DNA from: an uncultured Lachnospiraceae bacterium
GTDB lineage: Bacteria > Bacillota > Clostridia > Lachnospirales > Lachnospiraceae
Direction: 5' to 3'
Assembly: GCA_947178125.1 (NCBI GenBank)
Contig: CAMWXB010000020.1
Span: 1 to 54,851 of the forward strand
Length of the DNA: 54,851 nucleotides
The number at the start of each line of letters is the position of its first letter. The stretch's first letter is position 1. Position numbers and translations under genes: made by a program. Under the pieces are notes generated by a model. It did not search any database and was not told the DNA's origin. It was given only the letters and a program-made list of their open reading frames with translations. Of this stretch, positions 1-54,851 are shown one piece after another.

Positions 1-49
1 CACGACCTTGCCAAGGTCGGGGTCGCGGGTTCGAGTCCCGTCTCGCGCT
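1..49 (+). tRNA. tRNA-Gly (GCC), 3' part
   Basis: The window opens inside a tRNA gene. The anticodon stem pairs CGACC (3-7) with GGTCG (15-19) around the loop TTGCCAA, giving anticodon GCC and hence glycine. A five-base variable region follows. The T arm pairs GCGGG (25-29) with CCCGT (37-41) around TTCGAGT. The acceptor strand CTCGCGC ends at 48 with discriminator T at 49. No CCA is encoded. A T-rich stretch (51-60) follows and may help termination. The D arm and 5' acceptor strand lie outside the window. Confidence 0.93.
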
Positions 50-146
50 CTTTTTTATTTTAAAAAGTATGAAATTGTTGATATGAACAACATTTTCGTA
101 CTTTTTGTATATTTATCATTTTTATTATAGGAAGAACGAGGTATAT

Positions 147-1392
147 ATGAAAAAATCCATGAATCTGCATATAAAACCCATTGATGTATTTTTGATCGTA
201 AGTCTCGGTATTACATCATTGTTTATTATATTGAATATTTTCACAGAAGGAATTTTGTTTGAAAAGTGTGTAATGAGCAGTTCATTTTTATTTTCAGATT
301 ATTTTTATCATATAGCGGGAAGCTCGGATACTTCGATCATGTATTCATACGGAGATCCTTATTCCTTTCCGCCGTTTGCCTATTTTATGTATTCTCTGTT
401 ATGGAGCCTGAATCCGTATACAGATAGTGAAAGTATTTTGAATTGGCAAAATTATAGAAGCGCTGATAACGCGTTGGTCGTATTTGTAGTATATAGTATG
501 TTATTGATGATGCTTCTGGTTTATTGTATCAGGCAATATTTCAGGGGGGGGGTATGGAGAAAAATATGACCTTCTGATTCCTGCGGCTTTGCTGATATCC
601 TATCCGTTTATGTGTACTTCGATACAAAGAGGGAATGTTGTTATTCTGGTAGCGTTGTTGTTGGCTTTGGCTTGGCTCTGGATGGACTCAGATAGCAGAA
701 TAAGGCAGGAACTGGCATTGCTTTTTATTGCGGCAGCGGCGGGCTTTAAGCTGTATCCGGCGTTGGTCGGGGTTGTCTATTTAAAGAGGAAAGAGTGGAA
801 AAAGGCCTTTCGGCTCGTTTTGTATGGGGTGATCGTGGTATTCGTTCCGTTTGTGTTTTTCGGAGGATACAAGGGAATGCTAAGTCTGATTCATACGTTG
901 ACAGGTTTTGCTGTTGACATCAATGCCGACAAGACGAATACAGTCTGCGGAATGGCAAAATGGCTCGGACTTAAGTTAAATATGGCGGACTCTGTGGCGA
1001 ATACATTCGGAATGATAGTCGATTATTTATTTTTTATTGTTTCTTTACTGTGCTTTTTCCTGAGTAAGAGAAAGTGGCAGGAAGCTTTGTTTCTCAGTGG
1101 TATTTTGGTTTCTTTTCTGCCTTCCAACTGGGAATATACGTTGGTCTATTATCTTCCGGCGTTCTTTCTTTTTATGAAAAAATATGACGGAGAAATAAAA
1201 CAAAATGGTATTAGAAAAAATCTCTGGCTGATATTTCATGCGGTTAGCTTTGGGATGATATTTTCTGTTAATTTTTTCATGCTGTATTATCGATATGGGC
1301 TGATTTCAGGAGTTTTTACGGTAACTTATCTTTTGATAGGAGTGAATATGTTCAGTGTTTTGTGGGAGTTCGTGAAATCTAAAGCACCATGA
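147..1392 (+). pseudogene. GT87/DUF2029-like polytopic membrane glycosyltransferase, frameshifted at a G9 tract
   Basis: Two consecutive reading frames read as one polytopic membrane protein of about 414 residues. The first starts at ATG 147, with GAGG six bases upstream, and breaks at 569. The second continues in another frame to 1392. The change of frame lies at nine consecutive G residues (544-552). With eight Gs the protein would read through as RGGYGEKYDLL. The N-terminal half has a membrane segment and a YSFPPFAYF stretch like the periplasmic loop of GT87/DUF2029 mannosyl- or arabinosyl-transferases that use polyprenyl-phosphate sugars. The C-terminal half has about seven more membrane segments. 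The family call is by general pattern only. The break may be a true pseudogene, a phase-variable tract or a sequencing error. A terminator follows at 1433-1464. Confidence 0.6.
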
Positions 1393-1432
1393 CTTATTTG
1401 TACTCCTGAAAAGAGCAATTTTTTAATTCAGT

Positions 1433-1464
1433 GGAAATGTTGTACTTCAGCGTTTCCTTTTTTT
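1433..1464 (+). terminator. Rho-independent terminator after the glycosyltransferase
   Basis: GGAAATG (1433-1439) pairs with CGTTTCC (1451-1457), with one wobble pair, around an 11-base loop. A run of seven Ts follows (1458-1464). It lies 40 bases after the stop codon of the broken gene. Confidence 0.6.
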
Positions 1465-1534
1465 ATGTGTCTTTGAACCTTTGGACGGAAAGAGTCATCA
1501 AAGAATCAATCAAAGAATCAGCAACATTTTCTAC

Positions 1535-1563
1535 TGGGCATTTTACTGCATCTGATATATAAT
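1535..1563 (+). promoter_or_regulatory. Predicted sigma-A promoter for the small protein/transglutaminase genes
   Basis: A perfect -10 box TATAAT (1558-1563) is preceded at 17 bases by TGGGCA (1535-1540), a 4 of 6 match to the -35 consensus. It lies about 45 bases upstream of the start at 1610. Confidence 0.5.
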
Positions 1564-1609
1564 AATATAAAAAGCAGATATAGAAACAGGAAAGCATGGA
1601 AAAGAGAAG

Positions 1610-1828
1610 ATGAAGTTCAAATTTGGGAAAAAGCCGGTCGTTCGGCAGTTCGATCGGGAAAACTATAAGCCGGTCCTGAAATGCAGCATTTGTACGGGCG
1701 AACAGGTGGCAGGTTTTAAGGATATCAGCAGTGGAAAGTTTGAGGAAGTCATGCTCATCAGGAATGAAAAAGAGCTGGATGCTTTTATGCAGTTATACGA
1801 TGTAAAGGATATTGTGAAAGAATATTGA
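1610..1828 (+). CDS. Small conserved protein of unknown function (72 aa)
   Basis: A 72-residue soluble protein with no signal peptide. It contains a CSICTGEQVAGFKD stretch and then an EVMLIRNEKELDAF segment. I recall similar short proteins in many Lachnospiraceae, sometimes mislabelled 'aspartate dehydrogenase' in automated annotation. The size rules out any dehydrogenase. The single CxxC pair could bind a metal, but two cysteines are too few for a zinc site by themselves. It lies 28 bases before the transglutaminase gene and probably shares its promoter. Function unknown. Confidence 0.65.
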   Translation: MKFKFGKKPVVRQFDRENYKPVLKCSICTGEQVAGFKDISSGKFEEVMLIRNEKELDAFMQLYDVKDIVKEY

Positions 1829-1856
1829 AAAACAGAAGAAAGGCGCGGTTACGGCA

Positions 1857-3422
1857 ATGGGAATTCTGAAAAAAATTTTGTATGGTATACTTGGTTTCTT
1901 TATTTTATTCTGTGGAGTCATTGTTCTGTGTGAGGTCAAGCCGGAAATGTCGGAGCAGATTGCGGAAACGCTAAAGTTGAATGAGAATGATGAATACCCC
2001 ATGAGTCCTGTTCCTGGAAGAAATCCGGAACAAAGCAATGGCGGTGGTACGGCGGACGGAGCCGTTACGAATACTCTTTTAACGGAGGAACCGGAAGGCA
2101 GCGGACAGTCTGGATATGAGAATCAGCCGGTGAACAGGCCGGTATCGGATACGGGACAGGATGAGGAAACACAGCCGGGGACGGATTTGTATGCAGACCC
2201 GGGTACTTATGGCGTTATAGCGCCGGCAAGTGTAGTGGGCAGAAGCGGTTATGAGCCTATTCAGGAAGAGAGCAGTGAGATTGACGATGAGGAAGCCGCA
2301 GAGATTCAGGAGGAAATCGGCTTCGGAGAGACCGGTGACGGGCTCACTTTTGACATCTGGTACTATCCGTATTATGCGATGTTAGATGATACGGGACAGC
2401 ATCTTTACCGCCAGATTTATGCAAATGCCATGGCATTGAATGAGCGGTTTGCGCCGATAGAAAATGTGCCGGCGAGCGCACTCAGGGACGTATTTGCGGC
2501 GGTCTATAATGACCATCCGGAACTGTTTTTTATGGAGACAGCCTATGCCAGCAGATATAAGAGCAACGGAGAGTGCGTGGAAATTGATTTGAAATTCAAT
2601 TCTACGGCCAAAAACCTGGAGCAGTCGAGGAACACTTTTGAGGCGAAAGCAAAGGAGATCATTGACGGTGCGCAGGAACTCGGGAGCGATTATGAAAAAG
2701 AGAAATATGTGCATGACACGTTGATCGCCCAGATTGATTATGTGGATTCTGCAGCAATGAACCAGAGCGCATACAGCGCGCTGGTGAATGGAAAGACGGT
2801 TTGTGCCGGATATGCGAGGGCGTTCCAGTATATTTTGCAGGCGCTGGAAATTCCCTGTTATTATTGTACAGGGTATGCGGGGGAAAGCCACGCCTGGAAT
2901 ATCGTTTGTTTGGATGATGGCTATTATAACGTGGATGCCACATGGGATGATGCTGCAGAGGGCAGCTATGATTATTTTAACAAGTCGGACTGGGATTATG
3001 CGGGAACGCATCTGCGGCAGGAACTTTCAGTCAATCTTCCGCCTTGCAATGGAACTGTATACCGAAATCTGGAAGTATCGGACGATGAGGAAGAGGATGT
3101 TCCCCGCGAGGATGCCAGAAGAAGTCTTGAGGAACTGGGGCTGACTGCAGAAAATACTTTGATTTCGTTAGAAGATTACTATAACGACTGTTATGAAAAA
3201 ATGTCGAAAGACGGAAAGGGCAGATATAGTTTCCAGAATGTGATAACCGGGAAAGTACTTTGCGATAATGTATATAATGCCTATCATAACGGTGGTTACA
3301 GGCAGGGATATATGGATAAAGTGATGGAGGAGCTGGAAGCCTCCGATTTCCGGCTTGACTGGTCGATTGAAGAACTGCAGAATGGTTATTATCTCGTTAC
3401 GCATGAGGTGCTTATTCAGTAG
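1857..3422 (+). CDS. Membrane-anchored transglutaminase-like (cysteine protease fold) protein
   Basis: The 521-residue protein begins with one hydrophobic anchor (about residues 5-27). A Pro/Gly/Glu/Ser-rich linker follows to about residue 165 and is likely extracellular. The transglutaminase-like domain comes next. Its catalytic triad is readable: Cys in KTVCAGYARAF, His in GESHAWNIV and Asp in YNVDATWDD, in the usual Cys-His-Asp order. In Firmicutes such secreted domains are usually peptidases or peptide-crosslinking enzymes of the cell wall, but the substrate cannot be read. The start follows AGAAAGG with a 13-base gap, a spacing seen at other genes here. It is followed 31 bases later by the flavoprotein gene. 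About 100 C-terminal residues after the triad match nothing I recognise. Confidence 0.85.
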   Translation: MGILKKILYGILGFFILFCGVIVLCEVKPEMSEQIAETLKLNENDEYPMSPVPGRNPEQSNGGGTADGAVTNTLLTEEPEGSGQSGYENQPVNRPVSDTGQDEETQPGTDLYADPGTYGVIAPASVVGRSGYEPIQEESSEIDDEEAAEIQEEIGFGETGDGLTFDIWYYPYYAMLDDTGQHLYRQIYANAMALNERFAPIENVPASALRDVFAAVYNDHPELFFMETAYASRYKSNGECVEIDLKFNSTAKNLEQSRNTFEAKAKEIIDGAQELGSDYEKEKYVHDTLIAQIDYVDSAAMNQSAYSALVNGKTVCAGYARAFQYILQALEIPCYYCTGYAGESHAWNIVCLDDGYYNVDATWDDAAEGSYDYFNKSDWDYAGTHLRQELSVNLPPCNGTVYRNLEVSDDEEEDVPREDARRSLEELGLTAENTLISLEDYYNDCYEKMSKDGKGRYSFQNVITGKVLCDNVYNAYHNGGYRQGYMDKVMEELEASDFRLDWSIEELQNGYYLVTHEVLIQ

Positions 3423-3453
3423 CGGAGAAATACAATGAATAATGGAGGGAACT

Positions 3454-4773
3454 ATGAAGATATTAGTGATCAACGGAAGTCCGAAAGGAAAGAACAGCGT
3501 TACCTATCAAACGATACGGTTTTTGCAGAGAAAATTTCCGAAGGATGAATTTGAAGTCATTCATGCGGGCGCGCAGATCGGGGCGTTGGAACAGGATATG
3601 TGGCTTGTAAAAGAGGGCGCACGGAATGCACAGATGATTTTATTTGCCTATCCGGTCTATACCTTTATCGCACCTTCCCAACTGCACCGTTTCATTCAGC
3701 TGATGAAAGAATGGGAGATCAATGTTTCCGGGAAATATATGACGCAGATAACGACGTCCAAGCATTTTTTTGATGTGACGGCACACCGTTATTTTGAGGA
3801 CAATTGTAAGGATATGGGGATGCGGGTACTGCATGGTTTTTCTGCTGATATGGGAGACCTTCTGACGAAAAAGGGGCAGCTCGAGGTCATTACATATTGG
3901 AACTATATCAAACATATAATACAGGAAGAAACTTCTCCTTTTGAAAAAGAGCAGGACAGGACACCGCTTTCGGAAAAAGACCGGAAGTATCAGGTCATGA
4001 TCGTTACTGATTGCAAAAAAGAAAACAGCAGGCTGCGCCGGATGATTGTCGATTTCAGGAAAGCGCTGCCGTTTGCGAGTCATGTTGTGAATTTACAGAA
4101 CTTTGATTTTCAGGGGGGATGTCTGGGGTGTTTTCATTGCGCGATGGACGGAACCTGTATTTACCAGGATGGTTTTGATGAGCTTTTGCGGAAAATTCAG
4201 CGGGCGGACAGTATCGTCTACGCCTTTTCCATACAGGACCATTCCATGGGAACTTTGTTCAAAACGTATGACGACAGGCAGTTTTGCAATGGGCATCGCG
4301 CGGTAACGGCGGGAAAACCGACGGCTTATCTGATTGATGGTGAATTTTCACAGGAACAGAATTTACAGATGCTTTTGGAAGCAAGAAGCCAGATGGGCGG
4401 CAATTTTCTGGCGGGTATTGCGACCAATGAAGGGATTGGGGCGGATACGACCGGCGCCTGTGCGGATAAGCTTGCCTATGCGCTGAAGCATAGAATGATG
4501 GTAAATGAAAACTTCTATGGTGTCGGCGGAAAGAAAATCTTTCGCGATCTGGTTTATGAGATGCAGGGCATGATGCAGGCGGATCATCGGTTTTACCGGG
4601 CGAATCATTTATACGATTTTCCACAGAAAAAAATTGGTATGCTCCTGTCTGTGAAGTTGATAGGGGTGTTATTAAAATTGCCTTTCACAAAGAAAAAGGT
4701 GCAGCCGAAGTTAACAGAGGGCATGCTGTTACCGTATGAGAAAATGATTACAGGGAGTCCCTTAAAAGAATGA
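3454..4773 (+). CDS. Tandem flavodoxin-fold NAD(P)H-dependent FMN reductase / iron-sulfur flavoprotein-like
   Basis: The protein of about 439 residues carries two flavodoxin-like modules. The first opens with MKILVINGSPKGKNSV, whose GSPxxxxS phosphate loop is the FMN-binding signature of the NADPH-dependent FMN reductase family. The second, from about residue 180, contains GCLGCFHCAMDGTCIYQDG, a cysteine-rich segment as in iron-sulfur flavoproteins that both bind a cluster and transfer electrons to FMN. Start 3454 is preferred over the ATG at 3442 because the GGAGGG ribosome site overlaps the upstream ATG. The stop overlaps the next gene's start (ATGA), so translation is probably coupled. A role in redox or quinone/nitro-compound reduction is inferred from family; the physiological substrate is unknown. 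Confidence 0.82.
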   Translation: MKILVINGSPKGKNSVTYQTIRFLQRKFPKDEFEVIHAGAQIGALEQDMWLVKEGARNAQMILFAYPVYTFIAPSQLHRFIQLMKEWEINVSGKYMTQITTSKHFFDVTAHRYFEDNCKDMGMRVLHGFSADMGDLLTKKGQLEVITYWNYIKHIIQEETSPFEKEQDRTPLSEKDRKYQVMIVTDCKKENSRLRRMIVDFRKALPFASHVVNLQNFDFQGGCLGCFHCAMDGTCIYQDGFDELLRKIQRADSIVYAFSIQDHSMGTLFKTYDDRQFCNGHRAVTAGKPTAYLIDGEFSQEQNLQMLLEARSQMGGNFLAGIATNEGIGADTTGACADKLAYALKHRMMVNENFYGVGGKKIFRDLVYEMQGMMQADHRFYRANHLYDFPQKKIGMLLSVKLIGVLLKLPFTKKKVQPKLTEGMLLPYEKMITGSPLKE

Positions 4774-5543
4774 GATTATATCGTGATTATATTTTTGATT
4801 TATATGGAACGCTTGTGGATATCAGGACAAATGAAAAACAACAGATGTTATGGAATAAGATGAGTTTGTTCTATGGCTATCATGGTGCGGAATATACCCC
4901 GGAAGAGTTGGAAACATCATACGGAACATTAGTTTCGGAAAAAGAGGGAAAAGCAGGACATAAAGCGGAAAAAACGGATGATACAGAGCATGAGAGGCTT
5001 TATGCCCATGAGTCTTATCCTGAGATTCCGATTGAAGAGGTATTCAGGGAGTTGTATACGAATAAGGGAATAGAATCAGGAGAAGAGCTGGTCATCCATA
5101 CCGCGCAGATGTTCCGGGTACTTTCAACACATCATATCAGATTGTATACGGGAGCAAAAGAACTTTTGCGGCAGCTTCGTGACATGGGCAGAGGAGTCTA
5201 TCTGCTGTCCAATGCACAGCGCGTTTTTACGGAGCAGGAACTGCGTTATCTGCAGATAGATGATTATTTTGACGGCATCCTGATTTCTTCCGATCATGGG
5301 GTGAAAAAACCCGATGAGAGATTCTTCCGCATTCTGTTGGATAAGTATCAAATAGAGCCGGAAAATGCTTTGATGATCGGAAATGACCTGGACAGTGATA
5401 TTGCCGGAGCAAAGCGGGTAGGGATGGATACGTTTTATATTCATTCCGGTATTTCGCCAGAGTGCGGCCGAAAGCCCGATGCGGATTATACGATGATGAA
5501 GATGGATTTGAGAAGCTTGCGCAGACAGATTTTGATGAGGTAG
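4770..5543 (+). CDS. HAD-superfamily hydrolase (haloacid dehalogenase-like, phosphatase)
   Basis: The 257-residue protein has the four HAD motifs. Motif I is FDLYGTLVD near residue 9, with the nucleophile Asp10 and Tyr in the second-Asp position, as in the DLYGTL subgroup. Motif II is LLSNAQ, motif III a Lys in HGVKKPDERFF, and motif IV GNDLDSDIAGAKRVGMDT. A helical cap lies between motifs I and II (about residues 20-105). Such enzymes dephosphorylate small metabolites; the substrate is not predictable. The start codon overlaps the flavoprotein stop by four bases, so the pair is translationally coupled. A small coiled-coil protein follows 19 bases downstream. Confidence 0.88.
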   Translation: MRLYRDYIFDLYGTLVDIRTNEKQQMLWNKMSLFYGYHGAEYTPEELETSYGTLVSEKEGKAGHKAEKTDDTEHERLYAHESYPEIPIEEVFRELYTNKGIESGEELVIHTAQMFRVLSTHHIRLYTGAKELLRQLRDMGRGVYLLSNAQRVFTEQELRYLQIDDYFDGILISSDHGVKKPDERFFRILLDKYQIEPENALMIGNDLDSDIAGAKRVGMDTFYIHSGISPECGRKPDADYTMMKMDLRSLRRQILMR

Positions 5544-5562
5544 GGAAAAGGAGGTGGAAAGC

Positions 5563-5847
5563 ATGGATAAAAGTTTTGTCACCAGAGTAGGAGAGACGAT
5601 TTCAGCCAAAGGAAAAGAAGTAACGGATAAGGCAAAAGAACTTGCCGAGATTGCAAATTTGAGAAGCCAGATCAATACCTGCGAGGAAGTCGTTAAGAAA
5701 AATTACATGGAAATCGGCAGGCGTTATTATGAGCAGCATGGTTCTGAGCCGGATGAACTCTATGAGGAACAGTGCAGGGCTGTCAGGAACGCCCAGACAG
5801 GAATTGCTGATTTGGAAGAGAAGATTAAAGAATTAAAGGGTATCTGA
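5563..5847 (+). CDS. Small coiled-coil protein of unknown function (94 aa)
   Basis: A 94-residue, mostly helical, highly charged protein. Start 5563 follows a strong AAGGAGG (5548-5554) with eight-base spacing. The sequence pattern (DKAKELAEIANLRSQI, then VVKKNYMEIGRRYYEQHG, then a closing EEKIKELKGI helix) resembles the helical N-terminal part of small Clostridial proteins that often carry a zinc ribbon at the C terminus. No zinc ribbon is present here. It is the last gene of the operon starting near 1610; its stop lies inside the terminator hairpin. Function unknown. Confidence 0.7.
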   Translation: MDKSFVTRVGETISAKGKEVTDKAKELAEIANLRSQINTCEEVVKKNYMEIGRRYYEQHGSEPDELYEEQCRAVRNAQTGIADLEEKIKELKGI

Positions 5848-5866
5848 TATTCAGATACCCTTTAAT
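5832..5866. terminator. Bidirectional terminator between convergent genes
   Basis: A perfect 16-bp inverted repeat, ATTAAAGGGTATCTGA (5832-5847) and its complement (5851-5866), with a three-base loop. It ends in short T-rich arms on both strands and sits between the plus-strand operon and the minus-strand penicillin-binding protein gene. Confidence 0.75.
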
Positions 5867-5888
5867 CGTGCATGTCTTCAATTGTTGT

Positions 5889-8567
5889 CTATTGTTGTGG
5901 CTGTTGTTCCGGCGGCGCCTCTGGATTGGCGGCAGCTGCTTCTGCATTTCTGATATTGATTTCATTCTGTTGTGCTGCAATGACCTGTTCATAGTCCGGA
6001 TTAGCGAAAAATTCCATATTATGCGGACATATATTTCCGGTCTGCTCTGCTGGCACGGTTGATACGGAGCCATCTTCATTAACGACTTCGGTCATGGCGT
6101 TCGGTGAGCCGCTCAGAAGTGAGGCATCCTCTATCAGAGGCAGTTCCCTGACGCTGTCTACTTTGAATGGACAGAATTCCGTGGCGGGAAGCAGACAATA
6201 ATTACAGATCGGTCCGGCATAATGGATATTGCAGGTTTCCGTCGGAACCGTTCCTTCCGCGAAATATTCCGTCCGGAGTGTGCCGTTGCATAATCCTTCA
6301 ATCGGCAGCTTACCGGAACGGGAACATACCGTGGCAGTAACGATGCCGGCCGGTATATCGAAGGACTCGCTTGGGAGATCCTCATGGATTCTGGACATAA
6401 CTGCGCGCCATAATTTCTTGGCGAGATTCTTTTCGTCGCCGGATAATTTTACATTGTTATCAAAGCCGGTCCAGGTAGTAGCGGTGTAATAGGGGGTATA
6501 GCCCGCAAACCAGACATCGTTATAGTCAGAGGTCGTACCTGTTTTGCCGGCAATGGGCATATTGCCGAAATTCACGGCACCGCCGGTACCGCGTGTAACA
6601 ACATCCACCATGGCGTCTGTCAACAGGAAGGCTGTTGTTTCCTTGATGACCTGTTTGGATTGGGGGGCAGTGTTGTCTAAGATAACATTACCATCGTGGT
6701 CCAATACCTTTGTGTATAATCTTGGCTTAATATAAGTTCCGCCGTTAGCGATGCATGCATAGGCTGCATTTAATTCCTCATTGGTGACACCGTTCGTAAT
6801 GCCGCCTAGTGCCAGTGACTGCTGAATATCGGAAAAGATTTCCCCGTTGATTTCTTTGCGCTCTTCCAGTGTGGTAAAGCCGAAATTAATGAGATAATCG
6901 AAACCGAGCTGCGGTGTAATCCATGTCAGCGCTTTGACGGTGACAATATTCAGGGAATCTCTGATACCATCGCGCAAGGAACAAATTCCTCTGTATGATT
7001 CACCGTACCAGTTGCCGACCGGGCGGCCGTTTGCGTAGTTGAAGGGCGCATCGTCGATGACAGTGGCAAGGGTAAGCCCTGCGCTGTCCAAAGCGGGCGC
7101 GTAGGTCGATACAATCTTAAAGGTGGAACCGGGCTGTCTGGCCGTATCAGTAGCACGGTTGAGCGTCCGGCTTCCCGATTTGGCTCCGCGGCCGCCTTCC
7201 ATTGCTACGACATAACCTGTGCTCTGGTCTTCCACTACGAGGGAGACCTGCGGCTGCGGCGTTAAGGAGATCGTTTCAGAGAAGACCTCATCGCCCTTGC
7301 CCAGCATGGCCTCTTTGTAAAGTTCAATGTCCATATAGGCCTCATCCTGTGAAGTATAGATCAGGTTGTAGCCGGTCTTGGCTTCCCGCCAGAAACTACG
7401 GAACATTTCTGTGCTGTAATTGATCCTGTCACCGTTTTCCTGTACGACCGTCAGGTCATAGTTCAGATACCATTTGGTATTCTCCGGGAAGTTGCTTTCA
7501 TCTGCGAACACTTCATCGCAGATTGCCTGAATCGCGGGATCCTGTGTGGAATAAATCTTCAGGCCGCCGCTGTATAACAAAGTATATGCCTGTGTTTCAT
7601 TATAGCCTGCAGCAATTAAATCCTCCAATACATCATCCGTAAGTGCATCCACGAAATATGTATTGACAGTGGATTCTCCGTTTTCCGAGTCAACGATCTG
7701 GATACGGGAATAAACATCGTCGGCCATTGCCTCATCGTATTCGTCCTGGGAAATGTATCCCTGTTCCAGCATATCGTTAAGAACTTTCTTACGTCGGTCC
7801 GCATTGTCTTCCGGATGCGTGATGGGATTATACTTGGTAGGGTTCTGCGTAATGCTGGCGATGACCGCACATTCGGACAGGTTCAGGTCACTGACGGATT
7901 TATTGAAATACCGCAGGGATGCCGCCTGTACGCCGAGCGTGTTCTGCCCCAGGTTGATCGTATTCATGTAATTGATTAGGATATCGTCCTTATCCATGAC
8001 TTTTTCCAGTTCCAATGCGAGATACTGCTCCTGTATCTTACGTTTCATGCGGTCGGCAAAGGAATCTTCACTTGTCCAGTCGGTAAAAACATTATTTTTC
8101 AGGAGCTGCTGGGTGATCGTGCTGGCGCCTTCGGAAAAATGAAATTTATTTCGGATGCCGACGGCGGCGGCTCGTATAATACCTTTGATGTCGATGCCGT
8201 TGTGATCATAGAAACGAGCGTCTTCAACGGCAACAAAAGCATGTGCCAGGTCTTCCGGCACCATATCCATGCTGACCGGAATACGGTTGGAATCCGTTGA
8301 TACCAGTTTGGCGGTCTGGTTTCCTTCTATATCGTAGACAAAAGTCGAGAAACCGGACGGCGTAACGTCTATGTTGCCAATATCGGGAGCCGTTGCGAGA
8401 ATACCTTTGAAAACACCGATTCCCGCGCTGGCTCCGACTACGGCAATCGAGATGAGGAAAAGAAGGAAGACCTGGACAAAGGTAAATCCCAGCTTCTTAC
8501 CCCATTTACCACCTTTTGCATTGAGTGCCTTCTGCTTTTTCCTGACACCCCTTTTACTATAATTCAT
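5889..8567 (-). CDS. Class A penicillin-binding protein (PBP1A-like bifunctional transglycosylase/transpeptidase)
   Basis: The protein of about 892 residues polymerises and cross-links peptidoglycan at the outer membrane face. A basic cytoplasmic N terminus and one membrane anchor (about residues 28-52) precede a GT51 glycosyltransferase domain with the EDARFYDHNGID and GASTITQQLLKN motifs. The transpeptidase domain has the three penicillin-binding motifs: SxxK in RQPGSTFKI, SxN in DSLN, and KTG in AGKTGTTSDYND. The tail contains seven cysteines after the KTG motif and ends in a Pro/Gln-rich stretch. The start at 8567 is preferred because AGAAAGG lies 13 bases upstream; the ATG at 8579 is only one base from it. 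A structured repeat lies immediately upstream (8604-8716). Confidence 0.95.
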   Translation of the reverse strand: MNYSKRGVRKKQKALNAKGGKWGKKLGFTFVQVFLLFLISIAVVGASAGIGVFKGILATAPDIGNIDVTPSGFSTFVYDIEGNQTAKLVSTDSNRIPVSMDMVPEDLAHAFVAVEDARFYDHNGIDIKGIIRAAAVGIRNKFHFSEGASTITQQLLKNNVFTDWTSEDSFADRMKRKIQEQYLALELEKVMDKDDILINYMNTINLGQNTLGVQAASLRYFNKSVSDLNLSECAVIASITQNPTKYNPITHPEDNADRRKKVLNDMLEQGYISQDEYDEAMADDVYSRIQIVDSENGESTVNTYFVDALTDDVLEDLIAAGYNETQAYTLLYSGGLKIYSTQDPAIQAICDEVFADESNFPENTKWYLNYDLTVVQENGDRINYSTEMFRSFWREAKTGYNLIYTSQDEAYMDIELYKEAMLGKGDEVFSETISLTPQPQVSLVVEDQSTGYVVAMEGGRGAKSGSRTLNRATDTARQPGSTFKIVSTYAPALDSAGLTLATVIDDAPFNYANGRPVGNWYGESYRGICSLRDGIRDSLNIVTVKALTWITPQLGFDYLINFGFTTLEERKEINGEIFSDIQQSLALGGITNGVTNEELNAAYACIANGGTYIKPRLYTKVLDHDGNVILDNTAPQSKQVIKETTAFLLTDAMVDVVTRGTGGAVNFGNMPIAGKTGTTSDYNDVWFAGYTPYYTATTWTGFDNNVKLSGDEKNLAKKLWRAVMSRIHEDLPSESFDIPAGIVTATVCSRSGKLPIEGLCNGTLRTEYFAEGTVPTETCNIHYAGPICNYCLLPATEFCPFKVDSVRELPLIEDASLLSGSPNAMTEVVNEDGSVSTVPAEQTGNICPHNMEFFANPDYEQVIAAQQNEINIRNAEAAAANPEAPPEQQPQQ

Positions 8568-8603
8568 ATCAATGACCATACCTTTCTAAAATCCATAAGA
8601 TTA

Positions 8604-8716
8604 GAAGAATGCCTGTTTCAGGCATTCTTTCGGGTGAAAAAGATTTGCCTTTGGCAAATCATAGAACTTCTTCGCGAAACAGCTTTTGCTGTGAGCGTTA
8701 GAAGTTCTTTTCATCC
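8604..8716 (-). repeat. Structured intergenic repeat, family 1 (upstream of the PBP gene)
   Basis: Read on the minus strand, it shows the modules of the copies at 16400 and 23221. An outer stem of TGAAAAG type comes first, then an arm closed by GAACTTCT and AGAAGTTC with a variable hairpin inside. A hairpin GATTTGCC/GGCAAATC follows, then CTTTTTCACCCG, and an 11-bp hairpin AAGAATGCCTG/CAGGCATTCTT (605-615 with 619-629 of the 8000s). It lies in the 5' untranslated region of the PBP gene in the same orientation as the other copies relative to their genes. The rest of the 8580-8862 gap shows no gene. Confidence 0.75.
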
Positions 8717-8862
8717 TATTATATCAAAAATAGGCAGTTAAAGGAAGAATTTTTATAGTATCTTCATGATATATTAAGAATTGTTCACAATTTTATACAC
8801 TTTTATTCCTGCGTGTGCTAAGATAAAAAGGCAAATGAAAAAAGAAAACGGGGAGCCGGAAT

Positions 8863-9504
8863 ATGGAAGAAGAATGCAGGAAAGTGCCTTATCAAGTCGT
8901 TGAACAGGGGGGCGTGGGAGAAATAGAAGAGAAAAAGTCCCGTTTTATCGCGAATGTCAGTCCGGCAGGAACGGAAGAAGAAGCGCTGGCGTTCATCGAG
9001 GCAATGAAAAAGAAATATTGGGATGCAAGGCATAACTGCTATGCGTATGTGTTGGGTGAACGGGGAGAACTCGTGCGTTTTTCGGATGACGGGGAGCCTT
9101 CGGGAACTGCCGGAAAACCGATTCTGGAAGTTCTGCTCGGAATGGAAGTGCGCAATCTGGTGGTGGTCGTGACCAGGTATTTTGGAGGAACGCTGCTCGG
9201 GACCGGCGGGCTGGTGCGCGCTTATACGCAGGCGGCGCAGGCGGGAATGGCAGCGAGCGTTATCCGTACAATGCGGTATGGTACGCTTCTTTCCATTACA
9301 ACGGATTATAATGGAATCGGGCGCATACAATATCTGCTCGGTATGAGAAAAATTATGATAGAAGAGCCGGAGTATACGGATGTAGTCACCTTGAAGGTCA
9401 AGGTTCCTTATGAAGAGGAAGAAGCGCTCAGGAAGGAAATCACGGAGGCGACTGCGGGTAAGGCGCAGATAGAAAAAATCGACAGTTTATATTATCTAGT
9501 GTGA
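8863..9504 (+). CDS. YigZ/IMPACT family protein
   Basis: A 213-residue member of the YigZ/IMPACT (UPF0029) family. The signature runs through EKKSRFIANVSP, DARHNCYAYVLG, FSDDGEPSGTAGKPIL and RYFGGTLLGTGGLVRAY, followed by the C-terminal RNase-PH-like/DUF1949 domain. Length is typical. The family is linked to translation control through ribosome or GCN1-type binding in eukaryotes; in bacteria the role is not settled. Start at 8863 follows GGGGAGC. The mgtE gene begins about 60 bases downstream, so they are probably co-transcribed. Confidence 0.9.
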   Translation: MEEECRKVPYQVVEQGGVGEIEEKKSRFIANVSPAGTEEEALAFIEAMKKKYWDARHNCYAYVLGERGELVRFSDDGEPSGTAGKPILEVLLGMEVRNLVVVVTRYFGGTLLGTGGLVRAYTQAAQAGMAASVIRTMRYGTLLSITTDYNGIGRIQYLLGMRKIMIEEPEYTDVVTLKVKVPYEEEEALRKEITEATAGKAQIEKIDSLYYLV

Positions 9505-9566
9505 AAGAGTGAATGGGCCGAACTGGGGAAAATGGATGGCAGTCAGGCTGGGAAGGAGGTCTTTAT

Positions 9567-10898
9567 ATGGAAGAAATGTTAGAATTGTTGAAAGCAGGAC
9601 AGTATTTGAAACTCCGCCAGCTGATCGTCAATTACAATGTAGCGGATATCGCGGCATATATGGAGAAAATGGAAAAGGAGGAGGTTTTGAAGCTGTTCCG
9701 TATTCTGCCAAAGAGCATGGCGGCGGATGTTTTTTCTTATCTGGAAATCGAAACGGAGCAGTATGTCATCACTTCCATGTCGGAGAAAGATGCGGCAGGC
9801 ATCATCGATAATCTGATGGCGGATGATGCGACGGATCTGTTGGAAGAAATGCCGGCCAATGTCGTAAAAAGACTGCTTGCTCATGCGAGCCCGGAGACAA
9901 GAAGGGATATCAATCATCTGCTGCGCTATCCGGAAGATTCCGCGGGAAGCATTATGACGGTGGAATATGTTGACCTGAAAGAAACGCTTACAGTGGAACA
10001 GTCCATTGACAGAATCCGAAAAGTCGGAGTAGACAGCGAGACCATCAATATCTGCTATGTGCTGGACCAGCAAAGGACGCTGGTCGGGACGGTGGCTCTG
10101 CGGTATCTGCTGCTCAGCCAGCCGGATGCAGTCATCGGTGATATCATGAATGAGAATATCATTTCGCTGCATACTCTGATGGACCAGGAGGAAGTGGCGA
10201 GACAGTTCAAAAAATATGACTTTACATCGATGCCTGTCGTGGATAACGAAGACCGGCTCGTCGGCATTATCACGGTCGATGATGTTGTGGATATTCTCGA
10301 AGAAGAGACAACAGAGGATATTGAGAAGATGGCAGCTATCGTGCCATCGGATAAACCATATATGAAAACGGGTGTTATAGAATCTTGGAAAAAGCGCATT
10401 CCGTGGCTGTTGCTGCTGATGATATCCGCAACTTTTACCGGAAAGATCATTTCTTCCTTTGAGGATGCGTTGAGTAAATATGTTGTATTGACCGCTTTTA
10501 TCCCGATGCTGATGGATACCGGCGGAAACGCGGGCGGGCAGGCGAGTGCGGTCATCATCCGTGGATTGTCACTGGATGAAATCCAGTTCAGCGACTGGCT
10601 GACGGTTGTCTGGAAGGAAATCCGAACGGCTGTCCTGTGCGGTCTGACGCTTGCGGCGTGCAATATCGTCAAAATGCTGGTAATAGAGCGGGTCAGCATA
10701 TGGGTAGCCCTTGTCGTCAGCGTGACTTTATTTTTGGCCGTTATTGTGGCGAAAATCGTGGGTTCCACGCTGCCGATGGTCGCGAGAAAAATAGGAATGG
10801 ACCCGGCCGTCATGGCGAGTCCATTTATCACAACGATCGTGGATGCAATTTCATTGCTCATTTATTTTAGAATTGCAACGGTCGTATTAGGGATATAA
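9567..10898 (+). CDS. mgtE: Magnesium transporter MgtE
   Basis: The 443-residue protein has the order expected of MgtE. A helical MgtE_N domain comes first (residues about 5-125, ending around HASPETRRDINHLLRYPEDS), with the AGSIMT signature beginning the CBS pair. Two CBS domains follow to about 250, then five membrane segments. The membrane part contains the conserved LMDTGGNAGGQASAVIIRG segment lining the pore. It is a dimeric Mg2+ channel gated by cytosolic Mg2+. Start 9567 is chosen for the AAGGAGG at 9553-9559. No Mg2+ riboswitch fits in the short gap after the YigZ gene. Confidence 0.96.
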   Translation: MEEMLELLKAGQYLKLRQLIVNYNVADIAAYMEKMEKEEVLKLFRILPKSMAADVFSYLEIETEQYVITSMSEKDAAGIIDNLMADDATDLLEEMPANVVKRLLAHASPETRRDINHLLRYPEDSAGSIMTVEYVDLKETLTVEQSIDRIRKVGVDSETINICYVLDQQRTLVGTVALRYLLLSQPDAVIGDIMNENIISLHTLMDQEEVARQFKKYDFTSMPVVDNEDRLVGIITVDDVVDILEEETTEDIEKMAAIVPSDKPYMKTGVIESWKKRIPWLLLLMISATFTGKIISSFEDALSKYVVLTAFIPMLMDTGGNAGGQASAVIIRGLSLDEIQFSDWLTVVWKEIRTAVLCGLTLAACNIVKMLVIERVSIWVALVVSVTLFLAVIVAKIVGSTLPMVARKIGMDPAVMASPFITTIVDAISLLIYFRIATVVLGI

Positions 10899-10904
10899 CG
10901 ATTG

Positions 10905-12752
10905 CTATTTATTTGCTTTTGCCGCTGCAGAGATGGCTGCACGCTTTCTCTGCGTCGGGTCCAGAATCTTTTTACGGATGCGCAGGCTCTGGGGCGTTAC
11001 CTCCAGCAGTTCATCCGTATCGATAAATTCCAGCGCCTGTTCCAGGCTTAATACTTTCGGAGGCGTCAGGCGTAATGCTTCGTCGGCGCTGGAAGACCGG
11101 GTATTCGTCAGCTGTTTCTTTTTGCAGACATTCAGTTCGATATCTTCTCCGCGGCCATTCTGTCCGACGATCATGCCGGAATATACTTTCGTGCCCGGGC
11201 CGATAAAAAGCGTACCGCGCTCCTGTGCATTAAAAAGGCCATAGGTGATGGCTTCTCCGGCTTCGAAAGCAATCAGGGAGCCCTGTTTCCGGTACTGGAT
11301 ATCACCCTTATAGGGACCGTATCCGTCAAAAACGCTGTTCATGATGCCATTGCCTTTCGTATCGGTCATAAATTCTCCCCGGTAGCCAATCAGCCCTCTG
11401 GAAGGGATGGAAAATTCCAGTCTCGTGTAGCCGCCGGATGCCTGTCCCATATTTTTCAGTTCTCCTTTCCGCTGGCTCAGCTTTTCGATGACCGTACCGG
11501 AAAACGCTTCCGGCACATCGATATAAGTCAGTTCCATCGGCTCGGTCTTCTTGCCGTTTTCGTCCGTTTTGTACAGGACTTCCGCTTTGCTGACGGCAAA
11601 CTCATAGCCTTCTCTGCGCATATTTTCAATCAGGACGGATAAATGCAGTTCCCCTCTGCCGGATACTTTGAACGCTTCGGTAGTCTCGGTCTCTTCGACC
11701 CGAAGGGAAACATCCGTGTTGAGTTCCCGGAAAAGTCTGTCGCGGATATGGCGGCTGGTAACGTACTTTCCTTCCTGTCCGGCAAGCGGCGAGTCGTTGA
11801 CGATGAAGTGCATCGCAATTGTCGGTTCCGAAATCTTCTGGAAAGGGATGGGTTCCGGGCAGTCCGGCGCGCAGAGCGTATCCCCGATATGGATATCGGA
11901 GATGCCGGAAATTGCAACAATGGAGCCGATGCCGGCTTCCTTTACTTCTACTTTATTTAAACCGTCATACTCATACAGCTTGCTGACTTTGACTTTTTTC
12001 AGCTTGTCAGGTTCATGGTGGTTGACGATGACGACTTCCTGATTGACTCTGATCGTGCCGTTGTCCACCTTGCCGACGCCGATGCGGCCTACATATTCAT
12101 TGTAGTCGATGGTGCTGATCAGAACCTGTGTGCCGCGTTCCGGGTCGCCGCCCGGCGCGGGGATATGCTCCAGAATCGTGTCGAACAGGGGAGTCATATC
12201 TTTGCCCTTGACGGTGATCTGTGTGGTCGCGGTGCCCGCTTTGGCAGAAGCATAGACAAAAGGACAGTCGAGCTGTTTATCGTTGGCATCCAGATCCATC
12301 AGAAGTTCCAGTACTTCATCGACGACCTGAAGCGGTCTTGCTTCCGGGCGGTCGCATTTGTTGATGCAGACGATAACGGATAAATCCAACTCCAGCGCTT
12401 TTTTCAGTACAAATTTGGTCTGGGGCATGGGACCTTCAAAGGCATCCACCACCAATACGACGCCGTCCACCATTTTCAGGACGCGTTCTACTTCTCCGCC
12501 GAAATCCGCATGGCCGGGGGTATCGATGATGTTGATCTTCACATCTTTATACATAACAGCTGTATTTTTTGAAAGAATCGTAATCCCGCGCTCCCGCTCA
12601 ATGTCATTGGAATCCATGACGCGCTCCGCCACTTCCTGATTCTCGCGGAATACGCCGCTCTGTTTCAAAAGTTCATCGACCAGTGTTGTTTTGCCGTGGT
12701 CTACATGGGCTATGATCGCAATATTTCTGACATCTTCTCGTGTTGTGTTCAT
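10905..12752 (-). CDS. typA: Translational GTPase TypA/BipA
   Basis: The protein of about 615 residues is a ribosome-binding GTPase of the elongation-factor class, involved in 50S assembly and stress adaptation. Seen motifs: G1 AHVDHGKTTLVDELL, G2 region ERERGITI, G3 DTPGHADFGGE, G4 NKCDRPEARP, followed by domain II and the EF-G-like domains III and V and the TypA-specific C-terminal domain (GYRGEFMTDTKGNGI). The start at 12752 gives the usual MNTTREDVRN N terminus. Upstream in the same orientation lies a family 2 structured repeat (12787-12866). It converges with mgtE, leaving a six-base gap. Confidence 0.96.
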   Translation of the reverse strand: MNTTREDVRNIAIIAHVDHGKTTLVDELLKQSGVFRENQEVAERVMDSNDIERERGITILSKNTAVMYKDVKINIIDTPGHADFGGEVERVLKMVDGVVLVVDAFEGPMPQTKFVLKKALELDLSVIVCINKCDRPEARPLQVVDEVLELLMDLDANDKQLDCPFVYASAKAGTATTQITVKGKDMTPLFDTILEHIPAPGGDPERGTQVLISTIDYNEYVGRIGVGKVDNGTIRVNQEVVIVNHHEPDKLKKVKVSKLYEYDGLNKVEVKEAGIGSIVAISGISDIHIGDTLCAPDCPEPIPFQKISEPTIAMHFIVNDSPLAGQEGKYVTSRHIRDRLFRELNTDVSLRVEETETTEAFKVSGRGELHLSVLIENMRREGYEFAVSKAEVLYKTDENGKKTEPMELTYIDVPEAFSGTVIEKLSQRKGELKNMGQASGGYTRLEFSIPSRGLIGYRGEFMTDTKGNGIMNSVFDGYGPYKGDIQYRKQGSLIAFEAGEAITYGLFNAQERGTLFIGPGTKVYSGMIVGQNGRGEDIELNVCKKKQLTNTRSSSADEALRLTPPKVLSLEQALEFIDTDELLEVTPQSLRIRKKILDPTQRKRAAISAAAKANK

Positions 12753-12786
12753 TCTATTTAATATAACTTCCTTTCTTAATATGTGT

Positions 12787-12866
12787 TTTGTCTCAGTCTG
12801 CGAGTTTGTACGGGTGCAATAAGCGCCAGTACAAACTTGCGGTTGAAAATTGCAAATTTTCAACCT
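12787..12866 (-). repeat. Structured intergenic repeat, family 2 (upstream of typA)
   Basis: Two adjacent perfect hairpins on the minus strand: GGTTGAAAATT/AATTTTCAACC (12841-12851 with 12855-12865) and GCAAGTTTGTAC/GTACAAACTCGC (12829-12840 with 12800-12811), followed by AGACTGAG. The same order GGTTGAAA.../GCAAGTTTG...CAAACTCGCAG(G/A)CTGAG recurs at 30868-30932 with different loop and stem bases. It lies in the 5' untranslated region of typA. Confidence 0.7.
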
Positions 12867-12924
12867 AGTATAGCACTACATCGGAAATCTTGCAAGTCGG
12901 GAACGAAGTACAAAATTACGCGGC

Positions 12925-12964
12925 GTAACAGTTCAGCTTCCTGACCGGGCGGCTGAACTGTTAC
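12925..12964. repeat. 13-bp perfect inverted repeat between typA and the SSB-like gene
   Basis: GTAACAGTTCAGC (12925-12937) pairs perfectly with GCTGAACTGTTAC (12952-12964) across a 14-base loop, and flanking GCGG/TGCGC bases extend it weakly. It is not followed by a T run, so it does not look like a simple terminator. It sits between divergent genes. The remainder of 12967-13075 holds a perfect TATAAT at 13005-13010 but no convincing -35 box. Confidence 0.5.
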
Positions 12965-13075
12965 TGCGCGACCCCTGACAGGTCTATTTTGGGAATCCAT
13001 GCAATATAATGGTAATACAATACTGGAAAAATTCTTAAAGAGTAAGATTCTTTAACAAAGAAGGGAGAACAAAAC

Positions 13076-13711
13076 ATGACAGATAAGGTAATTGAAAACA
13101 ACCAGGTGACGATCATGGGGGAAATCGTAGGGGATTTCCAGTTCAGTCACGAAATTTTCGGAGAAGGATTCTATATGGTGGATATCAGTGTGGACCGGTT
13201 GAGCGATTCTACAGATATCATTCCCGTTATGGTATCGGAAAGACTGCTGGATGTAAGTGATGATTATAAGGGCATGAAAATCAGCATTACAGGACAGTTC
13301 CGCTCTTATAACAGGCATGAGGAAAAGAAGAATAAGTTAGTGCTTTCCGTATTTGCAAGGGAAATTGAGTTCGTGGATGATATAGAAGAGAGTGCGAAAA
13401 CAAATCAGATCTTTCTGGATGGATATATATGCAAAGCGCCGATTTACCGTAAAACACCGCTCGGAAGGGAAATCGCGGATTTATTGCTGGCGGTCAACAG
13501 GCCTTATGGGAAATCGGATTACATACCCTGCATCTGCTGGGGGAGAAATGCGCGGTTCGCCAGTACTTTTGAGGTGGGCAGCCGGTGCGCTGTCTGGGGC
13601 AGGATTCAGAGCAGGGAATATATGAAGAAAATTTCGGAAGACCAGCTGGAGAGAAGGACCGCTTATGAAGTTTCGGTCAGCAAGCTGGAAATCGTAGAGG
13701 AAGAGGGCTGA
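13076..13711 (+). CDS. Single-stranded DNA-binding (SSB/OB-fold) family protein, two OB modules
   Basis: A 211-residue protein that reads as two OB-fold modules in tandem. The first runs to about residue 100 (NNQVTIMGEIVGDFQFSHE, then IPVMVSERLLDV). The second from about 105 contains NQIFLDGYICKAPIYRKTPL, then the SSB-like pattern of a divided beta strand with IPCICWGRNARFA. Length exceeds classical SSB (about 150-180) and the acidic DDDIPF-type tail is absent, so it is not the main replicative SSB. It probably binds single-stranded nucleic acid; the role is inferred. Start follows a GGGAG site at nine bases. Confidence 0.75.
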   Translation: MTDKVIENNQVTIMGEIVGDFQFSHEIFGEGFYMVDISVDRLSDSTDIIPVMVSERLLDVSDDYKGMKISITGQFRSYNRHEEKKNKLVLSVFAREIEFVDDIEESAKTNQIFLDGYICKAPIYRKTPLGREIADLLLAVNRPYGKSDYIPCICWGRNARFASTFEVGSRCAVWGRIQSREYMKKISEDQLERRTAYEVSVSKLEIVEEEG

Positions 13712-13770
13712 AAAAGCAGTGAAAGAAGCAGTGAAGGAAGTAGAACAGTGAAAGAGCAGTGAAAGAAGTA
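13712..13770. repeat. Short degenerate direct repeats
   Basis: The stretch after the SSB-like gene repeats a unit close to GCAGTGAAAGAAG about four times (GCAGTGAAAGAA, GCAGTGAAGGAA, ACAGTGAAAGA, GCAGTGAAAGAA). No reading frame with a ribosome site uses it. Confidence 0.5.
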
Positions 13771-13777
13771 TAAGACG

Positions 13778-13806
13778 TTGCGTTTCTGTCATAATTGTGC
13801 TATGAT
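13778..13806 (+). promoter_or_regulatory. Predicted extended -10 promoter of the corrinoid adenosyltransferase-like gene
   Basis: TTGCGT (13778-13783), 17 bases, then TATGAT (13801-13806) preceded by TGC, an extended -10 element. It lies about 40 bases before the start at 13848. Confidence 0.6.
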
Positions 13807-13847
13807 AAGCATCAGGTTTTACGATGCTGTTATATTTGAGGTGCAAT

Positions 13848-14342
13848 ATGAAAAAAGGAATGATCTATATCTATAGTGGTGAAGGGCATGGAAAGTCTCC
13901 GGCGGCGTACGGCAGGGCACTGCAGACGGCGTGCAGGGGGGAAGATGTCGTTATTATCCGTTTTCTGAAAGGAAGAGGGCTGTCAAATTCCGAGTATGTA
14001 AAGCGTCTGGAACCGGAAATCAAAATATTCCGTTTTGAGAAGTCGGATGAAAATTTCCGCAGCCTTTCCGATGAGAGGAAAGCGGAGGAAATCTATAATA
14101 TTAAGAACGGACTGAATTTTGCCAAAAAGGTCATGAACACGGACGAATGCAGTCTCTTGATTCTGGATGAAGTGTTGGAACTGCTGGATATCGAAATCAT
14201 TTCAGTGGAAGAGTTGAAAAATCTGCTGTTATGTAAACCTGAGGATATGGACATCATCATGACGGGCGCTACTTCAAAGGATGCTGCATATTCACTGGCG
14301 GATGAGGTGACGAAGATTGAGACGGTGAGCAGCCGGTCCTGA
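13848..14342 (+). CDS. CobA/CobO/BtuR-like ATP:corrinoid adenosyltransferase family P-loop protein
   Basis: The 164-residue protein starts MKKGMIYIYSGEGHGKSPAA. The P-loop GEGHGKS matches the GxGKGKT loop of CobA/BtuR-type ATP:cob(I)alamin adenosyltransferases with Ser replacing Thr. Further matches are VVIIRFLKGRGLSNSEY, like the QFxKG segment, and LLILDEVLELLDI, like the DE(I/L) Walker B. Length is near the family's usual 170-200. Start 13848 follows GAGGTG. There are no cobalamin genes nearby, so whether it adenosylates a corrinoid or has a divergent role is open. It is monocistronic with its own promoter. Confidence 0.75.
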   Translation: MKKGMIYIYSGEGHGKSPAAYGRALQTACRGEDVVIIRFLKGRGLSNSEYVKRLEPEIKIFRFEKSDENFRSLSDERKAEEIYNIKNGLNFAKKVMNTDECSLLILDEVLELLDIEIISVEELKNLLLCKPEDMDIIMTGATSKDAAYSLADEVTKIETVSSRS

Positions 14343-14400
14343 AAAGATAAGCGGCATGGAAATGAGACGCAAATATGGCAGAAATATGGTATGCGGTACC

Positions 14401-14429
14401 TTGACAGAAGATGGCTTCAATGATATGAT
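14401..14429 (+). promoter_or_regulatory. Strong sigma-A promoter of the dapA leader
   Basis: A perfect TTGACA (14401-14406), a 17-base spacer, and TATGAT (14424-14429) preceded by TGA, an extended -10. Transcription would begin near 14436, just upstream of the lysine riboswitch. Confidence 0.85.
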
Positions 14430-14448
14430 GGTCTCAACAATACATAAG

Positions 14449-14614
14449 TTGATAGAGGTTGCATTTTTTATGAGTAATGTGTGGATGCGGCAGGCGCAGA
14501 GGAAACATTTTGAAAGGGAAAAATGCCGAAAGGAAGAATGACCTGCTTGTTTTTTCTTGGGCATACAGTTAAGAGCTGTATGACTGTCATCGAATCAGAT
14601 GGGGCGCTATCCAA
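14449..14614 (+). ncRNA. Lysine riboswitch (L box) controlling dapA
   Basis: The leader between the promoter and dapA carries lysine-riboswitch landmarks in order. The P1 strand GATAG (14451-14455) pairs with CTATC (14607-14611). AGAGGTTGC and TGAGTA follow P1. Then come GAAAGGGAAAAATGCCGAAAGG, the P3/J3-4 segment normally read as GAAGGGGxxxxGCCGAA, the TGGGCATACAG...CTGTATGACTGTCAT P4/P5 region, and the closing ATGGGGCGCTATC. A terminator hairpin follows at 14644 before the ribosome site. Lysine binding is expected to favour the terminator and switch off dapA, the first committed step of lysine synthesis. This explains the gap before dapA and makes the small reading frame at 14356-14541 unlikely to be a gene. 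Confidence 0.85.
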
Positions 14615-14643
14615 ATATTTAGAAAACAAATATTTAGAAAAAT

Positions 14644-14676
14644 AAAGCTGGCTCATTTGAGTCAGCTTTTCGTTTA
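14644..14676 (+). terminator. Riboswitch expression-platform terminator before dapA
   Basis: AAAGCTGGCTC (14644-14654) pairs with GAGTCAGCTTT (14659-14669), one wobble, with loop ATTT and tail TTTTCGTTT. It ends a few bases before the AGGAGG ribosome site of dapA, as expected for regulated termination. Confidence 0.8.
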
Positions 14677-14689
14677 GGAGGAAAAAGGT

Positions 14690-15580
14690 ATGGCAATTTT
14701 TAAAGGAGCAGGAGTAGCAATCGTAACGCCGTTTCATGAGGACGGCAGTGTGAATTTTGAGAAGTTTGCGGAACTTGTGGAATTTCAGATTGAGAACGGA
14801 ACGGATGCGATCATCGTGTGCGGAACGACGGGAGAATCTTCCACGCTTACGCATGAAGAGCATCTCGAGGTAATTAAATTCTGCGCTGAGACTGTAAAAG
14901 GAAGGGTTCCCGTTATCGCAGGAACCGGTTCCAACTGCACGGAAACGGCGGTCTATCTTTCCACAGAAGCTGAGAAATACGGCGTAGACGGTCTTTTGTT
15001 AGTGAGTCCTTACTATAATAAAGCGACGCAGAAAGGCCTGTTCGAGCATTATAAAAAAATTGCCGATTCCGTGAAGCTTCCGATTATTTTGTACAATGTA
15101 CCGAGCAGAACGGGTTGTAATATTTTGCCGCAGACGGTCGTAAAGCTTTGCAGCGAAGTGCACAATATCGTGGGCGTCAAGGAAGCGAGCGGCAATATTG
15201 CCCAGATAACCAAATTGGCTTCTCTGGCGCAGGGAAAAATCGATATTTATTCCGGCAATGACGACCAAATTGTGCCGATTCTAGCTTTGGGCGGAAAAGG
15301 CGTTATCTCCGTCCTTTCCAATGTGGCGCCGAAGCAGACCCATGACATCTGTGCGAAATTTTTTGAAGGGGATGTGGAAGGAAGCTGTAAAGAGCAGCTG
15401 CGTGCAATCGAACTGTGTGATGCGCTGTTTAGCGAAGTGAATCCGATTCCTGTCAAGACGGCTCTGAAGCTGATGGGAAAAGATACGGGTACGCTGAGAC
15501 GGCCGCTTTGTGAGATGGAAGAGGCGAATGAGGAAAAACTGCGTACCGCAATGAAAAATTACGGTATTCTGGCGGATTAA
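14690..15580 (+). CDS. dapA: 4-hydroxy-tetrahydrodipicolinate synthase
   Basis: The 296-residue (beta/alpha)8 enzyme condenses pyruvate with aspartate semialdehyde in the lysine/diaminopimelate pathway. Visible signatures: GTTGESSTLTHEEH (family signature 1), YYNKATQKGLFEHY, LYNVPSRTGCNI with the catalytic Tyr, and GVKEASGN with the Schiff-base lysine. Length is standard. Start 14690 follows AGGAGGAAAAAGGT. It lies under a lysine riboswitch and is followed 62 bases later by dapB. Confidence 0.97.
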   Translation: MAIFKGAGVAIVTPFHEDGSVNFEKFAELVEFQIENGTDAIIVCGTTGESSTLTHEEHLEVIKFCAETVKGRVPVIAGTGSNCTETAVYLSTEAEKYGVDGLLLVSPYYNKATQKGLFEHYKKIADSVKLPIILYNVPSRTGCNILPQTVVKLCSEVHNIVGVKEASGNIAQITKLASLAQGKIDIYSGNDDQIVPILALGGKGVISVLSNVAPKQTHDICAKFFEGDVEGSCKEQLRAIELCDALFSEVNPIPVKTALKLMGKDTGTLRRPLCEMEEANEEKLRTAMKNYGILAD

Positions 15581-15583
15581 AGT

Positions 15584-15615
15584 GTAAAGAGAAGTTCTAA
15601 AAAGCCAATACACCT
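15584..15615 (+). repeat. Remnant of family 1 repeat between dapA and dapB
   Basis: GTGTAAAGAGAAGTTCTAA (15583-15601) matches the left outer strand and GAAGTTCT arm of the intact copy at 23221-23236. The right half and hairpins are missing. It lies directly before the dapB ribosome site. Confidence 0.4.
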
Positions 15616-15642
15616 GACTGAGAAAGGAACATGGTTATAAAG

Positions 15643-16404
15643 ATGGAGAAAATAAAAGTCATCATGCACGGCTGTAACGGAAAGATGGGGCAGACCATCA
15701 GCGGGCTGATCGCAGCCGATGAGGAAATAGAGATTGTTGCCGGAATCGATGCATTTGACGATGGAAGAAATGCGTATCCCGTTTTTACGGAAATCGGACA
15801 GTGCGATGTCGAAGCGGATGCGCTCATTGACTTCAGCACGGCAGCGGCGGTGGATAAGCTGCTCGATTACTGTATGGAGAAAAGGCTGCCCTGTGTTTTG
15901 TGCACGACAGGGCTTTCGGAGGCGCAGCTTGTCAAAATAAAAGAAGCTTCCGGCAAAACGGCTATTTTGAAATCAGCAAATATGTCCCTTGGCATCAATC
16001 TGTTGATGAAGCTGTTAAAAGAAGCGGCGCCGGTCCTTGATGGCGCCGGTTTCGATATTGAAATCGTGGAAAAGCACCATAACCAGAAAATCGATGCGCC
16101 GAGCGGTACGGCGCTGGCGTTGGCGGATGTCATGAAAGACGAACTGGATGACGGATACGACTATGTTTATGACAGAAGCACGAAGCGCGAGAAACGGAGC
16201 CGGAAGGAAATCGGCATCAGCGCGGTCAGAGGCGGCACGATCGTGGGTGACCACGACGTGATCTTTGCCGGAGCAGATGAAGTGATCACTTTTTCCCATA
16301 GAGCATATTCTAAGGCTGTTTTTGGAAAAGGCGCGATACAGGCGGCCAAGTTCCTTGCCGGGAAGCCTGCGGGAATGTATGATATGAGCAATGTCATAGG
16401 GTAA
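15643..16404 (+). CDS. dapB: 4-hydroxy-tetrahydrodipicolinate reductase
   Basis: The protein of about 253 residues reduces the DapA product with NAD(P)H. The N-terminal Rossmann loop is MHGCNGKMGQTISG. The catalytic segment IVEKHHNQKIDAPSGTAL holds the paired His and the Lys, and AVRGGTIVGDHDVIFAG is the typical C-terminal domain signature. Start 15643 is used because it gives the normal N terminus; an ATG at 15631 would add MVIK and is closer to AGAAAGG. The same MVIxM leader appears before two other genes. It shares the operon and riboswitch of dapA. Confidence 0.95.
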   Translation: MEKIKVIMHGCNGKMGQTISGLIAADEEIEIVAGIDAFDDGRNAYPVFTEIGQCDVEADALIDFSTAAAVDKLLDYCMEKRLPCVLCTTGLSEAQLVKIKEASGKTAILKSANMSLGINLLMKLLKEAAPVLDGAGFDIEIVEKHHNQKIDAPSGTALALADVMKDELDDGYDYVYDRSTKREKRSRKEIGISAVRGGTIVGDHDVIFAGADEVITFSHRAYSKAVFGKGAIQAAKFLAGKPAGMYDMSNVIG

Positions 16405-16709
16405 AAAGAACTTCTAAAGACGTTTCACCAAAGGGTGAAACGCCAAGAAGTTCTACGATTTGCAGAGCAAATCTTTTTTACCCGAAAGAATGCCCCAAGA
16501 GATGGGCATTCTTCCAGAGGGAACTTCTAAAGACGTTTCACCAAAGGGTGAAACGCCAAGAAGTTCTACGATTTGCAGAGCAAATCTTTTTTACCCGAAA
16601 GAATGCCCCAAGAGATGGGCATTCTTTCAGAGGGAACTTCTAAAGACATTTCACCAAAGGGTGAAACGTCAAGAAGTTCTACGATTTGCGGAGTAAATCT
16701 TTTTACCCT
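16400..16709 (+). repeat. Structured intergenic repeat family 1, three tandem units with 113-bp period
   Basis: Units begin with GAACTTCT at 16408, 16521 and 16634. Each holds GAACTTCT, a hairpin CGTTTCACC/GGTGAAACG, AGAAGTTCTACG, a hairpin GATTTGC/GCAAATC and TTTTTTACCCG. The first two then carry a hairpin GAATGCCC...GGGCATTC. The outermost GGGTAAAAAG (16400) can pair with CTTTTTACCC ending at 16709, closing the whole cluster. Unit 3 has changes that keep base pairing (GAT...GCG/GT wobble) or trade one pair for another. It lies between dapB and fbp; no gene is convincing in it. Confidence 0.85.
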
Positions 16710-16749
16710 GGGAACAGATGGGGATAGGTATGAGTAAGGAAGGCAGCAA

Positions 16750-18711
16750 ATGGACGAATTAGAACAGAGATATTTGAAAAGTCTGGCGAAGCAGTATCCG
16801 ACGGTTGCGGCGGCTTCGACGGAGATCATCAATTTACAGGCAATCCTGAGCCTGCCAAAGGGCACGGAACACTTTATCACGGATATCCACGGAGAATATG
16901 AACAGTTCAATCATGTGCTGAAGAACGGCTCCGGTTCCGTGCGCCGGAAGATTGACGAAGAGTTCGGGAATACTCTTAGCAACAAAGATAAAAAGGGACT
17001 TGCGACGCTGATCTACTATCCGGAGGAAAAACTGGATATCGTCCTGCGGGAAGAAGATGAGAGCGGTATTGAAGACTGGTATAAGATTACGCTGCATCGC
17101 CTTGTTCAGATCACGAAAAGGGTCTCTTCCAAATATACGCGCTCTAAGGTCAGAAAAGCGCTGCCTGAGGATTTTGCCTATATCATAGAAGAGTTGATTA
17201 CGGAAAAGGCGGAAATTCAGGATAAAGAAGCTTATTATAATGAAATCATCCATACGATCATCCGAATCGGCAGGGCGCCGGAATTTATTACGGCACTCTG
17301 CAATCTGATACAGAATCTTGTCATCGACCATCTGCATATCGTCGGGGATATTTATGACAGAGGGCCGGGACCGCATATCATTATGGATACGCTGCAGCAT
17401 TACCATTCTGTTGATGTGCAGTGGGGCAACCACGATGTCGTATGGATGGGGGCGGCGAGCGGGCATCTCGCCTGCATTGCCAATGTCATCAGGGTGGCGG
17501 CGCGGTACGGAAATCTCGATACATTGGAAGAGGGCTACGGCATCAATCTGATTCCGCTTGCCACGTTTGCGATGGAAGTCTATAAAGATACGAACTGCGA
17601 GGCTTTTGCCATCAAATATAATACCCAGTATGATACGAAAGATCTGAGTCTGGATATGAAGATGCACAAGGCAATCGCCATCCTTCAGTTCAAGCTGGAG
17701 GGACAGCTGATCATGCGCCGGCCGGAATTTGGCATGGACGACAGGCTGCTTTTGAATCATATTGATTATGAGAAAAAGACGATCATGATCGACGGGCAGG
17801 AGTATCACATGAAGGATGTGGATTTCCCGACCGTGAGAAAGGAGCGTCCTTATGAGCTGACGGCGGAAGAAGAGCAGGTCATGGAACGTCTGCGTCAGGC
17901 TTTCGTTAAATGCGAGAAGCTGCAGAAGCATGTTAAATTTCTTTTTTCAAAAGGAAGTCTTTACAAAGTATACAATTCCAATCTGCTTTATCATGGCTGC
18001 ATGCCGATGGACGAAGAAGGGAATTTCAAGAAAGTCAATGTCTACGGAGGAGAGTACAGCGGAAAAGGACTGTATGACGCTTTGGAGTATTATGCAAGGA
18101 AGGGATACTATTCGCATGACGATCTGCAGGAGCGGCTGAAAGGACAGGATATTCTCTGGTATATCTGGGCCGGCCCCAATTCACCGGTATTCGGAAAAGA
18201 TAAGATGGCGACTTTTGAACGGTATTTCGTAGAAGAAAAGGAGACGCATAAGGAGACGAAGAACAGTTATTACAGGCTGATGGACAGGGAAGATATCATT
18301 AATAAGATTCTGGTGGAATTTGGACTGGATACCGTGAAATCCCATATTGTCAACGGTCATGTACCGGTAGAACTGAAAAAAGGAGAATCTCCGGTCAAAT
18401 GCGGCGGCAAACTGCTCATTATCGACGGCGGTTTTTCCAAGGCATATCAGGATAAGACGGGTATTGCGGGCTATACACTGGTGGCGAATTCACACGGGAT
18501 GCTTCTGGTTGCGCACGAACTTTTTGAGTCAACGGAATCGGCTATTATCAATGAGTCGGATATTATTTCGGATACGATTATTCTGGAGACGAGCACAAGG
18601 CGCCAGAAAATTGCCGATACGGATATCGGTGCGGAACTGCGGGAAAGCATCCATCAGCTGGAAGAACTGCTGAGGGCATATAGAGATGGAACGATAATTG
18701 AAAAAATGTGA
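16750..18711 (+). CDS. fbp: Fructose-1,6-bisphosphatase, class III
   Basis: The 653-residue protein matches the long Firmicutes class III fructose-1,6-bisphosphatase, a gluconeogenic enzyme of the metallophosphatase fold. Seen: HFITDIHGEYEQFNHVLKNG (first metal motif), HIVGDIYDRGPGPH (GDxxDRG), WGNHDVVWMGA (GNHD), and C-terminal HIVNGHVPVELKKGESP with further histidines. The length is typical (about 640-670). Start 16750 follows AAGGAAGG at five or more bases. The 5' region holds the triple structured repeat. The stop codon falls in a hairpin at 18707-18738. Confidence 0.96.
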   Translation: MDELEQRYLKSLAKQYPTVAAASTEIINLQAILSLPKGTEHFITDIHGEYEQFNHVLKNGSGSVRRKIDEEFGNTLSNKDKKGLATLIYYPEEKLDIVLREEDESGIEDWYKITLHRLVQITKRVSSKYTRSKVRKALPEDFAYIIEELITEKAEIQDKEAYYNEIIHTIIRIGRAPEFITALCNLIQNLVIDHLHIVGDIYDRGPGPHIIMDTLQHYHSVDVQWGNHDVVWMGAASGHLACIANVIRVAARYGNLDTLEEGYGINLIPLATFAMEVYKDTNCEAFAIKYNTQYDTKDLSLDMKMHKAIAILQFKLEGQLIMRRPEFGMDDRLLLNHIDYEKKTIMIDGQEYHMKDVDFPTVRKERPYELTAEEEQVMERLRQAFVKCEKLQKHVKFLFSKGSLYKVYNSNLLYHGCMPMDEEGNFKKVNVYGGEYSGKGLYDALEYYARKGYYSHDDLQERLKGQDILWYIWAGPNSPVFGKDKMATFERYFVEEKETHKETKNSYYRLMDREDIINKILVEFGLDTVKSHIVNGHVPVELKKGESPVKCGGKLLIIDGGFSKAYQDKTGIAGYTLVANSHGMLLVAHELFESTESAIINESDIISDTIILETSTRRQKIADTDIGAELRESIHQLEELLRAYRDGTIIEKM

Positions 18712-18738
18712 GAAAGATTTGCGAGGCAAATCTTTCTC
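18707..18738. terminator. Hairpin terminator overlapping the fbp stop codon
   Basis: GTGAGAAAGATTTGC (18708-18722) pairs perfectly with GCAAATCTTTCTCAC, with a three-base loop. Its core GATTTGC/GCAAATC is the same as in family 1 repeats. It lies between convergent genes (fbp and the lipoprotein). Confidence 0.65.
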
Positions 18739-18766
18739 ACTCGATTTTGGAACACTGCTTGATTTG

Positions 18767-19360
18767 TTAGCGGTTTCTGGAGCCTGTTCTTGTGCTGGTG
18801 CTGTTTATGCTCGTGCCGCGCTGTGTTGTGTTTTTGGCAGTGTTTTTGCCGTTTGTGTTGTTATTGTCACCGTTATCATCGTTATTACCGGTCAGATCAT
18901 CTACTACATCTCCGACGCCGTCAGCCATATCATCAACGGCATTACCGATAGCGTTTCCGGTATCATCAACGGCATCGCCGACTGCATTTCCGGCATCGCC
19001 GAGGATGGAGTCGTTACCATCTGCATTCGTATCGCCATTGGTAACGGAATTGACGTTGCTTCCGGTGTCATTTCCGGTTCCGTTCGTGTCACCGTTTCCG
19101 GCAGCAGTGCTGTTTCCGACAGTATTGTCAGTACCTGTTATGCTGTCATTGTTTGTGCTGCCTGTACCTGTTGTGTTACCATTTGTGTCTGTATTGGCGG
19201 CACCGTTATTGTTCGCACTGTCTGTTGCGGCCGCGTCATTTGTTGTTCCTGTTGAAGAATTATCATTATTCGCGGTATCGTTGTTTCTGCCGCAGGCGGT
19301 CATCATGGACATTGCCAGAACCATGAGAGAAGCAAATAACAATGTTTTTATTCTTTTCAT
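18767..19360 (-). CDS. Low-complexity Asn/Thr/Gly/Asp-rich lipoprotein
   Basis: A 197-residue protein with a type II signal peptide: basic MKRIK, a hydrophobic core and the lipobox MTAC with Cys near residue 23. The rest is almost entirely N, T, G, D and S, with repeats such as DAGNAVGDAVDD, DTGNAIGNAVDD and DMADGVGDVVDD in the C-terminal half. No enzymatic domain is visible. It is probably a surface-exposed lipid-anchored spacer or matrix protein. Start follows AAAGGAG at six bases. Long open frames on the opposite strand here are a by-product of the repetitive composition. Confidence 0.78.
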   Translation of the reverse strand: MKRIKTLLFASLMVLAMSMMTACGRNNDTANNDNSSTGTTNDAAATDSANNNGAANTDTNGNTTGTGSTNNDSITGTDNTVGNSTAAGNGDTNGTGNDTGSNVNSVTNGDTNADGNDSILGDAGNAVGDAVDDTGNAIGNAVDDMADGVGDVVDDLTGNNDDNGDNNNTNGKNTAKNTTQRGTSINSTSTRTGSRNR

Positions 19361-19491
19361 GATTTCACTCCTTTACTATATTTACTTTGCTATATTGGAC
19401 CAAACAGAAAAAACAGGTTTCTGTTCCTATGTTATTATGTCAGATAGAAATTAAAATATTCGTATGCCGGATAAAGGGGAAGAGTTATAAT

Positions 19492-20277
19492 ATGGAATTT
19501 CGACCATGTATTGATATTCATAACGGCCGTGTGAAGCAGATCATAGGCAGCAGTCTGCAGGATGCAGGGAATGCGGCAAAGGAAAATTTTGTTGCGGGTC
19601 AGGATGCGGCGTATTACGCTGAATTATACAAATGTCATAAAATAAAAAACGGACATATCATTATGTTGAATCATGTGGAAAGCAGCTATTACGGGGCCAC
19701 AAAAGCGCAGGCACTGTCGGCTCTTTCGGTCTATCCGGGCGGCTTACAGGCGGGCGGCGGCATCACGCCTGAAAATGCGGCACAGTTTCTGGATGCAGGA
19801 GCTTCTCATGTCATTGTGACTTCTTATGTTTTCCGTGACGGGTGCATTAATTTTGAAAATCTGGATAAACTGGTAAAAGAAACCGGAAAAGAAAAACTGG
19901 TTCTGGATCTGAGCTGCCGCATAAAAAACGGAGACTACCATATTGTGACCGATAGATGGCAGAAGTATACGGATGTTGTATTAAATAAAGAAACATTGGA
20001 CGAACTTTCTTCTTACTGCGATGAATTTCTGATTCATGCGGTGGATGTGGAAGGAAAGTCGGAAGGCATTGAAGAGGATTTGGTCGAAATACTGGGAAAT
20101 TGGAATAAAATACCGATCACTTATGCGGGCGGTGTGCACACATTCGATGATCTGCGGAAATTAAGGGAACTTGGGCATGATAAGATTCATGTGACAATAG
20201 GAAGCGCACTCGATCTTTTTGGCGGAACGATGAAATTTGAAGATGTTCTTTCCTATATTGATAAAAACGGATGCTGA
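19492..20277 (+). CDS. hisA: HisA-type phosphoribosylformimino-AICAR-ribotide isomerase
   Basis: The 261-residue (beta/alpha)8 protein belongs to the HisA/HisF family. MEFRPCIDIHNGRVKQIIG resembles the eukaryotic HIS6 type of HisA more than the short bacterial type (which begins PAIDLxxGKxVRL). Further features are GGLQAGGGITPENA, with the phosphate-binding loop, the second half DLSCRIKNGDYHIVTDRW, and ITYAGGVHTFDDL. It catalyses the Amadori rearrangement in histidine synthesis. Start 19492 follows AAAGGGGAAG. No other his gene is in the window, so it is an isolated pathway gene. Terminator follows at 20308. Confidence 0.82.
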   Translation: MEFRPCIDIHNGRVKQIIGSSLQDAGNAAKENFVAGQDAAYYAELYKCHKIKNGHIIMLNHVESSYYGATKAQALSALSVYPGGLQAGGGITPENAAQFLDAGASHVIVTSYVFRDGCINFENLDKLVKETGKEKLVLDLSCRIKNGDYHIVTDRWQKYTDVVLNKETLDELSSYCDEFLIHAVDVEGKSEGIEEDLVEILGNWNKIPITYAGGVHTFDDLRKLRELGHDKIHVTIGSALDLFGGTMKFEDVLSYIDKNGC

Positions 20278-20307
20278 TTAAAAAGAAATACAGTGTTTGC
20301 GTAACAA

Positions 20308-20338
20308 AAGAGCCTGTCCGAGACAGGCTCTTATTTAA
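20308..20338 (+). terminator. Rho-independent terminator after hisA
   Basis: AAGAGCCTGTC (20308-20318) pairs perfectly with GACAGGCTCTT (20322-20332) around a three-base loop and is followed by ATTTAAT. Confidence 0.75.
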
Positions 20339-20462
20339 TCCGGTATAACAATATTACAAATCCTAAATAAAATTATCATTTATATTAAGAAAAGGCACAT
20401 CGTAATACTGATTAAGTCACGCAGCGGATATCTTTCCTGCTGTATGTTGTGTAACCCGGCAA

Positions 20463-20663
20463 TTATAACTTTGTTACGTTGACTGCCTGAGGTCCTTTTT
20501 CGCCATTTACTACTTCGTACTCAACAGCAGCGCCTTCTTCAAGAGATTTGAAGCCTTCCATGTTAAGTCCTGAGTAATGAACGAAAACGTCGTTACCCTG
20601 CTCATCGGAGATGAAGCCGTAACCTTTTTGGTTATTAAACCACTTTACTGTACCTTTGTTCAT
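20463..20663 (-). CDS. Cold shock protein (CspA family)
   Basis: A 66-residue cold shock domain protein. RNA-binding motifs RNP1 (KGYGFI) and RNP2 (DVFVHY) are intact, and the N terminus [17 protein letters not shown] is canonical. It acts as a single-stranded RNA/DNA chaperone. Start 20663 follows GGAGGT. A promoter with extended -10 lies at 20714-20742, leaving a 5' leader of about 44 bases. Transcribed divergently from nothing nearby; yerC follows upstream on the same strand. Confidence 0.96.
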
Positions 20664-20713
20664 CGTAGATACCTCCAAAAAATTTAAAAATCTATTGTTC
20701 TGACAACACTGAT

Positions 20714-20742
20714 AGGATAACACAAGTAATGGAAATTGTAAA
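20714..20742 (-). promoter_or_regulatory. Predicted promoter of the cold shock gene
   Basis: On the minus strand: TTTACA (20742-20737), 17 bases, TATCCT (20719-20714), with TGT directly upstream of the -10 (extended -10). Confidence 0.6.
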
Positions 20743-20761
20743 GACTTCTTTGCAAATTCTT

Positions 20762-21073
20762 TTATATTTTGTTATCTTTTTCACAACCTTCACCCAAACG
20801 TTCCATTGCGAGCTGATAACCATCATTTCCATAATTGAGGGAACGGTTGACACGGCTGATTGTCGCAGTGGATGCGCCGGTCTTATCTGCGATTTCCTGA
20901 TATGTTCTGTGGTTATTCAGCATGGAAGCGACTTCAAACCTCTGGGAAAGGGAAAGAAGCTCGTTGACAGTGCATAAATCTTCAAAAAAATCATAGCATT
21001 CTGCCTTGTCCTTCAGACACAGAATCGCTTCAAACAAGTGGTCTACGGAATTGCTTTTCAGTTTCTTATTCAT
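20762..21073 (-). CDS. yerC: YerC/YecD family TrpR-related transcriptional regulator
   Basis: A 103-residue protein of the YerC family, related to the Trp repressor fold. The DNA-binding segment [26 protein letters not shown] is almost invariant in the family; the N-terminal half holds [23 protein letters not shown]. subtilis YerC is linked to histidine/tryptophan-type gene regulation, but targets here are unknown. The start at 21073 is chosen because AGAAAGG lies ten bases upstream; ATG at 21082 is only one base from it. Nearby hisA would be a plausible target by position. Confidence 0.88.
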
Positions 21074-21186
21074 AATATCCATGCCTTTCTTTTGGTAAGC
21101 ATAATATATCATATCCTGATTTTAATGTAAAGATGATGTTGGGGAGCGAATTGCGGTCTCTGCACATAAAATGAAATGTAAAAGAC

Positions 21187-21215
21187 TTGTCATGTAGTAA
21201 TAAAAACTATATAAT
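21187..21215 (+). promoter_or_regulatory. Strong promoter of the DUF1836 gene
   Basis: TTGTCA (21187-21192), 17 bases and a perfect TATAAT (21210-21215). Transcription would start near 21222, giving a leader of about 160 bases with several hairpins (AGCCGC/GCGGCT, CCGAT/ATCGG, GCGCG/CGCGC). Confidence 0.75.
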
Positions 21216-21383
21216 ATCTTATAATAGCCGCAAAAAAAATAAGCGGCTGCGGAGCAGGCATTTATTTTATATGCGGTATGAACGGGCAGACGTCCGATGA
21301 AAGATGAAATCGGATAGAAAGCGCGGAAAGCGCGAGTTTGCGGCTTTGGGGATATATTAAACGGGAAAGGGCGTTTGAGAGAA

Positions 21384-22016
21384 ATGACGATTAAGACAGA
21401 AGATTTATTGAACAGTATTCTGGAAAGTCTGGACAGGGTTACTTATATCAAATCAGAGGATATTCCAAATATTGATTTATATATGGACCAGGTGACTACT
21501 TTTATGCAGTCCCGGTTGAAAAGGACTACCAGGAATCCGGAAGAGGATAAGATTCTGACAAAGACGATGATCAATAATTATGCAAAGAACAATCTTTTGC
21601 CGCCGCCTTATAAGAAAAAATATTCCAAAGAGCACATTATGCTGCTGGTCTTTATTTATTATTATAAGGGAATCCTGTCCATCAACGATATTCAGGAACT
21701 TTTGGCGCCGATCACGGATAAATTTTTTAATACGGAAGAAGCGTTTGACCTGGAAACGATTTATGAAACGGTGTTTGGCCTGGAAAAGAGTCAGACCGAT
21801 GCGATGAAAAAAGATATTATAGAGAAATTTCGGATTGCGAAAGGGACTTTTCAGGACGCGCCGGAGGACAGTCAGGAGTTTTTACAGATTTTTTCTTTCA
21901 TTTGTATGCTCGGATTCGATGTTTATATGAAAAAGCTGCTGATCGAAAAGATGATCGACGGTTTTCATGACAGCAGACGGAGCGGCGGCCGGGAAAAGAG
22001 TGAAGAATGCCCATGA
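21384..22016 (+). CDS. DUF1836 domain protein
   Basis: A protein of about 210 residues of the DUF1836 family, common in Clostridia. Seen: SILESLDRVTYIKSEDIPNIDLYMDQV, then KTMINNYAKNNLLPPPYKKKYSKEHI and LVFIYYYKGILSINDIQELL. The MINNYxKxxLLPPPxKKKY segment looks like a winged-helix or MerR-type DNA-contacting region, and the remainder is helical. It probably regulates transcription but the function is not established. The ATG at 21384 is preferred over TTG 21375. It ends in an 11-bp hairpin terminator at 22002. Confidence 0.82.
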   Translation: MTIKTEDLLNSILESLDRVTYIKSEDIPNIDLYMDQVTTFMQSRLKRTTRNPEEDKILTKTMINNYAKNNLLPPPYKKKYSKEHIMLLVFIYYYKGILSINDIQELLAPITDKFFNTEEAFDLETIYETVFGLEKSQTDAMKKDIIEKFRIAKGTFQDAPEDSQEFLQIFSFICMLGFDVYMKKLLIEKMIDGFHDSRRSGGREKSEECP

Positions 22017-22029
22017 ACGGGCATTCTTC
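22002..22029. terminator. Bidirectional terminator, hairpin of the family 1 type
   Basis: GAAGAATGCCC (22002-22012) pairs perfectly with GGGCATTCTTC (22019-22029). The stem is the same module found in repeats at 8605, 16480 and 23360. It overlaps the DUF1836 stop codon and separates convergent genes. Confidence 0.7.
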
Positions 22030-22046
22030 TGGTTGTCATTTCCGGT

Positions 22047-23069
22047 CTATTTGCCGGAAGCTTTTTTGGCAAAATCAGTATTCACAAGATCTTCATATGG
22101 AACGCGTTTTTCCAGTTCTCCGGCTTCTTCCAGAATATTCTGCAGCAGGGTGAAGCTGTCTTCTTCAAAGATCAGATCGGATTTCCATGTTCCCTGTGCG
22201 GCATAGCGCTCTACGATGGTAGTAATGGTTTCTAAATCTGTCTCCTCGAACTGGGGCTGTATGACTTTGGCAATTTCTTCGGCGGAATGGTTCTGCACAT
22301 AATCCATGCCTTTTTGAAGGGCATTGGTAAAGGACTGTATGATTTCGGGATTTTCCTCTATATAGCTTTTTTTCGCGGAAAAGGCGGTATAGGGCACATA
22401 GCCGGAGTCTTCGCCGAGGGATGCTACCACATAGCCGTCACCCTTTGCCTCAAGGGAGGTGGCATGGGGTTCAAATTCTACTGTAAAGTCCCCCTGCCCG
22501 CCGGAAAAAGCAGCCGCAGTCGAGCCGAAATCAATGCTCTGGTCGATGCTCAGGTCGGCAGCCGGGTCGATGCTGTTCTTTTTCAGGATATACTCAAATA
22601 CCATTTCCGGCATACCGCCTGCCCTTCCGCCTAAGACTTCTTTTCCGATGAGCATACTCCAATCGAAGTTTTCAATCGGCTCTCTTGCGACAAGAAAGTT
22701 ACCGGCACGTTGTGTCAGCTGCGCGAAATTGACGGCATAGTCTGAGGAACCGCCGATATAGGTATAAATCGTGCTCTCGCTGCCCATGAAGCCGATGTCC
22801 GCCTCGTCGGTCAGAAGCGCCGTCATGGTCTTATCGGCGCCGAAACCGGTGACCAGTGTCAGGTCAATGCCTTCTTCGGCAAAATATCCTTCTTCAATGG
22901 CTACATACATCGGCGCATAGAAAATGGAATGGGCCACTTCATTCAGTACCACGGGCGTTGTGTTTTTGGTGGAAGCGTTTTCCTTCGTTTCTTCTTTGCC
23001 GCCGCAGCCGCTGAGCAGAGAAATGACACAGAGCAGTGCGAGGAAAAGGGATAATCGTTTCTTTTTCAT
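22047..23069 (-). CDS. ABC-transporter substrate-binding lipoprotein, NMT1/SsuA/ThiY-like
   Basis: A protein of about 340 residues with a lipoprotein signal peptide (KKKRLSLFLALLCVISLLSGC, lipobox LSGC). The mature part reads as a type II periplasmic-binding fold of the NMT1/ThiY/TauA group. Typical stretches are FYAPMYVAIEEGYFAEEGID, GADKTMTALLTDEADIGF and GSESTIY. Members bind pyrimidine precursors, sulfonates or nitrate-like ligands; the ligand here is not predictable. Start 23069 follows GGAGG. Neither permease nor ATPase lies next to it, so it must pair with a transporter elsewhere. Confidence 0.88.
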   Translation of the reverse strand: MKKKRLSLFLALLCVISLLSGCGGKEETKENASTKNTTPVVLNEVAHSIFYAPMYVAIEEGYFAEEGIDLTLVTGFGADKTMTALLTDEADIGFMGSESTIYTYIGGSSDYAVNFAQLTQRAGNFLVAREPIENFDWSMLIGKEVLGGRAGGMPEMVFEYILKKNSIDPAADLSIDQSIDFGSTAAAFSGGQGDFTVEFEPHATSLEAKGDGYVVASLGEDSGYVPYTAFSAKKSYIEENPEIIQSFTNALQKGMDYVQNHSAEEIAKVIQPQFEETDLETITTIVERYAAQGTWKSDLIFEEDSFTLLQNILEEAGELEKRVPYEDLVNTDFAKKASGK

Positions 23070-23220
23070 ATACCTCCTGTATCTGTAAGACAGATTGATC
23101 ATTGACATCATTACTCTATTATATAGCGTTTCCGAAGATTGGTTCCATCCGGCTCTCGTCTAAGCTCGTCAGGGTTCCGTTTTGAAAAAGGACTTTTCCG
23201 AAGGGGGCTCCTGTGTTATA

Positions 23221-23387
23221 GTGTGAAGAGAAGTTCTGACTTGCGCGGTAAGTCTTGCTCATACAGCTAAAGCCTGGTTCCCAGGCTTGGCTGTTTCACA
23301 AAGTCAGCGTAGCTGACTTGGAACTTCTATGGATTTGCAAAGTAAATCTTCTTCACACCGAAGAATGCCTGAATACAGGCATTCTTC
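23221..23387 (+). repeat. Structured intergenic repeat, family 1 (most complete copy)
   Basis: A closed multi-branch structure. The outer stem is GTGTGAAGA (23221-23229) with TCTTCACAC (23350-23358). Inside is an arm GAAGTTC/GAACTTC (23230-23236 with 23321-23327) that contains an inner hairpin CAGC..AAGCCTGG/CCAGGCTT..GCTG and a hairpin AAGTCAGC/GCTGACTT. A second arm is GATTTGC/GTAAATC (23332-23348). It is followed by a 12-bp hairpin GAAGAATGCCTG/CAGGCATTCTTC (23360-23371 with 23376-23387). It lies upstream of the EamA-type transporter; a start codon at 23329 falls inside it and is not used. Confidence 0.8.
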
Positions 23388-23409
23388 ATCTGAATTTGAG
23401 GGAACGGCG

Positions 23410-24288
23410 ATGATGTGGATATGGCTTGTGCTTCTTTATGGCGTCATAAAGGGCATTCGGGAAATTGTAAAAAAGAAGGCGCTTCAGAAAAATGGCACCA
23501 TTGAAGTGCTGTTCTTATATACGCTTCTGGCGTTTGTGATCGTACTGCCCGATGCAGAGAATGCGATGGGGTTGGAAATAAAATATTATTTTTTCATCGG
23601 TCTGAAATCGTTTGTTATTTTTCTGGCATGGATTTTCAGTTTTAAAGCGATTAAAAAAATGCCGATCAGTCTGTACGGCGTGCTGGATTTATCGAGGGTG
23701 CTGTTTGCGACGCTGCTGGGTGTCATCGTGCTGCAGGAAGCGCTGGGCACATTTCAGGTGATCGGGCTGGCGCTCGTATCAACAGGCCTTTTGCTGTTAA
23801 AATACAGGCCGGGTAAAAAGGTGCGGGACGGACAGGCAGCGGCGGCGGAAGCGGATAAGGAAAAGGTAGATGTCAGAATCGTTCTCATGGCTTTTGCCTC
23901 CTGTCTGTTCAATGCAATATCCGGCCTGCTGGATAAAATGCTGATGAAAGACATTAACAGTTCCCAGTTACAATTCTGGTATTTATTGTTCCTGGTGCTT
24001 TTTTATCTGCTTTTCATTCTGGTGACGAGAACGAAGATTCAATTTTTCAGTGTGTTAAAGAACTACTGGGTGTGGATTCTGAGCATCCTGATCGTCGTTG
24101 CGGACAGGGTTCTGTTTCTGGCGAATGGGATGGACGGAAGCCGTGTCACGGTCATGACGCTGTTGAAGCAGGCCGGTTGTGTGGTAACGATTCTGGCAGG
24201 CCGGTTTTTGTTTCATGAGAAAAATACGGGGCATAAGCTGTTCTGTGCGGCGATTATTATTGCAGGAATCGTGATCGGAGTCATGTAG
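23410..24288 (+). CDS. EamA/DMT-superfamily membrane transporter
   Basis: A protein of about 292 residues with about ten membrane segments in two related halves, as in drug/metabolite transporters of the EamA type. Each half has five segments; a hydrophilic loop with GKKVRDGQAAAAEADKE lies between. The N-terminal half contains VKKKALQKNG and the C-terminal half KQAGCVVTILAGRFLFHEK, the usual conserved positions. The substrate is not predictable. Start 23410 (two Met in a row) follows GAGGGAACGGCG; the upstream ATG at 23329 lies in a structured repeat. Confidence 0.85.
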   Translation: MMWIWLVLLYGVIKGIREIVKKKALQKNGTIEVLFLYTLLAFVIVLPDAENAMGLEIKYYFFIGLKSFVIFLAWIFSFKAIKKMPISLYGVLDLSRVLFATLLGVIVLQEALGTFQVIGLALVSTGLLLLKYRPGKKVRDGQAAAAEADKEKVDVRIVLMAFASCLFNAISGLLDKMLMKDINSSQLQFWYLLFLVLFYLLFILVTRTKIQFFSVLKNYWVWILSILIVVADRVLFLANGMDGSRVTVMTLLKQAGCVVTILAGRFLFHEKNTGHKLFCAAIIIAGIVIGVM

Positions 24289-24439
24289 GGGTATGATATG
24301 CAGTTTGAATGGCCTGAAAAGCTCTTGTGCGTCCCTTTCTTTCTATGATACAATTACTGTGTAATTCTGATAGAATAGATAAAGGGTTACAGCATCTGGG
24401 ATTAAATTATACTAAATATCAAAATGAGGGGAGATTGAC

Positions 24440-25912
24440 ATGGAACGAGAGAGAAAAGAAGTGAATAAGGCAGCAGTTTTTTGTCATACTGTCTTGGCAG
24501 CGATTTTATTGGCGGCTTATGCGCTTGAGGTGTTTAAGGGGGCAAGAACAATAGGATACTATGCTGTATTTGCCGTTCTTGCGCTGGCGCCGGTCATTAT
24601 AGAGTGGGTTCTGTATCATGGGAATCCTGCAGACAGGAAAATACAGCATATTTTAGGATTCGGTTATAGTATTTTTTATGTTTTTGTTATTTTTACGACC
24701 ACGGATGTAACGGCATTTACGTTTGCCATTCCCTTGTATATCGTGATTACGCTGTATTCCGATTTAAAATATTGTATTGTTCTTTCTACAGGCGGTTTTC
24801 TCGTGAATCTGATCTTTACCATCTATCAGGCTGTTACCGTGGGCATTGCATCGGAGGAGATGCCTACATATGAGATCAGAGTCCTGCTGATGCTGGTTGT
24901 GGCAGTATTTCTTTGTATGTCAACAAAGGTCATGTCAAAGATCAATAAGATGAAAATGGAAGAACTCGGTCAGGAGAAAGATAACGTTTCCAGATTGTTG
25001 AACAGCGTTATGGCGGTTTCTGAGGAGATGTCGAACGGTATTATCGATGTGCAGGAGCAGATGACGACGCTTGGCGGCGCGGTTTCCGAGACCAGAAATG
25101 CGATGGAAGAGGTAGCCTCAGGGGCAAATGATGCGGCGGAGGCGATACAGAACCAGCTTGGACAAACGGAAGAGATACAGCGGCATATTGAAGAAGTGGA
25201 AGCCGTATCACGGAGTATCGGTGACAGTATGGAACAGGCGAAAAAGGATGTGCTGGACGGAAAGAACAGCCTTCAGACACTTCTGGCGCAGGTGGAGTCT
25301 TCCGAACACGCCGGAAACGAAGTAGTGGCCGATATTGGCGAACTGGAAGCTTATATGAAGAATATGCAGTCGATCATTGAACTGATCACAAATGTGGCGA
25401 GTCAGACCAGTCTGCTTTCCCTGAATGCAAGTATCGAGGCAGCGCGTGCCGGCGAAGCGGGAAGAGGCTTTGCGGTCGTTGCAACGGAAATTTCCAATCT
25501 GGCGAACCAGACACAGGGGGCGACCGTTAATATTACGGAAGTGATTGCCAATGTTTCTGAAAAACTGACGATAGCAATCGGAGCCATTGAGCAGCTTATG
25601 AGTAACAATGCAAAACAGAGCGAAGCGGCGGAAACCGTGGCCGGCAGTTTTGAGAAGATTGCGGGAAGCACGCAGAATGCGGATGAACAGGGCCGGATGT
25701 TAGAGAAAGTTGTCAGCAGTCTCGCGGCGGCCAATGCCGGTATCGTAGAAAGTGTACAGACGATTTCGGCAGTTATGGAAGAGGTAACGGCACATTCCAA
25801 TGAAACGAACAGTACTTGTGACAGAAATACAGACATTGTAAATCAGGTAGCAGGGCTGGTGGAAAATCTGAGCAGACAGGCGCAGAGCTTAAACCAGCAC
25901 AACAACGAATAA
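24440..25912 (+). CDS. Methyl-accepting chemotaxis protein with integral membrane sensor
   Basis: The 490-residue protein has about six membrane helices at the N terminus (residues 10-165) without a periplasmic domain. A helical linker and a cytoplasmic signalling domain follow. The conserved hairpin tip is visible as [18 protein letters not shown] plus [17 protein letters not shown]. No clear HAMP domain is seen between membrane part and signalling part. It would signal to CheA/CheW and be methylated by CheR. The ligand is unknown; the membrane-embedded sensor may detect energy state or membrane-soluble cues. Located before the PspA/SPFH pair, with a short gap of 23 bases. Confidence 0.9.
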
Positions 25913-25935
25913 TACATAGCACAGGAGGATGCAGC

Positions 25936-26625
25936 ATGGGAATTATAACAAGATTTAAGGACATTATGGCGGCGAACATTAATGCGCTTTTGGATAAGTG
26001 CGAGGATCCGGAAAAGATGATCGATCAGTATCTGCGGAATCTGGAACAGGATTTTTCCAAAGTAAAGGCTGAAACGGCAGCCATCATGGCGGAAGAAAAA
26101 AGCGCGAAGCGCAAGCTGGATGACTGTGAAGAAGAAATGACGAAAATGAGTGAGTATGCCAGAAAGGCAGTTGCAGCCGGCAATGATAATGAAGCGCGGC
26201 AATTTTTAACGAGAAAAGCAGAACTCGCGGAAAAACAGACCGTTTTAGCCAAAAATTATGAGATGGCCTGTGAAAATTCGGCGAAAATGCGTCAGATGCA
26301 CGATAAGCTGCAGGCGGATATCGCTTCTTTAAAGAGCAGAAGGGATATGCTGAAAGCGAAGGCGAGAGTGGCGGAGACGCAGAAAAAAATGAACGGTCTC
26401 GGTTCCGGCATGGAGAGTGCAGGCAGCAATCTGGCGGCTTTTGACAGAATGGAAGAAAAGGTCAATAAGATGATGGATGAAGCGGATGCCATGAATGAAC
26501 TGAACGCGGCAGGTCAGGCGGACAGTATCGAGACGCTTGCCAGAAAATATGACACTGATGTCAAAACATCGGCGGTCGATGATGAACTTGCGGCGTTAAA
26601 GGCAGAGTTCGAGAAGAACTCCTGA
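25936..26625 (+). CDS. pspA: PspA/IM30 (ESCRT-III-like) membrane-stress protein
   Basis: A 229-residue, almost wholly helical protein beginning MGIITRFKDIMAANINALLDK, the classical PspA/Vipp1 N terminus with an amphipathic helix. A long coiled coil (about residues 30-170) and an Ala-rich Asp/Glu C terminus follow. Such proteins form membrane-binding oligomers that repair the cytoplasmic membrane. Start follows GGAGGATGCAGC. The next gene encodes an SPFH protein, the same pairing seen in B. subtilis ydjF-ydjI, so they likely act together. A partial family 1 hairpin overlaps its 3' end. Confidence 0.92.
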   Translation: MGIITRFKDIMAANINALLDKCEDPEKMIDQYLRNLEQDFSKVKAETAAIMAEEKSAKRKLDDCEEEMTKMSEYARKAVAAGNDNEARQFLTRKAELAEKQTVLAKNYEMACENSAKMRQMHDKLQADIASLKSRRDMLKAKARVAETQKKMNGLGSGMESAGSNLAAFDRMEEKVNKMMDEADAMNELNAAGQADSIETLARKYDTDVKTSAVDDELAALKAEFEKNS

Positions 26626-26656
26626 GCTACGGTTCGCAGAGCGAACCTTTCTCGCA
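26618..26656 (+). repeat. Degenerate family 1 repeat between pspA and the SPFH gene
   Basis: A hairpin GGTTCGC/GCGAACC (26631-26637 with 26641-26647) lies inside CGAGAA/TTTCTCG. The arrangement mirrors the GATTTGC/GCAAATC arm of the repeats at 16400 and 23221 with different sequence. It overlaps the end of pspA. Confidence 0.4.
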
Positions 26657-26680
26657 CTTTAATTTATGGAGGATACACAG

Positions 26681-27670
26681 ATGGGTTTATTTTCGAATCA
26701 GTTTTCAAATGTAGTGGAATGGAATGAGGGAAGGGAAGGCGTTCTGTTTTATAAATGGCAGAATCAGGAAATCAAGAAGGGTTCCAGGCTGATCATCCGT
26801 CCCGGGCAGGATGCTATTTTCCTGTATAACGGCGTTGTGGAAGGTATTTTTGAGGATGAAGGAAGCTATGATATCGAGTCTGATATCATTCCGTTTCTGA
26901 CGACGCTGAAAAGTTTTAAGTTCGGTTTCAACACCCCGCTTCGTGCGGAGGTGCTTTTTATCAATACGAAGGAACTTCTTGTAAAGTGGGGAACCAAAAA
27001 CGCGATCAATCTTCCGGCACAGGGGCTGCCCGGCGGTATGCCGATTCGTGCTTTCGGTACTTTTAACTGTAAGATCGTGGAGCATCAGGTAGTTATCGAC
27101 AAGCTGGCGGGAATCCGGCAGACTTATACGGTGGATGATGTAAAGGAGCGTATTGTAGCGAGCCTGGACCAGCTTTTGATGAGCTGGATTGCCAAAGAAG
27201 GCAGGGATATGTTCAATCTGCAGGCGGATGCGCGGAATATTGCAAAAGGCATTGAGTCCGATCTGGATATGGACATGCGGAAGCTTGGCATTGGCATTAC
27301 CGATTTTAAGATTGAAAGCTTTTCTTATCCGGAAGAGATTAAGAGGATGCAGGAAAAAGCGGCTGCACAGTCTATGGTGGGCGATATGAACAGGTACACC
27401 CAGATGGCGGCTGCAGACGGCATGGGAAAAGGGCATACCGGCGGCGGAATTGCTTCCGATATGGTCAATCTGCAGATGGGCATGGCGTTAGGCCGGCAGA
27501 TGGTCGATCAGATGAATCAGAACCAGAATCCTGGTATGCCGAACATGGCGGCAGATGCGGCGGCAAATACCGGCGGAGCGGCAGCAGGGCCGAAATTCTG
27601 TCCCGACTGCGGAACGCCGACGAGCGGTACAAAATTCTGTGGAAACTGCGGCAGACAGCTTTTAAGCTGA
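26681..27670 (+). CDS. SPFH-domain protein with C-terminal zinc ribbon (YdjI-like)
   Basis: A protein of about 329 residues. The N-terminal part (to about 240) reads as an SPFH/virion-core-like domain with VVEWNEGREGVLFYKW and MGIGITDFKIESFSYPEEI-type stretches. A Gly/Met/Asn-rich linker follows, and the end is a four-cysteine zinc ribbon (KFCPDCGTPTSGTKFCGNCG). In B. subtilis the related YdjI helps localise PspA to the membrane. No membrane helix is visible. Start 26681 is chosen for GGAGG 10 bases before. It follows pspA directly, so co-function is likely. Confidence 0.85.
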   Translation: MGLFSNQFSNVVEWNEGREGVLFYKWQNQEIKKGSRLIIRPGQDAIFLYNGVVEGIFEDEGSYDIESDIIPFLTTLKSFKFGFNTPLRAEVLFINTKELLVKWGTKNAINLPAQGLPGGMPIRAFGTFNCKIVEHQVVIDKLAGIRQTYTVDDVKERIVASLDQLLMSWIAKEGRDMFNLQADARNIAKGIESDLDMDMRKLGIGITDFKIESFSYPEEIKRMQEKAAAQSMVGDMNRYTQMAAADGMGKGHTGGGIASDMVNLQMGMALGRQMVDQMNQNQNPGMPNMAADAAANTGGAAAGPKFCPDCGTPTSGTKFCGNCGRQLLS

Positions 27671-27691
27671 AGGGAAGGCAAAGGTATTTGA

Positions 27692-30178
27692 ATGAGCATT
27701 TATGATACATTGAATGAAGAGCAGAAGAAAGCGGTCATGACGACTACCGGCCCGGTGCTCGTGCTGGCGGGCGCGGGGAGCGGCAAGACCCGTGCCCTGA
27801 CGCATCGGATCGCCTGGCTGATAGAAGAGGAAGGCGTGAATCCTTATAACATTATGGCGATCACCTTTACGAATAAGGCGGCCGGTGAGATGAAAGAGCG
27901 TGTAAATCAGCTGATCGGTTCCGGTTCCGCAGTATGGGTATCCACTTTTCATTCGACCTGTGTGCGGATTCTGCGCCGCTATATTGACAGGCTTGGATTT
28001 GATAATAATTTCACAATATACGATACGGATGACCAGAAGGGCATCATCAAAGAGGTCTGCAAAAAACTGTCGATCGATACGAAGATGTTAAAGGAACGAA
28101 CGATTCTCGGCGCTATTTCCTCTGCAAAGGATGAACTTGTTTCTCCGACAGAATACGAGATGCAGAATATGGGAGACTATAACGGAAGCAGGATTGCGAA
28201 AGCTTACAAGGAATATCAGGCAGCACTGCGGAAGAACAATGCACTGGATTTCGATGATCTGATCGTAAAGACGGTGGAACTTTTTAAAAATGTCCCGGAA
28301 GTGCTGGACAGTTATCAGAGTCGGTTCCGCTATATTATGGTCGATGAATATCAGGATACCAACACGGCACAGTTCGAGTTGATACGGCTGCTTGCCGCCA
28401 AATACCGGAATCTGTGCGTAGTAGGCGATGACGACCAGTCCATCTACAAGTTCAGAGGGGCCAATATCCGCAATATTCTGGATTTTGAAAAAGTTTACCC
28501 GGAAGCATGTGTCATCAAGCTGGAGCAGAATTACCGTTCCACCCAGACGATACTGGATGCTGCGAACGCCGTCATCAAACATAATATCGGACGTAAGGAC
28601 AAAGCGCTCTGGACGGAAAAAAAGGACGGCGTTTCCATTCATTTTCAACAGTTCGACACGGCGCTCGACGAGGCGGAGTATATCGCCGATAATGTACGGA
28701 TGAAGAAGCGGGAAGAAAAAGCCGATTACGGCGAATGCGCAGTCCTTTACCGGACCAATGCGCAGTCGCGTATGCTGGAAGAGCGTTTCATCATGAAGGG
28801 GATTCCTTATCAGGTGGTCGGCGGTGTGAATTTTTATTCCCGGAAGGAAATCAAGGATATTCTGGCCTATTTAAAAACCATTGATAACGGAAAAGACGAC
28901 GTTGCCGTGAAAAGAATCATCAATGTGCCGAAACGCGGAATCGGCGCAACGACAATTGTGCGGGTGCAGGAATATGCGGATGAAAGGAATATCAGCTTTT
29001 ATGACGCACTGCGGGAAGCGGACCAGATTATGACGATTGGCAAAAGCGCATCAAAGCTGAAGCCTTTTGTAACGATGATTCAGGCATTCCGGAGCAAACT
29101 GGAATTTTTTAATCTGGAGGATCTGGTGAAAGACATTCTGGAAACGACAGGATATGTACGGGAACTGGAGGCTTCTGACGCGGAGGATGCGGAGGACCGG
29201 ATTGAGAATATCGATGAACTGATCAGTAAGGCAGCGGCTTATGATGAGTCGCACGAGGAATCGAATCTGAGTGAGTTCCTCGAAGAGGTGGCGCTGGTCG
29301 CGGATATCGACCAGGTATCCGACGATAATAACAAAGTACTGCTGATGACTTTACATAGCGCAAAGGGACTGGAGTTTCCCCATGTTTATCTGGCGGGGCT
29401 GGAGGACGGCGTTTTTCCGAGTTATATGACGATCACTGCGGATGACCCGTTGGAAATAGAAGAAGAAAGAAGACTCGCTTATGTGGGCATTACGAGGGCG
29501 AAAGATGATCTGACGATCACCTGTGCCAGACAGCGCATGGTCCGCGGGGAAACACAGTACAATCCGGTCAGCCGTTTTGTAAAGGAAATTCCGCCGCTTT
29601 TGTTAGACCATAAACTGCCGAAACCGAGACTTAGGGAATACGATGGTTACGAAGAAGACGGAGGCGGTTATTCCCGAAGCGGAAAGACATGGGAAAGCGG
29701 TCAGGGCCAAGGCGGAAAGACATGGGAAAGCGGTTATGACCGAGGCAATATGACTGGCGACGGCGGTTACAGCCGCAAGACAGACTCGACGGGATATCAG
29801 TACGGTGGTGCGGCAGAGAACCCTTACAGCCGCAGCGGTGCAGGCAGTTATCAGAGACAGTTCGGGAAAGATGCGGATGCCATTTTTGACAAGCCAAAGG
29901 CTGTGGCAAAGCCGAAAGCGGTCGCTGTTCCGAAACGCACTGCCTACGAAAATCAGCCCTATATTACGAGAACGACAGCCAAAATCGCCGAACAGGCGGC
30001 ATCTTCCGGCGGTTCGCTCGGTTATGGGCAGGGCGACAGGGTTCGACACCTGAAATATGGCGAAGGCACCGTAATGAAGATCGAATCCGGCGCGCGTGAC
30101 TATCAGGTGACGGTCGTTTTCGACGAAGTCGGGCAGAAGGTCATGTATGCGGGGTTTGCGAAGCTGAAAAAAGTATGA
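27692..30178 (+). CDS. pcrA: UvrD/PcrA-type ATP-dependent DNA helicase
   Basis: The 828-residue SF1A helicase contains motif I GAGSGKTRALTHR, Ia ITFTNKAAGEMKERV, II VDEYQDTN, III VVGDDDQSIYKFRGA, IV NYRST, V TLHSAKGLEFPHVY and VI VGITRAKDDLT, in order, with 1B/2B domains between. It unwinds DNA in repair and removes blocks ahead of replication. A flexible Gly/Tyr/Ser-rich stretch (about residues 650-740), including GGKTWESG repeats, precedes a tudor-like C-terminal domain (GDRVRHLKYGEGTVMKI), typical of PcrA. Start 27692 is 21 bases after the SPFH stop. Confidence 0.96.
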   Translation: MSIYDTLNEEQKKAVMTTTGPVLVLAGAGSGKTRALTHRIAWLIEEEGVNPYNIMAITFTNKAAGEMKERVNQLIGSGSAVWVSTFHSTCVRILRRYIDRLGFDNNFTIYDTDDQKGIIKEVCKKLSIDTKMLKERTILGAISSAKDELVSPTEYEMQNMGDYNGSRIAKAYKEYQAALRKNNALDFDDLIVKTVELFKNVPEVLDSYQSRFRYIMVDEYQDTNTAQFELIRLLAAKYRNLCVVGDDDQSIYKFRGANIRNILDFEKVYPEACVIKLEQNYRSTQTILDAANAVIKHNIGRKDKALWTEKKDGVSIHFQQFDTALDEAEYIADNVRMKKREEKADYGECAVLYRTNAQSRMLEERFIMKGIPYQVVGGVNFYSRKEIKDILAYLKTIDNGKDDVAVKRIINVPKRGIGATTIVRVQEYADERNISFYDALREADQIMTIGKSASKLKPFVTMIQAFRSKLEFFNLEDLVKDILETTGYVRELEASDAEDAEDRIENIDELISKAAAYDESHEESNLSEFLEEVALVADIDQVSDDNNKVLLMTLHSAKGLEFPHVYLAGLEDGVFPSYMTITADDPLEIEEERRLAYVGITRAKDDLTITCARQRMVRGETQYNPVSRFVKEIPPLLLDHKLPKPRLREYDGYEEDGGGYSRSGKTWESGQGQGGKTWESGYDRGNMTGDGGYSRKTDSTGYQYGGAAENPYSRSGAGSYQRQFGKDADAIFDKPKAVAKPKAVAVPKRTAYENQPYITRTTAKIAEQAASSGGSLGYGQGDRVRHLKYGEGTVMKIESGARDYQVTVVFDEVGQKVMYAGFAKLKKV

Positions 30179-30302
30179 ATTTAAAAAATGAAAAAAGTAT
30201 AGTAAAAAATATCAATTAGTGGTATATTATATTGTAGAGTGCAAGTGAAGCGGGAAAAACTGGAAACCGTTATCAAACATTTAGGAAAGAGAGGATTTGG
30301 GT

Positions 30303-30611
30303 ATGAGCAGAACAGAGATCAAAGAGGAAGTTTTGAATAAATTGGATGAGGTATTGGATAATACAAGAGTAGCCGAGCTTTTAGGCAAGAAGAAAGAAGA
30401 AGAGAAAAAGAAGAACACGATTTTGTGGATATTTGCCGTTATCGGTGCGATTGCGGCGATAGCAGGCATCGCTTATGCCGTATACCGTCATATGCAGCCG
30501 GATTATCTGGATGATTTTGACGATGATTTCGATGACGACTTCGACGATGACCTGTTTGAGGATGAAGAAGACGAAGAAGAGCCTGCAAAGGAAACTGCAG
30601 ACAATCAGTAA
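30303..30611 (+). CDS. Small membrane protein with acidic Asp-rich tail
   Basis: A protein of about 102 residues. An N-terminal cytosolic helix with a lysine-rich stretch (KKKEEEKKKN) precedes one membrane segment (about residues 40-60, ILWIFAVIGAIAAIAGIAYAV). It ends in a tail of alternating Asp/Phe, DDFDDDFDDDFDDDLFED, then Glu. The acidic repeat matches an imperfect GAYGAT-type nucleotide repeat. Start 30303 follows GAGAGG. No homology is recognised beyond similar small proteins in Lachnospiraceae. Terminator at 30677. Confidence 0.75.
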   Translation: MSRTEIKEEVLNKLDEVLDNTRVAELLGKKKEEEKKKNTILWIFAVIGAIAAIAGIAYAVYRHMQPDYLDDFDDDFDDDFDDDLFEDEEDEEEPAKETADNQ

Positions 30612-30676
30612 GTCATTGTGAAGAAGAGATTTCCCGGCTAAGGGACAATATGAAATCAGTGTTATCTTGAAATGAC

Positions 30677-30714
30677 AGCAGGATGTATCATGAAATATAG
30701 TACATCCTGCTTTT
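30677..30714 (+). terminator. Rho-independent terminator after the acidic-tail gene
   Basis: AGCAGGATGTA (30677-30687) pairs perfectly with TACATCCTGCT (30701-30711), 13-base loop, T4 tail. Confidence 0.75.
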
Positions 30715-30800
30715 CATGTTATAGGAAATTGCTGTGATCGTAGTGTGCTTCAAGTAAGAATTTACGCAGTAAATTCCTGGAGTGCAGGCGGCACGATGGG

Positions 30801-30932
30801 AAGGTTGAAAGAAAGACATTTTCAACTTTTTGATTTGAGTGTCTGCTAAAGCAGACGGATGGGGTAAGGTTGAAAGAACTGCATTCTTTCAACCGCAAGT
30901 TTGTGCCCGATGGCCCAAACTCGCAGGCTGAG
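30801..30932 (+). repeat. Structured repeat family 2 cluster upstream of rlmD
   Basis: A hairpin AAGGTTGAAA/TTTCAACTTT (30801-30823) with a T5 tail, a hairpin GTCTGCT/AGCAGAC, then the family 2 unit: GGTTGAAAGAA/TTCTTTCAACC (30868-30878 with 30884-30894), GCAAGTTTGTGCC/GGCCCAAACTCGC (30895-30907 with 30912-30924) and AGGCTGAG. A related copy precedes typA. The gap 30612-30951 otherwise holds only the terminator and the hairpin GAATTTAC/GTAAATTC near 30756. Confidence 0.7.
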
Positions 30933-30951
30933 GAAAGGCATGGTTATAAAA

Positions 30952-32439
30952 ATGAAAAAAGGTCAGATTTTAGAAGGAATCGTACAGCGGGTGGATTTTC
31001 CGAATAAAGGAATCGTCGAAACGGAAAATGGTATCTGTGTGGTAAAAAATGCGCTGCCGGGACAGCGCGTAAAGTGTTCGGTAAATAAGGTCAGAAAAGG
31101 AAAAGCAGAAGGAAGGCTGCTGGAAGTCATAGAGCCTTCTTCTTGTGAAATGGAGAGTCCATGTCCTCATTTCGGTATTTGCGGCAGCTGTATTTATCTG
31201 TCCCTGTCTTACGGGGAACAACTGGCAATCAAGGAGCAGCAGGTCAAAAAGCTGTTGGATACCGCACTGGCGGAACAGAGCGATTACCGCTTCGAGGGCA
31301 TCAGGCCGAGCCCGGTCTGTTTCGGTTATCGCAATAAGATGGAATTTTCTTTTGGCGATGAGGTAAAAGACGGTCCGTTGTCCCTCGGTATGCACAAGAG
31401 GGGCAGTTTTTATGATATCGTTTCGGTGACGGAGTGCCAGATTGTGGATGAGGATTATCGGAAAATTTTAAAATGCGTCAGAGATTATTTTGCAGCATTG
31501 CAGGAGCAGGGAGTTCCCGTGCAGTTCTACCACAGACTGCGGCATACCGGATATCTGCGGCATTTGCTTGTCCGCAAAGCGGCAAAGACCGGGGAGATTT
31601 TAATCGCGCTCGTCACAACAACACAGATACCGGAGCAAAGCGCCGGGGGCTTTTCCGAGGCTGCAATGCTGGAAGGGTTCAAAGATGCGCTGCTCGCGCT
31701 GCCGCTTCAGGGGAAGTTTGCGGGTATTCTGCATACGAAAAATGATTCGGTCGCTGATGTGGTACAGAGTAATGAGACGGAAATTTTATATGGGCAGGAT
31801 TATTTCTTTGAAGAACTGCTCGGCCTGAAATTCCGTATTTCTCTTTTTTCCTTTTTCCAGACGAACAGCCTGGGAGCGGAAGTGCTGTATCAGACTGCGA
31901 GGGATTATATTGCAGGCAGTGTGGCGGATAAGGTCGTATTCGATTTATACAGCGGTACAGGTACGATCGCGCAGCTGATGTCGCCTGTGGCAAAGAAGGT
32001 CATCGGTGTGGAAATCGTGGAAGAGGCAGTGGAATCTGCCCGTAAAAATGCCGAATTGAATGGTTTACATAACTGTGAATTTCTTGCAGGAGATGTTTTG
32101 AAAGTTCTGGATACGATTGAAGAAAAGCCGGATATGATCATTCTTGATCCGCCCCGCGACGGCGTTCATCCGAAAGCGCTTCACAAGATCATACGATATG
32201 GTGTGGAGCAGATTCTGTATATTTCCTGTAAGCCGACCAGTCTGGTGAGGGATCTGGAGGCTTTTCTGGGGAACGGGTATATTGTAGAGAAGGCCGTGGC
32301 GGTGGATATGTTTCCGTTTACTGGGAATGTTGAGACTGTGTGCCTCTTGAGCAACCGAAAACCAGATACGAAAGTAAGGATCGATGTGAATCTGGAAGAT
32401 TACTACCGTATCAAGGATTCTAAGAAGAATCAGAACTGA
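30952..32439 (+). CDS. rlmD: 23S rRNA (uracil-C5)-methyltransferase, RlmD/RumA type
   Basis: A protein of about 495 residues that methylates a 23S rRNA uridine using SAM. An N-terminal TRAM domain (residues 1-60) is followed by cysteines in CEMESPCPHFGICGSC, which bind an iron-sulfur cluster. SAM-binding and catalytic motifs follow: QTNSLGAEVLYQTA, DLYSGTGTIAQL, LDPPRDGVHPKAL and ISCKPTSLVRDL with the catalytic Cys. Start 30952 follows AGGAAAGG at 13 bases. The C terminus after VETVCLLS (NRKPDTKVRIDVNLEDYYRI) is of a type I associate with mobile-element-supplied 3' ends. A terminator follows at 32467. Confidence 0.9.
   Translation: MKKGQILEGIVQRVDFPNKGIVETENGICVVKNALPGQRVKCSVNKVRKGKAEGRLLEVIEPSSCEMESPCPHFGICGSCIYLSLSYGEQLAIKEQQVKKLLDTALAEQSDYRFEGIRPSPVCFGYRNKMEFSFGDEVKDGPLSLGMHKRGSFYDIVSVTECQIVDEDYRKILKCVRDYFAALQEQGVPVQFYHRLRHTGYLRHLLVRKAAKTGEILIALVTTTQIPEQSAGGFSEAAMLEGFKDALLALPLQGKFAGILHTKNDSVADVVQSNETEILYGQDYFFEELLGLKFRISLFSFFQTNSLGAEVLYQTARDYIAGSVADKVVFDLYSGTGTIAQLMSPVAKKVIGVEIVEEAVESARKNAELNGLHNCEFLAGDVLKVLDTIEEKPDMIILDPPRDGVHPKALHKIIRYGVEQILYISCKPTSLVRDLEAFLGNGYIVEKAVAVDMFPFTGNVETVCLLSNRKPDTKVRIDVNLEDYYRIKDSKKNQN
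32329..32352 (+). other. Putative attachment site of the mobile element (codons for VETVCLLS)
   Basis: The conserved 3' coding segment for VETVCLLS in RlmD-type genes is a recurrent integration site of large-serine-recombinase elements in Firmicutes (from memory). Phage-type and accessory genes begin right after this gene. The right attachment site is outside the window, so core direct repeats cannot be verified. Confidence 0.45.
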
Positions 32440-32466
32440 AAATAAAACACCGAACTAAGAGCGAAA

Positions 32467-32500
32467 GCTGCTGATGCTAACAAGCATTAGCAGCTTTTTT
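32467..32500 (+). terminator. Rho-independent terminator after rlmD
   Basis: GCTGCTGATGC (32467-32477) pairs with GCATTAGCAGC (32484-32494), one wobble, six-base loop, followed by six Ts. Confidence 0.85.
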
Positions 32501-32521
32501 CGTCGAAGGGAGGTGATGCCT

Positions 32522-32539
32522 ATGATCCGGCATAAGTGA
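32522..32539 (+). other. Possible five-codon leader peptide (MIRHK)
   Basis: ATG at 32522 follows a strong GGGAGGTG and is followed by ATCCGGCATAAG and TGA. It precedes the SymE-like gene by about 50 bases, with a direct repeat GACAATCA between. It may be a leader peptide, or only a ribosome-binding decoy. Confidence 0.35.
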
Positions 32540-32592
32540 TTTTGGAGAAGTAACTGACAATCAACGACAATCACGAAATGGAGGAAATCATA

Positions 32593-32892
32593 ATGGCAAA
32601 GAAGAGAAGTATTAAGGTTTACGGACAGAGCGGCTATAAGTATCGGGAGACGCCGACGATCATGTTGAAGGGGATGTGGCTGAAAGAAGCCGGGTTCGAT
32701 ATTGGGGATTATATTTCCATCACCTGCGAAGACGGCAAGCTTATCATCACACAGGACGCTGAGAGGGCTGCTGTGAAGGCCGCAGAGGCAGAGTACATGG
32801 AACGGGAGATGAAAGCCTTACAGAAGCGTTACGAGGCCGAGAAAGTCAAAATAAGGGCTCAGATGGTGGCGGAGCCGGGAACGAGGTGGTGA
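32593..32892 (+). CDS. SymE-like (AbrB-fold) type I toxin-family protein
   Basis: A 99-residue protein. The first 55 residues contain the AbrB-like swapped-hairpin pattern of SymE: IKVYGQSGYKYRETPTIMLKGMWLKEAGFDIGDYISITCEDGKLIIT. A charged coiled-coil tail (residues 58-95) follows. E. coli SymE is an SOS-induced toxin held by an antisense RNA; Firmicutes homologues on mobile elements are mostly uncharacterised. No antisense RNA promoter is evident. Start 32593 follows GGAGG at eight bases. The next gene begins three bases after its stop. Confidence 0.8.
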   Translation: MAKKRSIKVYGQSGYKYRETPTIMLKGMWLKEAGFDIGDYISITCEDGKLIITQDAERAAVKAAEAEYMEREMKALQKRYEAEKVKIRAQMVAEPGTRW

Positions 32893-32894
32893 GC

Positions 32895-33179
32895 ATGTTT
32901 ACCACGGAAGAACTGCAGGCGATAGATCGGAAGTATTTCACAGTGATCGTGGCGGATGCCTATGATGTGACCTTGATCAGCAATAACACCCGGCATGTCT
33001 GGTATATCCATAATGTGGAGCTGACGGATAGGAACCTTTGTCTGGTCTATCACAAGCATAAAATCAATCATCCTTATCACAGCCACGCCAGATGCGGAAC
33101 GCTGAGGAAGGCAATCAAAGATATCAAGTCTCATGATCGATTTCAGTTAAACGGCAGAAAGCCCGTCTATAAGCATTAA
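32895..33179 (+). CDS. Hypothetical mobile-element protein
   Basis: A 94-residue protein starting MFTTEELQAIDRKYFTVIVADAYDVT. It has several His residues clustered in YHKHKINHPYHSHARC and a basic C terminus. I recognise no domain; I have the impression of similar proteins beside SymE-like genes in other Lachnospiraceae elements. Start 32895 follows GAGGTGG. The His/Cys cluster could bind metal, which is speculation. It ends before a terminator at 33184 shared with the facing gene. Confidence 0.65.
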   Translation: MFTTEELQAIDRKYFTVIVADAYDVTLISNNTRHVWYIHNVELTDRNLCLVYHKHKINHPYHSHARCGTLRKAIKDIKSHDRFQLNGRKPVYKH

Positions 33180-33183
33180 AATG

Positions 33184-33228
33184 AGAGCGGTAGCACCCAC
33201 CCGATGATGGATGTTACCGCTCTTTCTC
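33184..33228. terminator. Bidirectional terminator between convergent genes
   Basis: AGAGCGGTA (33184-33192) pairs with TACCGCTCT (33215-33223), followed by TTCTC on the plus strand. It lies between the 94-residue gene and the sigma/HTH-like gene on the other strand. Confidence 0.6.
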
Positions 33229-33250
33229 TTTGCTTGTTTATGAGATTGTC

Positions 33251-33970
33251 TTACTTACGGTTCTTTTTGCAGTGACGGAGTCTCAGGTATTCGCAGACCG
33301 CATCGTGGGCGTTGTTGATCTCCTGACGGCCACGGCTAGGCTTCAGCTTGATTTCAACACAGATTTCATCAATGGTCTTGCCCTGCAGCTTCAGACGGAT
33401 AATCTGAGCATAGCGAGGGTTTTCCTTGTCGAAGTGAGCGAGAAGCTTAATCTTCAGTTCTTCCTCCGTAGGTTCAGGGCAAAGCTTATCCAGCACCTGA
33501 TCTTCGACAGAAGGCTGGCTCTTGTCTTCGATATCAAAGGCTTCTCCGTCATACTCATAATCGAGAGACAGGATCTCCACGCGGTAGGTGTTACGGCGTT
33601 CAAGAAGTCCTTTTTCTGGGCAGCCTGTACAACGGCGGGTGAAGGGACAAAGCTTGTCCGAACCGTCAGGGTTCTTTCCAATGATGCAACGGCCTTCACG
33701 GCGCATCTTCATGTCTTCGTTGAGTTCTGCCCAGAAGCCTCTCATGTAGGTCTTAAAACAAGCTTCATCAATCTGCATGAATCCGACTTCATAGCTGAAT
33801 TTGCCAAGGTGCATGGTGGTGAAGTTGTCCTGAATGTAGTCTCCCTTGTTCAGATCGTACTGATCTTTCCTGAAGGGAACCAGAACCTTGCCTGATTCAA
33901 TGGGGTTGCCGTCAAACGAACGGCGGTTGCTGTACTTCTGTGAGTTACTGTAATCTGCTTTACGTGCCAT
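33251..33970 (-). CDS. Phage-type regulatory protein with sigma-70 region-4-like C terminus
   Basis: A 239-residue protein. The C-terminal 70 residues (LLAHFDKENPRYAQIIRLKLQGKTIDEICVEI, then SRGRQEINNAHDAV) look like the region 4 helix-turn-helix of sigma factors and phage positive-control factors. The N-terminal part (YSNSQKYSNRRSF) has no recognised domain. The middle has a CxxxxxCxxC cluster (LCPFTRRCTGCPEKG) that could bind zinc. The -10-binding sigma region 2 is missing. It probably regulates genes of the element. The start follows GAGGAAATTAAC. It is divergent from the operon at 34499. Confidence 0.6.
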   Translation of the reverse strand: MARKADYSNSQKYSNRRSFDGNPIESGKVLVPFRKDQYDLNKGDYIQDNFTTMHLGKFSYEVGFMQIDEACFKTYMRGFWAELNEDMKMRREGRCIIGKNPDGSDKLCPFTRRCTGCPEKGLLERRNTYRVEILSLDYEYDGEAFDIEDKSQPSVEDQVLDKLCPEPTEEELKIKLLAHFDKENPRYAQIIRLKLQGKTIDEICVEIKLKPSRGRQEINNAHDAVCEYLRLRHCKKNRK

Positions 33971-34053
33971 GTTAATTTCCTCCTTGGATTGGCGCGGAGG
34001 AAATCCGCATAGCGATATTCGATTTTGAGTGCCTTTAATAGATGGCTATTCAT
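33850..34053 (-). CDS. Possible small ORF overlapping the sigma-like gene start
   Basis: A 67-codon frame whose first 28 codons precede the sigma-like gene and whose remainder overlaps its 5' end in another frame. ATG at 34053 follows AGGAGG at seven bases, a better site than chance. MNSHLLKALKIEYRYADFL is not recognised. The 120-base overlap makes a real protein doubtful; it may be a translational leader. Confidence 0.3.
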   Translation of the reverse strand: MNSHLLKALKIEYRYADFLRANPRRKLTWHVKQITVTHRSTATAVRLTATPLNQARFWFPSGKISTI

Positions 34054-34498
34054 TTCGGATTCCTCCTAGTTTGCAATAGCCAGCTGCCCTATTAGGCTGG
34101 TTTTGGATTGTATGTGTTTGCCTGATCCGGATAGGGCCACTCTTGATCAGGGAGCGCCGAGACCGGACAAACAAGCATATTTCTTATGCTCAGATGTATT
34201 ATGGCAAAAAATAAAATGAAAACCCTGGACACAGGTGTGTCCTATTTTGAGTCTGAAATTGAGTAGAAAAGATGGATTGATCTGCGGTATCTCAGATGCT
34301 TCAAGCATAAGGCGACCGGACATGGTCGTGTCCGGTAGGGTAGAAAAATTATTTGGTGACTTGTCAAGGATTATAAATAAAGGGAAATGGTAGATAAATA
34401 TAAACAAATAACAACAAAATGCTTGCGAATCTGGTAACGCGGATGTATACTAATGATGGTTTACTATGTCTATTTGAAAGCAGAACGAGGAAGAAGAG
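34054..34498. promoter_or_regulatory. Control region between divergent sigma-like gene and defence operon
   Basis: No gene is seen in this 445-base gap. It has several inverted repeats: AGCATA/TATGCT (34174-34190), GGACAC/GTGTCC (34227-34242) and ACCGGACA/TGTCCGGT (34315-34336); the half-site ACCGGACA also occurs at 34162. Such repeated palindromic half-sites fit operator function for one of the two flanking HTH proteins. A clear -35/-10 pair for the operon was not found. Confidence 0.5.
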
Positions 34499-34696
34499 AT
34501 GGCGGATATCATTAACGATAAATGGATAAGCATGGAAGAAGCTGCTGAGTATCTGGGTATTAAACCTGTAACGCTTCGCGGTTGGATTCGGAACAAGAAA
34601 GACGGCATCCCTGCTAACAAGATTGGAAAGCAATGGAAGTTCAAGGTTTCTGAGCTGGACGAATGGGTAAAGAGCGGGAAAAGTGCTATCGATTGA
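34499..34696 (+). CDS. Helix-turn-helix (excisionase/MerR-like) protein
   Basis: A 65-residue protein: WISMEEAAEYLGIKPVTLRGWIRNKK, then GIPANKIGKQWKFKVSELDEWVKSG, the typical HTH_17/excisionase-like domain. It lies 47 bases upstream of hsdM on the same strand. Such small HTH proteins often precede type I and BREX-like defence genes and may control their expression, or act as a recombination directionality factor of the element. Start follows GAGGAAGAAGAG. Confidence 0.82.
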   Translation: MADIINDKWISMEEAAEYLGIKPVTLRGWIRNKKDGIPANKIGKQWKFKVSELDEWVKSGKSAID

Positions 34697-34743
34697 GAAC
34701 TGTGTGAGCGAAAACAAATGTCAATCTAAGGAGAAAAAAGCAA

Positions 34744-37425
34744 ATGGCGGTCAAGAAAACACAACTGTACGCATCGCTTTGGGCGAGCTGCGACAAACTT
34801 CGCGGAGGAATGGATTCGTCAGAGTACAAAGACTATATTTTGACGCTTCTGTTTATGAAGTATGTCACGGACAAATTTAAGAACAAGGGAGCCTATGAAG
34901 ATATTAAGGTCTTTGATAAGGCGCATGACAAAGATCCTGATCCGGACAAGAGAACAGGGTGTTCTTTTGATGACTTTATTGCTTTGAAGGGAAAGAAGAA
35001 TATCGGTGAAGGTATGGACAAGATAATTGCTCGCCTTGCCGATGAAAATACATATCTTAAGGGTGTTATTGATATCGCGCACTTCAATGATGAGAAGAAG
35101 CTGGGAAGCGGAAAAGAGATGGTGGATAAGTTGACGGATCTTATCTCTATATTTCAGCGTCCAGAACTGAAATTCTCCAAGAACAAGGCAGAGGGAGATG
35201 ACATTATCGGAGATGCCTATGAGTACCTGATGCGGAAGTTCGCAACAGAGAGCGGAAAGAGCAAGGGACAATTCTATACGCCGGCAGAGGTTTCGAGAAT
35301 CCTTGCTAATGTTGTAGGTATCAGTCGTTGCACAGATCCCAGTGCTACGGTATGTGATCCTGCTTGCGGAAGTGGCAGCCTTTTGATCAGGGCTATTGAT
35401 GCAGCGCCGTTTCCAATTATGGGCTGCGGTCAGGAAAAGGAAAGTACAACCGCCGGTCTTGCCAAGATGAATGCGGTTTTGCACCGTAAAGCTGAGATTA
35501 CAATTAAGAGTGGGAACACATTCTCCAATCCTCGGTATCTCGATAAATCCGATAATTCTATCCTTGAACGATTCGATTATATAGTAGCGAATCCGCCATT
35601 TTCTATGAAAAATTGGCGCGATGGTATTGCTGGAAAAGAATATGGCCGGTTTGAGGGTTACGGTGATATGCCACCGGAGAAGAATGGCGATTATGCTTGG
35701 CTCATGCATATCCTTAAGTCACTGAAGAACAATGGTAAGGCTGCCGTTATTCTGCCGCATGGAGTACTGTTCCGCGGAAATGCAGAAGCAACGATTAGGG
35801 AAACTATCATCAAGAAACACTGGATTAAAGGTATCATCAGTCTTCCAGCAAACCTGTTCTATGGTACCGGTATTGCAGCCTGTATACTTGTAATTGATAA
35901 GGAAGGCGCGGCGAACAGACAGGGAATTTTTATGATCGATGCCAGTCGGGGATATGTTAAAGACGGTAATAAGAATCGTCTCCGTGAACGTGATATCTAT
36001 AGGATTATCACGACCTTTAACGAGCAGATTACAACAGATCCAAAGTATGCTCGTTTCGTGCCGAACGATGAGATTGAGAAGAAGAATGAATACAATCTCA
36101 ATATCACGAGATATATTGATTCTACAGATCCGGAAGATATTCAGGATATCTACGCTCATATTCATGGTGGTATTCCGGCAGTGGATATAGAAGGTCTTTC
36201 AAAATACTGGGAGGTATTTCCATCATTAAAGATGGAGTTGCTGTCTGCAATCAGTGAGAAGTATTACAGCCTGAATGTGGAGCATGACAATATCCGTCAG
36301 ACAATCTATAAGAACGTGGAGTTCTCTAAATACGGTGAGAAGCTTGATGAAGCTTTTGCTGCATGGAAAGCCAAGGAATACCCTGTACTGTCTTCGTTGG
36401 ATGAAGATGTATCTACAAGGGAGCTAATCGCTAGTCTTGCGGAAGACATTTTGGTTGAATTTGAGCACCTGACATTGACCGATAAATATGATGTTTATCA
36501 GGTTTTGCTGGCATATTGGAATGAAGTCATGAACGATGATGTTTCGCTGATCATCAGTGAGTCGGATGGGTATGATAATGCCAGGGCAACAGATAACATT
36601 GAGGAAGAAGTCACACAGGGTAAGAATAAAGGGGAAATGAAGATTACCGGTTGGGAAGGCCGATTGATTCCGAAGTCCATTGTCATCAATGCCTTTTTCC
36701 GTGAAGAAAAGGACGCTATTGAAGAAGCAGAAAATGTAGTGGCAGAAACGGAATCTCTACTTACAGATCTCATTGAAAGTGCAGAGGAAGAATCCGTACT
36801 TGCTGATGTATCAGAAAACGGGAAGGTAAAGGCAAAGGATATTGAAGCCAAGATTGATGAGTTGACCAGCACAATAGAAACAGAAGAGACGATTGAGCTT
36901 GAAGTAATCAGGATGGATCTCCATCTTGTAAATACAAAGAAGAGACTGGAAGCATATCTCTTGGAGCATCCATTATGTAAGAGTGCGGTTAATGAGAATG
37001 GAAAGATCACAAAAGCATCCATCGAATATAGGCTTCGCATTATCCGTACGGAAGAAAGTGTGCCAGAGAGCTTACAAGAAGATGTGAATCAACTAAAGAC
37101 CGCATTGGATTTATGCGGCAAAATATCTGATTACAATAGAGTTGTTAAGGAACTGAACAAGGCACTAGATGAAAAATGCAGGGCAGGGTATGAGACACTT
37201 ACTGATGAGGAAATATTGGATCTTTTGGTGAATAAAAAGTGGTTTGACAGTATATTTATAGGCATAGCCGATTTATATGCCGCCATATCACATCGTTTAA
37301 CCAATCGAATCGTTGAACTCGCAGAGCGATATGATAATACGCTTCCATCGCTTGAAAAAACTACAGCTGAGCATGAGACCAAGGTGAAGTCTCATCTGGA
37401 AAGGATGGGATTCAAATGGGATTAA
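34744..37425 (+). CDS. hsdM: Type I restriction-modification methyltransferase subunit HsdM, with long C-terminal extension
   Basis: The 893-residue N6-adenine methyltransferase subunit starts with an HsdM_N helical domain (residues 5-150). The catalytic domain has FYTPAEVSRIL (173-190), SAM motif I DPACGSGSLL (205-214) and catalytic NPPF (283-286). Classical HsdM is about 500-550 residues; here about 380 more follow, rich in Glu/Lys with coiled-coil character and a YNLNITRYID segment at the junction. Modifies DNA when combined with HsdS. Start 34744 follows AAGGAG. The stop overlaps hsdS by ten bases, so they are translationally coupled. Confidence 0.93.
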   Translation: MAVKKTQLYASLWASCDKLRGGMDSSEYKDYILTLLFMKYVTDKFKNKGAYEDIKVFDKAHDKDPDPDKRTGCSFDDFIALKGKKNIGEGMDKIIARLADENTYLKGVIDIAHFNDEKKLGSGKEMVDKLTDLISIFQRPELKFSKNKAEGDDIIGDAYEYLMRKFATESGKSKGQFYTPAEVSRILANVVGISRCTDPSATVCDPACGSGSLLIRAIDAAPFPIMGCGQEKESTTAGLAKMNAVLHRKAEITIKSGNTFSNPRYLDKSDNSILERFDYIVANPPFSMKNWRDGIAGKEYGRFEGYGDMPPEKNGDYAWLMHILKSLKNNGKAAVILPHGVLFRGNAEATIRETIIKKHWIKGIISLPANLFYGTGIAACILVIDKEGAANRQGIFMIDASRGYVKDGNKNRLRERDIYRIITTFNEQITTDPKYARFVPNDEIEKKNEYNLNITRYIDSTDPEDIQDIYAHIHGGIPAVDIEGLSKYWEVFPSLKMELLSAISEKYYSLNVEHDNIRQTIYKNVEFSKYGEKLDEAFAAWKAKEYPVLSSLDEDVSTRELIASLAEDILVEFEHLTLTDKYDVYQVLLAYWNEVMNDDVSLIISESDGYDNARATDNIEEEVTQGKNKGEMKITGWEGRLIPKSIVINAFFREEKDAIEEAENVVAETESLLTDLIESAEEESVLADVSENGKVKAKDIEAKIDELTSTIETEETIELEVIRMDLHLVNTKKRLEAYLLEHPLCKSAVNENGKITKASIEYRLRIIRTEESVPESLQEDVNQLKTALDLCGKISDYNRVVKELNKALDEKCRAGYETLTDEEILDLLVNKKWFDSIFIGIADLYAAISHRLTNRIVELAERYDNTLPSLEKTTAEHETKVKSHLERMGFKWD

Positions 37426-38690
37426 AAAACTCAAAGGCAGGAATGATTCCTGAAGAGTGGGATGTTCAGAATTTCTCTGACACGTTTCGCATTCTGAATA
37501 ACAATACTTTTTCTCGTGCAGAGCTCAATTATGCCAGTGGCCCATTCAAGAATATACATTATGGGGATGTGTTGATTCTTTTTCCGGAGGTGCTTGATTG
37601 TACCAGAGATGATGTTCCTTTCATCAATGAAGAAGCTAGGATATCTGGATCTGCACAAACTCTTCAGGATGGGGATATAGTAATGGCTGATACCGCAGAG
37701 GATGAGACTGTTGGCAAAGTTACAGAGGTGATGAATACTTCAAGAAAACCAGTCATGGCGGGTCTGCATACAATAGCCTGTAGGGTAAAGTCTGGAGAGT
37801 TTGTACCTAAGTGGCTTGGCTATTATATGAACTCACACTTATACCATGATCAGCTTCTTCCATATATTCATGGTACAAAAGTTTCTTCGGTTTCAAAGGG
37901 ATCTTTGGGAGATACTGCAATAATTGTTCCGTCCCCAAAAGAGCAAGAAAGAATAGTAGAGGCTTTGTTTGATATTGACAATCTGATTACAGATTTAAGT
38001 AGGCTGATTAGAAAGAAGAAAGATATTCGCCAAGGCACGTTGCAATTACTTGTGACGGGAAAGCAACGCTTGAATGGATTCGACGATGAGTGGATAACAC
38101 AACCTCTCGAAAAATTATGCGAATTAATAACTGATGGTTCACACGAAAGCCCAGCAGAGTGCATGGATGGGTTTTATATGCCGTCAGTTAAAGATATGAC
38201 AGATAATGGGTTTGATTTCACGGATTGCAAGAGGATTTCAAAATATGATTATGAGAGACTTTTGGCAAATGGATGCAAACCTGAGATCGGAGATGTCTTA
38301 ATCGCAAAAGACGGGTCAATGTTGAAATATGTATTTCCAGTTAAAGAAAACAGTAACATAGTTATTCTTTCATCAATCGCAATATTAAGACCTAAGAAAA
38401 ACATACTTAATAGTTCGTATTTAACATATTACTTTCGTCAGCCGCGATTTGTTGAACATGTGATAAATAGTAACCAAACAGGAACAGGCGTGCCTAGAAT
38501 TGTGCTAAAAAACTTTAAAAAAATTGAGTTGCATATTCCAAGAGACAGCAAGGAACAAAAAGCTATTGCTGACATTCTGGCAGACATGGACGTAGAGATT
38601 TGGTCTCTGGAGAAAAAAGTAAAGAAGGCTGCGGCGGTAAAGCAAGGTATGATGGAAGAATTACTGACCGGTAAGGTCAGGCTGGTATAA
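37416..38690 (+). CDS. hsdS: Type I restriction-modification specificity subunit HsdS
   Basis: The 424-residue protein has two target-recognition domains joined by conserved helices. TRD1 runs from about residue 8 to 165 and is followed by the helical SPKEQERIVEALFDIDNLIT repeat. TRD2 runs from about 215 to 365 and is followed by IPRDSKEQKAIADILADMD. The matching halves IVEALFDID and AIADILADMD are the central and distal spacers that set the gap between half-sites. Recognition sequence cannot be read from sequence. Its start overlaps the hsdM stop. Confidence 0.93.
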   Translation: MGLKNSKAGMIPEEWDVQNFSDTFRILNNNTFSRAELNYASGPFKNIHYGDVLILFPEVLDCTRDDVPFINEEARISGSAQTLQDGDIVMADTAEDETVGKVTEVMNTSRKPVMAGLHTIACRVKSGEFVPKWLGYYMNSHLYHDQLLPYIHGTKVSSVSKGSLGDTAIIVPSPKEQERIVEALFDIDNLITDLSRLIRKKKDIRQGTLQLLVTGKQRLNGFDDEWITQPLEKLCELITDGSHESPAECMDGFYMPSVKDMTDNGFDFTDCKRISKYDYERLLANGCKPEIGDVLIAKDGSMLKYVFPVKENSNIVILSSIAILRPKKNILNSSYLTYYFRQPRFVEHVINSNQTGTGVPRIVLKNFKKIELHIPRDSKEQKAIADILADMDVEIWSLEKKVKKAAAVKQGMMEELLTGKVRLV

Positions 38691-38705
38691 GGAGGTGTTT
38701 GTTAG

Positions 38706-41700
38706 ATGAGTATTGGCGATGCTGAAATCAAAACGCAGGAAAGAGTAATCAACTTCTTTAAGGATCCGGAGATATTAGGATATCAGTATATAGGCAATCT
38801 GTCTGATTTTCAGAATAAGAATATCAAAGAGGACAGACTTCGCCAGTATCTCCGTCTGAAAGGTTATGCCGACAAACTGATTGATGGCGCTGTTACGCAG
38901 CTTCAACAGGAAGCGGGTAATCTTTCACGAGGTCTGTATGATGCCAACAAAACAGTCTATTCTCGCTTGAAGTATGGTATTCCTGTTAGTGAGAGTCCTG
39001 AAAAGGCTCCGGTGACTGTGCAGCTCATTGATGAGGATAATCCGCTGAATAACGATTTTGCTATCGCTGAGGAAGTGACGGTTGTTGAACAATCTGAGAA
39101 GCGACCGGATCTTGTCATTTATCTGAATGGCGTGGCTGTGGCAGTTATTGAACTGAAACGAAGCAGCATATCCGTATCGGAAGGAATCCGTCAGAACCTG
39201 ACCAATCAGAAGAATTCATTCATCCAAGGGTTCTTTTCTACTATGCAATTCTGTATGGCCGGAAACGAGTCCGAGGGGTTGCGCTATGGCACACTTCTGA
39301 CCGGCGAGAAGTTCTACATGGAATGGAAGGGTGACGGCTTCAAGGAACATCAGGAAGAACGTGATCCGGTGGATGTTCGTATCAGTGAAAAATGCGAGAC
39401 CATAGAGAACAAGCTCCTAAAACAGATTTATGCAATGTTCGATAAAGAGCGTTTCATCGATCTCATCATGAATTTTGTTGTCTTTGACAAGGGAATTAAA
39501 AAGGTATGCCGATATAATCAGTATTTCGGTATTAAGCGGACAGAGCAGAGACTCAGCAATCTGAGAACAGAACTTCATAATCTGAATCGCGACCAGGATA
39601 AGCCGCTGGGCGGTATTCTTTGGCATACCCAAGGCTCCGGAAAAACGCTGACTATGGTTTGGCTTGCCAAGTGGATCCTGACTCATTGGGAAGAGCTAAA
39701 TGCCCGTGTTCTTATTGTAACAGACAGAGATGAACTGGATGAGCAGATAGAAAAGACATTCACCGGGGTGGATGAGAATATAGTTCGTACCAAGAGCGGG
39801 AAGGATCTGCTGAACCGACTGAACGTTTATGATGATTCGTTGATCTGTTCTCTTGTTCACAAGTTTGGTCGCCGTGGAGGCGAAGCCACCGAGAATGATT
39901 ATGACAAATATATCGAAGAACTGAAGGCATCACTTCCGGCAGATTTTGAGGCAAAAGGCAATCTGGTTGTGTTCGTTGATGAATGTCACAGAACGCAGTC
40001 AGGAAAGCTTCATACCGCTATGAAGACCATTATGCCGAATGCGGTGTTTATTGGTTTTACCGGAACGCCGCTTTTAAAGAGAGACAAGAAGATCAGCATA
40101 GAGGTATTCGGTACATATATTCATGCGTACAAATATAACGAGGGCGTAGCCGATGGAGTAGTGCTGGATCTTCGATATGAATATAGAGATGTTCCGCAGG
40201 ATTTGTCTTCACAGGACCGTGTTGATCAATGGTTTGATGTAAAAACCAGAGGCTTGTCATCTCGTGCAAAGGCAAAGCTGAAAGAGAAATGGGGAACAAT
40301 GCAGAAGGTTTACAGCTCGCGTTCCCGTCTTGAAAAGGTGGCATGGGATATCATCCAGGATTTCAATATGAAGCCGCGCCTCATGGATGGTAATGGAAAT
40401 GCCATTCTTGTTGCTGACTCCATTCCGACAGCCTGCAAGTACTATGAAATATTCCAGCAGATGGGAGTTAAGAAGTGTGCAATTATATCGTCCTATACTC
40501 CAAACAAGGGTGAGCTGCGCACAGATACTGTCAGTGATGAAGATGATACTGAGACATTCCTAAAATATGAAACTTATCTCAAAATGCTTGGCATTGATCC
40601 CGCCAACATTCCGAATGCCGGATCAATCCAGACAAAAGTAGAAGAATTTGAGAAAGAAGCAAAACGGAAATTTGTGGAAGAGCCTGCAAATATGAAGCTG
40701 CTTATAGTCGTAGATAAGCTGCTCACCGGATTCGATGCTCCGCCGTGCACATATCTGTATGTTGATAAGAACATGCAGGATCACGGTCTGTTTCAGGCGA
40801 TTTGCCGTGTAAACCGTCTGGACGATGATTCCAAGGACTTTGGATATATCGTTGATTATAAACAGCTTTTCGGTAAGCTTCAGACGGCAATGAAGGATTA
40901 TACATCCGGTGCCTTTGAAGGTTATGATCCTGAAGATGTAAAAGGACTTGTGAAAGACCGTCATGATGAGGCTATCGCATATTTTGATGAAGTGTATGAT
41001 GCGGTAGAAGAATTATGTGAGGGTGTGGAGGAACCCCGTGGAGAGATCCAGTATATCCATTATTTCTGTGGAGTTTCCGGTCAGTCGGAAGAAAGTGATG
41101 AGATATATGCGCGCCTCAGAGAAAAACTCTATAGATTGGTGAGCAGTCTTGTCAGAGCCTTTGCCGAGGCTAAGCCGTATCTGGTTGATGATATTTCCAC
41201 CGGTAAGTTGAATGAATACGACAAGAAGGTCACGTTTTATATTGAGCTAAAGAAGACGATAGGAACAGCAAGCGGTGACTTCTTGGATCTGAAGGCATAT
41301 GAGCCAGACATGAGGAAGATGATCGACAACTATATTACTGCAGCGGATGCAGAGAAGATTGGCGATTTTGATGATCTTACCCTGCTGGATTTTGTAGCAA
41401 AACAGGGAGAAACGCTTACCGGAGAAGGTGACAACGGGCACAAGGAAGGTGCGGCGGAAGCCATCGAAAACAATATTCGTAAGAAGGTCATTGAAAAGGT
41501 TACCGTCAATCCGAGATATTATGCAAAGATGTCAGAGATTCTCGATAAGCTTATTGAGGAAAGACGCCAAGGAGTACTTGACTATGCAGAGATGCTTGAG
41601 AAATATATCAAGCTGGCCAAGGATGTAGATTGTCCTGAAGAAAATGATAAATATCCTGAGAGCATCCGTAAGAGTAAGGCACTTATGGCAATTTACGACA

Positions 41701-41885
41701 ACACAGGTGAAGATGAAAAGCTTGCCATCAAGATCCACAAGGCGGTAAAGAAGCAGGCACTGTCAGGCTTTAGAGATAATCAGGTAGTTATCAGAAGAAT
41801 AAAGAAAGCACTCTATGAGATTTTGGGTGATGATTCCGAGGTGGAGCGCATCTACAAGATTATTGAGAAGCAGGAGGAATTCTAA
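38706..41885 (+). CDS. hsdR: Type I restriction endonuclease/translocase subunit HsdR
   Basis: The 1059-residue protein holds a PD-(D/E)xK nuclease near the N terminus (PDLVIY at 134-139, IELK at 148-151). The motor follows with Walker A HTQGSGKTL (307-315), DEAD-box motif DECHRT (425-430), SAT-like GFTGTPL and a motif VI-like region HGLFQAICRVNRL. The C-terminal 250 residues are helical and contact HsdM. It pulls DNA and cuts unmodified DNA at a distance. Start follows GGAGGTG at eight bases; the stop overlaps the next start (TAATG). Confidence 0.95.
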   Translation: MSIGDAEIKTQERVINFFKDPEILGYQYIGNLSDFQNKNIKEDRLRQYLRLKGYADKLIDGAVTQLQQEAGNLSRGLYDANKTVYSRLKYGIPVSESPEKAPVTVQLIDEDNPLNNDFAIAEEVTVVEQSEKRPDLVIYLNGVAVAVIELKRSSISVSEGIRQNLTNQKNSFIQGFFSTMQFCMAGNESEGLRYGTLLTGEKFYMEWKGDGFKEHQEERDPVDVRISEKCETIENKLLKQIYAMFDKERFIDLIMNFVVFDKGIKKVCRYNQYFGIKRTEQRLSNLRTELHNLNRDQDKPLGGILWHTQGSGKTLTMVWLAKWILTHWEELNARVLIVTDRDELDEQIEKTFTGVDENIVRTKSGKDLLNRLNVYDDSLICSLVHKFGRRGGEATENDYDKYIEELKASLPADFEAKGNLVVFVDECHRTQSGKLHTAMKTIMPNAVFIGFTGTPLLKRDKKISIEVFGTYIHAYKYNEGVADGVVLDLRYEYRDVPQDLSSQDRVDQWFDVKTRGLSSRAKAKLKEKWGTMQKVYSSRSRLEKVAWDIIQDFNMKPRLMDGNGNAILVADSIPTACKYYEIFQQMGVKKCAIISSYTPNKGELRTDTVSDEDDTETFLKYETYLKMLGIDPANIPNAGSIQTKVEEFEKEAKRKFVEEPANMKLLIVVDKLLTGFDAPPCTYLYVDKNMQDHGLFQAICRVNRLDDDSKDFGYIVDYKQLFGKLQTAMKDYTSGAFEGYDPEDVKGLVKDRHDEAIAYFDEVYDAVEELCEGVEEPRGEIQYIHYFCGVSGQSEESDEIYARLREKLYRLVSSLVRAFAEAKPYLVDDISTGKLNEYDKKVTFYIELKKTIGTASGDFLDLKAYEPDMRKMIDNYITAADAEKIGDFDDLTLLDFVAKQGETLTGEGDNGHKEGAAEAIENNIRKKVIEKVTVNPRYYAKMSEILDKLIEERRQGVLDYAEMLEKYIKLAKDVDCPEENDKYPESIRKSKALMAIYDNTGEDEKLAIKIHKAVKKQALSGFRDNQVVIRRIKKALYEILGDDSEVERIYKIIEKQEEF

Positions 41886-44437
41886 TGCGCATTGTCATCT
41901 CCGGGATACCGATTGATGTACAAAAAAAGAATATAAAGAACATGCATCTTCAGGTTAAACCTCCGGATGGGCATGTTGTTATTTCTGCGCCATTATCTGT
42001 GGATGACAAGGCGATAGAGGCATATGCCAGAACACAGCTTGGCTTCATCAAGAGGTCCATTGCTCAGTTCCAGGATCAGCCGAGGGCATCAAAAAGGCAG
42101 TATGTTTCCGGCGAGACTATGTACATATGGGGAAAACAATATTTCTTTGTTTTTAAGGCGGATAATCAGAAGAACAGCTTTGAGATCGACAACCAGAATG
42201 TCATCCTTTCCATGAGCGGCAAAAGTACCGTAAAACAGAGGGATGGATATGTAAAAGAAGAGTATCGGAAGATCTTAAAGGAAGAGATTGAAAAGCGCCT
42301 CCCGAAGTGGGAAGAAATAACCGGGCTGAAGTGTGATTCATGGCAGACCAAATACATGGTTACCAAATGGGGCGCATGCAGTACGGATAAGAAGAAGCTA
42401 TGGTTCAATCTGCAGCTGGCTCAGAAACCTGTGGTTTGTCTGGACTATATAATCCTGCATGAGCTGACACACCTCATTACCCGGAAGCATGATTCTGTCT
42501 TTATTGCTCATATGGACAGATATATGCCTAACTGGAGGGAAGTCAGGAAAGATCTGAACGATGGCCGTCTGGATTACTATGAAGCACAGGACGAAAGTCC
42601 TCTTCAGAAGCTGATAGATCAATCCAGATATGATGATATACGGGATGCGGTACTTGCTTATATTCAAGAGGATCATTCTGGAGAAGCAAAAAAGCCGATT
42701 GTTGCAGATGTCGAAATTGAAAATGTAATTCATATAGAGCAGCCGGAAGAAGGAATCATTTCTTTTGATGTTATAGTCTCATGTGATATGGAGATGCCGT
42801 CAGCATCAAAGAAGGGATACTTTGGTGAACGCTGGCTAAAAATCCATTGCCAGGTCGTACTCGGCATTGACATGAGCGGATTCAGGATCATCGGGATAGG
42901 TAATTGTGATCCGCAGGAAGAATCTGATAATGACAGGTTATCCGGTGAACTGGTTCCGATCATTTCCCGTGACCAGTTTGAAAAAGAAGCGGAGAGATTC
43001 CTTGAAAGATATTGCCCGGAGGCGTTAGAAAAACCGATATGTCTCCCTATAGATCAGATAGCTGAGGATATGAAACTGAAAGTGGTAGAGGACACCCCGC
43101 TTTCAGATGAGCTGACATACTTTGGAACTGTTGTATTTGATGACGGAAACATTCTTGATAAGCACAGGAAGATAACAATCCGCAATGCCAAAAGAGGGAC
43201 GCTTTACCTTGATCCGAGGGTTCCCTATGAGAGATCTGTTGGAACGAGAAGAACAACACTGGCTCATGAATGTTTCCATTGGCACAGGCATCAGCCGTAT
43301 CATGTCCTAATGAGAATGATCGGCGCCGATGACAATCTGGGCAGAGCGATTCAATGCCAGATAGCTGCCGGGACTACGGATTCTGACAAATGGAAAGCTG
43401 TAGATTGGATGGAGTGGCAGGCCAAAGGGGTTGCTCCTAAGATCCTGATGCCTGAAAAAACTGTGCGACCGCTTGTGGACAGGCTACTGGTTGAATACTC
43501 CGGTAATGATCAGGTGTCAGTTGCTTCATTTGAGAGGGTTATTGATGTTCTGGCCGAGACATATGATGCATCGCGTCAGGCTGCTAAAGTCCGTCTCGTT
43601 GAACTGGGTTACACCAAGGCGGAGGGAGCCTATCCATATGTTAATGGCAAATATGTCAGCGGATATTCGTTCGATGCCGATGCCCTTGAAAAAGATCAGA
43701 CATTTACGATTCCGTATGCGGATCTCCTGAAAGCTTACTGCTATGACAGAGAATTCCGAAAACTAATTGATGCTGAGAAATTCAGGTACATAGATGGCCA
43801 TGTGTGCCTGAATGAAGATAAATATATTGTCCGTGATGATAACGGGATGGTTTCTCTGAGCGGCTATGCCGTCAATCATATCGATGAATGCTGCCTTGTA
43901 TTTACGAGAGGGTACAGTTATCAATCCAGGTACCAGGGACTTAAGAACTATGCGTTCTTCATGCGTAATTCGGCACCTCAGGAAGATCAGATCGAGTTTT
44001 CATTTGAGCTGAATAAGCACAATAAGACATTGCTGGCTCAAATACAGAACGCAGGGAAAAGTGCGTCAGCCCTGCAGCGGTATCCCGGATCGTTTTCGGA
44101 GACGCTTGTGCATCTGATGAAAGATAAAAAGCTGTCGGCAAAGAAGCTTGCCGATGGATCTTTGGTCGGTGAGAAGACAATTCAGCGATTGAGAAATAAT
44201 GAAGAGTATCCGACGACAAAGCAGACTGTTTTGGGATTATGCTACGGCTTGAAGCTGACAATACCAGAGGCAGAGATGTTGTTGGGAAAAACGGAGTTTA
44301 GCCTGAAGAGTACAACGCCGGAAAATAATGCTTATCGCTGTACGCTTGGATCATGCGCGGAGTTGAGTATATACGAGGTTAATGAGATGCTGGTGGCGAA
44401 CGGGTATTTGCCGTTTGGAAGTTCGCCGGCGGAATAA
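41885..44437 (+). CDS. Dual zinc-protease fusion: YgjP-like (DUF45), ImmA/IrrE-like, plus C-terminal HTH
   Basis: The 850-residue protein joins separate modules. Residues 1-230 match YgjP/DUF45 zinc peptidases: TKWGACSTDKKKLWFN and YIILHELTHLITRKHDSVF, with the HELTH zinc motif at 192-196. Residues about 385-530 match ImmA/IrrE: TRRTTLAHECFHWHRHQ (HECFH at 461-465) and WMEWQAKGVAPKILMP. The C terminus (about 740-800) reads like a small XRE-type helix-turn-helix (LVHLMKDKKLSAKKLADGSLVGEKTIQRL). YgjP proteins often neighbour type I systems; ImmA-type proteases cut repressors in phage and mobile elements. It follows hsdR with a one-base overlap. An autoregulated repressor-cleaving role is inference. 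Confidence 0.8.
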   Translation: MRIVISGIPIDVQKKNIKNMHLQVKPPDGHVVISAPLSVDDKAIEAYARTQLGFIKRSIAQFQDQPRASKRQYVSGETMYIWGKQYFFVFKADNQKNSFEIDNQNVILSMSGKSTVKQRDGYVKEEYRKILKEEIEKRLPKWEEITGLKCDSWQTKYMVTKWGACSTDKKKLWFNLQLAQKPVVCLDYIILHELTHLITRKHDSVFIAHMDRYMPNWREVRKDLNDGRLDYYEAQDESPLQKLIDQSRYDDIRDAVLAYIQEDHSGEAKKPIVADVEIENVIHIEQPEEGIISFDVIVSCDMEMPSASKKGYFGERWLKIHCQVVLGIDMSGFRIIGIGNCDPQEESDNDRLSGELVPIISRDQFEKEAERFLERYCPEALEKPICLPIDQIAEDMKLKVVEDTPLSDELTYFGTVVFDDGNILDKHRKITIRNAKRGTLYLDPRVPYERSVGTRRTTLAHECFHWHRHQPYHVLMRMIGADDNLGRAIQCQIAAGTTDSDKWKAVDWMEWQAKGVAPKILMPEKTVRPLVDRLLVEYSGNDQVSVASFERVIDVLAETYDASRQAAKVRLVELGYTKAEGAYPYVNGKYVSGYSFDADALEKDQTFTIPYADLLKAYCYDREFRKLIDAEKFRYIDGHVCLNEDKYIVRDDNGMVSLSGYAVNHIDECCLVFTRGYSYQSRYQGLKNYAFFMRNSAPQEDQIEFSFELNKHNKTLLAQIQNAGKSASALQRYPGSFSETLVHLMKDKKLSAKKLADGSLVGEKTIQRLRNNEEYPTTKQTVLGLCYGLKLTIPEAEMLLGKTEFSLKSTTPENNAYRCTLGSCAELSIYEVNEMLVANGYLPFGSSPAE

Positions 44438-44493
44438 TGACAGTTTAATTGTGCATGAGAATGCAAGAAAATCGATAAAGGGAGAATGATAGC

Positions 44494-46305
44494 ATGGCAA
44501 TTAATATAGCGCCCAAGTCTTTGGATACAGAACTGAGCGAGCTGATGCGCGATGTTACATCAGGTAAGGCGCAGCTACCGGAGTTCCAGCGTAGCTGGAC
44601 TTGGGATGATGGGCGTATCAGAGGTATTTTGGCGAGCCTTTCACAAGGATATCCTATGGGTGCGATTATGCGCCTGGAATGCGGGAATGAAAATGTGAAG
44701 TTCAAATATCGACCGATTGAGGGTGTGAGGAATGTTACAGTAGCGCCGGATTATCTTATTCTTGACGGGCAGCAGCGCCTTACTTCTATGTATCGCACCA
44801 CATGCTCAATCGATGCGGTTCTCACCAAAACTGACAAGGGCAAGGAAATAAAAAGGTTCTATTATCTTGACATGAAGAAATGCTTGGACGATAACGAGGA
44901 TCGTTATGATGCTATCGTTCCGGTTCCGGAAGACAGAAAAGTAAAAACGGATTTTAATCGAAAGGTGCTTCTGGATCTTTCGACAAAGGAACTGGAATAT
45001 GAAAACGAGATGTTTCCGATCAATATTATCTTTGATGGAAGTGCACGTGAAGATTGGGCTGACGGTTACAAGGAATATCATGAGTATGGTAAGGAATTCA
45101 TGGAACGCTACAAGCAGTTCCGTACGGAAGTCATTGAGACTATTACCGGTTATAAACTCCCGGTGATTACGCTTGGAAGAGAGACACCGCGTGAAGCTGT
45201 ATGTAAGGTATTTGAGAATGTGAATACCGGCGGTGTTGCGTTAACAGTATTTGAGCTGGTTACGGCGACCTTTGCAACTTATGAATTCGATCTAAGAAAA
45301 GACTGGGAAGAGTGCAGAGATATTATCTGGGGTAAGAATGAGCCGCTGAATACAGATGTTATGAAGGGTGTTGATGAAACGGCATTCTTAACAACAATTA
45401 CACTTTACACCAGTTATTTTGCTGAGACGGCTACAACCTGTAAGAAGAAGGATGTTTTGGGACTGGAATTTGAATCATATCAAGCAAACAAGGCTGCGGT
45501 TCTTGAAGGCTATAAGATGGCAAGAAAATTCCTGTTTAGTCAGTATGTTTTCAGAATGAGAGATCTTCCGTATACTACTCAGCTTGTCCCTCTTGCTGCC
45601 ATATGTGCTGCAATCGGCAAGAGCAGCTTTAATCTTCCTCAGACTCAGAATATTCTTTCGCGCTGGTTCTGGTGCGGAATAATGGGCGAGATGTATGGTG
45701 GCGCAAACGAGACAAGGTTTGTAAATGATATAGAGGATGTCGTTGCTGCAATTCAGGGTAAAGAAAGTCAGAACCGTACTATCAATGCTTCATATTTTTC
45801 AGCCACAAGACTGATGTCCCTGCAAACCAGAAACAGTGCAGCATACAAGGGAATAATGGCTCTTGTATATCGTGAGAGTTGCAGAGATTTTATGAAGGGC
45901 ACCACAATGGATATCGTTAAGAGTATGGATGAATCTCCAGATATCCATCACATCTTCCCGGAAGCATACTGTATCAAGCAGGGATATCCGAAAGCCAGGT
46001 GGAATTCAATTATCAATAAGACTCCGCTGCTCCCGGAATCTAATCGCCAGATCGGCGGGGAGGCTCCGAGCAAGTACAGTCAGAAGATTATGAAGGCTGC
46101 GCAAATTGATGAGGAACAGCTGAAATCCAGAGTAGAATCGCACCTTGTAAACTACGATGCATTCATCAATGATGATTTTGACACATACTTCATTGATAGA
46201 GCCAAGACCATTATGACAGTAATTGAGGGAGCTATGGAGAAGACTATATCAGATAAAGGATCTGAGCAGACGATTAACAGTTACGGGGTAAGTTTGGAAG
46301 AATAG
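44494..46305 (+). CDS. DUF262 / HNH (DUF1524-like) protein, GmrSD type IV restriction-like
   Basis: The 603-residue protein begins with a DUF262 (ParB/sulfiredoxin-like NTPase) domain: QLPEFQRSWTWDDGRI at 27-42 and LILDGQQRLTSMY at 88-100, the hallmark. The C-terminal part has SPDIHHIFPEAYC (near residues 481-493) and a following NSIINKTPLLPESNRQIG, as in DUF1524 HNH nucleases. GmrSD of E. coli combines these two domains to cut glucosylated, modified phage DNA using nucleotides. The order within the type I operon suggests a second barrier against modified phages. Start 44494 follows AAAGGGAGAAT. Confidence 0.85.
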   Translation: MAINIAPKSLDTELSELMRDVTSGKAQLPEFQRSWTWDDGRIRGILASLSQGYPMGAIMRLECGNENVKFKYRPIEGVRNVTVAPDYLILDGQQRLTSMYRTTCSIDAVLTKTDKGKEIKRFYYLDMKKCLDDNEDRYDAIVPVPEDRKVKTDFNRKVLLDLSTKELEYENEMFPINIIFDGSAREDWADGYKEYHEYGKEFMERYKQFRTEVIETITGYKLPVITLGRETPREAVCKVFENVNTGGVALTVFELVTATFATYEFDLRKDWEECRDIIWGKNEPLNTDVMKGVDETAFLTTITLYTSYFAETATTCKKKDVLGLEFESYQANKAAVLEGYKMARKFLFSQYVFRMRDLPYTTQLVPLAAICAAIGKSSFNLPQTQNILSRWFWCGIMGEMYGGANETRFVNDIEDVVAAIQGKESQNRTINASYFSATRLMSLQTRNSAAYKGIMALVYRESCRDFMKGTTMDIVKSMDESPDIHHIFPEAYCIKQGYPKARWNSIINKTPLLPESNRQIGGEAPSKYSQKIMKAAQIDEEQLKSRVESHLVNYDAFINDDFDTYFIDRAKTIMTVIEGAMEKTISDKGSEQTINSYGVSLEE

Positions 46306-46329
46306 TGAATCTATAGCATGTGAGGTAAC

Positions 46330-48432
46330 ATGGAAGAAACAAACTTGAAGCAGGTGCTGAAGGAATGTAATAAGTCGGCTAAGACTGGATATAAAATAGT
46401 TTCAGCACAAGAAAAGAATTTGAATAGGGCGCTGGCTTCGGCACAAGAGAAAGTACAGAGCACCATTATCGATTTCAATAGTTCTCCGTGTTATGCACCG
46501 GAGGCTACAGAACTATTGGAAGTACAGTTGGTGGAGATCAGAGATGCGTTCAATCGTCTGTCATTCGCTTTTAAGGAGGACCTGCAAAACCTAAGAGAGA
46601 ATCTGTCAATGTTTTCTGTAACGCTTTTTGGAAGGACTATGGCTGGTAAATCCACGCTTATGGAGATTTTGACCGAAGGGGATGGTTCGTCTATCGGAAA
46701 AGGATCTCAGCGTACAACCAGGGACGTTCGCAAGTATACGTGGAATGGACTTGAAATCACCGACGTTCCGGGAATTGGTGCTTTTGAAGGTGAAGATGAT
46801 GAACAGATTGCGTTTGAAGCGGCTAAGACAGCCGATCTGATCTTGTTCCTGATCACAGATGATGCACCGCAGGTCGCGGAAGCCGATTGCCTTAGTAGAA
46901 TTGTGAACCTTGGAAAACCGATCATATGTATCATGAATGTCAAGGCTTCTATAGCAGAGGATAAGAGCTTGAAGCTGGCATTGCGAGATGTAAACAAACG
47001 CTTTGATATGGAGCGACTTGATAAGATACGAAATCAATTTCTACTGTTTTCAGAACAGTTTGGACAAACATGGAGTCATATACCTTTTGTATATGTCCAT
47101 CTCAAATCTGCTTATGCTGCTCTAAAAGCGGAGAATCCGGAAAAAAGCAGAAGCTTTCATGAAGTAAGCCGGATTGATTATCTAAAAAGAAGAATTGTAG
47201 AGCAGGTTAGAACGAAGGGTGAGTTCTATAGAATAAAGACTTTCATAGATATTATTTCAAATCCGATACTTGAATCTATGGAAAATCTTTTGGAACAAAG
47301 CCAGATAAATAGCGTCCAGGGAAGGACGATCCTTGCAAAAAAGAGGCAACTTGGAGATTGGAAGAATGTCTTCTATCGAGATGGGAAGGCACAGATCAAA
47401 ACGCTGATTGTAAAGATAAAGAGCGAGCTGAATGGAGAGATAGCTGCGTTCGCTGAAGATCATTTTGATGATAAAAATGCGGATAAAGCATGGAATAAGC
47501 TATTGAAATCGCGGAAAGTGGAAGTTCGGTGTCAGGAATTACTTGAGGACTTGGAAGCAAAAAGTAACGATAAGCTCAAAGAGATTTCCAGAGAAATAAC
47601 GAATGAGTTGAAGTTCGCCACATCCTTTGAAGGTGATAAATCCCTCCGTATGCATAAGATCATTGATGGAAAAAAACTTTGGGATTGGTCATCGATTGCT
47701 TTGGGCGGTGGTTTATCTATAGCAGCCGGAATTGCATATTTAGTTGGTGCTGCGGCAGCAGGCCCGTTAGGATGGGCGGCATTAGCTGTATCTGTGATAG
47801 GGATAGGCGGCTCTTTCCTGTTTAAGAGTAGGGATAAAAAAGAATTTGAAGCAAGAACACGGCTTGAGAAGAAGCTTAGGGAGAATGTAGCTCAGATATG
47901 TGATACTCTTGAAAAGCAGATGAATAAGAATCTGGATTCGCTTGTATCGGTTAGAATTGAAGGGCTAATGACAGAAATGGATAAAATCAATTCCGTCATA
48001 TTCCGGTTAGCTGATACACAGAAAGAGCTGGCATGGGGATTGAATAACCATATGCTGGAACTGAATAATCAGATTTTGACGGAGGCAATACGTCTGATAG
48101 GTGCTGAGGGATTGCAGTATCATGTACAGTCAGTTGCAAGGATTCCTGGAAATACAAGCCTGATTCTACTCAACGATGGGACGGTTTTTCCTAAAGAACA
48201 GAAGGAAGACCTATATAAACTGATGGCTGAACGAATCGGTTTTGTATATGATTCTGACAATAAGAGGGTGCTAATATCAAGAGTTTTAGGCAGAGATATT
48301 GATAGGAACCTGATAAATATTGAAGATAAAATCGGAGTGGCACATATACCCTTGGGTGATGCTACGCCGAATATGAAAAATAGAGTACGTTTGGCACAAC
48401 AGTTTTCAAGACTGTTAATAATGAATGAGTGA
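46330..48432 (+). CDS. Dynamin-like GTPase, first of a pair (LeoBC/Eleos-like)
   Basis: The 700-residue protein has G1 GRTMAGKS (101-108), G2 TT (129-130) and G3 DVPGIG (145-150). G4 is degenerate: NVKA at 203-206 instead of NKxD. A helical N-terminal stretch (1-95) precedes the G domain, and coiled coils follow. Two hydrophobic segments near residues 450-500 (LGGGLSIAAGIAYLV and ALAVSVIGIGGSFLF) form a membrane-inserting hairpin like the paddle of bacterial dynamins. The size resembles LeoBC of the Eleos anti-phage system; the identity is by pattern. It is followed by a partner GTPase whose start overlaps its end. Confidence 0.75.
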   Translation: MEETNLKQVLKECNKSAKTGYKIVSAQEKNLNRALASAQEKVQSTIIDFNSSPCYAPEATELLEVQLVEIRDAFNRLSFAFKEDLQNLRENLSMFSVTLFGRTMAGKSTLMEILTEGDGSSIGKGSQRTTRDVRKYTWNGLEITDVPGIGAFEGEDDEQIAFEAAKTADLILFLITDDAPQVAEADCLSRIVNLGKPIICIMNVKASIAEDKSLKLALRDVNKRFDMERLDKIRNQFLLFSEQFGQTWSHIPFVYVHLKSAYAALKAENPEKSRSFHEVSRIDYLKRRIVEQVRTKGEFYRIKTFIDIISNPILESMENLLEQSQINSVQGRTILAKKRQLGDWKNVFYRDGKAQIKTLIVKIKSELNGEIAAFAEDHFDDKNADKAWNKLLKSRKVEVRCQELLEDLEAKSNDKLKEISREITNELKFATSFEGDKSLRMHKIIDGKKLWDWSSIALGGGLSIAAGIAYLVGAAAAGPLGWAALAVSVIGIGGSFLFKSRDKKEFEARTRLEKKLRENVAQICDTLEKQMNKNLDSLVSVRIEGLMTEMDKINSVIFRLADTQKELAWGLNNHMLELNNQILTEAIRLIGAEGLQYHVQSVARIPGNTSLILLNDGTVFPKEQKEDLYKLMAERIGFVYDSDNKRVLISRVLGRDIDRNLINIEDKIGVAHIPLGDATPNMKNRVRLAQQFSRLLIMNE

Positions 48433-48442
48433 GGTGAAGGCT

Positions 48443-50146
48443 ATGTTTAGAATTGCTGGATTTGCTCAAAGAAGCATAGAATTGAAAGAAAAGGCGCGTG
48501 CTGCGTTACTATCTGCAGGTGTAGATATACAGATTCGAGATAATAAATCTGATGCTATACGGCTGGTGTTTGCGGGTCAGTATAGCGCCGGGAAGTCGTC
48601 TATATTGAAGATGCTTACAGGTAGAGCAGATATAGCGATTGGTGCAGATATTACAACGCAGCAGGCGCATACATATGATTGGAATGGTATTGAGGTGGTG
48701 GATACTCCGGGTATTCATACACAGCTTAGACCGGATCATGATGAGATATCTTATGATGCCATTGCTTCGGCTGACATGCTGGTATTTGTTGTCACTAATG
48801 AACTATTTGATTCTTATATGGCTGATCATTTCAGAAAGCTTGCTATCGATAAGGACAAAGCCGGCGAAATGATTCTTGTTGTTAATAAGATGGATAGAAC
48901 AGCGGAAGGTAACACCGGCGAACAGCAAAATATCATTCGCGAAGATTTGAAAAAAGTTCTGGAACCTTATACTCCGGAACAGCTTAATTTGTCTTTCCTG
49001 GATGCTGAATCATATCTTGAAAGCATCGAGGAGAGGGAGGAAGATCCAGAACTTGCCGATGAATTGGTGGCTCGTAGTGGTTATGCTCAGTTTATTGATA
49101 CTTTGAACCGCTTTGTTGAAGAGAAGAGCATTCCGTCAAAGCTTACAACAGAATTGTATGTTATCGATGATCGCTTGGAGAAGGCAATTAAGGAATTACA
49201 GCCGAAGGCATCCGATGCGGATATCGATGCTCTTGAAGAAAACTTTATGCAGCAAAGGCACTTGCTTATTGAAGCAAGAGGGCGTATGCAGCAGGAAGTA
49301 AAGGATATATATACCACAGCTGCATCTCAAATTCGTGATATAGGACTTGATGCAGCCAATCTTCTGGCAGATGGTTGTAAGCAGGATGAAGTCGAGGACG
49401 AACTACAGAAGTCAATTGGAAAAGCTGAGGATATTATTGAAAAGTGTCAGTCAGATGCAATAGAGGTAATTGACGCTCGCCTGAATGAGATGGGACAGCA
49501 GCTTGAAGTGATTGAAAATTCCGAATTTTCAAGAGACTTAAAGTCAAGACTGTCCGGTAAATTTGAAGGACTTCCTGAAGGTATACAGAAAATAATAGCA
49601 AATGCTGGTCCGGGCTTTCAGAAGGCTGGACAAGCGGTGCTGAATAATGCCTATAAAGCAGGAACGCAGGGAGGATTAAAGCTTACGAACTTCTCAGGAA
49701 GTACAATACATCAGATGGTATTAAAGGTTGGACACGGAGTAGGGTTCAAATTTAAGCCTTGGCAGGCAATAAAGATAACAAAAGGAATTGCTATTGGTGG
49801 ACAGGTCTTGAGCGCTTTGGGTGTTGGGTTCTCAGTATTTATGCAGATAAAAGCTGATCAGGACGAAGAACGTATTCGTGAAGATCTGAAGAACAATCGC
49901 CAAAACATAAGAAGTCAGTTCAATGTTGCGGCTAATAAATTGGAAGATTACGCACGTCAGTACATAAAGGATAATGTGAATCGTCCATTAGAGACATCCA
50001 TCGCAACGATCGATGGAAATATTCAGGAAATCCGAGACACAAGATTGAATAGAAGTGAGGCATGTCGTCAGTTAGAAGATCTTCAGAAAGAGTGTAGATT
50101 GTTGATTCAGGATATTCATTCTGAAAAAGAAATTGAAGAAGTATAA
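48443..50146 (+). CDS. Dynamin-like GTPase, second of a pair (LeoA/Eleos-like)
   Basis: The protein of about 567 residues has a canonical GTPase domain: G1 GQYSAGKSS (45-53), G2 TT (71-72), G3 DTPGIH (87-92), and intact G4 NKMD (148-151). Long helical segments follow. One hydrophobic stretch near residues 445-470 (GIAIGGQVLSALGVGFSVF) is likely a membrane contact. The length is close to ETEC LeoA (about 570). Start 48443 follows GAGGTGAAGG at six bases; an ATG at 48425 lacks a site. Pairs of dynamin-like proteins often form hetero-oligomers that act on membranes, in Eleos to halt phage. Terminator at 50152 ends the operon. Confidence 0.78.
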   Translation: MFRIAGFAQRSIELKEKARAALLSAGVDIQIRDNKSDAIRLVFAGQYSAGKSSILKMLTGRADIAIGADITTQQAHTYDWNGIEVVDTPGIHTQLRPDHDEISYDAIASADMLVFVVTNELFDSYMADHFRKLAIDKDKAGEMILVVNKMDRTAEGNTGEQQNIIREDLKKVLEPYTPEQLNLSFLDAESYLESIEEREEDPELADELVARSGYAQFIDTLNRFVEEKSIPSKLTTELYVIDDRLEKAIKELQPKASDADIDALEENFMQQRHLLIEARGRMQQEVKDIYTTAASQIRDIGLDAANLLADGCKQDEVEDELQKSIGKAEDIIEKCQSDAIEVIDARLNEMGQQLEVIENSEFSRDLKSRLSGKFEGLPEGIQKIIANAGPGFQKAGQAVLNNAYKAGTQGGLKLTNFSGSTIHQMVLKVGHGVGFKFKPWQAIKITKGIAIGGQVLSALGVGFSVFMQIKADQDEERIREDLKNNRQNIRSQFNVAANKLEDYARQYIKDNVNRPLETSIATIDGNIQEIRDTRLNRSEACRQLEDLQKECRLLIQDIHSEKEIEEV

Positions 50147-50151
50147 ATTTA

Positions 50152-50187
50152 TGCGGCCTCCGGCTATAAACCGGGAGCCGCTATTTT
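50152..50187 (+). terminator. Strong terminator ending the defence operon
   Basis: GCGGCCTCCGG (50152-50162) pairs with CCGGGAGCCGC (50170-50180), with one mismatch and one wobble, around a seven-base loop; TATTTTT follows. It lies between the convergent defence operon and the DNA polymerase gene. Confidence 0.85.
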
Positions 50188-50191
50188 TATG

Positions 50192-52186
50192 TCAGTGTTT
50201 TTTATAAAATTGTGTCTCATATCCATCCGCCCGGAGAAGGATATCCGGCATCCAGTCGGGAGACCTTCCCATCTGTTCACAGACGACTTTCAGGTCAACT
50301 CTGGGATCGCATTCGATAATCAGTTCATCATGAACATGCCCGACAATGAAGCAGTGACGGAGAGTTTGCATAGCATAGCAGAGAATGTCACGGCTGATGG
50401 CTTGGACAATATTCTCCACGAACTTCGGTCCATAGGATTCGATGCGTTCCCACTTCTTCGTGGAGCCTACACCTTCATAGGTGACGGATTCACCGCCGAA
50501 CTGGTTTGTGCCAATCCGGGGCTTTACATATGCAAGCCTTCGTCCTGAAGGAAGCTGGATGAAGAGCATGCCGCTTTTGTATAAGAACTTGATGCCACGA
50601 ACTTCTGCAGGGATCCGTTTTGTGATTGCGGTTTTAACAGCACGATCAACATCCCACCAAAAGGCGGTGATCATAGGATTTGAGTTACGCCAGACATTTA
50701 CAAGCGGCTGAAGATCTTCTTCCGGGAGTCCCATATCAAGAGCACCCATAGAGATCAGGGCACCGACGGATCCACCGTATCCGAGAGCCAATTCTGCTAT
50801 TTTTCCCTTCTGGCGCAGATGGCTGTTGACTCCGTGCTTTTCAACGGGAACGCCGAACATCTGTCTTGCGCTGGCACAATAGATATCTTTTCCTTCTGCG
50901 AATACTTTGGAGCGCCATGTTTCTCCGGCAAGGTGAGCGAGGACACGGGCTTCTATGGCGGAGAAGTCCGATACGATGAACTTATATCCTGGACGGGGTA
51001 CGAAGGCTGTTCTGATCAGCTGTGAGAGTGCGTCCGGGATATCATCGTAGAGAAGTTTCATGGTGTCATAGTCCCCGCTTTTGACGATGGCTCTGGCTTC
51101 TGCGAGATCGTTCATATGATTCTGTGGAAGGTTTTGTAATTGTATCAGGCGTCCGGCCCACCTGCCTGAGCGGTTGGCGCCGTAGAACTGGAACATGCCG
51201 TGGGCTCTGCCGTCTTTACAGACAGCGTTCTGCATTGCTTGGTATTTCTTCACGGATGATCTTGCAAGTTGCAGGCGGAGCTTCAGAGCGTCGGTAATGT
51301 TACCGTTAGCGTTACCGTCAGGATTTTTGACGAACTGAGCGACTTCCTTTTTGCCGAGGGATTCCATCTCTACTCCGTTTTCGGAAAGCCACTCTTTCAT
51401 CTGTGCTACGCTGTTTGGATTATCGAGCCCTGTGATATTCTGCATCTGAAGCATAAGGGTAGATTTTGATTTTTCATCAAAGGCGATGGCGTTTTCCACC
51501 ACACGCATATCCAGCATAATACCCCTGTCATTGATCTCCTGATCGAGATGGTATTCATCCCAGATGAAGTTCGGAACAGGATATTTAGCAAGGCGCTTCT
51601 TTATTGCCATTTCCACTTCTACATCCCGGCGGTTGTATTCTTTGAAGCGGATCCATTTTTCACTATCATGCTGGGGAAGGTTCCTGGTGCGCCCACCGTT
51701 TGATTTCGTAGGTTTGCACGGCGTACAGAAGTATCTGATCAGGTCTTTGCCTTCCTTCAGTTTCTGATCCTGAAGCTTTAATACGGCTCCAACGCCTTCC
51801 AGCGAGAGGGGGAGTCCCATATAGGCAGACCAGATCATGGTACATTTCCATGATTCCGGGTCGAGGTATTTGCTTGCCGTGTCTTCCTTGATGCTGTACC
51901 TAAAGAAGTGTTCCGGGTGATGACGCTTCAGCCAGTTGGAAAGACAGATTCGTTCAAAGCTGGCATTGAAGGCCCATTTGGTTACATTCTCATCAGATAG
52001 TGCTACAAGGATTTCCTCCGGGACGGTATCGCCGCAGGCAAGGTCATAAACCTTGACAGGGGATCCGTCCACGGAAACACCGAAGAGCAGTATCTCAAAA
52101 TTCTCAGACTCAGCGTATTTGTATGCTCCACATTTTGAGATATCAATGTCGCTGTAAGTCTCCAGATCGATTGACAATTCTTTCAT
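50192..52186 (-). CDS. Phage-type family A DNA polymerase (3'-5' exonuclease plus polymerase)
   Basis: The 664-residue protein begins with an exonuclease domain (DLETYSDIDISKCGAYKY, DxE motif). The polymerase part includes motif A SDFSAIEARVLAHLAGE, motif B around QKGKIAELALGYGGSVG and motif C VGHVHDELIIECD (HDE). The N-terminal 5' nuclease of bacterial Pol I is missing. It replicates the element's DNA. Same-strand gene order with DUF5688, DUF2815 and DUF2800 is a common replication block in Clostridial phages. Start follows GAGAAAGGAAAATCA; its upstream neighbour ends 13 bases away. Confidence 0.95.
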   Translation of the reverse strand: MKELSIDLETYSDIDISKCGAYKYAESENFEILLFGVSVDGSPVKVYDLACGDTVPEEILVALSDENVTKWAFNASFERICLSNWLKRHHPEHFFRYSIKEDTASKYLDPESWKCTMIWSAYMGLPLSLEGVGAVLKLQDQKLKEGKDLIRYFCTPCKPTKSNGGRTRNLPQHDSEKWIRFKEYNRRDVEVEMAIKKRLAKYPVPNFIWDEYHLDQEINDRGIMLDMRVVENAIAFDEKSKSTLMLQMQNITGLDNPNSVAQMKEWLSENGVEMESLGKKEVAQFVKNPDGNANGNITDALKLRLQLARSSVKKYQAMQNAVCKDGRAHGMFQFYGANRSGRWAGRLIQLQNLPQNHMNDLAEARAIVKSGDYDTMKLLYDDIPDALSQLIRTAFVPRPGYKFIVSDFSAIEARVLAHLAGETWRSKVFAEGKDIYCASARQMFGVPVEKHGVNSHLRQKGKIAELALGYGGSVGALISMGALDMGLPEEDLQPLVNVWRNSNPMITAFWWDVDRAVKTAITKRIPAEVRGIKFLYKSGMLFIQLPSGRRLAYVKPRIGTNQFGGESVTYEGVGSTKKWERIESYGPKFVENIVQAISRDILCYAMQTLRHCFIVGHVHDELIIECDPRVDLKVVCEQMGRSPDWMPDILLRADGYETQFYKKH

Positions 52187-52199
52187 TGATTTTCCTTTC

Positions 52200-52808
52200 T
52201 CATAGGGTGATGATGTATGCCTTGTCTGTCAGACGTTCCTCCGGTGCTACCTGTGTCTCATTGATCTCCTTGACCATAGCTGACAGTTCATCCAGATTGA
52301 GACTGCTGTCGTAAGGAGCGATCATCATTTCATGGATAGATGATGGGAGAACGAATAGCATATTGGTGTTATAAATCTGGGTAAAAGATCTAAGTGCTTT
52401 CCGATTCATGATAGCTGAGGCACCCTTGCACTTCCGGGAGTTTGTAATCACGTGGAATTTAACATCAGATTCCAGCGATCCATCATAGGGGATTCCGGTC
52501 ATTTCTGAGAGAACTTTTCCGAGGCTGGTAATCTGTGTGTCTGCGATGAGATTATTGAGCGCTTTATCCCATGCATCTGACTCCCTGATTCCGGCATTGG
52601 AGAGAAGAACCGGAACCACCTTTACCGAATAACAGGCTCCGTCTTCCTCTCCCTGCAAAATCAGGTATTGTTCAATGCCATCCAGGTCGCAGGGCCTTTT
52701 AACAAGGCTTTCATCGGAAGTCCGCTGCAGAGCAATAGTAATGTGCTCCAATATCCACTTTGGATCATTAAAATTGATTGCGATATCAGTCATGTTTTCC
52801 ATATTCAT
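52200..52808 (-). CDS. DUF5688-family phage/mobile-element protein
   Basis: The protein of about 202 residues ends in EMVKEINETQVAPEERLTDKAYII, wording I associate with the DUF5688 family common in Clostridial elements. Upstream segments include VKVVPVLLSNAGIRESDAWDKAL and a central Ser/Lys-rich region. The family's function is unknown; the predicted fold is mixed alpha/beta with no catalytic motif I can name. Start 52808 follows GAGGAGG. It is in the replication block, downstream of a hairpin terminator-like structure at 52826. Confidence 0.72.
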   Translation of the reverse strand: MNMENMTDIAINFNDPKWILEHITIALQRTSDESLVKRPCDLDGIEQYLILQGEEDGACYSVKVVPVLLSNAGIRESDAWDKALNNLIADTQITSLGKVLSEMTGIPYDGSLESDVKFHVITNSRKCKGASAIMNRKALRSFTQIYNTNMLFVLPSSIHEMMIAPYDSSLNLDELSAMVKEINETQVAPEERLTDKAYIITL

Positions 52809-52825
52809 GTGTGGCCTCCTCGTAT

Positions 52826-52855
52826 AAAAAGAGGGTGGCAGCATCGCCGCCACCC
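52826..52855 (-). terminator. Terminator-like hairpin between small membrane gene and DUF5688
   Basis: On the minus strand GGGTGGC (52855-52849) pairs with GCCACCC (52839-52833) and a T5 stretch (52830-52826) follows. It lies before the DUF5688 ribosome site, so it may weaken or regulate read-through. Confidence 0.5.
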
Positions 52856-52861
52856 AGCAGG

Positions 52862-53050
52862 TTATCGTCTTAAAATGTGGATGATGTCATCCAGTTTCTC
52901 ATTTATCTTCTCCAGATTGTCGATGCGCTTCTTCCTGTATTCCTTGGAGGCATCTGCTTTCTTGGAGATAGCTTCTATCGCGAATACAATCACGACGGCG
53001 ATCCCAATCATGGAGAAGAAAGCTACAATGTAGGTAAGTATGGTAGTCAT
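52862..53050 (-). CDS. Small single-pass membrane protein of the replication block
   Basis: A 62-residue protein beginning MTTILTYIVAFFSMIGIAVVI, one membrane segment (residues 4-25), then a charged helical tail (SKKADASKEYRKKRIDNLEK...). Start 53050 follows GAGGTG at seven bases. It lies between DUF2815 and DUF5688 genes. Unknown function; possibly a tether for replication or exclusion proteins, which is a guess. Confidence 0.6.
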   Translation of the reverse strand: MTTILTYIVAFFSMIGIAVVIVFAIEAISKKADASKEYRKKRIDNLEKINEKLDDIIHILRR

Positions 53051-53121
53051 TGATTTGCACCTCATTTCTTAGGTTGTCGCAGGCAGCGGCGGAAGTGCCG
53101 CCGCCCGCTTGGGTTGTCAGG

Positions 53122-53691
53122 TCAGTCGAGAAAATCATCCTCATCGTCCACGGTTGCGAAGTCATCCTCAGCTCTGGACTTGCCTCCGAGAGGTTCACCG
53201 TCGCGGATCTTCTGAAGATTGTTCAGACCGCAGGCGATTCCCTTGTTGCCGTTGCTGTTGAAAGCGTACAGATTGATGGATGCCCTGCCGTAAACGCCGG
53301 AATATACTTCGGAGCGTTCAAGGATAGGATTCCTGTCTGCATCCACGATTCCAGGAGCCGTTGCGCTGTTGGCGTTGATGAAGTAGCTGTTCTTGTAAGC
53401 CTCATCATCCGGTCTTTCCAGATCGCCATCACGGAGCGGGGTCTTGATAGCGGAGAGGGCAGGGACGGACTTGCCGTTGCCCTTGAGTTTGCTCTGACCT
53501 TCCTCATAGGCTGCCTGGATAGCTGCTTTGATCTTGGCGATAGTAGCGGCATCGGACTTCGGGATGATGAGCGATACGCTGTACTTCGGAGCTCCGCCGT
53601 TGATGCTCTTCGGATCCCAGACATTCGCATAGCTCCATCTGGTATTGATACCGGTAATAACTTTTGTAGGGATAGATACATTCTTTGCCAT
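53122..53691 (-). CDS. DUF2815-family protein (phage ssDNA-binding-like)
   Basis: The 189-residue protein starts MAKNVSIPTKVITGINTRWS. It carries the DUF2815 signature: SYANVWDPKSINGGAPKYS, VSLIIPKSDAATIAKIKAAI and SGVYGRASINLYAFNSNGNKGIACGLNNLQ. An acidic tail (EDDFATVDDEDDFLD) resembles the tails of single-stranded DNA-binding proteins, consistent with a role as phage SSB. Start 53691 follows GGAGG. It follows the DUF2800 nuclease gene by 13 bases and is part of one replication operon. Confidence 0.88.
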   Translation of the reverse strand: MAKNVSIPTKVITGINTRWSYANVWDPKSINGGAPKYSVSLIIPKSDAATIAKIKAAIQAAYEEGQSKLKGNGKSVPALSAIKTPLRDGDLERPDDEAYKNSYFINANSATAPGIVDADRNPILERSEVYSGVYGRASINLYAFNSNGNKGIACGLNNLQKIRDGEPLGGKSRAEDDFATVDDEDDFLD

Positions 53692-53704
53692 GATTTTTTC
53701 CTCC

Positions 53705-54826
53705 TTATTCTTCACTAAAATCATCTTTGGCTGTATTCAGTGCCGGTCTTTTATCTGACTCAGGCACAAGTGTCGGTTTGCCCGGCGGCTTGGTAATGAA
53801 GCCTGCCAGAAGTTCTTCAAATTTCTTCTTCCCGAGAAGGGAAGTCATTGCTGTGATTCCGAGTACCTTTTTCTCATAGGGGTCGTATCCGGCGTCTGTA
53901 ACGGCGGAAGCAACTGCGTTTTCGTCCGTGTACTTTCTGATTGATCTGCCTTCCACAACCTTGAATCCGGGATACCCTGTTCCGCTCATAGCCTGCTGAA
54001 GTGCGTATTCTTTGATGTCGCCGGCCCATGCTACCAGATCGTCGATCCGGGGAAGGATGGATGCGATTTCTTCATCATCCAGGGTGGCGGGCTGCTCAAA
54101 GTCATATGCTGCAAGCTCCATGTTGTACTCAGCTCTTTTGCGGCAGGTAGCCTTGACCTTGCAGAACTGGCAATGGTCTCCGGCGTGAAATTCGCCTTCG
54201 CCGTTATATGCAAGCTCCGCTGTCGGTTTCAGGAATCCTTCTGTCCATGCAAGCAGGTCTTCCTTGCTGATGGTGTAGATGCTGATGTTCTCACGGCGCG
54301 GTTGGAAGATCGTCATTTCGATGGATTCGATATCATAGATTCCGTCGTAGGTATCCAATGCTCCAAGCGCATAACACATCATTTGTGGATTGCTTTCTGC
54401 TTCTACCAGTATTCCGAGACTATATTTGAAATCTATGATCTGAAGGATGTTGTCTGCAATGATGAGGCAGTCGCCTGTTCCGAAACCGTCCGGTACCCAT
54501 TTTGAGAAATCCAGTCTCTGTTCAACGAGGATCAGCGGATCCTTGCAGTGCTGCTTTGCCTTTTCGTATTGCTCCATTACGAAGGAACAGTATTCATCGG
54601 TTGCATCCGCCATTTCTGTATCGAAGAAATCCAGATTCTCCGTCGGATCCTTAACATCTTCGCCTAACGCATGAAGAACTTTGTACTCACATAGCTCATG
54701 GGCATCGGTGCCTTGCTGGGCATATGGAGAGGATTCGTCCTTGATCTCCGCACAGAGCTTTGCTGAAGGCGGGCATGAGAGCCACCTGTGGGAAGCTGAG
54801 GCAGAGAGGTATGCGTGTCTAGGCAT
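53705..54826 (-). CDS. DUF2800-domain protein (PD-(D/E)XK, Cas4/RecB-like nuclease)
   Basis: The 373-residue protein begins MPRHAYLSASASHRWLSCPPS, with the SxSxxxRWxxCPxS signature of RecB/Cas4-like nucleases, and QGTDAHELCEYKVL. The catalytic core has GTGDCLIIADNILQIIDFKYS (ID.K motif) and a CxFCKVKATCRKR segment that with the N-terminal Cys could hold an iron-sulfur cluster. Phage exonucleases of this type act in recombination or end processing. It starts inside the end of an upstream gene (eight-base overlap) and is followed by DUF2815. Confidence 0.9.
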   Translation of the reverse strand: MPRHAYLSASASHRWLSCPPSAKLCAEIKDESSPYAQQGTDAHELCEYKVLHALGEDVKDPTENLDFFDTEMADATDEYCSFVMEQYEKAKQHCKDPLILVEQRLDFSKWVPDGFGTGDCLIIADNILQIIDFKYSLGILVEAESNPQMMCYALGALDTYDGIYDIESIEMTIFQPRRENISIYTISKEDLLAWTEGFLKPTAELAYNGEGEFHAGDHCQFCKVKATCRKRAEYNMELAAYDFEQPATLDDEEIASILPRIDDLVAWAGDIKEYALQQAMSGTGYPGFKVVEGRSIRKYTDENAVASAVTDAGYDPYEKKVLGITAMTSLLGKKKFEELLAGFITKPPGKPTLVPESDKRPALNTAKDDFSEE

Positions 54827-54851
54827 CTTTCAGTCCCTCCACTTCTTCCAC
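54819..54851 (-). CDS. 3' end of an upstream replication-block gene (partial)
   Basis: Eleven codons read from the window edge give VEEVEGLKDA and a TAG stop at 54819-54821. They overlap the DUF2800 start by eight bases, with the GGAG-type site of that gene inside. The product cannot be identified from so little. Confidence 0.5.
   Translation of the reverse strand: MEEVEGLKDA

Follow-up and report, generated by a model that had tools for sequence, protein, structure and literature searches.

A type I restriction-modification operon with a double-protease fusion and a candidate exchangeable defence tail on a rum-type prophage

In the present study, comparison of related loci shows that an HTH_17 leader, HsdM, HsdS, HsdR and a double-protease fusion form a constant core, which ends in a slot of exchanged defence genes. 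The operon concerned lies at 34499-50146 of the window, the whole stretch of 54,851 nucleotides that was analysed, from an uncultured Lachnospiraceae bacterium. On the arrangement of genes among its relatives, this modular anatomy of constant core and exchangeable tail is very probable. The sequence-only reading had proposed one system of six families conserved in order, and this was rejected, as the full set of the window was found nowhere else. We regard the operon as a candidate modular anti-phage cassette carried as cargo of a rum-type prophage, with the fusion as controller of both core and tail, a reading to which we give an even chance.

The operon and its prophage setting

The large genes that had been placed in this operon are present at their positions, all on the plus strand and closed by a terminator; their number is seven plus a small HTH leader, where six had been counted. 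The leader is an HTH_17/excisionase-like protein of 65 aa (34499-34696), identified from the ORF list and domain profiles. It is followed by HsdM, an N6-adenine methyltransferase of 893 aa (34744-37425; N6_Mtase/HsdM_N, with DPACGSG and NPPF motifs), the HsdS specificity subunit of 424 aa (37416-38690), which varies among the core loci, and the HsdR translocase/endonuclease of 1059 aa (38706-41885; HSDR_N/SWI2_SNF2, with GSGKT and DECH). The type I restriction-modification (R-M) anatomy is complete, with methyltransferase motifs in HsdM, two Methylase_S stretches in HsdS, and an endonuclease and SF2 translocase in HsdR. PADLOC models mad1, mad2 and mad5 also match here, but for M and S the best type I models match more strongly. 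Membership in MADS was rejected, the scores being below the NCBIfam cut-offs (MADS1 49.3 of 80 bits, MADS2 46.3 of 720, MADS5 31.6 of 400). Behind hsdR lie the double-protease fusion of 850 aa (41885-44437), a DUF262/GmrSD_N protein of 603 aa as the first tail gene (44494-46305), a LeoBC-like dynamin GTPase of 700 aa (46330-48432) and a LeoA-like dynamin GTPase of 573 aa (48425-50146).

The hsdM and hsdS genes do overlap, by 10 nt, with the hsdS ATG lying 7 nt before the hsdM stop codon and not inside it, as had been read. The hsdR stop and the protease ATG share 1 nt (TAATG) and the two GTPase genes overlap by 8 nt, both as described before. The intergenic gaps calculated from the coordinates are 47, 15, 56 and 24 nt, the largest being within the earlier limit of 60 nt. 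At 50153-50181 on the plus strand, a hairpin (-18.1 kcal/mol, z -3.0) with a T run behind it forms an intrinsic terminator, which was absent from the list of the consensus scan. The operon at 34499-50146 would be read as a single transcript.

Downstream, on the other strand, are genes for PolA, DUF5688, an Enc34-type ssDNA-binding protein (SSB) and DUF2800, and upstream is a rum-like RNA U5-methyltransferase gene. PolA, SSB and DUF2800 are 64%, 73% and 60% identical to those of the Streptococcus suis prophage MK359990, which also has cargo beside PolA. With this shared replication block and a neighbouring rum gene, the element belongs with rum-site prophages of the Phi-m46.1 type, so the earlier claim of a phage-like element was borne out. 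Integration of Phi-m46.1 at the 3' end of rum has been reported (PMC4288039, in part). The likeness to Phi-m46.1 and the S. suis rum-site prophages (PMC4288039, in part; MK359990, MN270270) consists of this replication block, as in MK359990, with cargo alongside. The streptococcal cargo includes drug-resistance genes, whereas that of the window is a defence cassette.

A constant core followed by an exchangeable tail

An alignment of the IrrE-like half of the fusion was used to scan 84,980 species genomes, with 303 relatives (the best 80 of 303 kept), and viral sequences, with 206 relatives (the best 80 of 206 kept). Besides the window, 28 fused-clade loci were examined (L058-L079, L082-L084, L138-L140), among which near-duplicates are possible. 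Both hsdM and hsdR precede the fusion in 22 of the 28, and hsdR only in four, three of them at contig ends and one truncated; the other two begin at or within the fusion. Where intact, HsdM and HsdR of the core loci are 64-97% identical to those of the window, and HsdS is variable. The HTH_17 leader was found in 17/28 loci and also beside LlaJI-type R-M, for example in L036 and L118. Among the best 80 relatives kept, the hosts of core loci were Lachnospiraceae, other Clostridia, an Erysipelotrichales bacterium and Olegusella, and genes of the same prophage type were within reach in 11/28 fused-clade loci.

The tail genes of the window are rarely found together. Among the 28 other loci, DUF262 plus LeoBC occurred in L058 only, where LeoBC is a fragment of 275 aa and there is no LeoA. 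In 299 Lachnospiraceae genomes, including that of the window, LeoBC was present in three and DUF262 in six, and a match spanning both halves of the fusion in one, the window's own. Viral contigs scanned singly with DUF262 and with LeoBC gave no relative.

Directly behind the fusion, a gene for a nuclease of modification-dependent type was found in 17/29 loci, window included, at spacings from a 58 nt overlap to a 126 nt gap. This next gene was of the DUF262 class in nine loci (window, L058, L059, L060, L067, L072, L074, L082, L139) and of the Mrr/PDC-S02 class in eight (L061, L062, L063, L065, L066, L068, L073, L077), the classes being BLAST clusters with PADLOC run on L059, the second gene of L060, L061, L066, L067, L072, L077 and the window. 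In the remaining 12 loci, the fusion is followed by short genes or genes of other kinds, by no gene on its strand, or by the end of the contig. The window protein encoded at 44494-46305 has a DUF262 N-terminal domain (GmrSD_N 4.5e-28) with DGQQR at residue 91 and, towards its C-terminus, HHIFP at 485, which we take to be DUF262 and HNH-like motifs, respectively. Its best PADLOC matches were PDC-M55C (1.1e-19) and HEC-05 (2.4e-18), and Pfam GmrSD_C gave no match to it at 0.01. Further tail genes include AbiU (L061), TmtA (L073), PDC-S11 (L066, L067) and, weakly, PDC-S21 (L060), with a PDC-M37B/DolB-like gene 1.2 kb behind the fusion in L064. No PADLOC family was matched at 1e-5 by tail genes of L059 (362 and 587 aa), L138 (345 aa), L140 (453 aa), L083 (499 aa) and L070 (358 aa), which makes the slot behind the fusion a place to seek new defence genes.

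The borders of the fusion gene were compared in 14 pairs of loci. In four pairs with different tails and fusion genes 91-94% identical, similarity was lost within 11 nt of the stop codon: at the stop in window/L059, 11 nt after it in L061/L067 and L061/L074, and 4 nt before it in L061/L138. The tail or its first gene was shared in window/L058, L061/L066, L061/L068 and L067/L074; the second tail gene was shared in L066/L139, and L070/L071 stayed similar until about 55 nt past the stop. The remaining pairs were less than 83% identical and broke 4 to 137 nt before the stop.

The LeoBC gene (PADLOC LeoBC 1.3e-97) and the LeoA gene (PADLOC LeoA 1.7e-121) stand side by side as a Leo pair with MMR_HSR1/DLP_helical domains, and the NCBIfam LeoA subfamily model scored 91.3 of 325 bits with the window LeoA, below its cut-off. 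G1 and G3 motifs are present in both GTPases; LeoA has NKxD as NKMD, and canonical NKxD was not found in LeoBC. The pair recurs at 91-96% amino acid identity behind unrelated genes, once behind the BREX gene brxL. In genome G134, the Leo block (window 46320-50601) has 83% nucleotide identity, is preceded by other genes and extends, as in the window, into the end of PolA, and in G003 a part of it (window 46320-50127) follows brxL. On this recurrence, the Leo GTPase pair is a separate module.

These results bear on the possibility that there is no functional unit at all, independent defence genes having piled up in a prophage cargo site and being co-read by chance. The separate recurrence of the Leo pair and of DUF262, with module borders lying between genes, agrees with it; the five-gene core nevertheless keeps its order and a recognisable control region across several bacterial orders, and in 17/29 loci it is followed directly by a gene for a type IV-like nuclease, so that we consider chance assembly improbable. 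The sequence-only reading had set a lack of co-occurrence bias among the modules against itself. Such a lack applies to the Leo pair, since it recurs behind unrelated genes, and it does not apply to the core, nor to the core with the type IV-like nuclease. Its idea of stacked defences stands in so far as type I R-M followed by a nuclease of modification-dependent type recurs, with known or candidate defence genes further down.

The double-protease fusion and its palindromes

The fusion (41885-44437) begins with a YgjP/SprT-like protease (residues 1-233, HELTH at 192; YgjP profile 1.3e-52), continues with a CapP/IrrE-like protease at about 361-593 (HECFH at 461; CapP profile of PADLOC 8.9e-10) and ends with a Cro/C1-type HTH at about 735-806. 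Both domains, an M78 fold and a YgjP/SprT domain, carry HExxH in the window, and both motifs are kept in 26/26 fused ORFs of at least 550 aa; the gene is broken in L078 and L082. Two Pfam scores were below cut-off, M78 with 17.8 of 22 bits and HTH_26 with 20.2 of 22. The predicted fold supports the IrrE-like protease domain and the C-terminal HTH, with resemblance to CapP/IrrE (structure 7t5t, CapP), Spartan and R-M controllers; the model has a pTM of 0.49, at which the relative placement of the domains is not readable. A PDB sequence search with the fusion alone gave two weak matches, both to unrelated proteins. In its domains the double protease looks like a DNA-damage sensor, and the earlier suggestion that the protease and HTH could act as a switch agrees with the anatomy of the gene, both in its predicted fold and in a linked palindrome.

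Before the leader lie palindrome A, GGACAC-AGGT-GTGTCC (34227-34242), a proposed operator or terminator stem also seen before hsdM in other core loci, and 91 nt after it palindrome B, GGACAT-GGTC-GTGTCC (34318-34333). They are followed on the plus strand by a AAATATAAACAAATAACAACAAA element (34396-34418), recognisable in the aligned core loci and present as the strict pattern also in L058, L070, L071, L075, L082 and L138, and by a predicted promoter, TTGCGA-17-TATACT (34423-34451), with 9 of 12 matches and a -10 aligned across the core loci. As the region holds 40 promoter-like sites with 36.1 expected, this promoter is not significant alone. The palindrome was first noticed in control regions of core loci and then tested on other loci. 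With an inner length of 4-7 allowed, 18 of the 22 hsdM-bearing core loci gave 33 sites, whose inner length was always 6, and a pair 89-99 nt apart is present in 15/19 palindrome-bearing core loci, window included. The core loci without it are L139, whose hsdM is not alignable in its 5' part, and L079, L083 and L084, where the fusion stops before the HTH and the HTH_17 leader is missing; the latter three are alike and may be one loss. L069 has no HTH_17 leader and keeps the palindrome pair. From these losses and this exception, the palindrome seems to track the C-terminal HTH rather than the leader.

Stand-alone relatives of the IrrE-like half carry the same signal. GGACA-N(4-6)-TGTCC occurs within 250 nt behind 40/89 stand-alone genes, compared with 2/1510 random windows of the same loci and 0/88 windows before the gene, and the inner length is 5 in 57/57 sites of stand-alone loci. 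In these loci the palindromes are usually behind the gene and not at its promoter, and several are followed by T runs; 36 of the 82 HTH-bearing relatives have no such palindrome anywhere in the locus. A stricter palindrome gave 19 sites in 16/299 genomes, the reversed pattern hitting 29 genomes, and only 4/19 sites were within about 2 kb of a protease relative (three in G054, one in G074). These counts indicate that the link of the palindrome is local to the IrrE-like gene and is no genome-wide enrichment. In DUF2800 phage loci the contrast is weak, with a palindrome in 4/16 loci having the gene and 6/63 lacking it. No Rfam family was found behind the palindromes of seven loci at the gathering threshold; in the window, the one match, to DUF2800 RNA, was below threshold and lay on the opposite strand, next to the palindromes without covering them.

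The palindromes could instead be no more than conserved-stem hairpins serving as terminators or insulators. A T run after the left copy and an A run before the right copy occur in several loci, and the window hairpins fold at -9.3 and, for B with its flanks, -15.1 kcal/mol. We find this doubtful, since systems whose proteins are about 30% identical keep the same stem letters and the same inner length, a constancy that a terminator does not require. In addition, the palindrome is present in the loci of 46/82 stand-alone relatives with an HTH and of 0/7 without (P 0.005), several of these seven being short or fragmentary. An HTH of R-M-controller type is suggested by the predicted fold and by the paired palindromes before the operon, and for pairing of the C-terminal HTH with the palindromes we see the chances, judged from their joint presence and loss, as evenly balanced.

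The stand-alone genes also lie behind R-M genes of types I-III, which were found upstream in 46/63 clusters and downstream in 5/79, the profiles used for detection having been seeded with proteins from the loci themselves, and orphan methylases being counted too. With the 13 seed loci left out, upstream R-M was found in 33/50 clusters. In the 17 clusters without a match, one upstream gene was scanned in each of 10, with PglZ, GmrSD and McrBC in three and no defence family in seven. It might be proposed that the IrrE-like protein regulates the prophage itself in the manner of ImmA/ImmR, the R-M genes being merely inserted at a phage cargo site. Many stand-alone copies do immediately precede the DUF2800-SSB-PolA block, in some cases separated from it by palindromes, and some S. 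suis prophages carry the protease gene with no annotated R-M gene beside it; ImmA/ImmR is known to control a mitomycin C-inducible integrative element (PMC10233336, in part). This is nevertheless unlikely in our view. The gene is present in only 16/79 phage loci of the DUF2800 type, many of them short, and so looks like cargo rather than core; R-M genes lie almost only on its 5' side, and in the fused clade it is the last gene of the R-M core, and the palindromes precede that operon. Methylase counts in DUF2800 phages were uninformative, many loci having methylase genes at the other end.

Proposed control and relation to known systems

In the proposed scheme, the type I R-M system would cut unmodified DNA, the DUF262 protein would attack modified DNA, and the Leo pair may act on membranes as a last resort. 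Complementary restriction by the first two is somewhat probable. The C-terminal HTH of the fusion would bind the palindrome pair before the operon and keep expression low. Broken or single-stranded DNA from restriction or infection may then activate the IrrE/CapP-like protease, a step modelled on PprI, a protease activated by ssDNA (PMC10904395, in part). The protease, perhaps with Spartan-like help, would cleave the HTH region of its own or a sister chain, by which the operators would be freed and expression of R-M and tail raised. Lying beside HsdR, the Spartan-like domain may have the further role of restraining HsdR bound to DNA or clearing it. Such protease-driven derepression of the operon is a possibility that we hold at somewhat less than even.

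A different role for the double protease would be restriction alleviation, in which the protein would attach to exposed ssDNA or to HsdR engaged on DNA and inhibit or degrade the enzyme, sparing host and prophage following damage or arrival in a new host. The fusion gene directly overlaps hsdR, and a stand-alone YgjP gene lies behind hsdR in L053 and L054, and also on one plasmid each of E. coli and Pseudomonas. ArdC, an ssDNA-binding protein with a Spartan/IrrE-like metalloprotease domain, acts against HsdRMS (PMC7213743, in part), and ClpXP degrades HsdR, as for EcoKI (PMC12707154, in part). On the other hand, relatives of the IrrE-like half are also found behind type II and III systems, which have no HsdR, transcription control is the role suggested by the HTH and the palindrome linked to it, and the activity of ArdC did not need its protease site (PMC7213743, in part). 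Furthermore, hsdR was found in 2/15 YgjP-only loci, with about 1.5 kb of flank covered, so that YgjP has no general tie to type I R-M. We therefore hold alleviation to be rather unlikely as the role of the fusion.

Controller (C) proteins of R-M systems are small and stand-alone. The HTH of the window differs from C.BclI, C.AhdI and C.Esp1396I in being the tail of a protease. The CapP-CapH mechanism belongs to CBASS, and the operator motif of DdrO is palindromic. PprI(IrrE)-DdrO of Deinococcus (PMC10904395, in part) and CapP-CapH resemble the present case in a zinc protease of the same fold, a DdrO-like HTH and palindromic operators; unlike these, the window has protease and repressor-type HTH on one chain, a second protease in front and R-M neighbours. 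ArdC of R388 (PMC7213743, in part) is alike in binding DNA, in its Spartan/IrrE-like protease domain and in acting against HsdRMS restriction, and differs as the antirestriction protein of an incoming plasmid, while the window protease is built into a restriction operon.

In Vibrio cholerae VPI-2, a type I R-M system with embedded TgvAB of the GmrSD family has been described, with activity reported for both (PMC11411939, in part). The likeness lies in a single cluster that combines type I R-M with a modification-dependent nuclease of the GmrSD family; the tgvAB genes are embedded inside the hsd genes, whereas the single DUF262 gene of the window follows them, behind the double protease, and the accessible text mentions no protease, metalloprotease or SprT. 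The BREX and BrxU island of pEFER, set beside the window by its description, likewise joins a modification-based system, BREX and not type I R-M, with a GmrSD-family type IV enzyme for complementary protection (PMC8565348, in part). The complementary principle is therefore already known from these two reports. The RptR island of EPEC resembles the window in having a small regulator first, then type I R-M and a further module (DarTG2), with direct repeats at the promoter (PMC12255303, in part). Its small repressor RptR contrasts with the HTH_17/excisionase-like leader, and its extra genes lie between hsdS and hsdR rather than behind hsdR; metalloprotease and YgjP are not mentioned in the accessible part of that text. 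LeoABC of ETEC (PMC4159319, in part) shares the LeoA and LeoB/C families, while the Leo pair of the window is phage-borne and behind restriction genes.

For the double-protease fusion, the R-M-linked IrrE-like family with its palindrome, and the slot, no description was found in the literature covered, which left out preprints and most subscription journals, and both the controller and the tail slot look new. We tentatively propose, as a reading more doubtful than not, an undescribed class of restriction controllers with an HTH and its inactivating IrrE/CapP-type protease on one chain and the site GGACA-N5-TGTCC (N6 in the fused clade), common to type I, II and III R-M, mostly in Bacillota and prophages. 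In the window, this controller would be further fused with a Spartan-like protease and lie exactly where the tails are swapped. To our knowledge, the quieting of phage-borne restriction in a lysogen or new host and its linkage to second-line defences are poorly understood for Bacillota. As the family offers one protein, one defined DNA site, and natural variants that have or lack the HTH, this question of restriction control becomes testable. It is suggested that the family bears on how phage-borne restriction stays quiet in a lysogen or a new host and is tied to second-line defence; if the proposal is true, broken or single-stranded DNA arising from restriction would switch on whichever second-line effector is plugged in.

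Relatives of the protease genes in other loci

In L041, one of the compared loci, a relative of the IrrE-like protein (7700-9586, minus strand) carries a GGDEF-like stretch in place of the C-terminal HTH, and direct reading of the sequence shows RIGGDEF and DINNLKYVNDRFGH there. It is adjoined by a LlaJI-type R-M system, and the proposed operator palindrome, GGACA-N5/6-TGTCC, was not found anywhere in this locus. The rule that R-M genes lie on the 5' side of the IrrE-like gene has exceptions: in L097, a Y-family (ImpB/MucB/SamB) polymerase gene is located upstream, and L154 has an ORF equal in size to that polymerase gene. On the E. coli IncY plasmid NZ_CP148442 (L308), two DUF262 genes are followed by hsdR and, immediately after it, by a YgjP/SprT protease gene. 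The matches of the same search included 355 Klebsiella plasmid records, in which one or other half of the query was matched.

The Leo GTPase pair away from the cassette

Leo GTPase pairs 91-96% identical to that of the window were found in L222 and L223, where they are preceded by different genes. In L223, BREX brxL lies in front of the pair.

Upstream genes and control region

A SymE-like toxin-family gene (32578-32892; PF08845, 7.5e-14), present in L058 as well, is located between rum and the cassette. A sub-threshold match to the Rfam DUF2800 RNA (33998-34170, minus strand; 27.6 bits versus a gathering threshold of 60.2; E 0.007) precedes a 239-aa minus-strand gene that is not DUF2800. Immediately 5' of the predicted promoter, an A-rich element with 10-bp repeats (AAATAnnAAC) was observed at 34396-34418, and alignment made it discernible in the core loci, those of the double-protease fused clade, too. 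This element is a candidate site for the HTH_17 leader, the first gene product of the operon.
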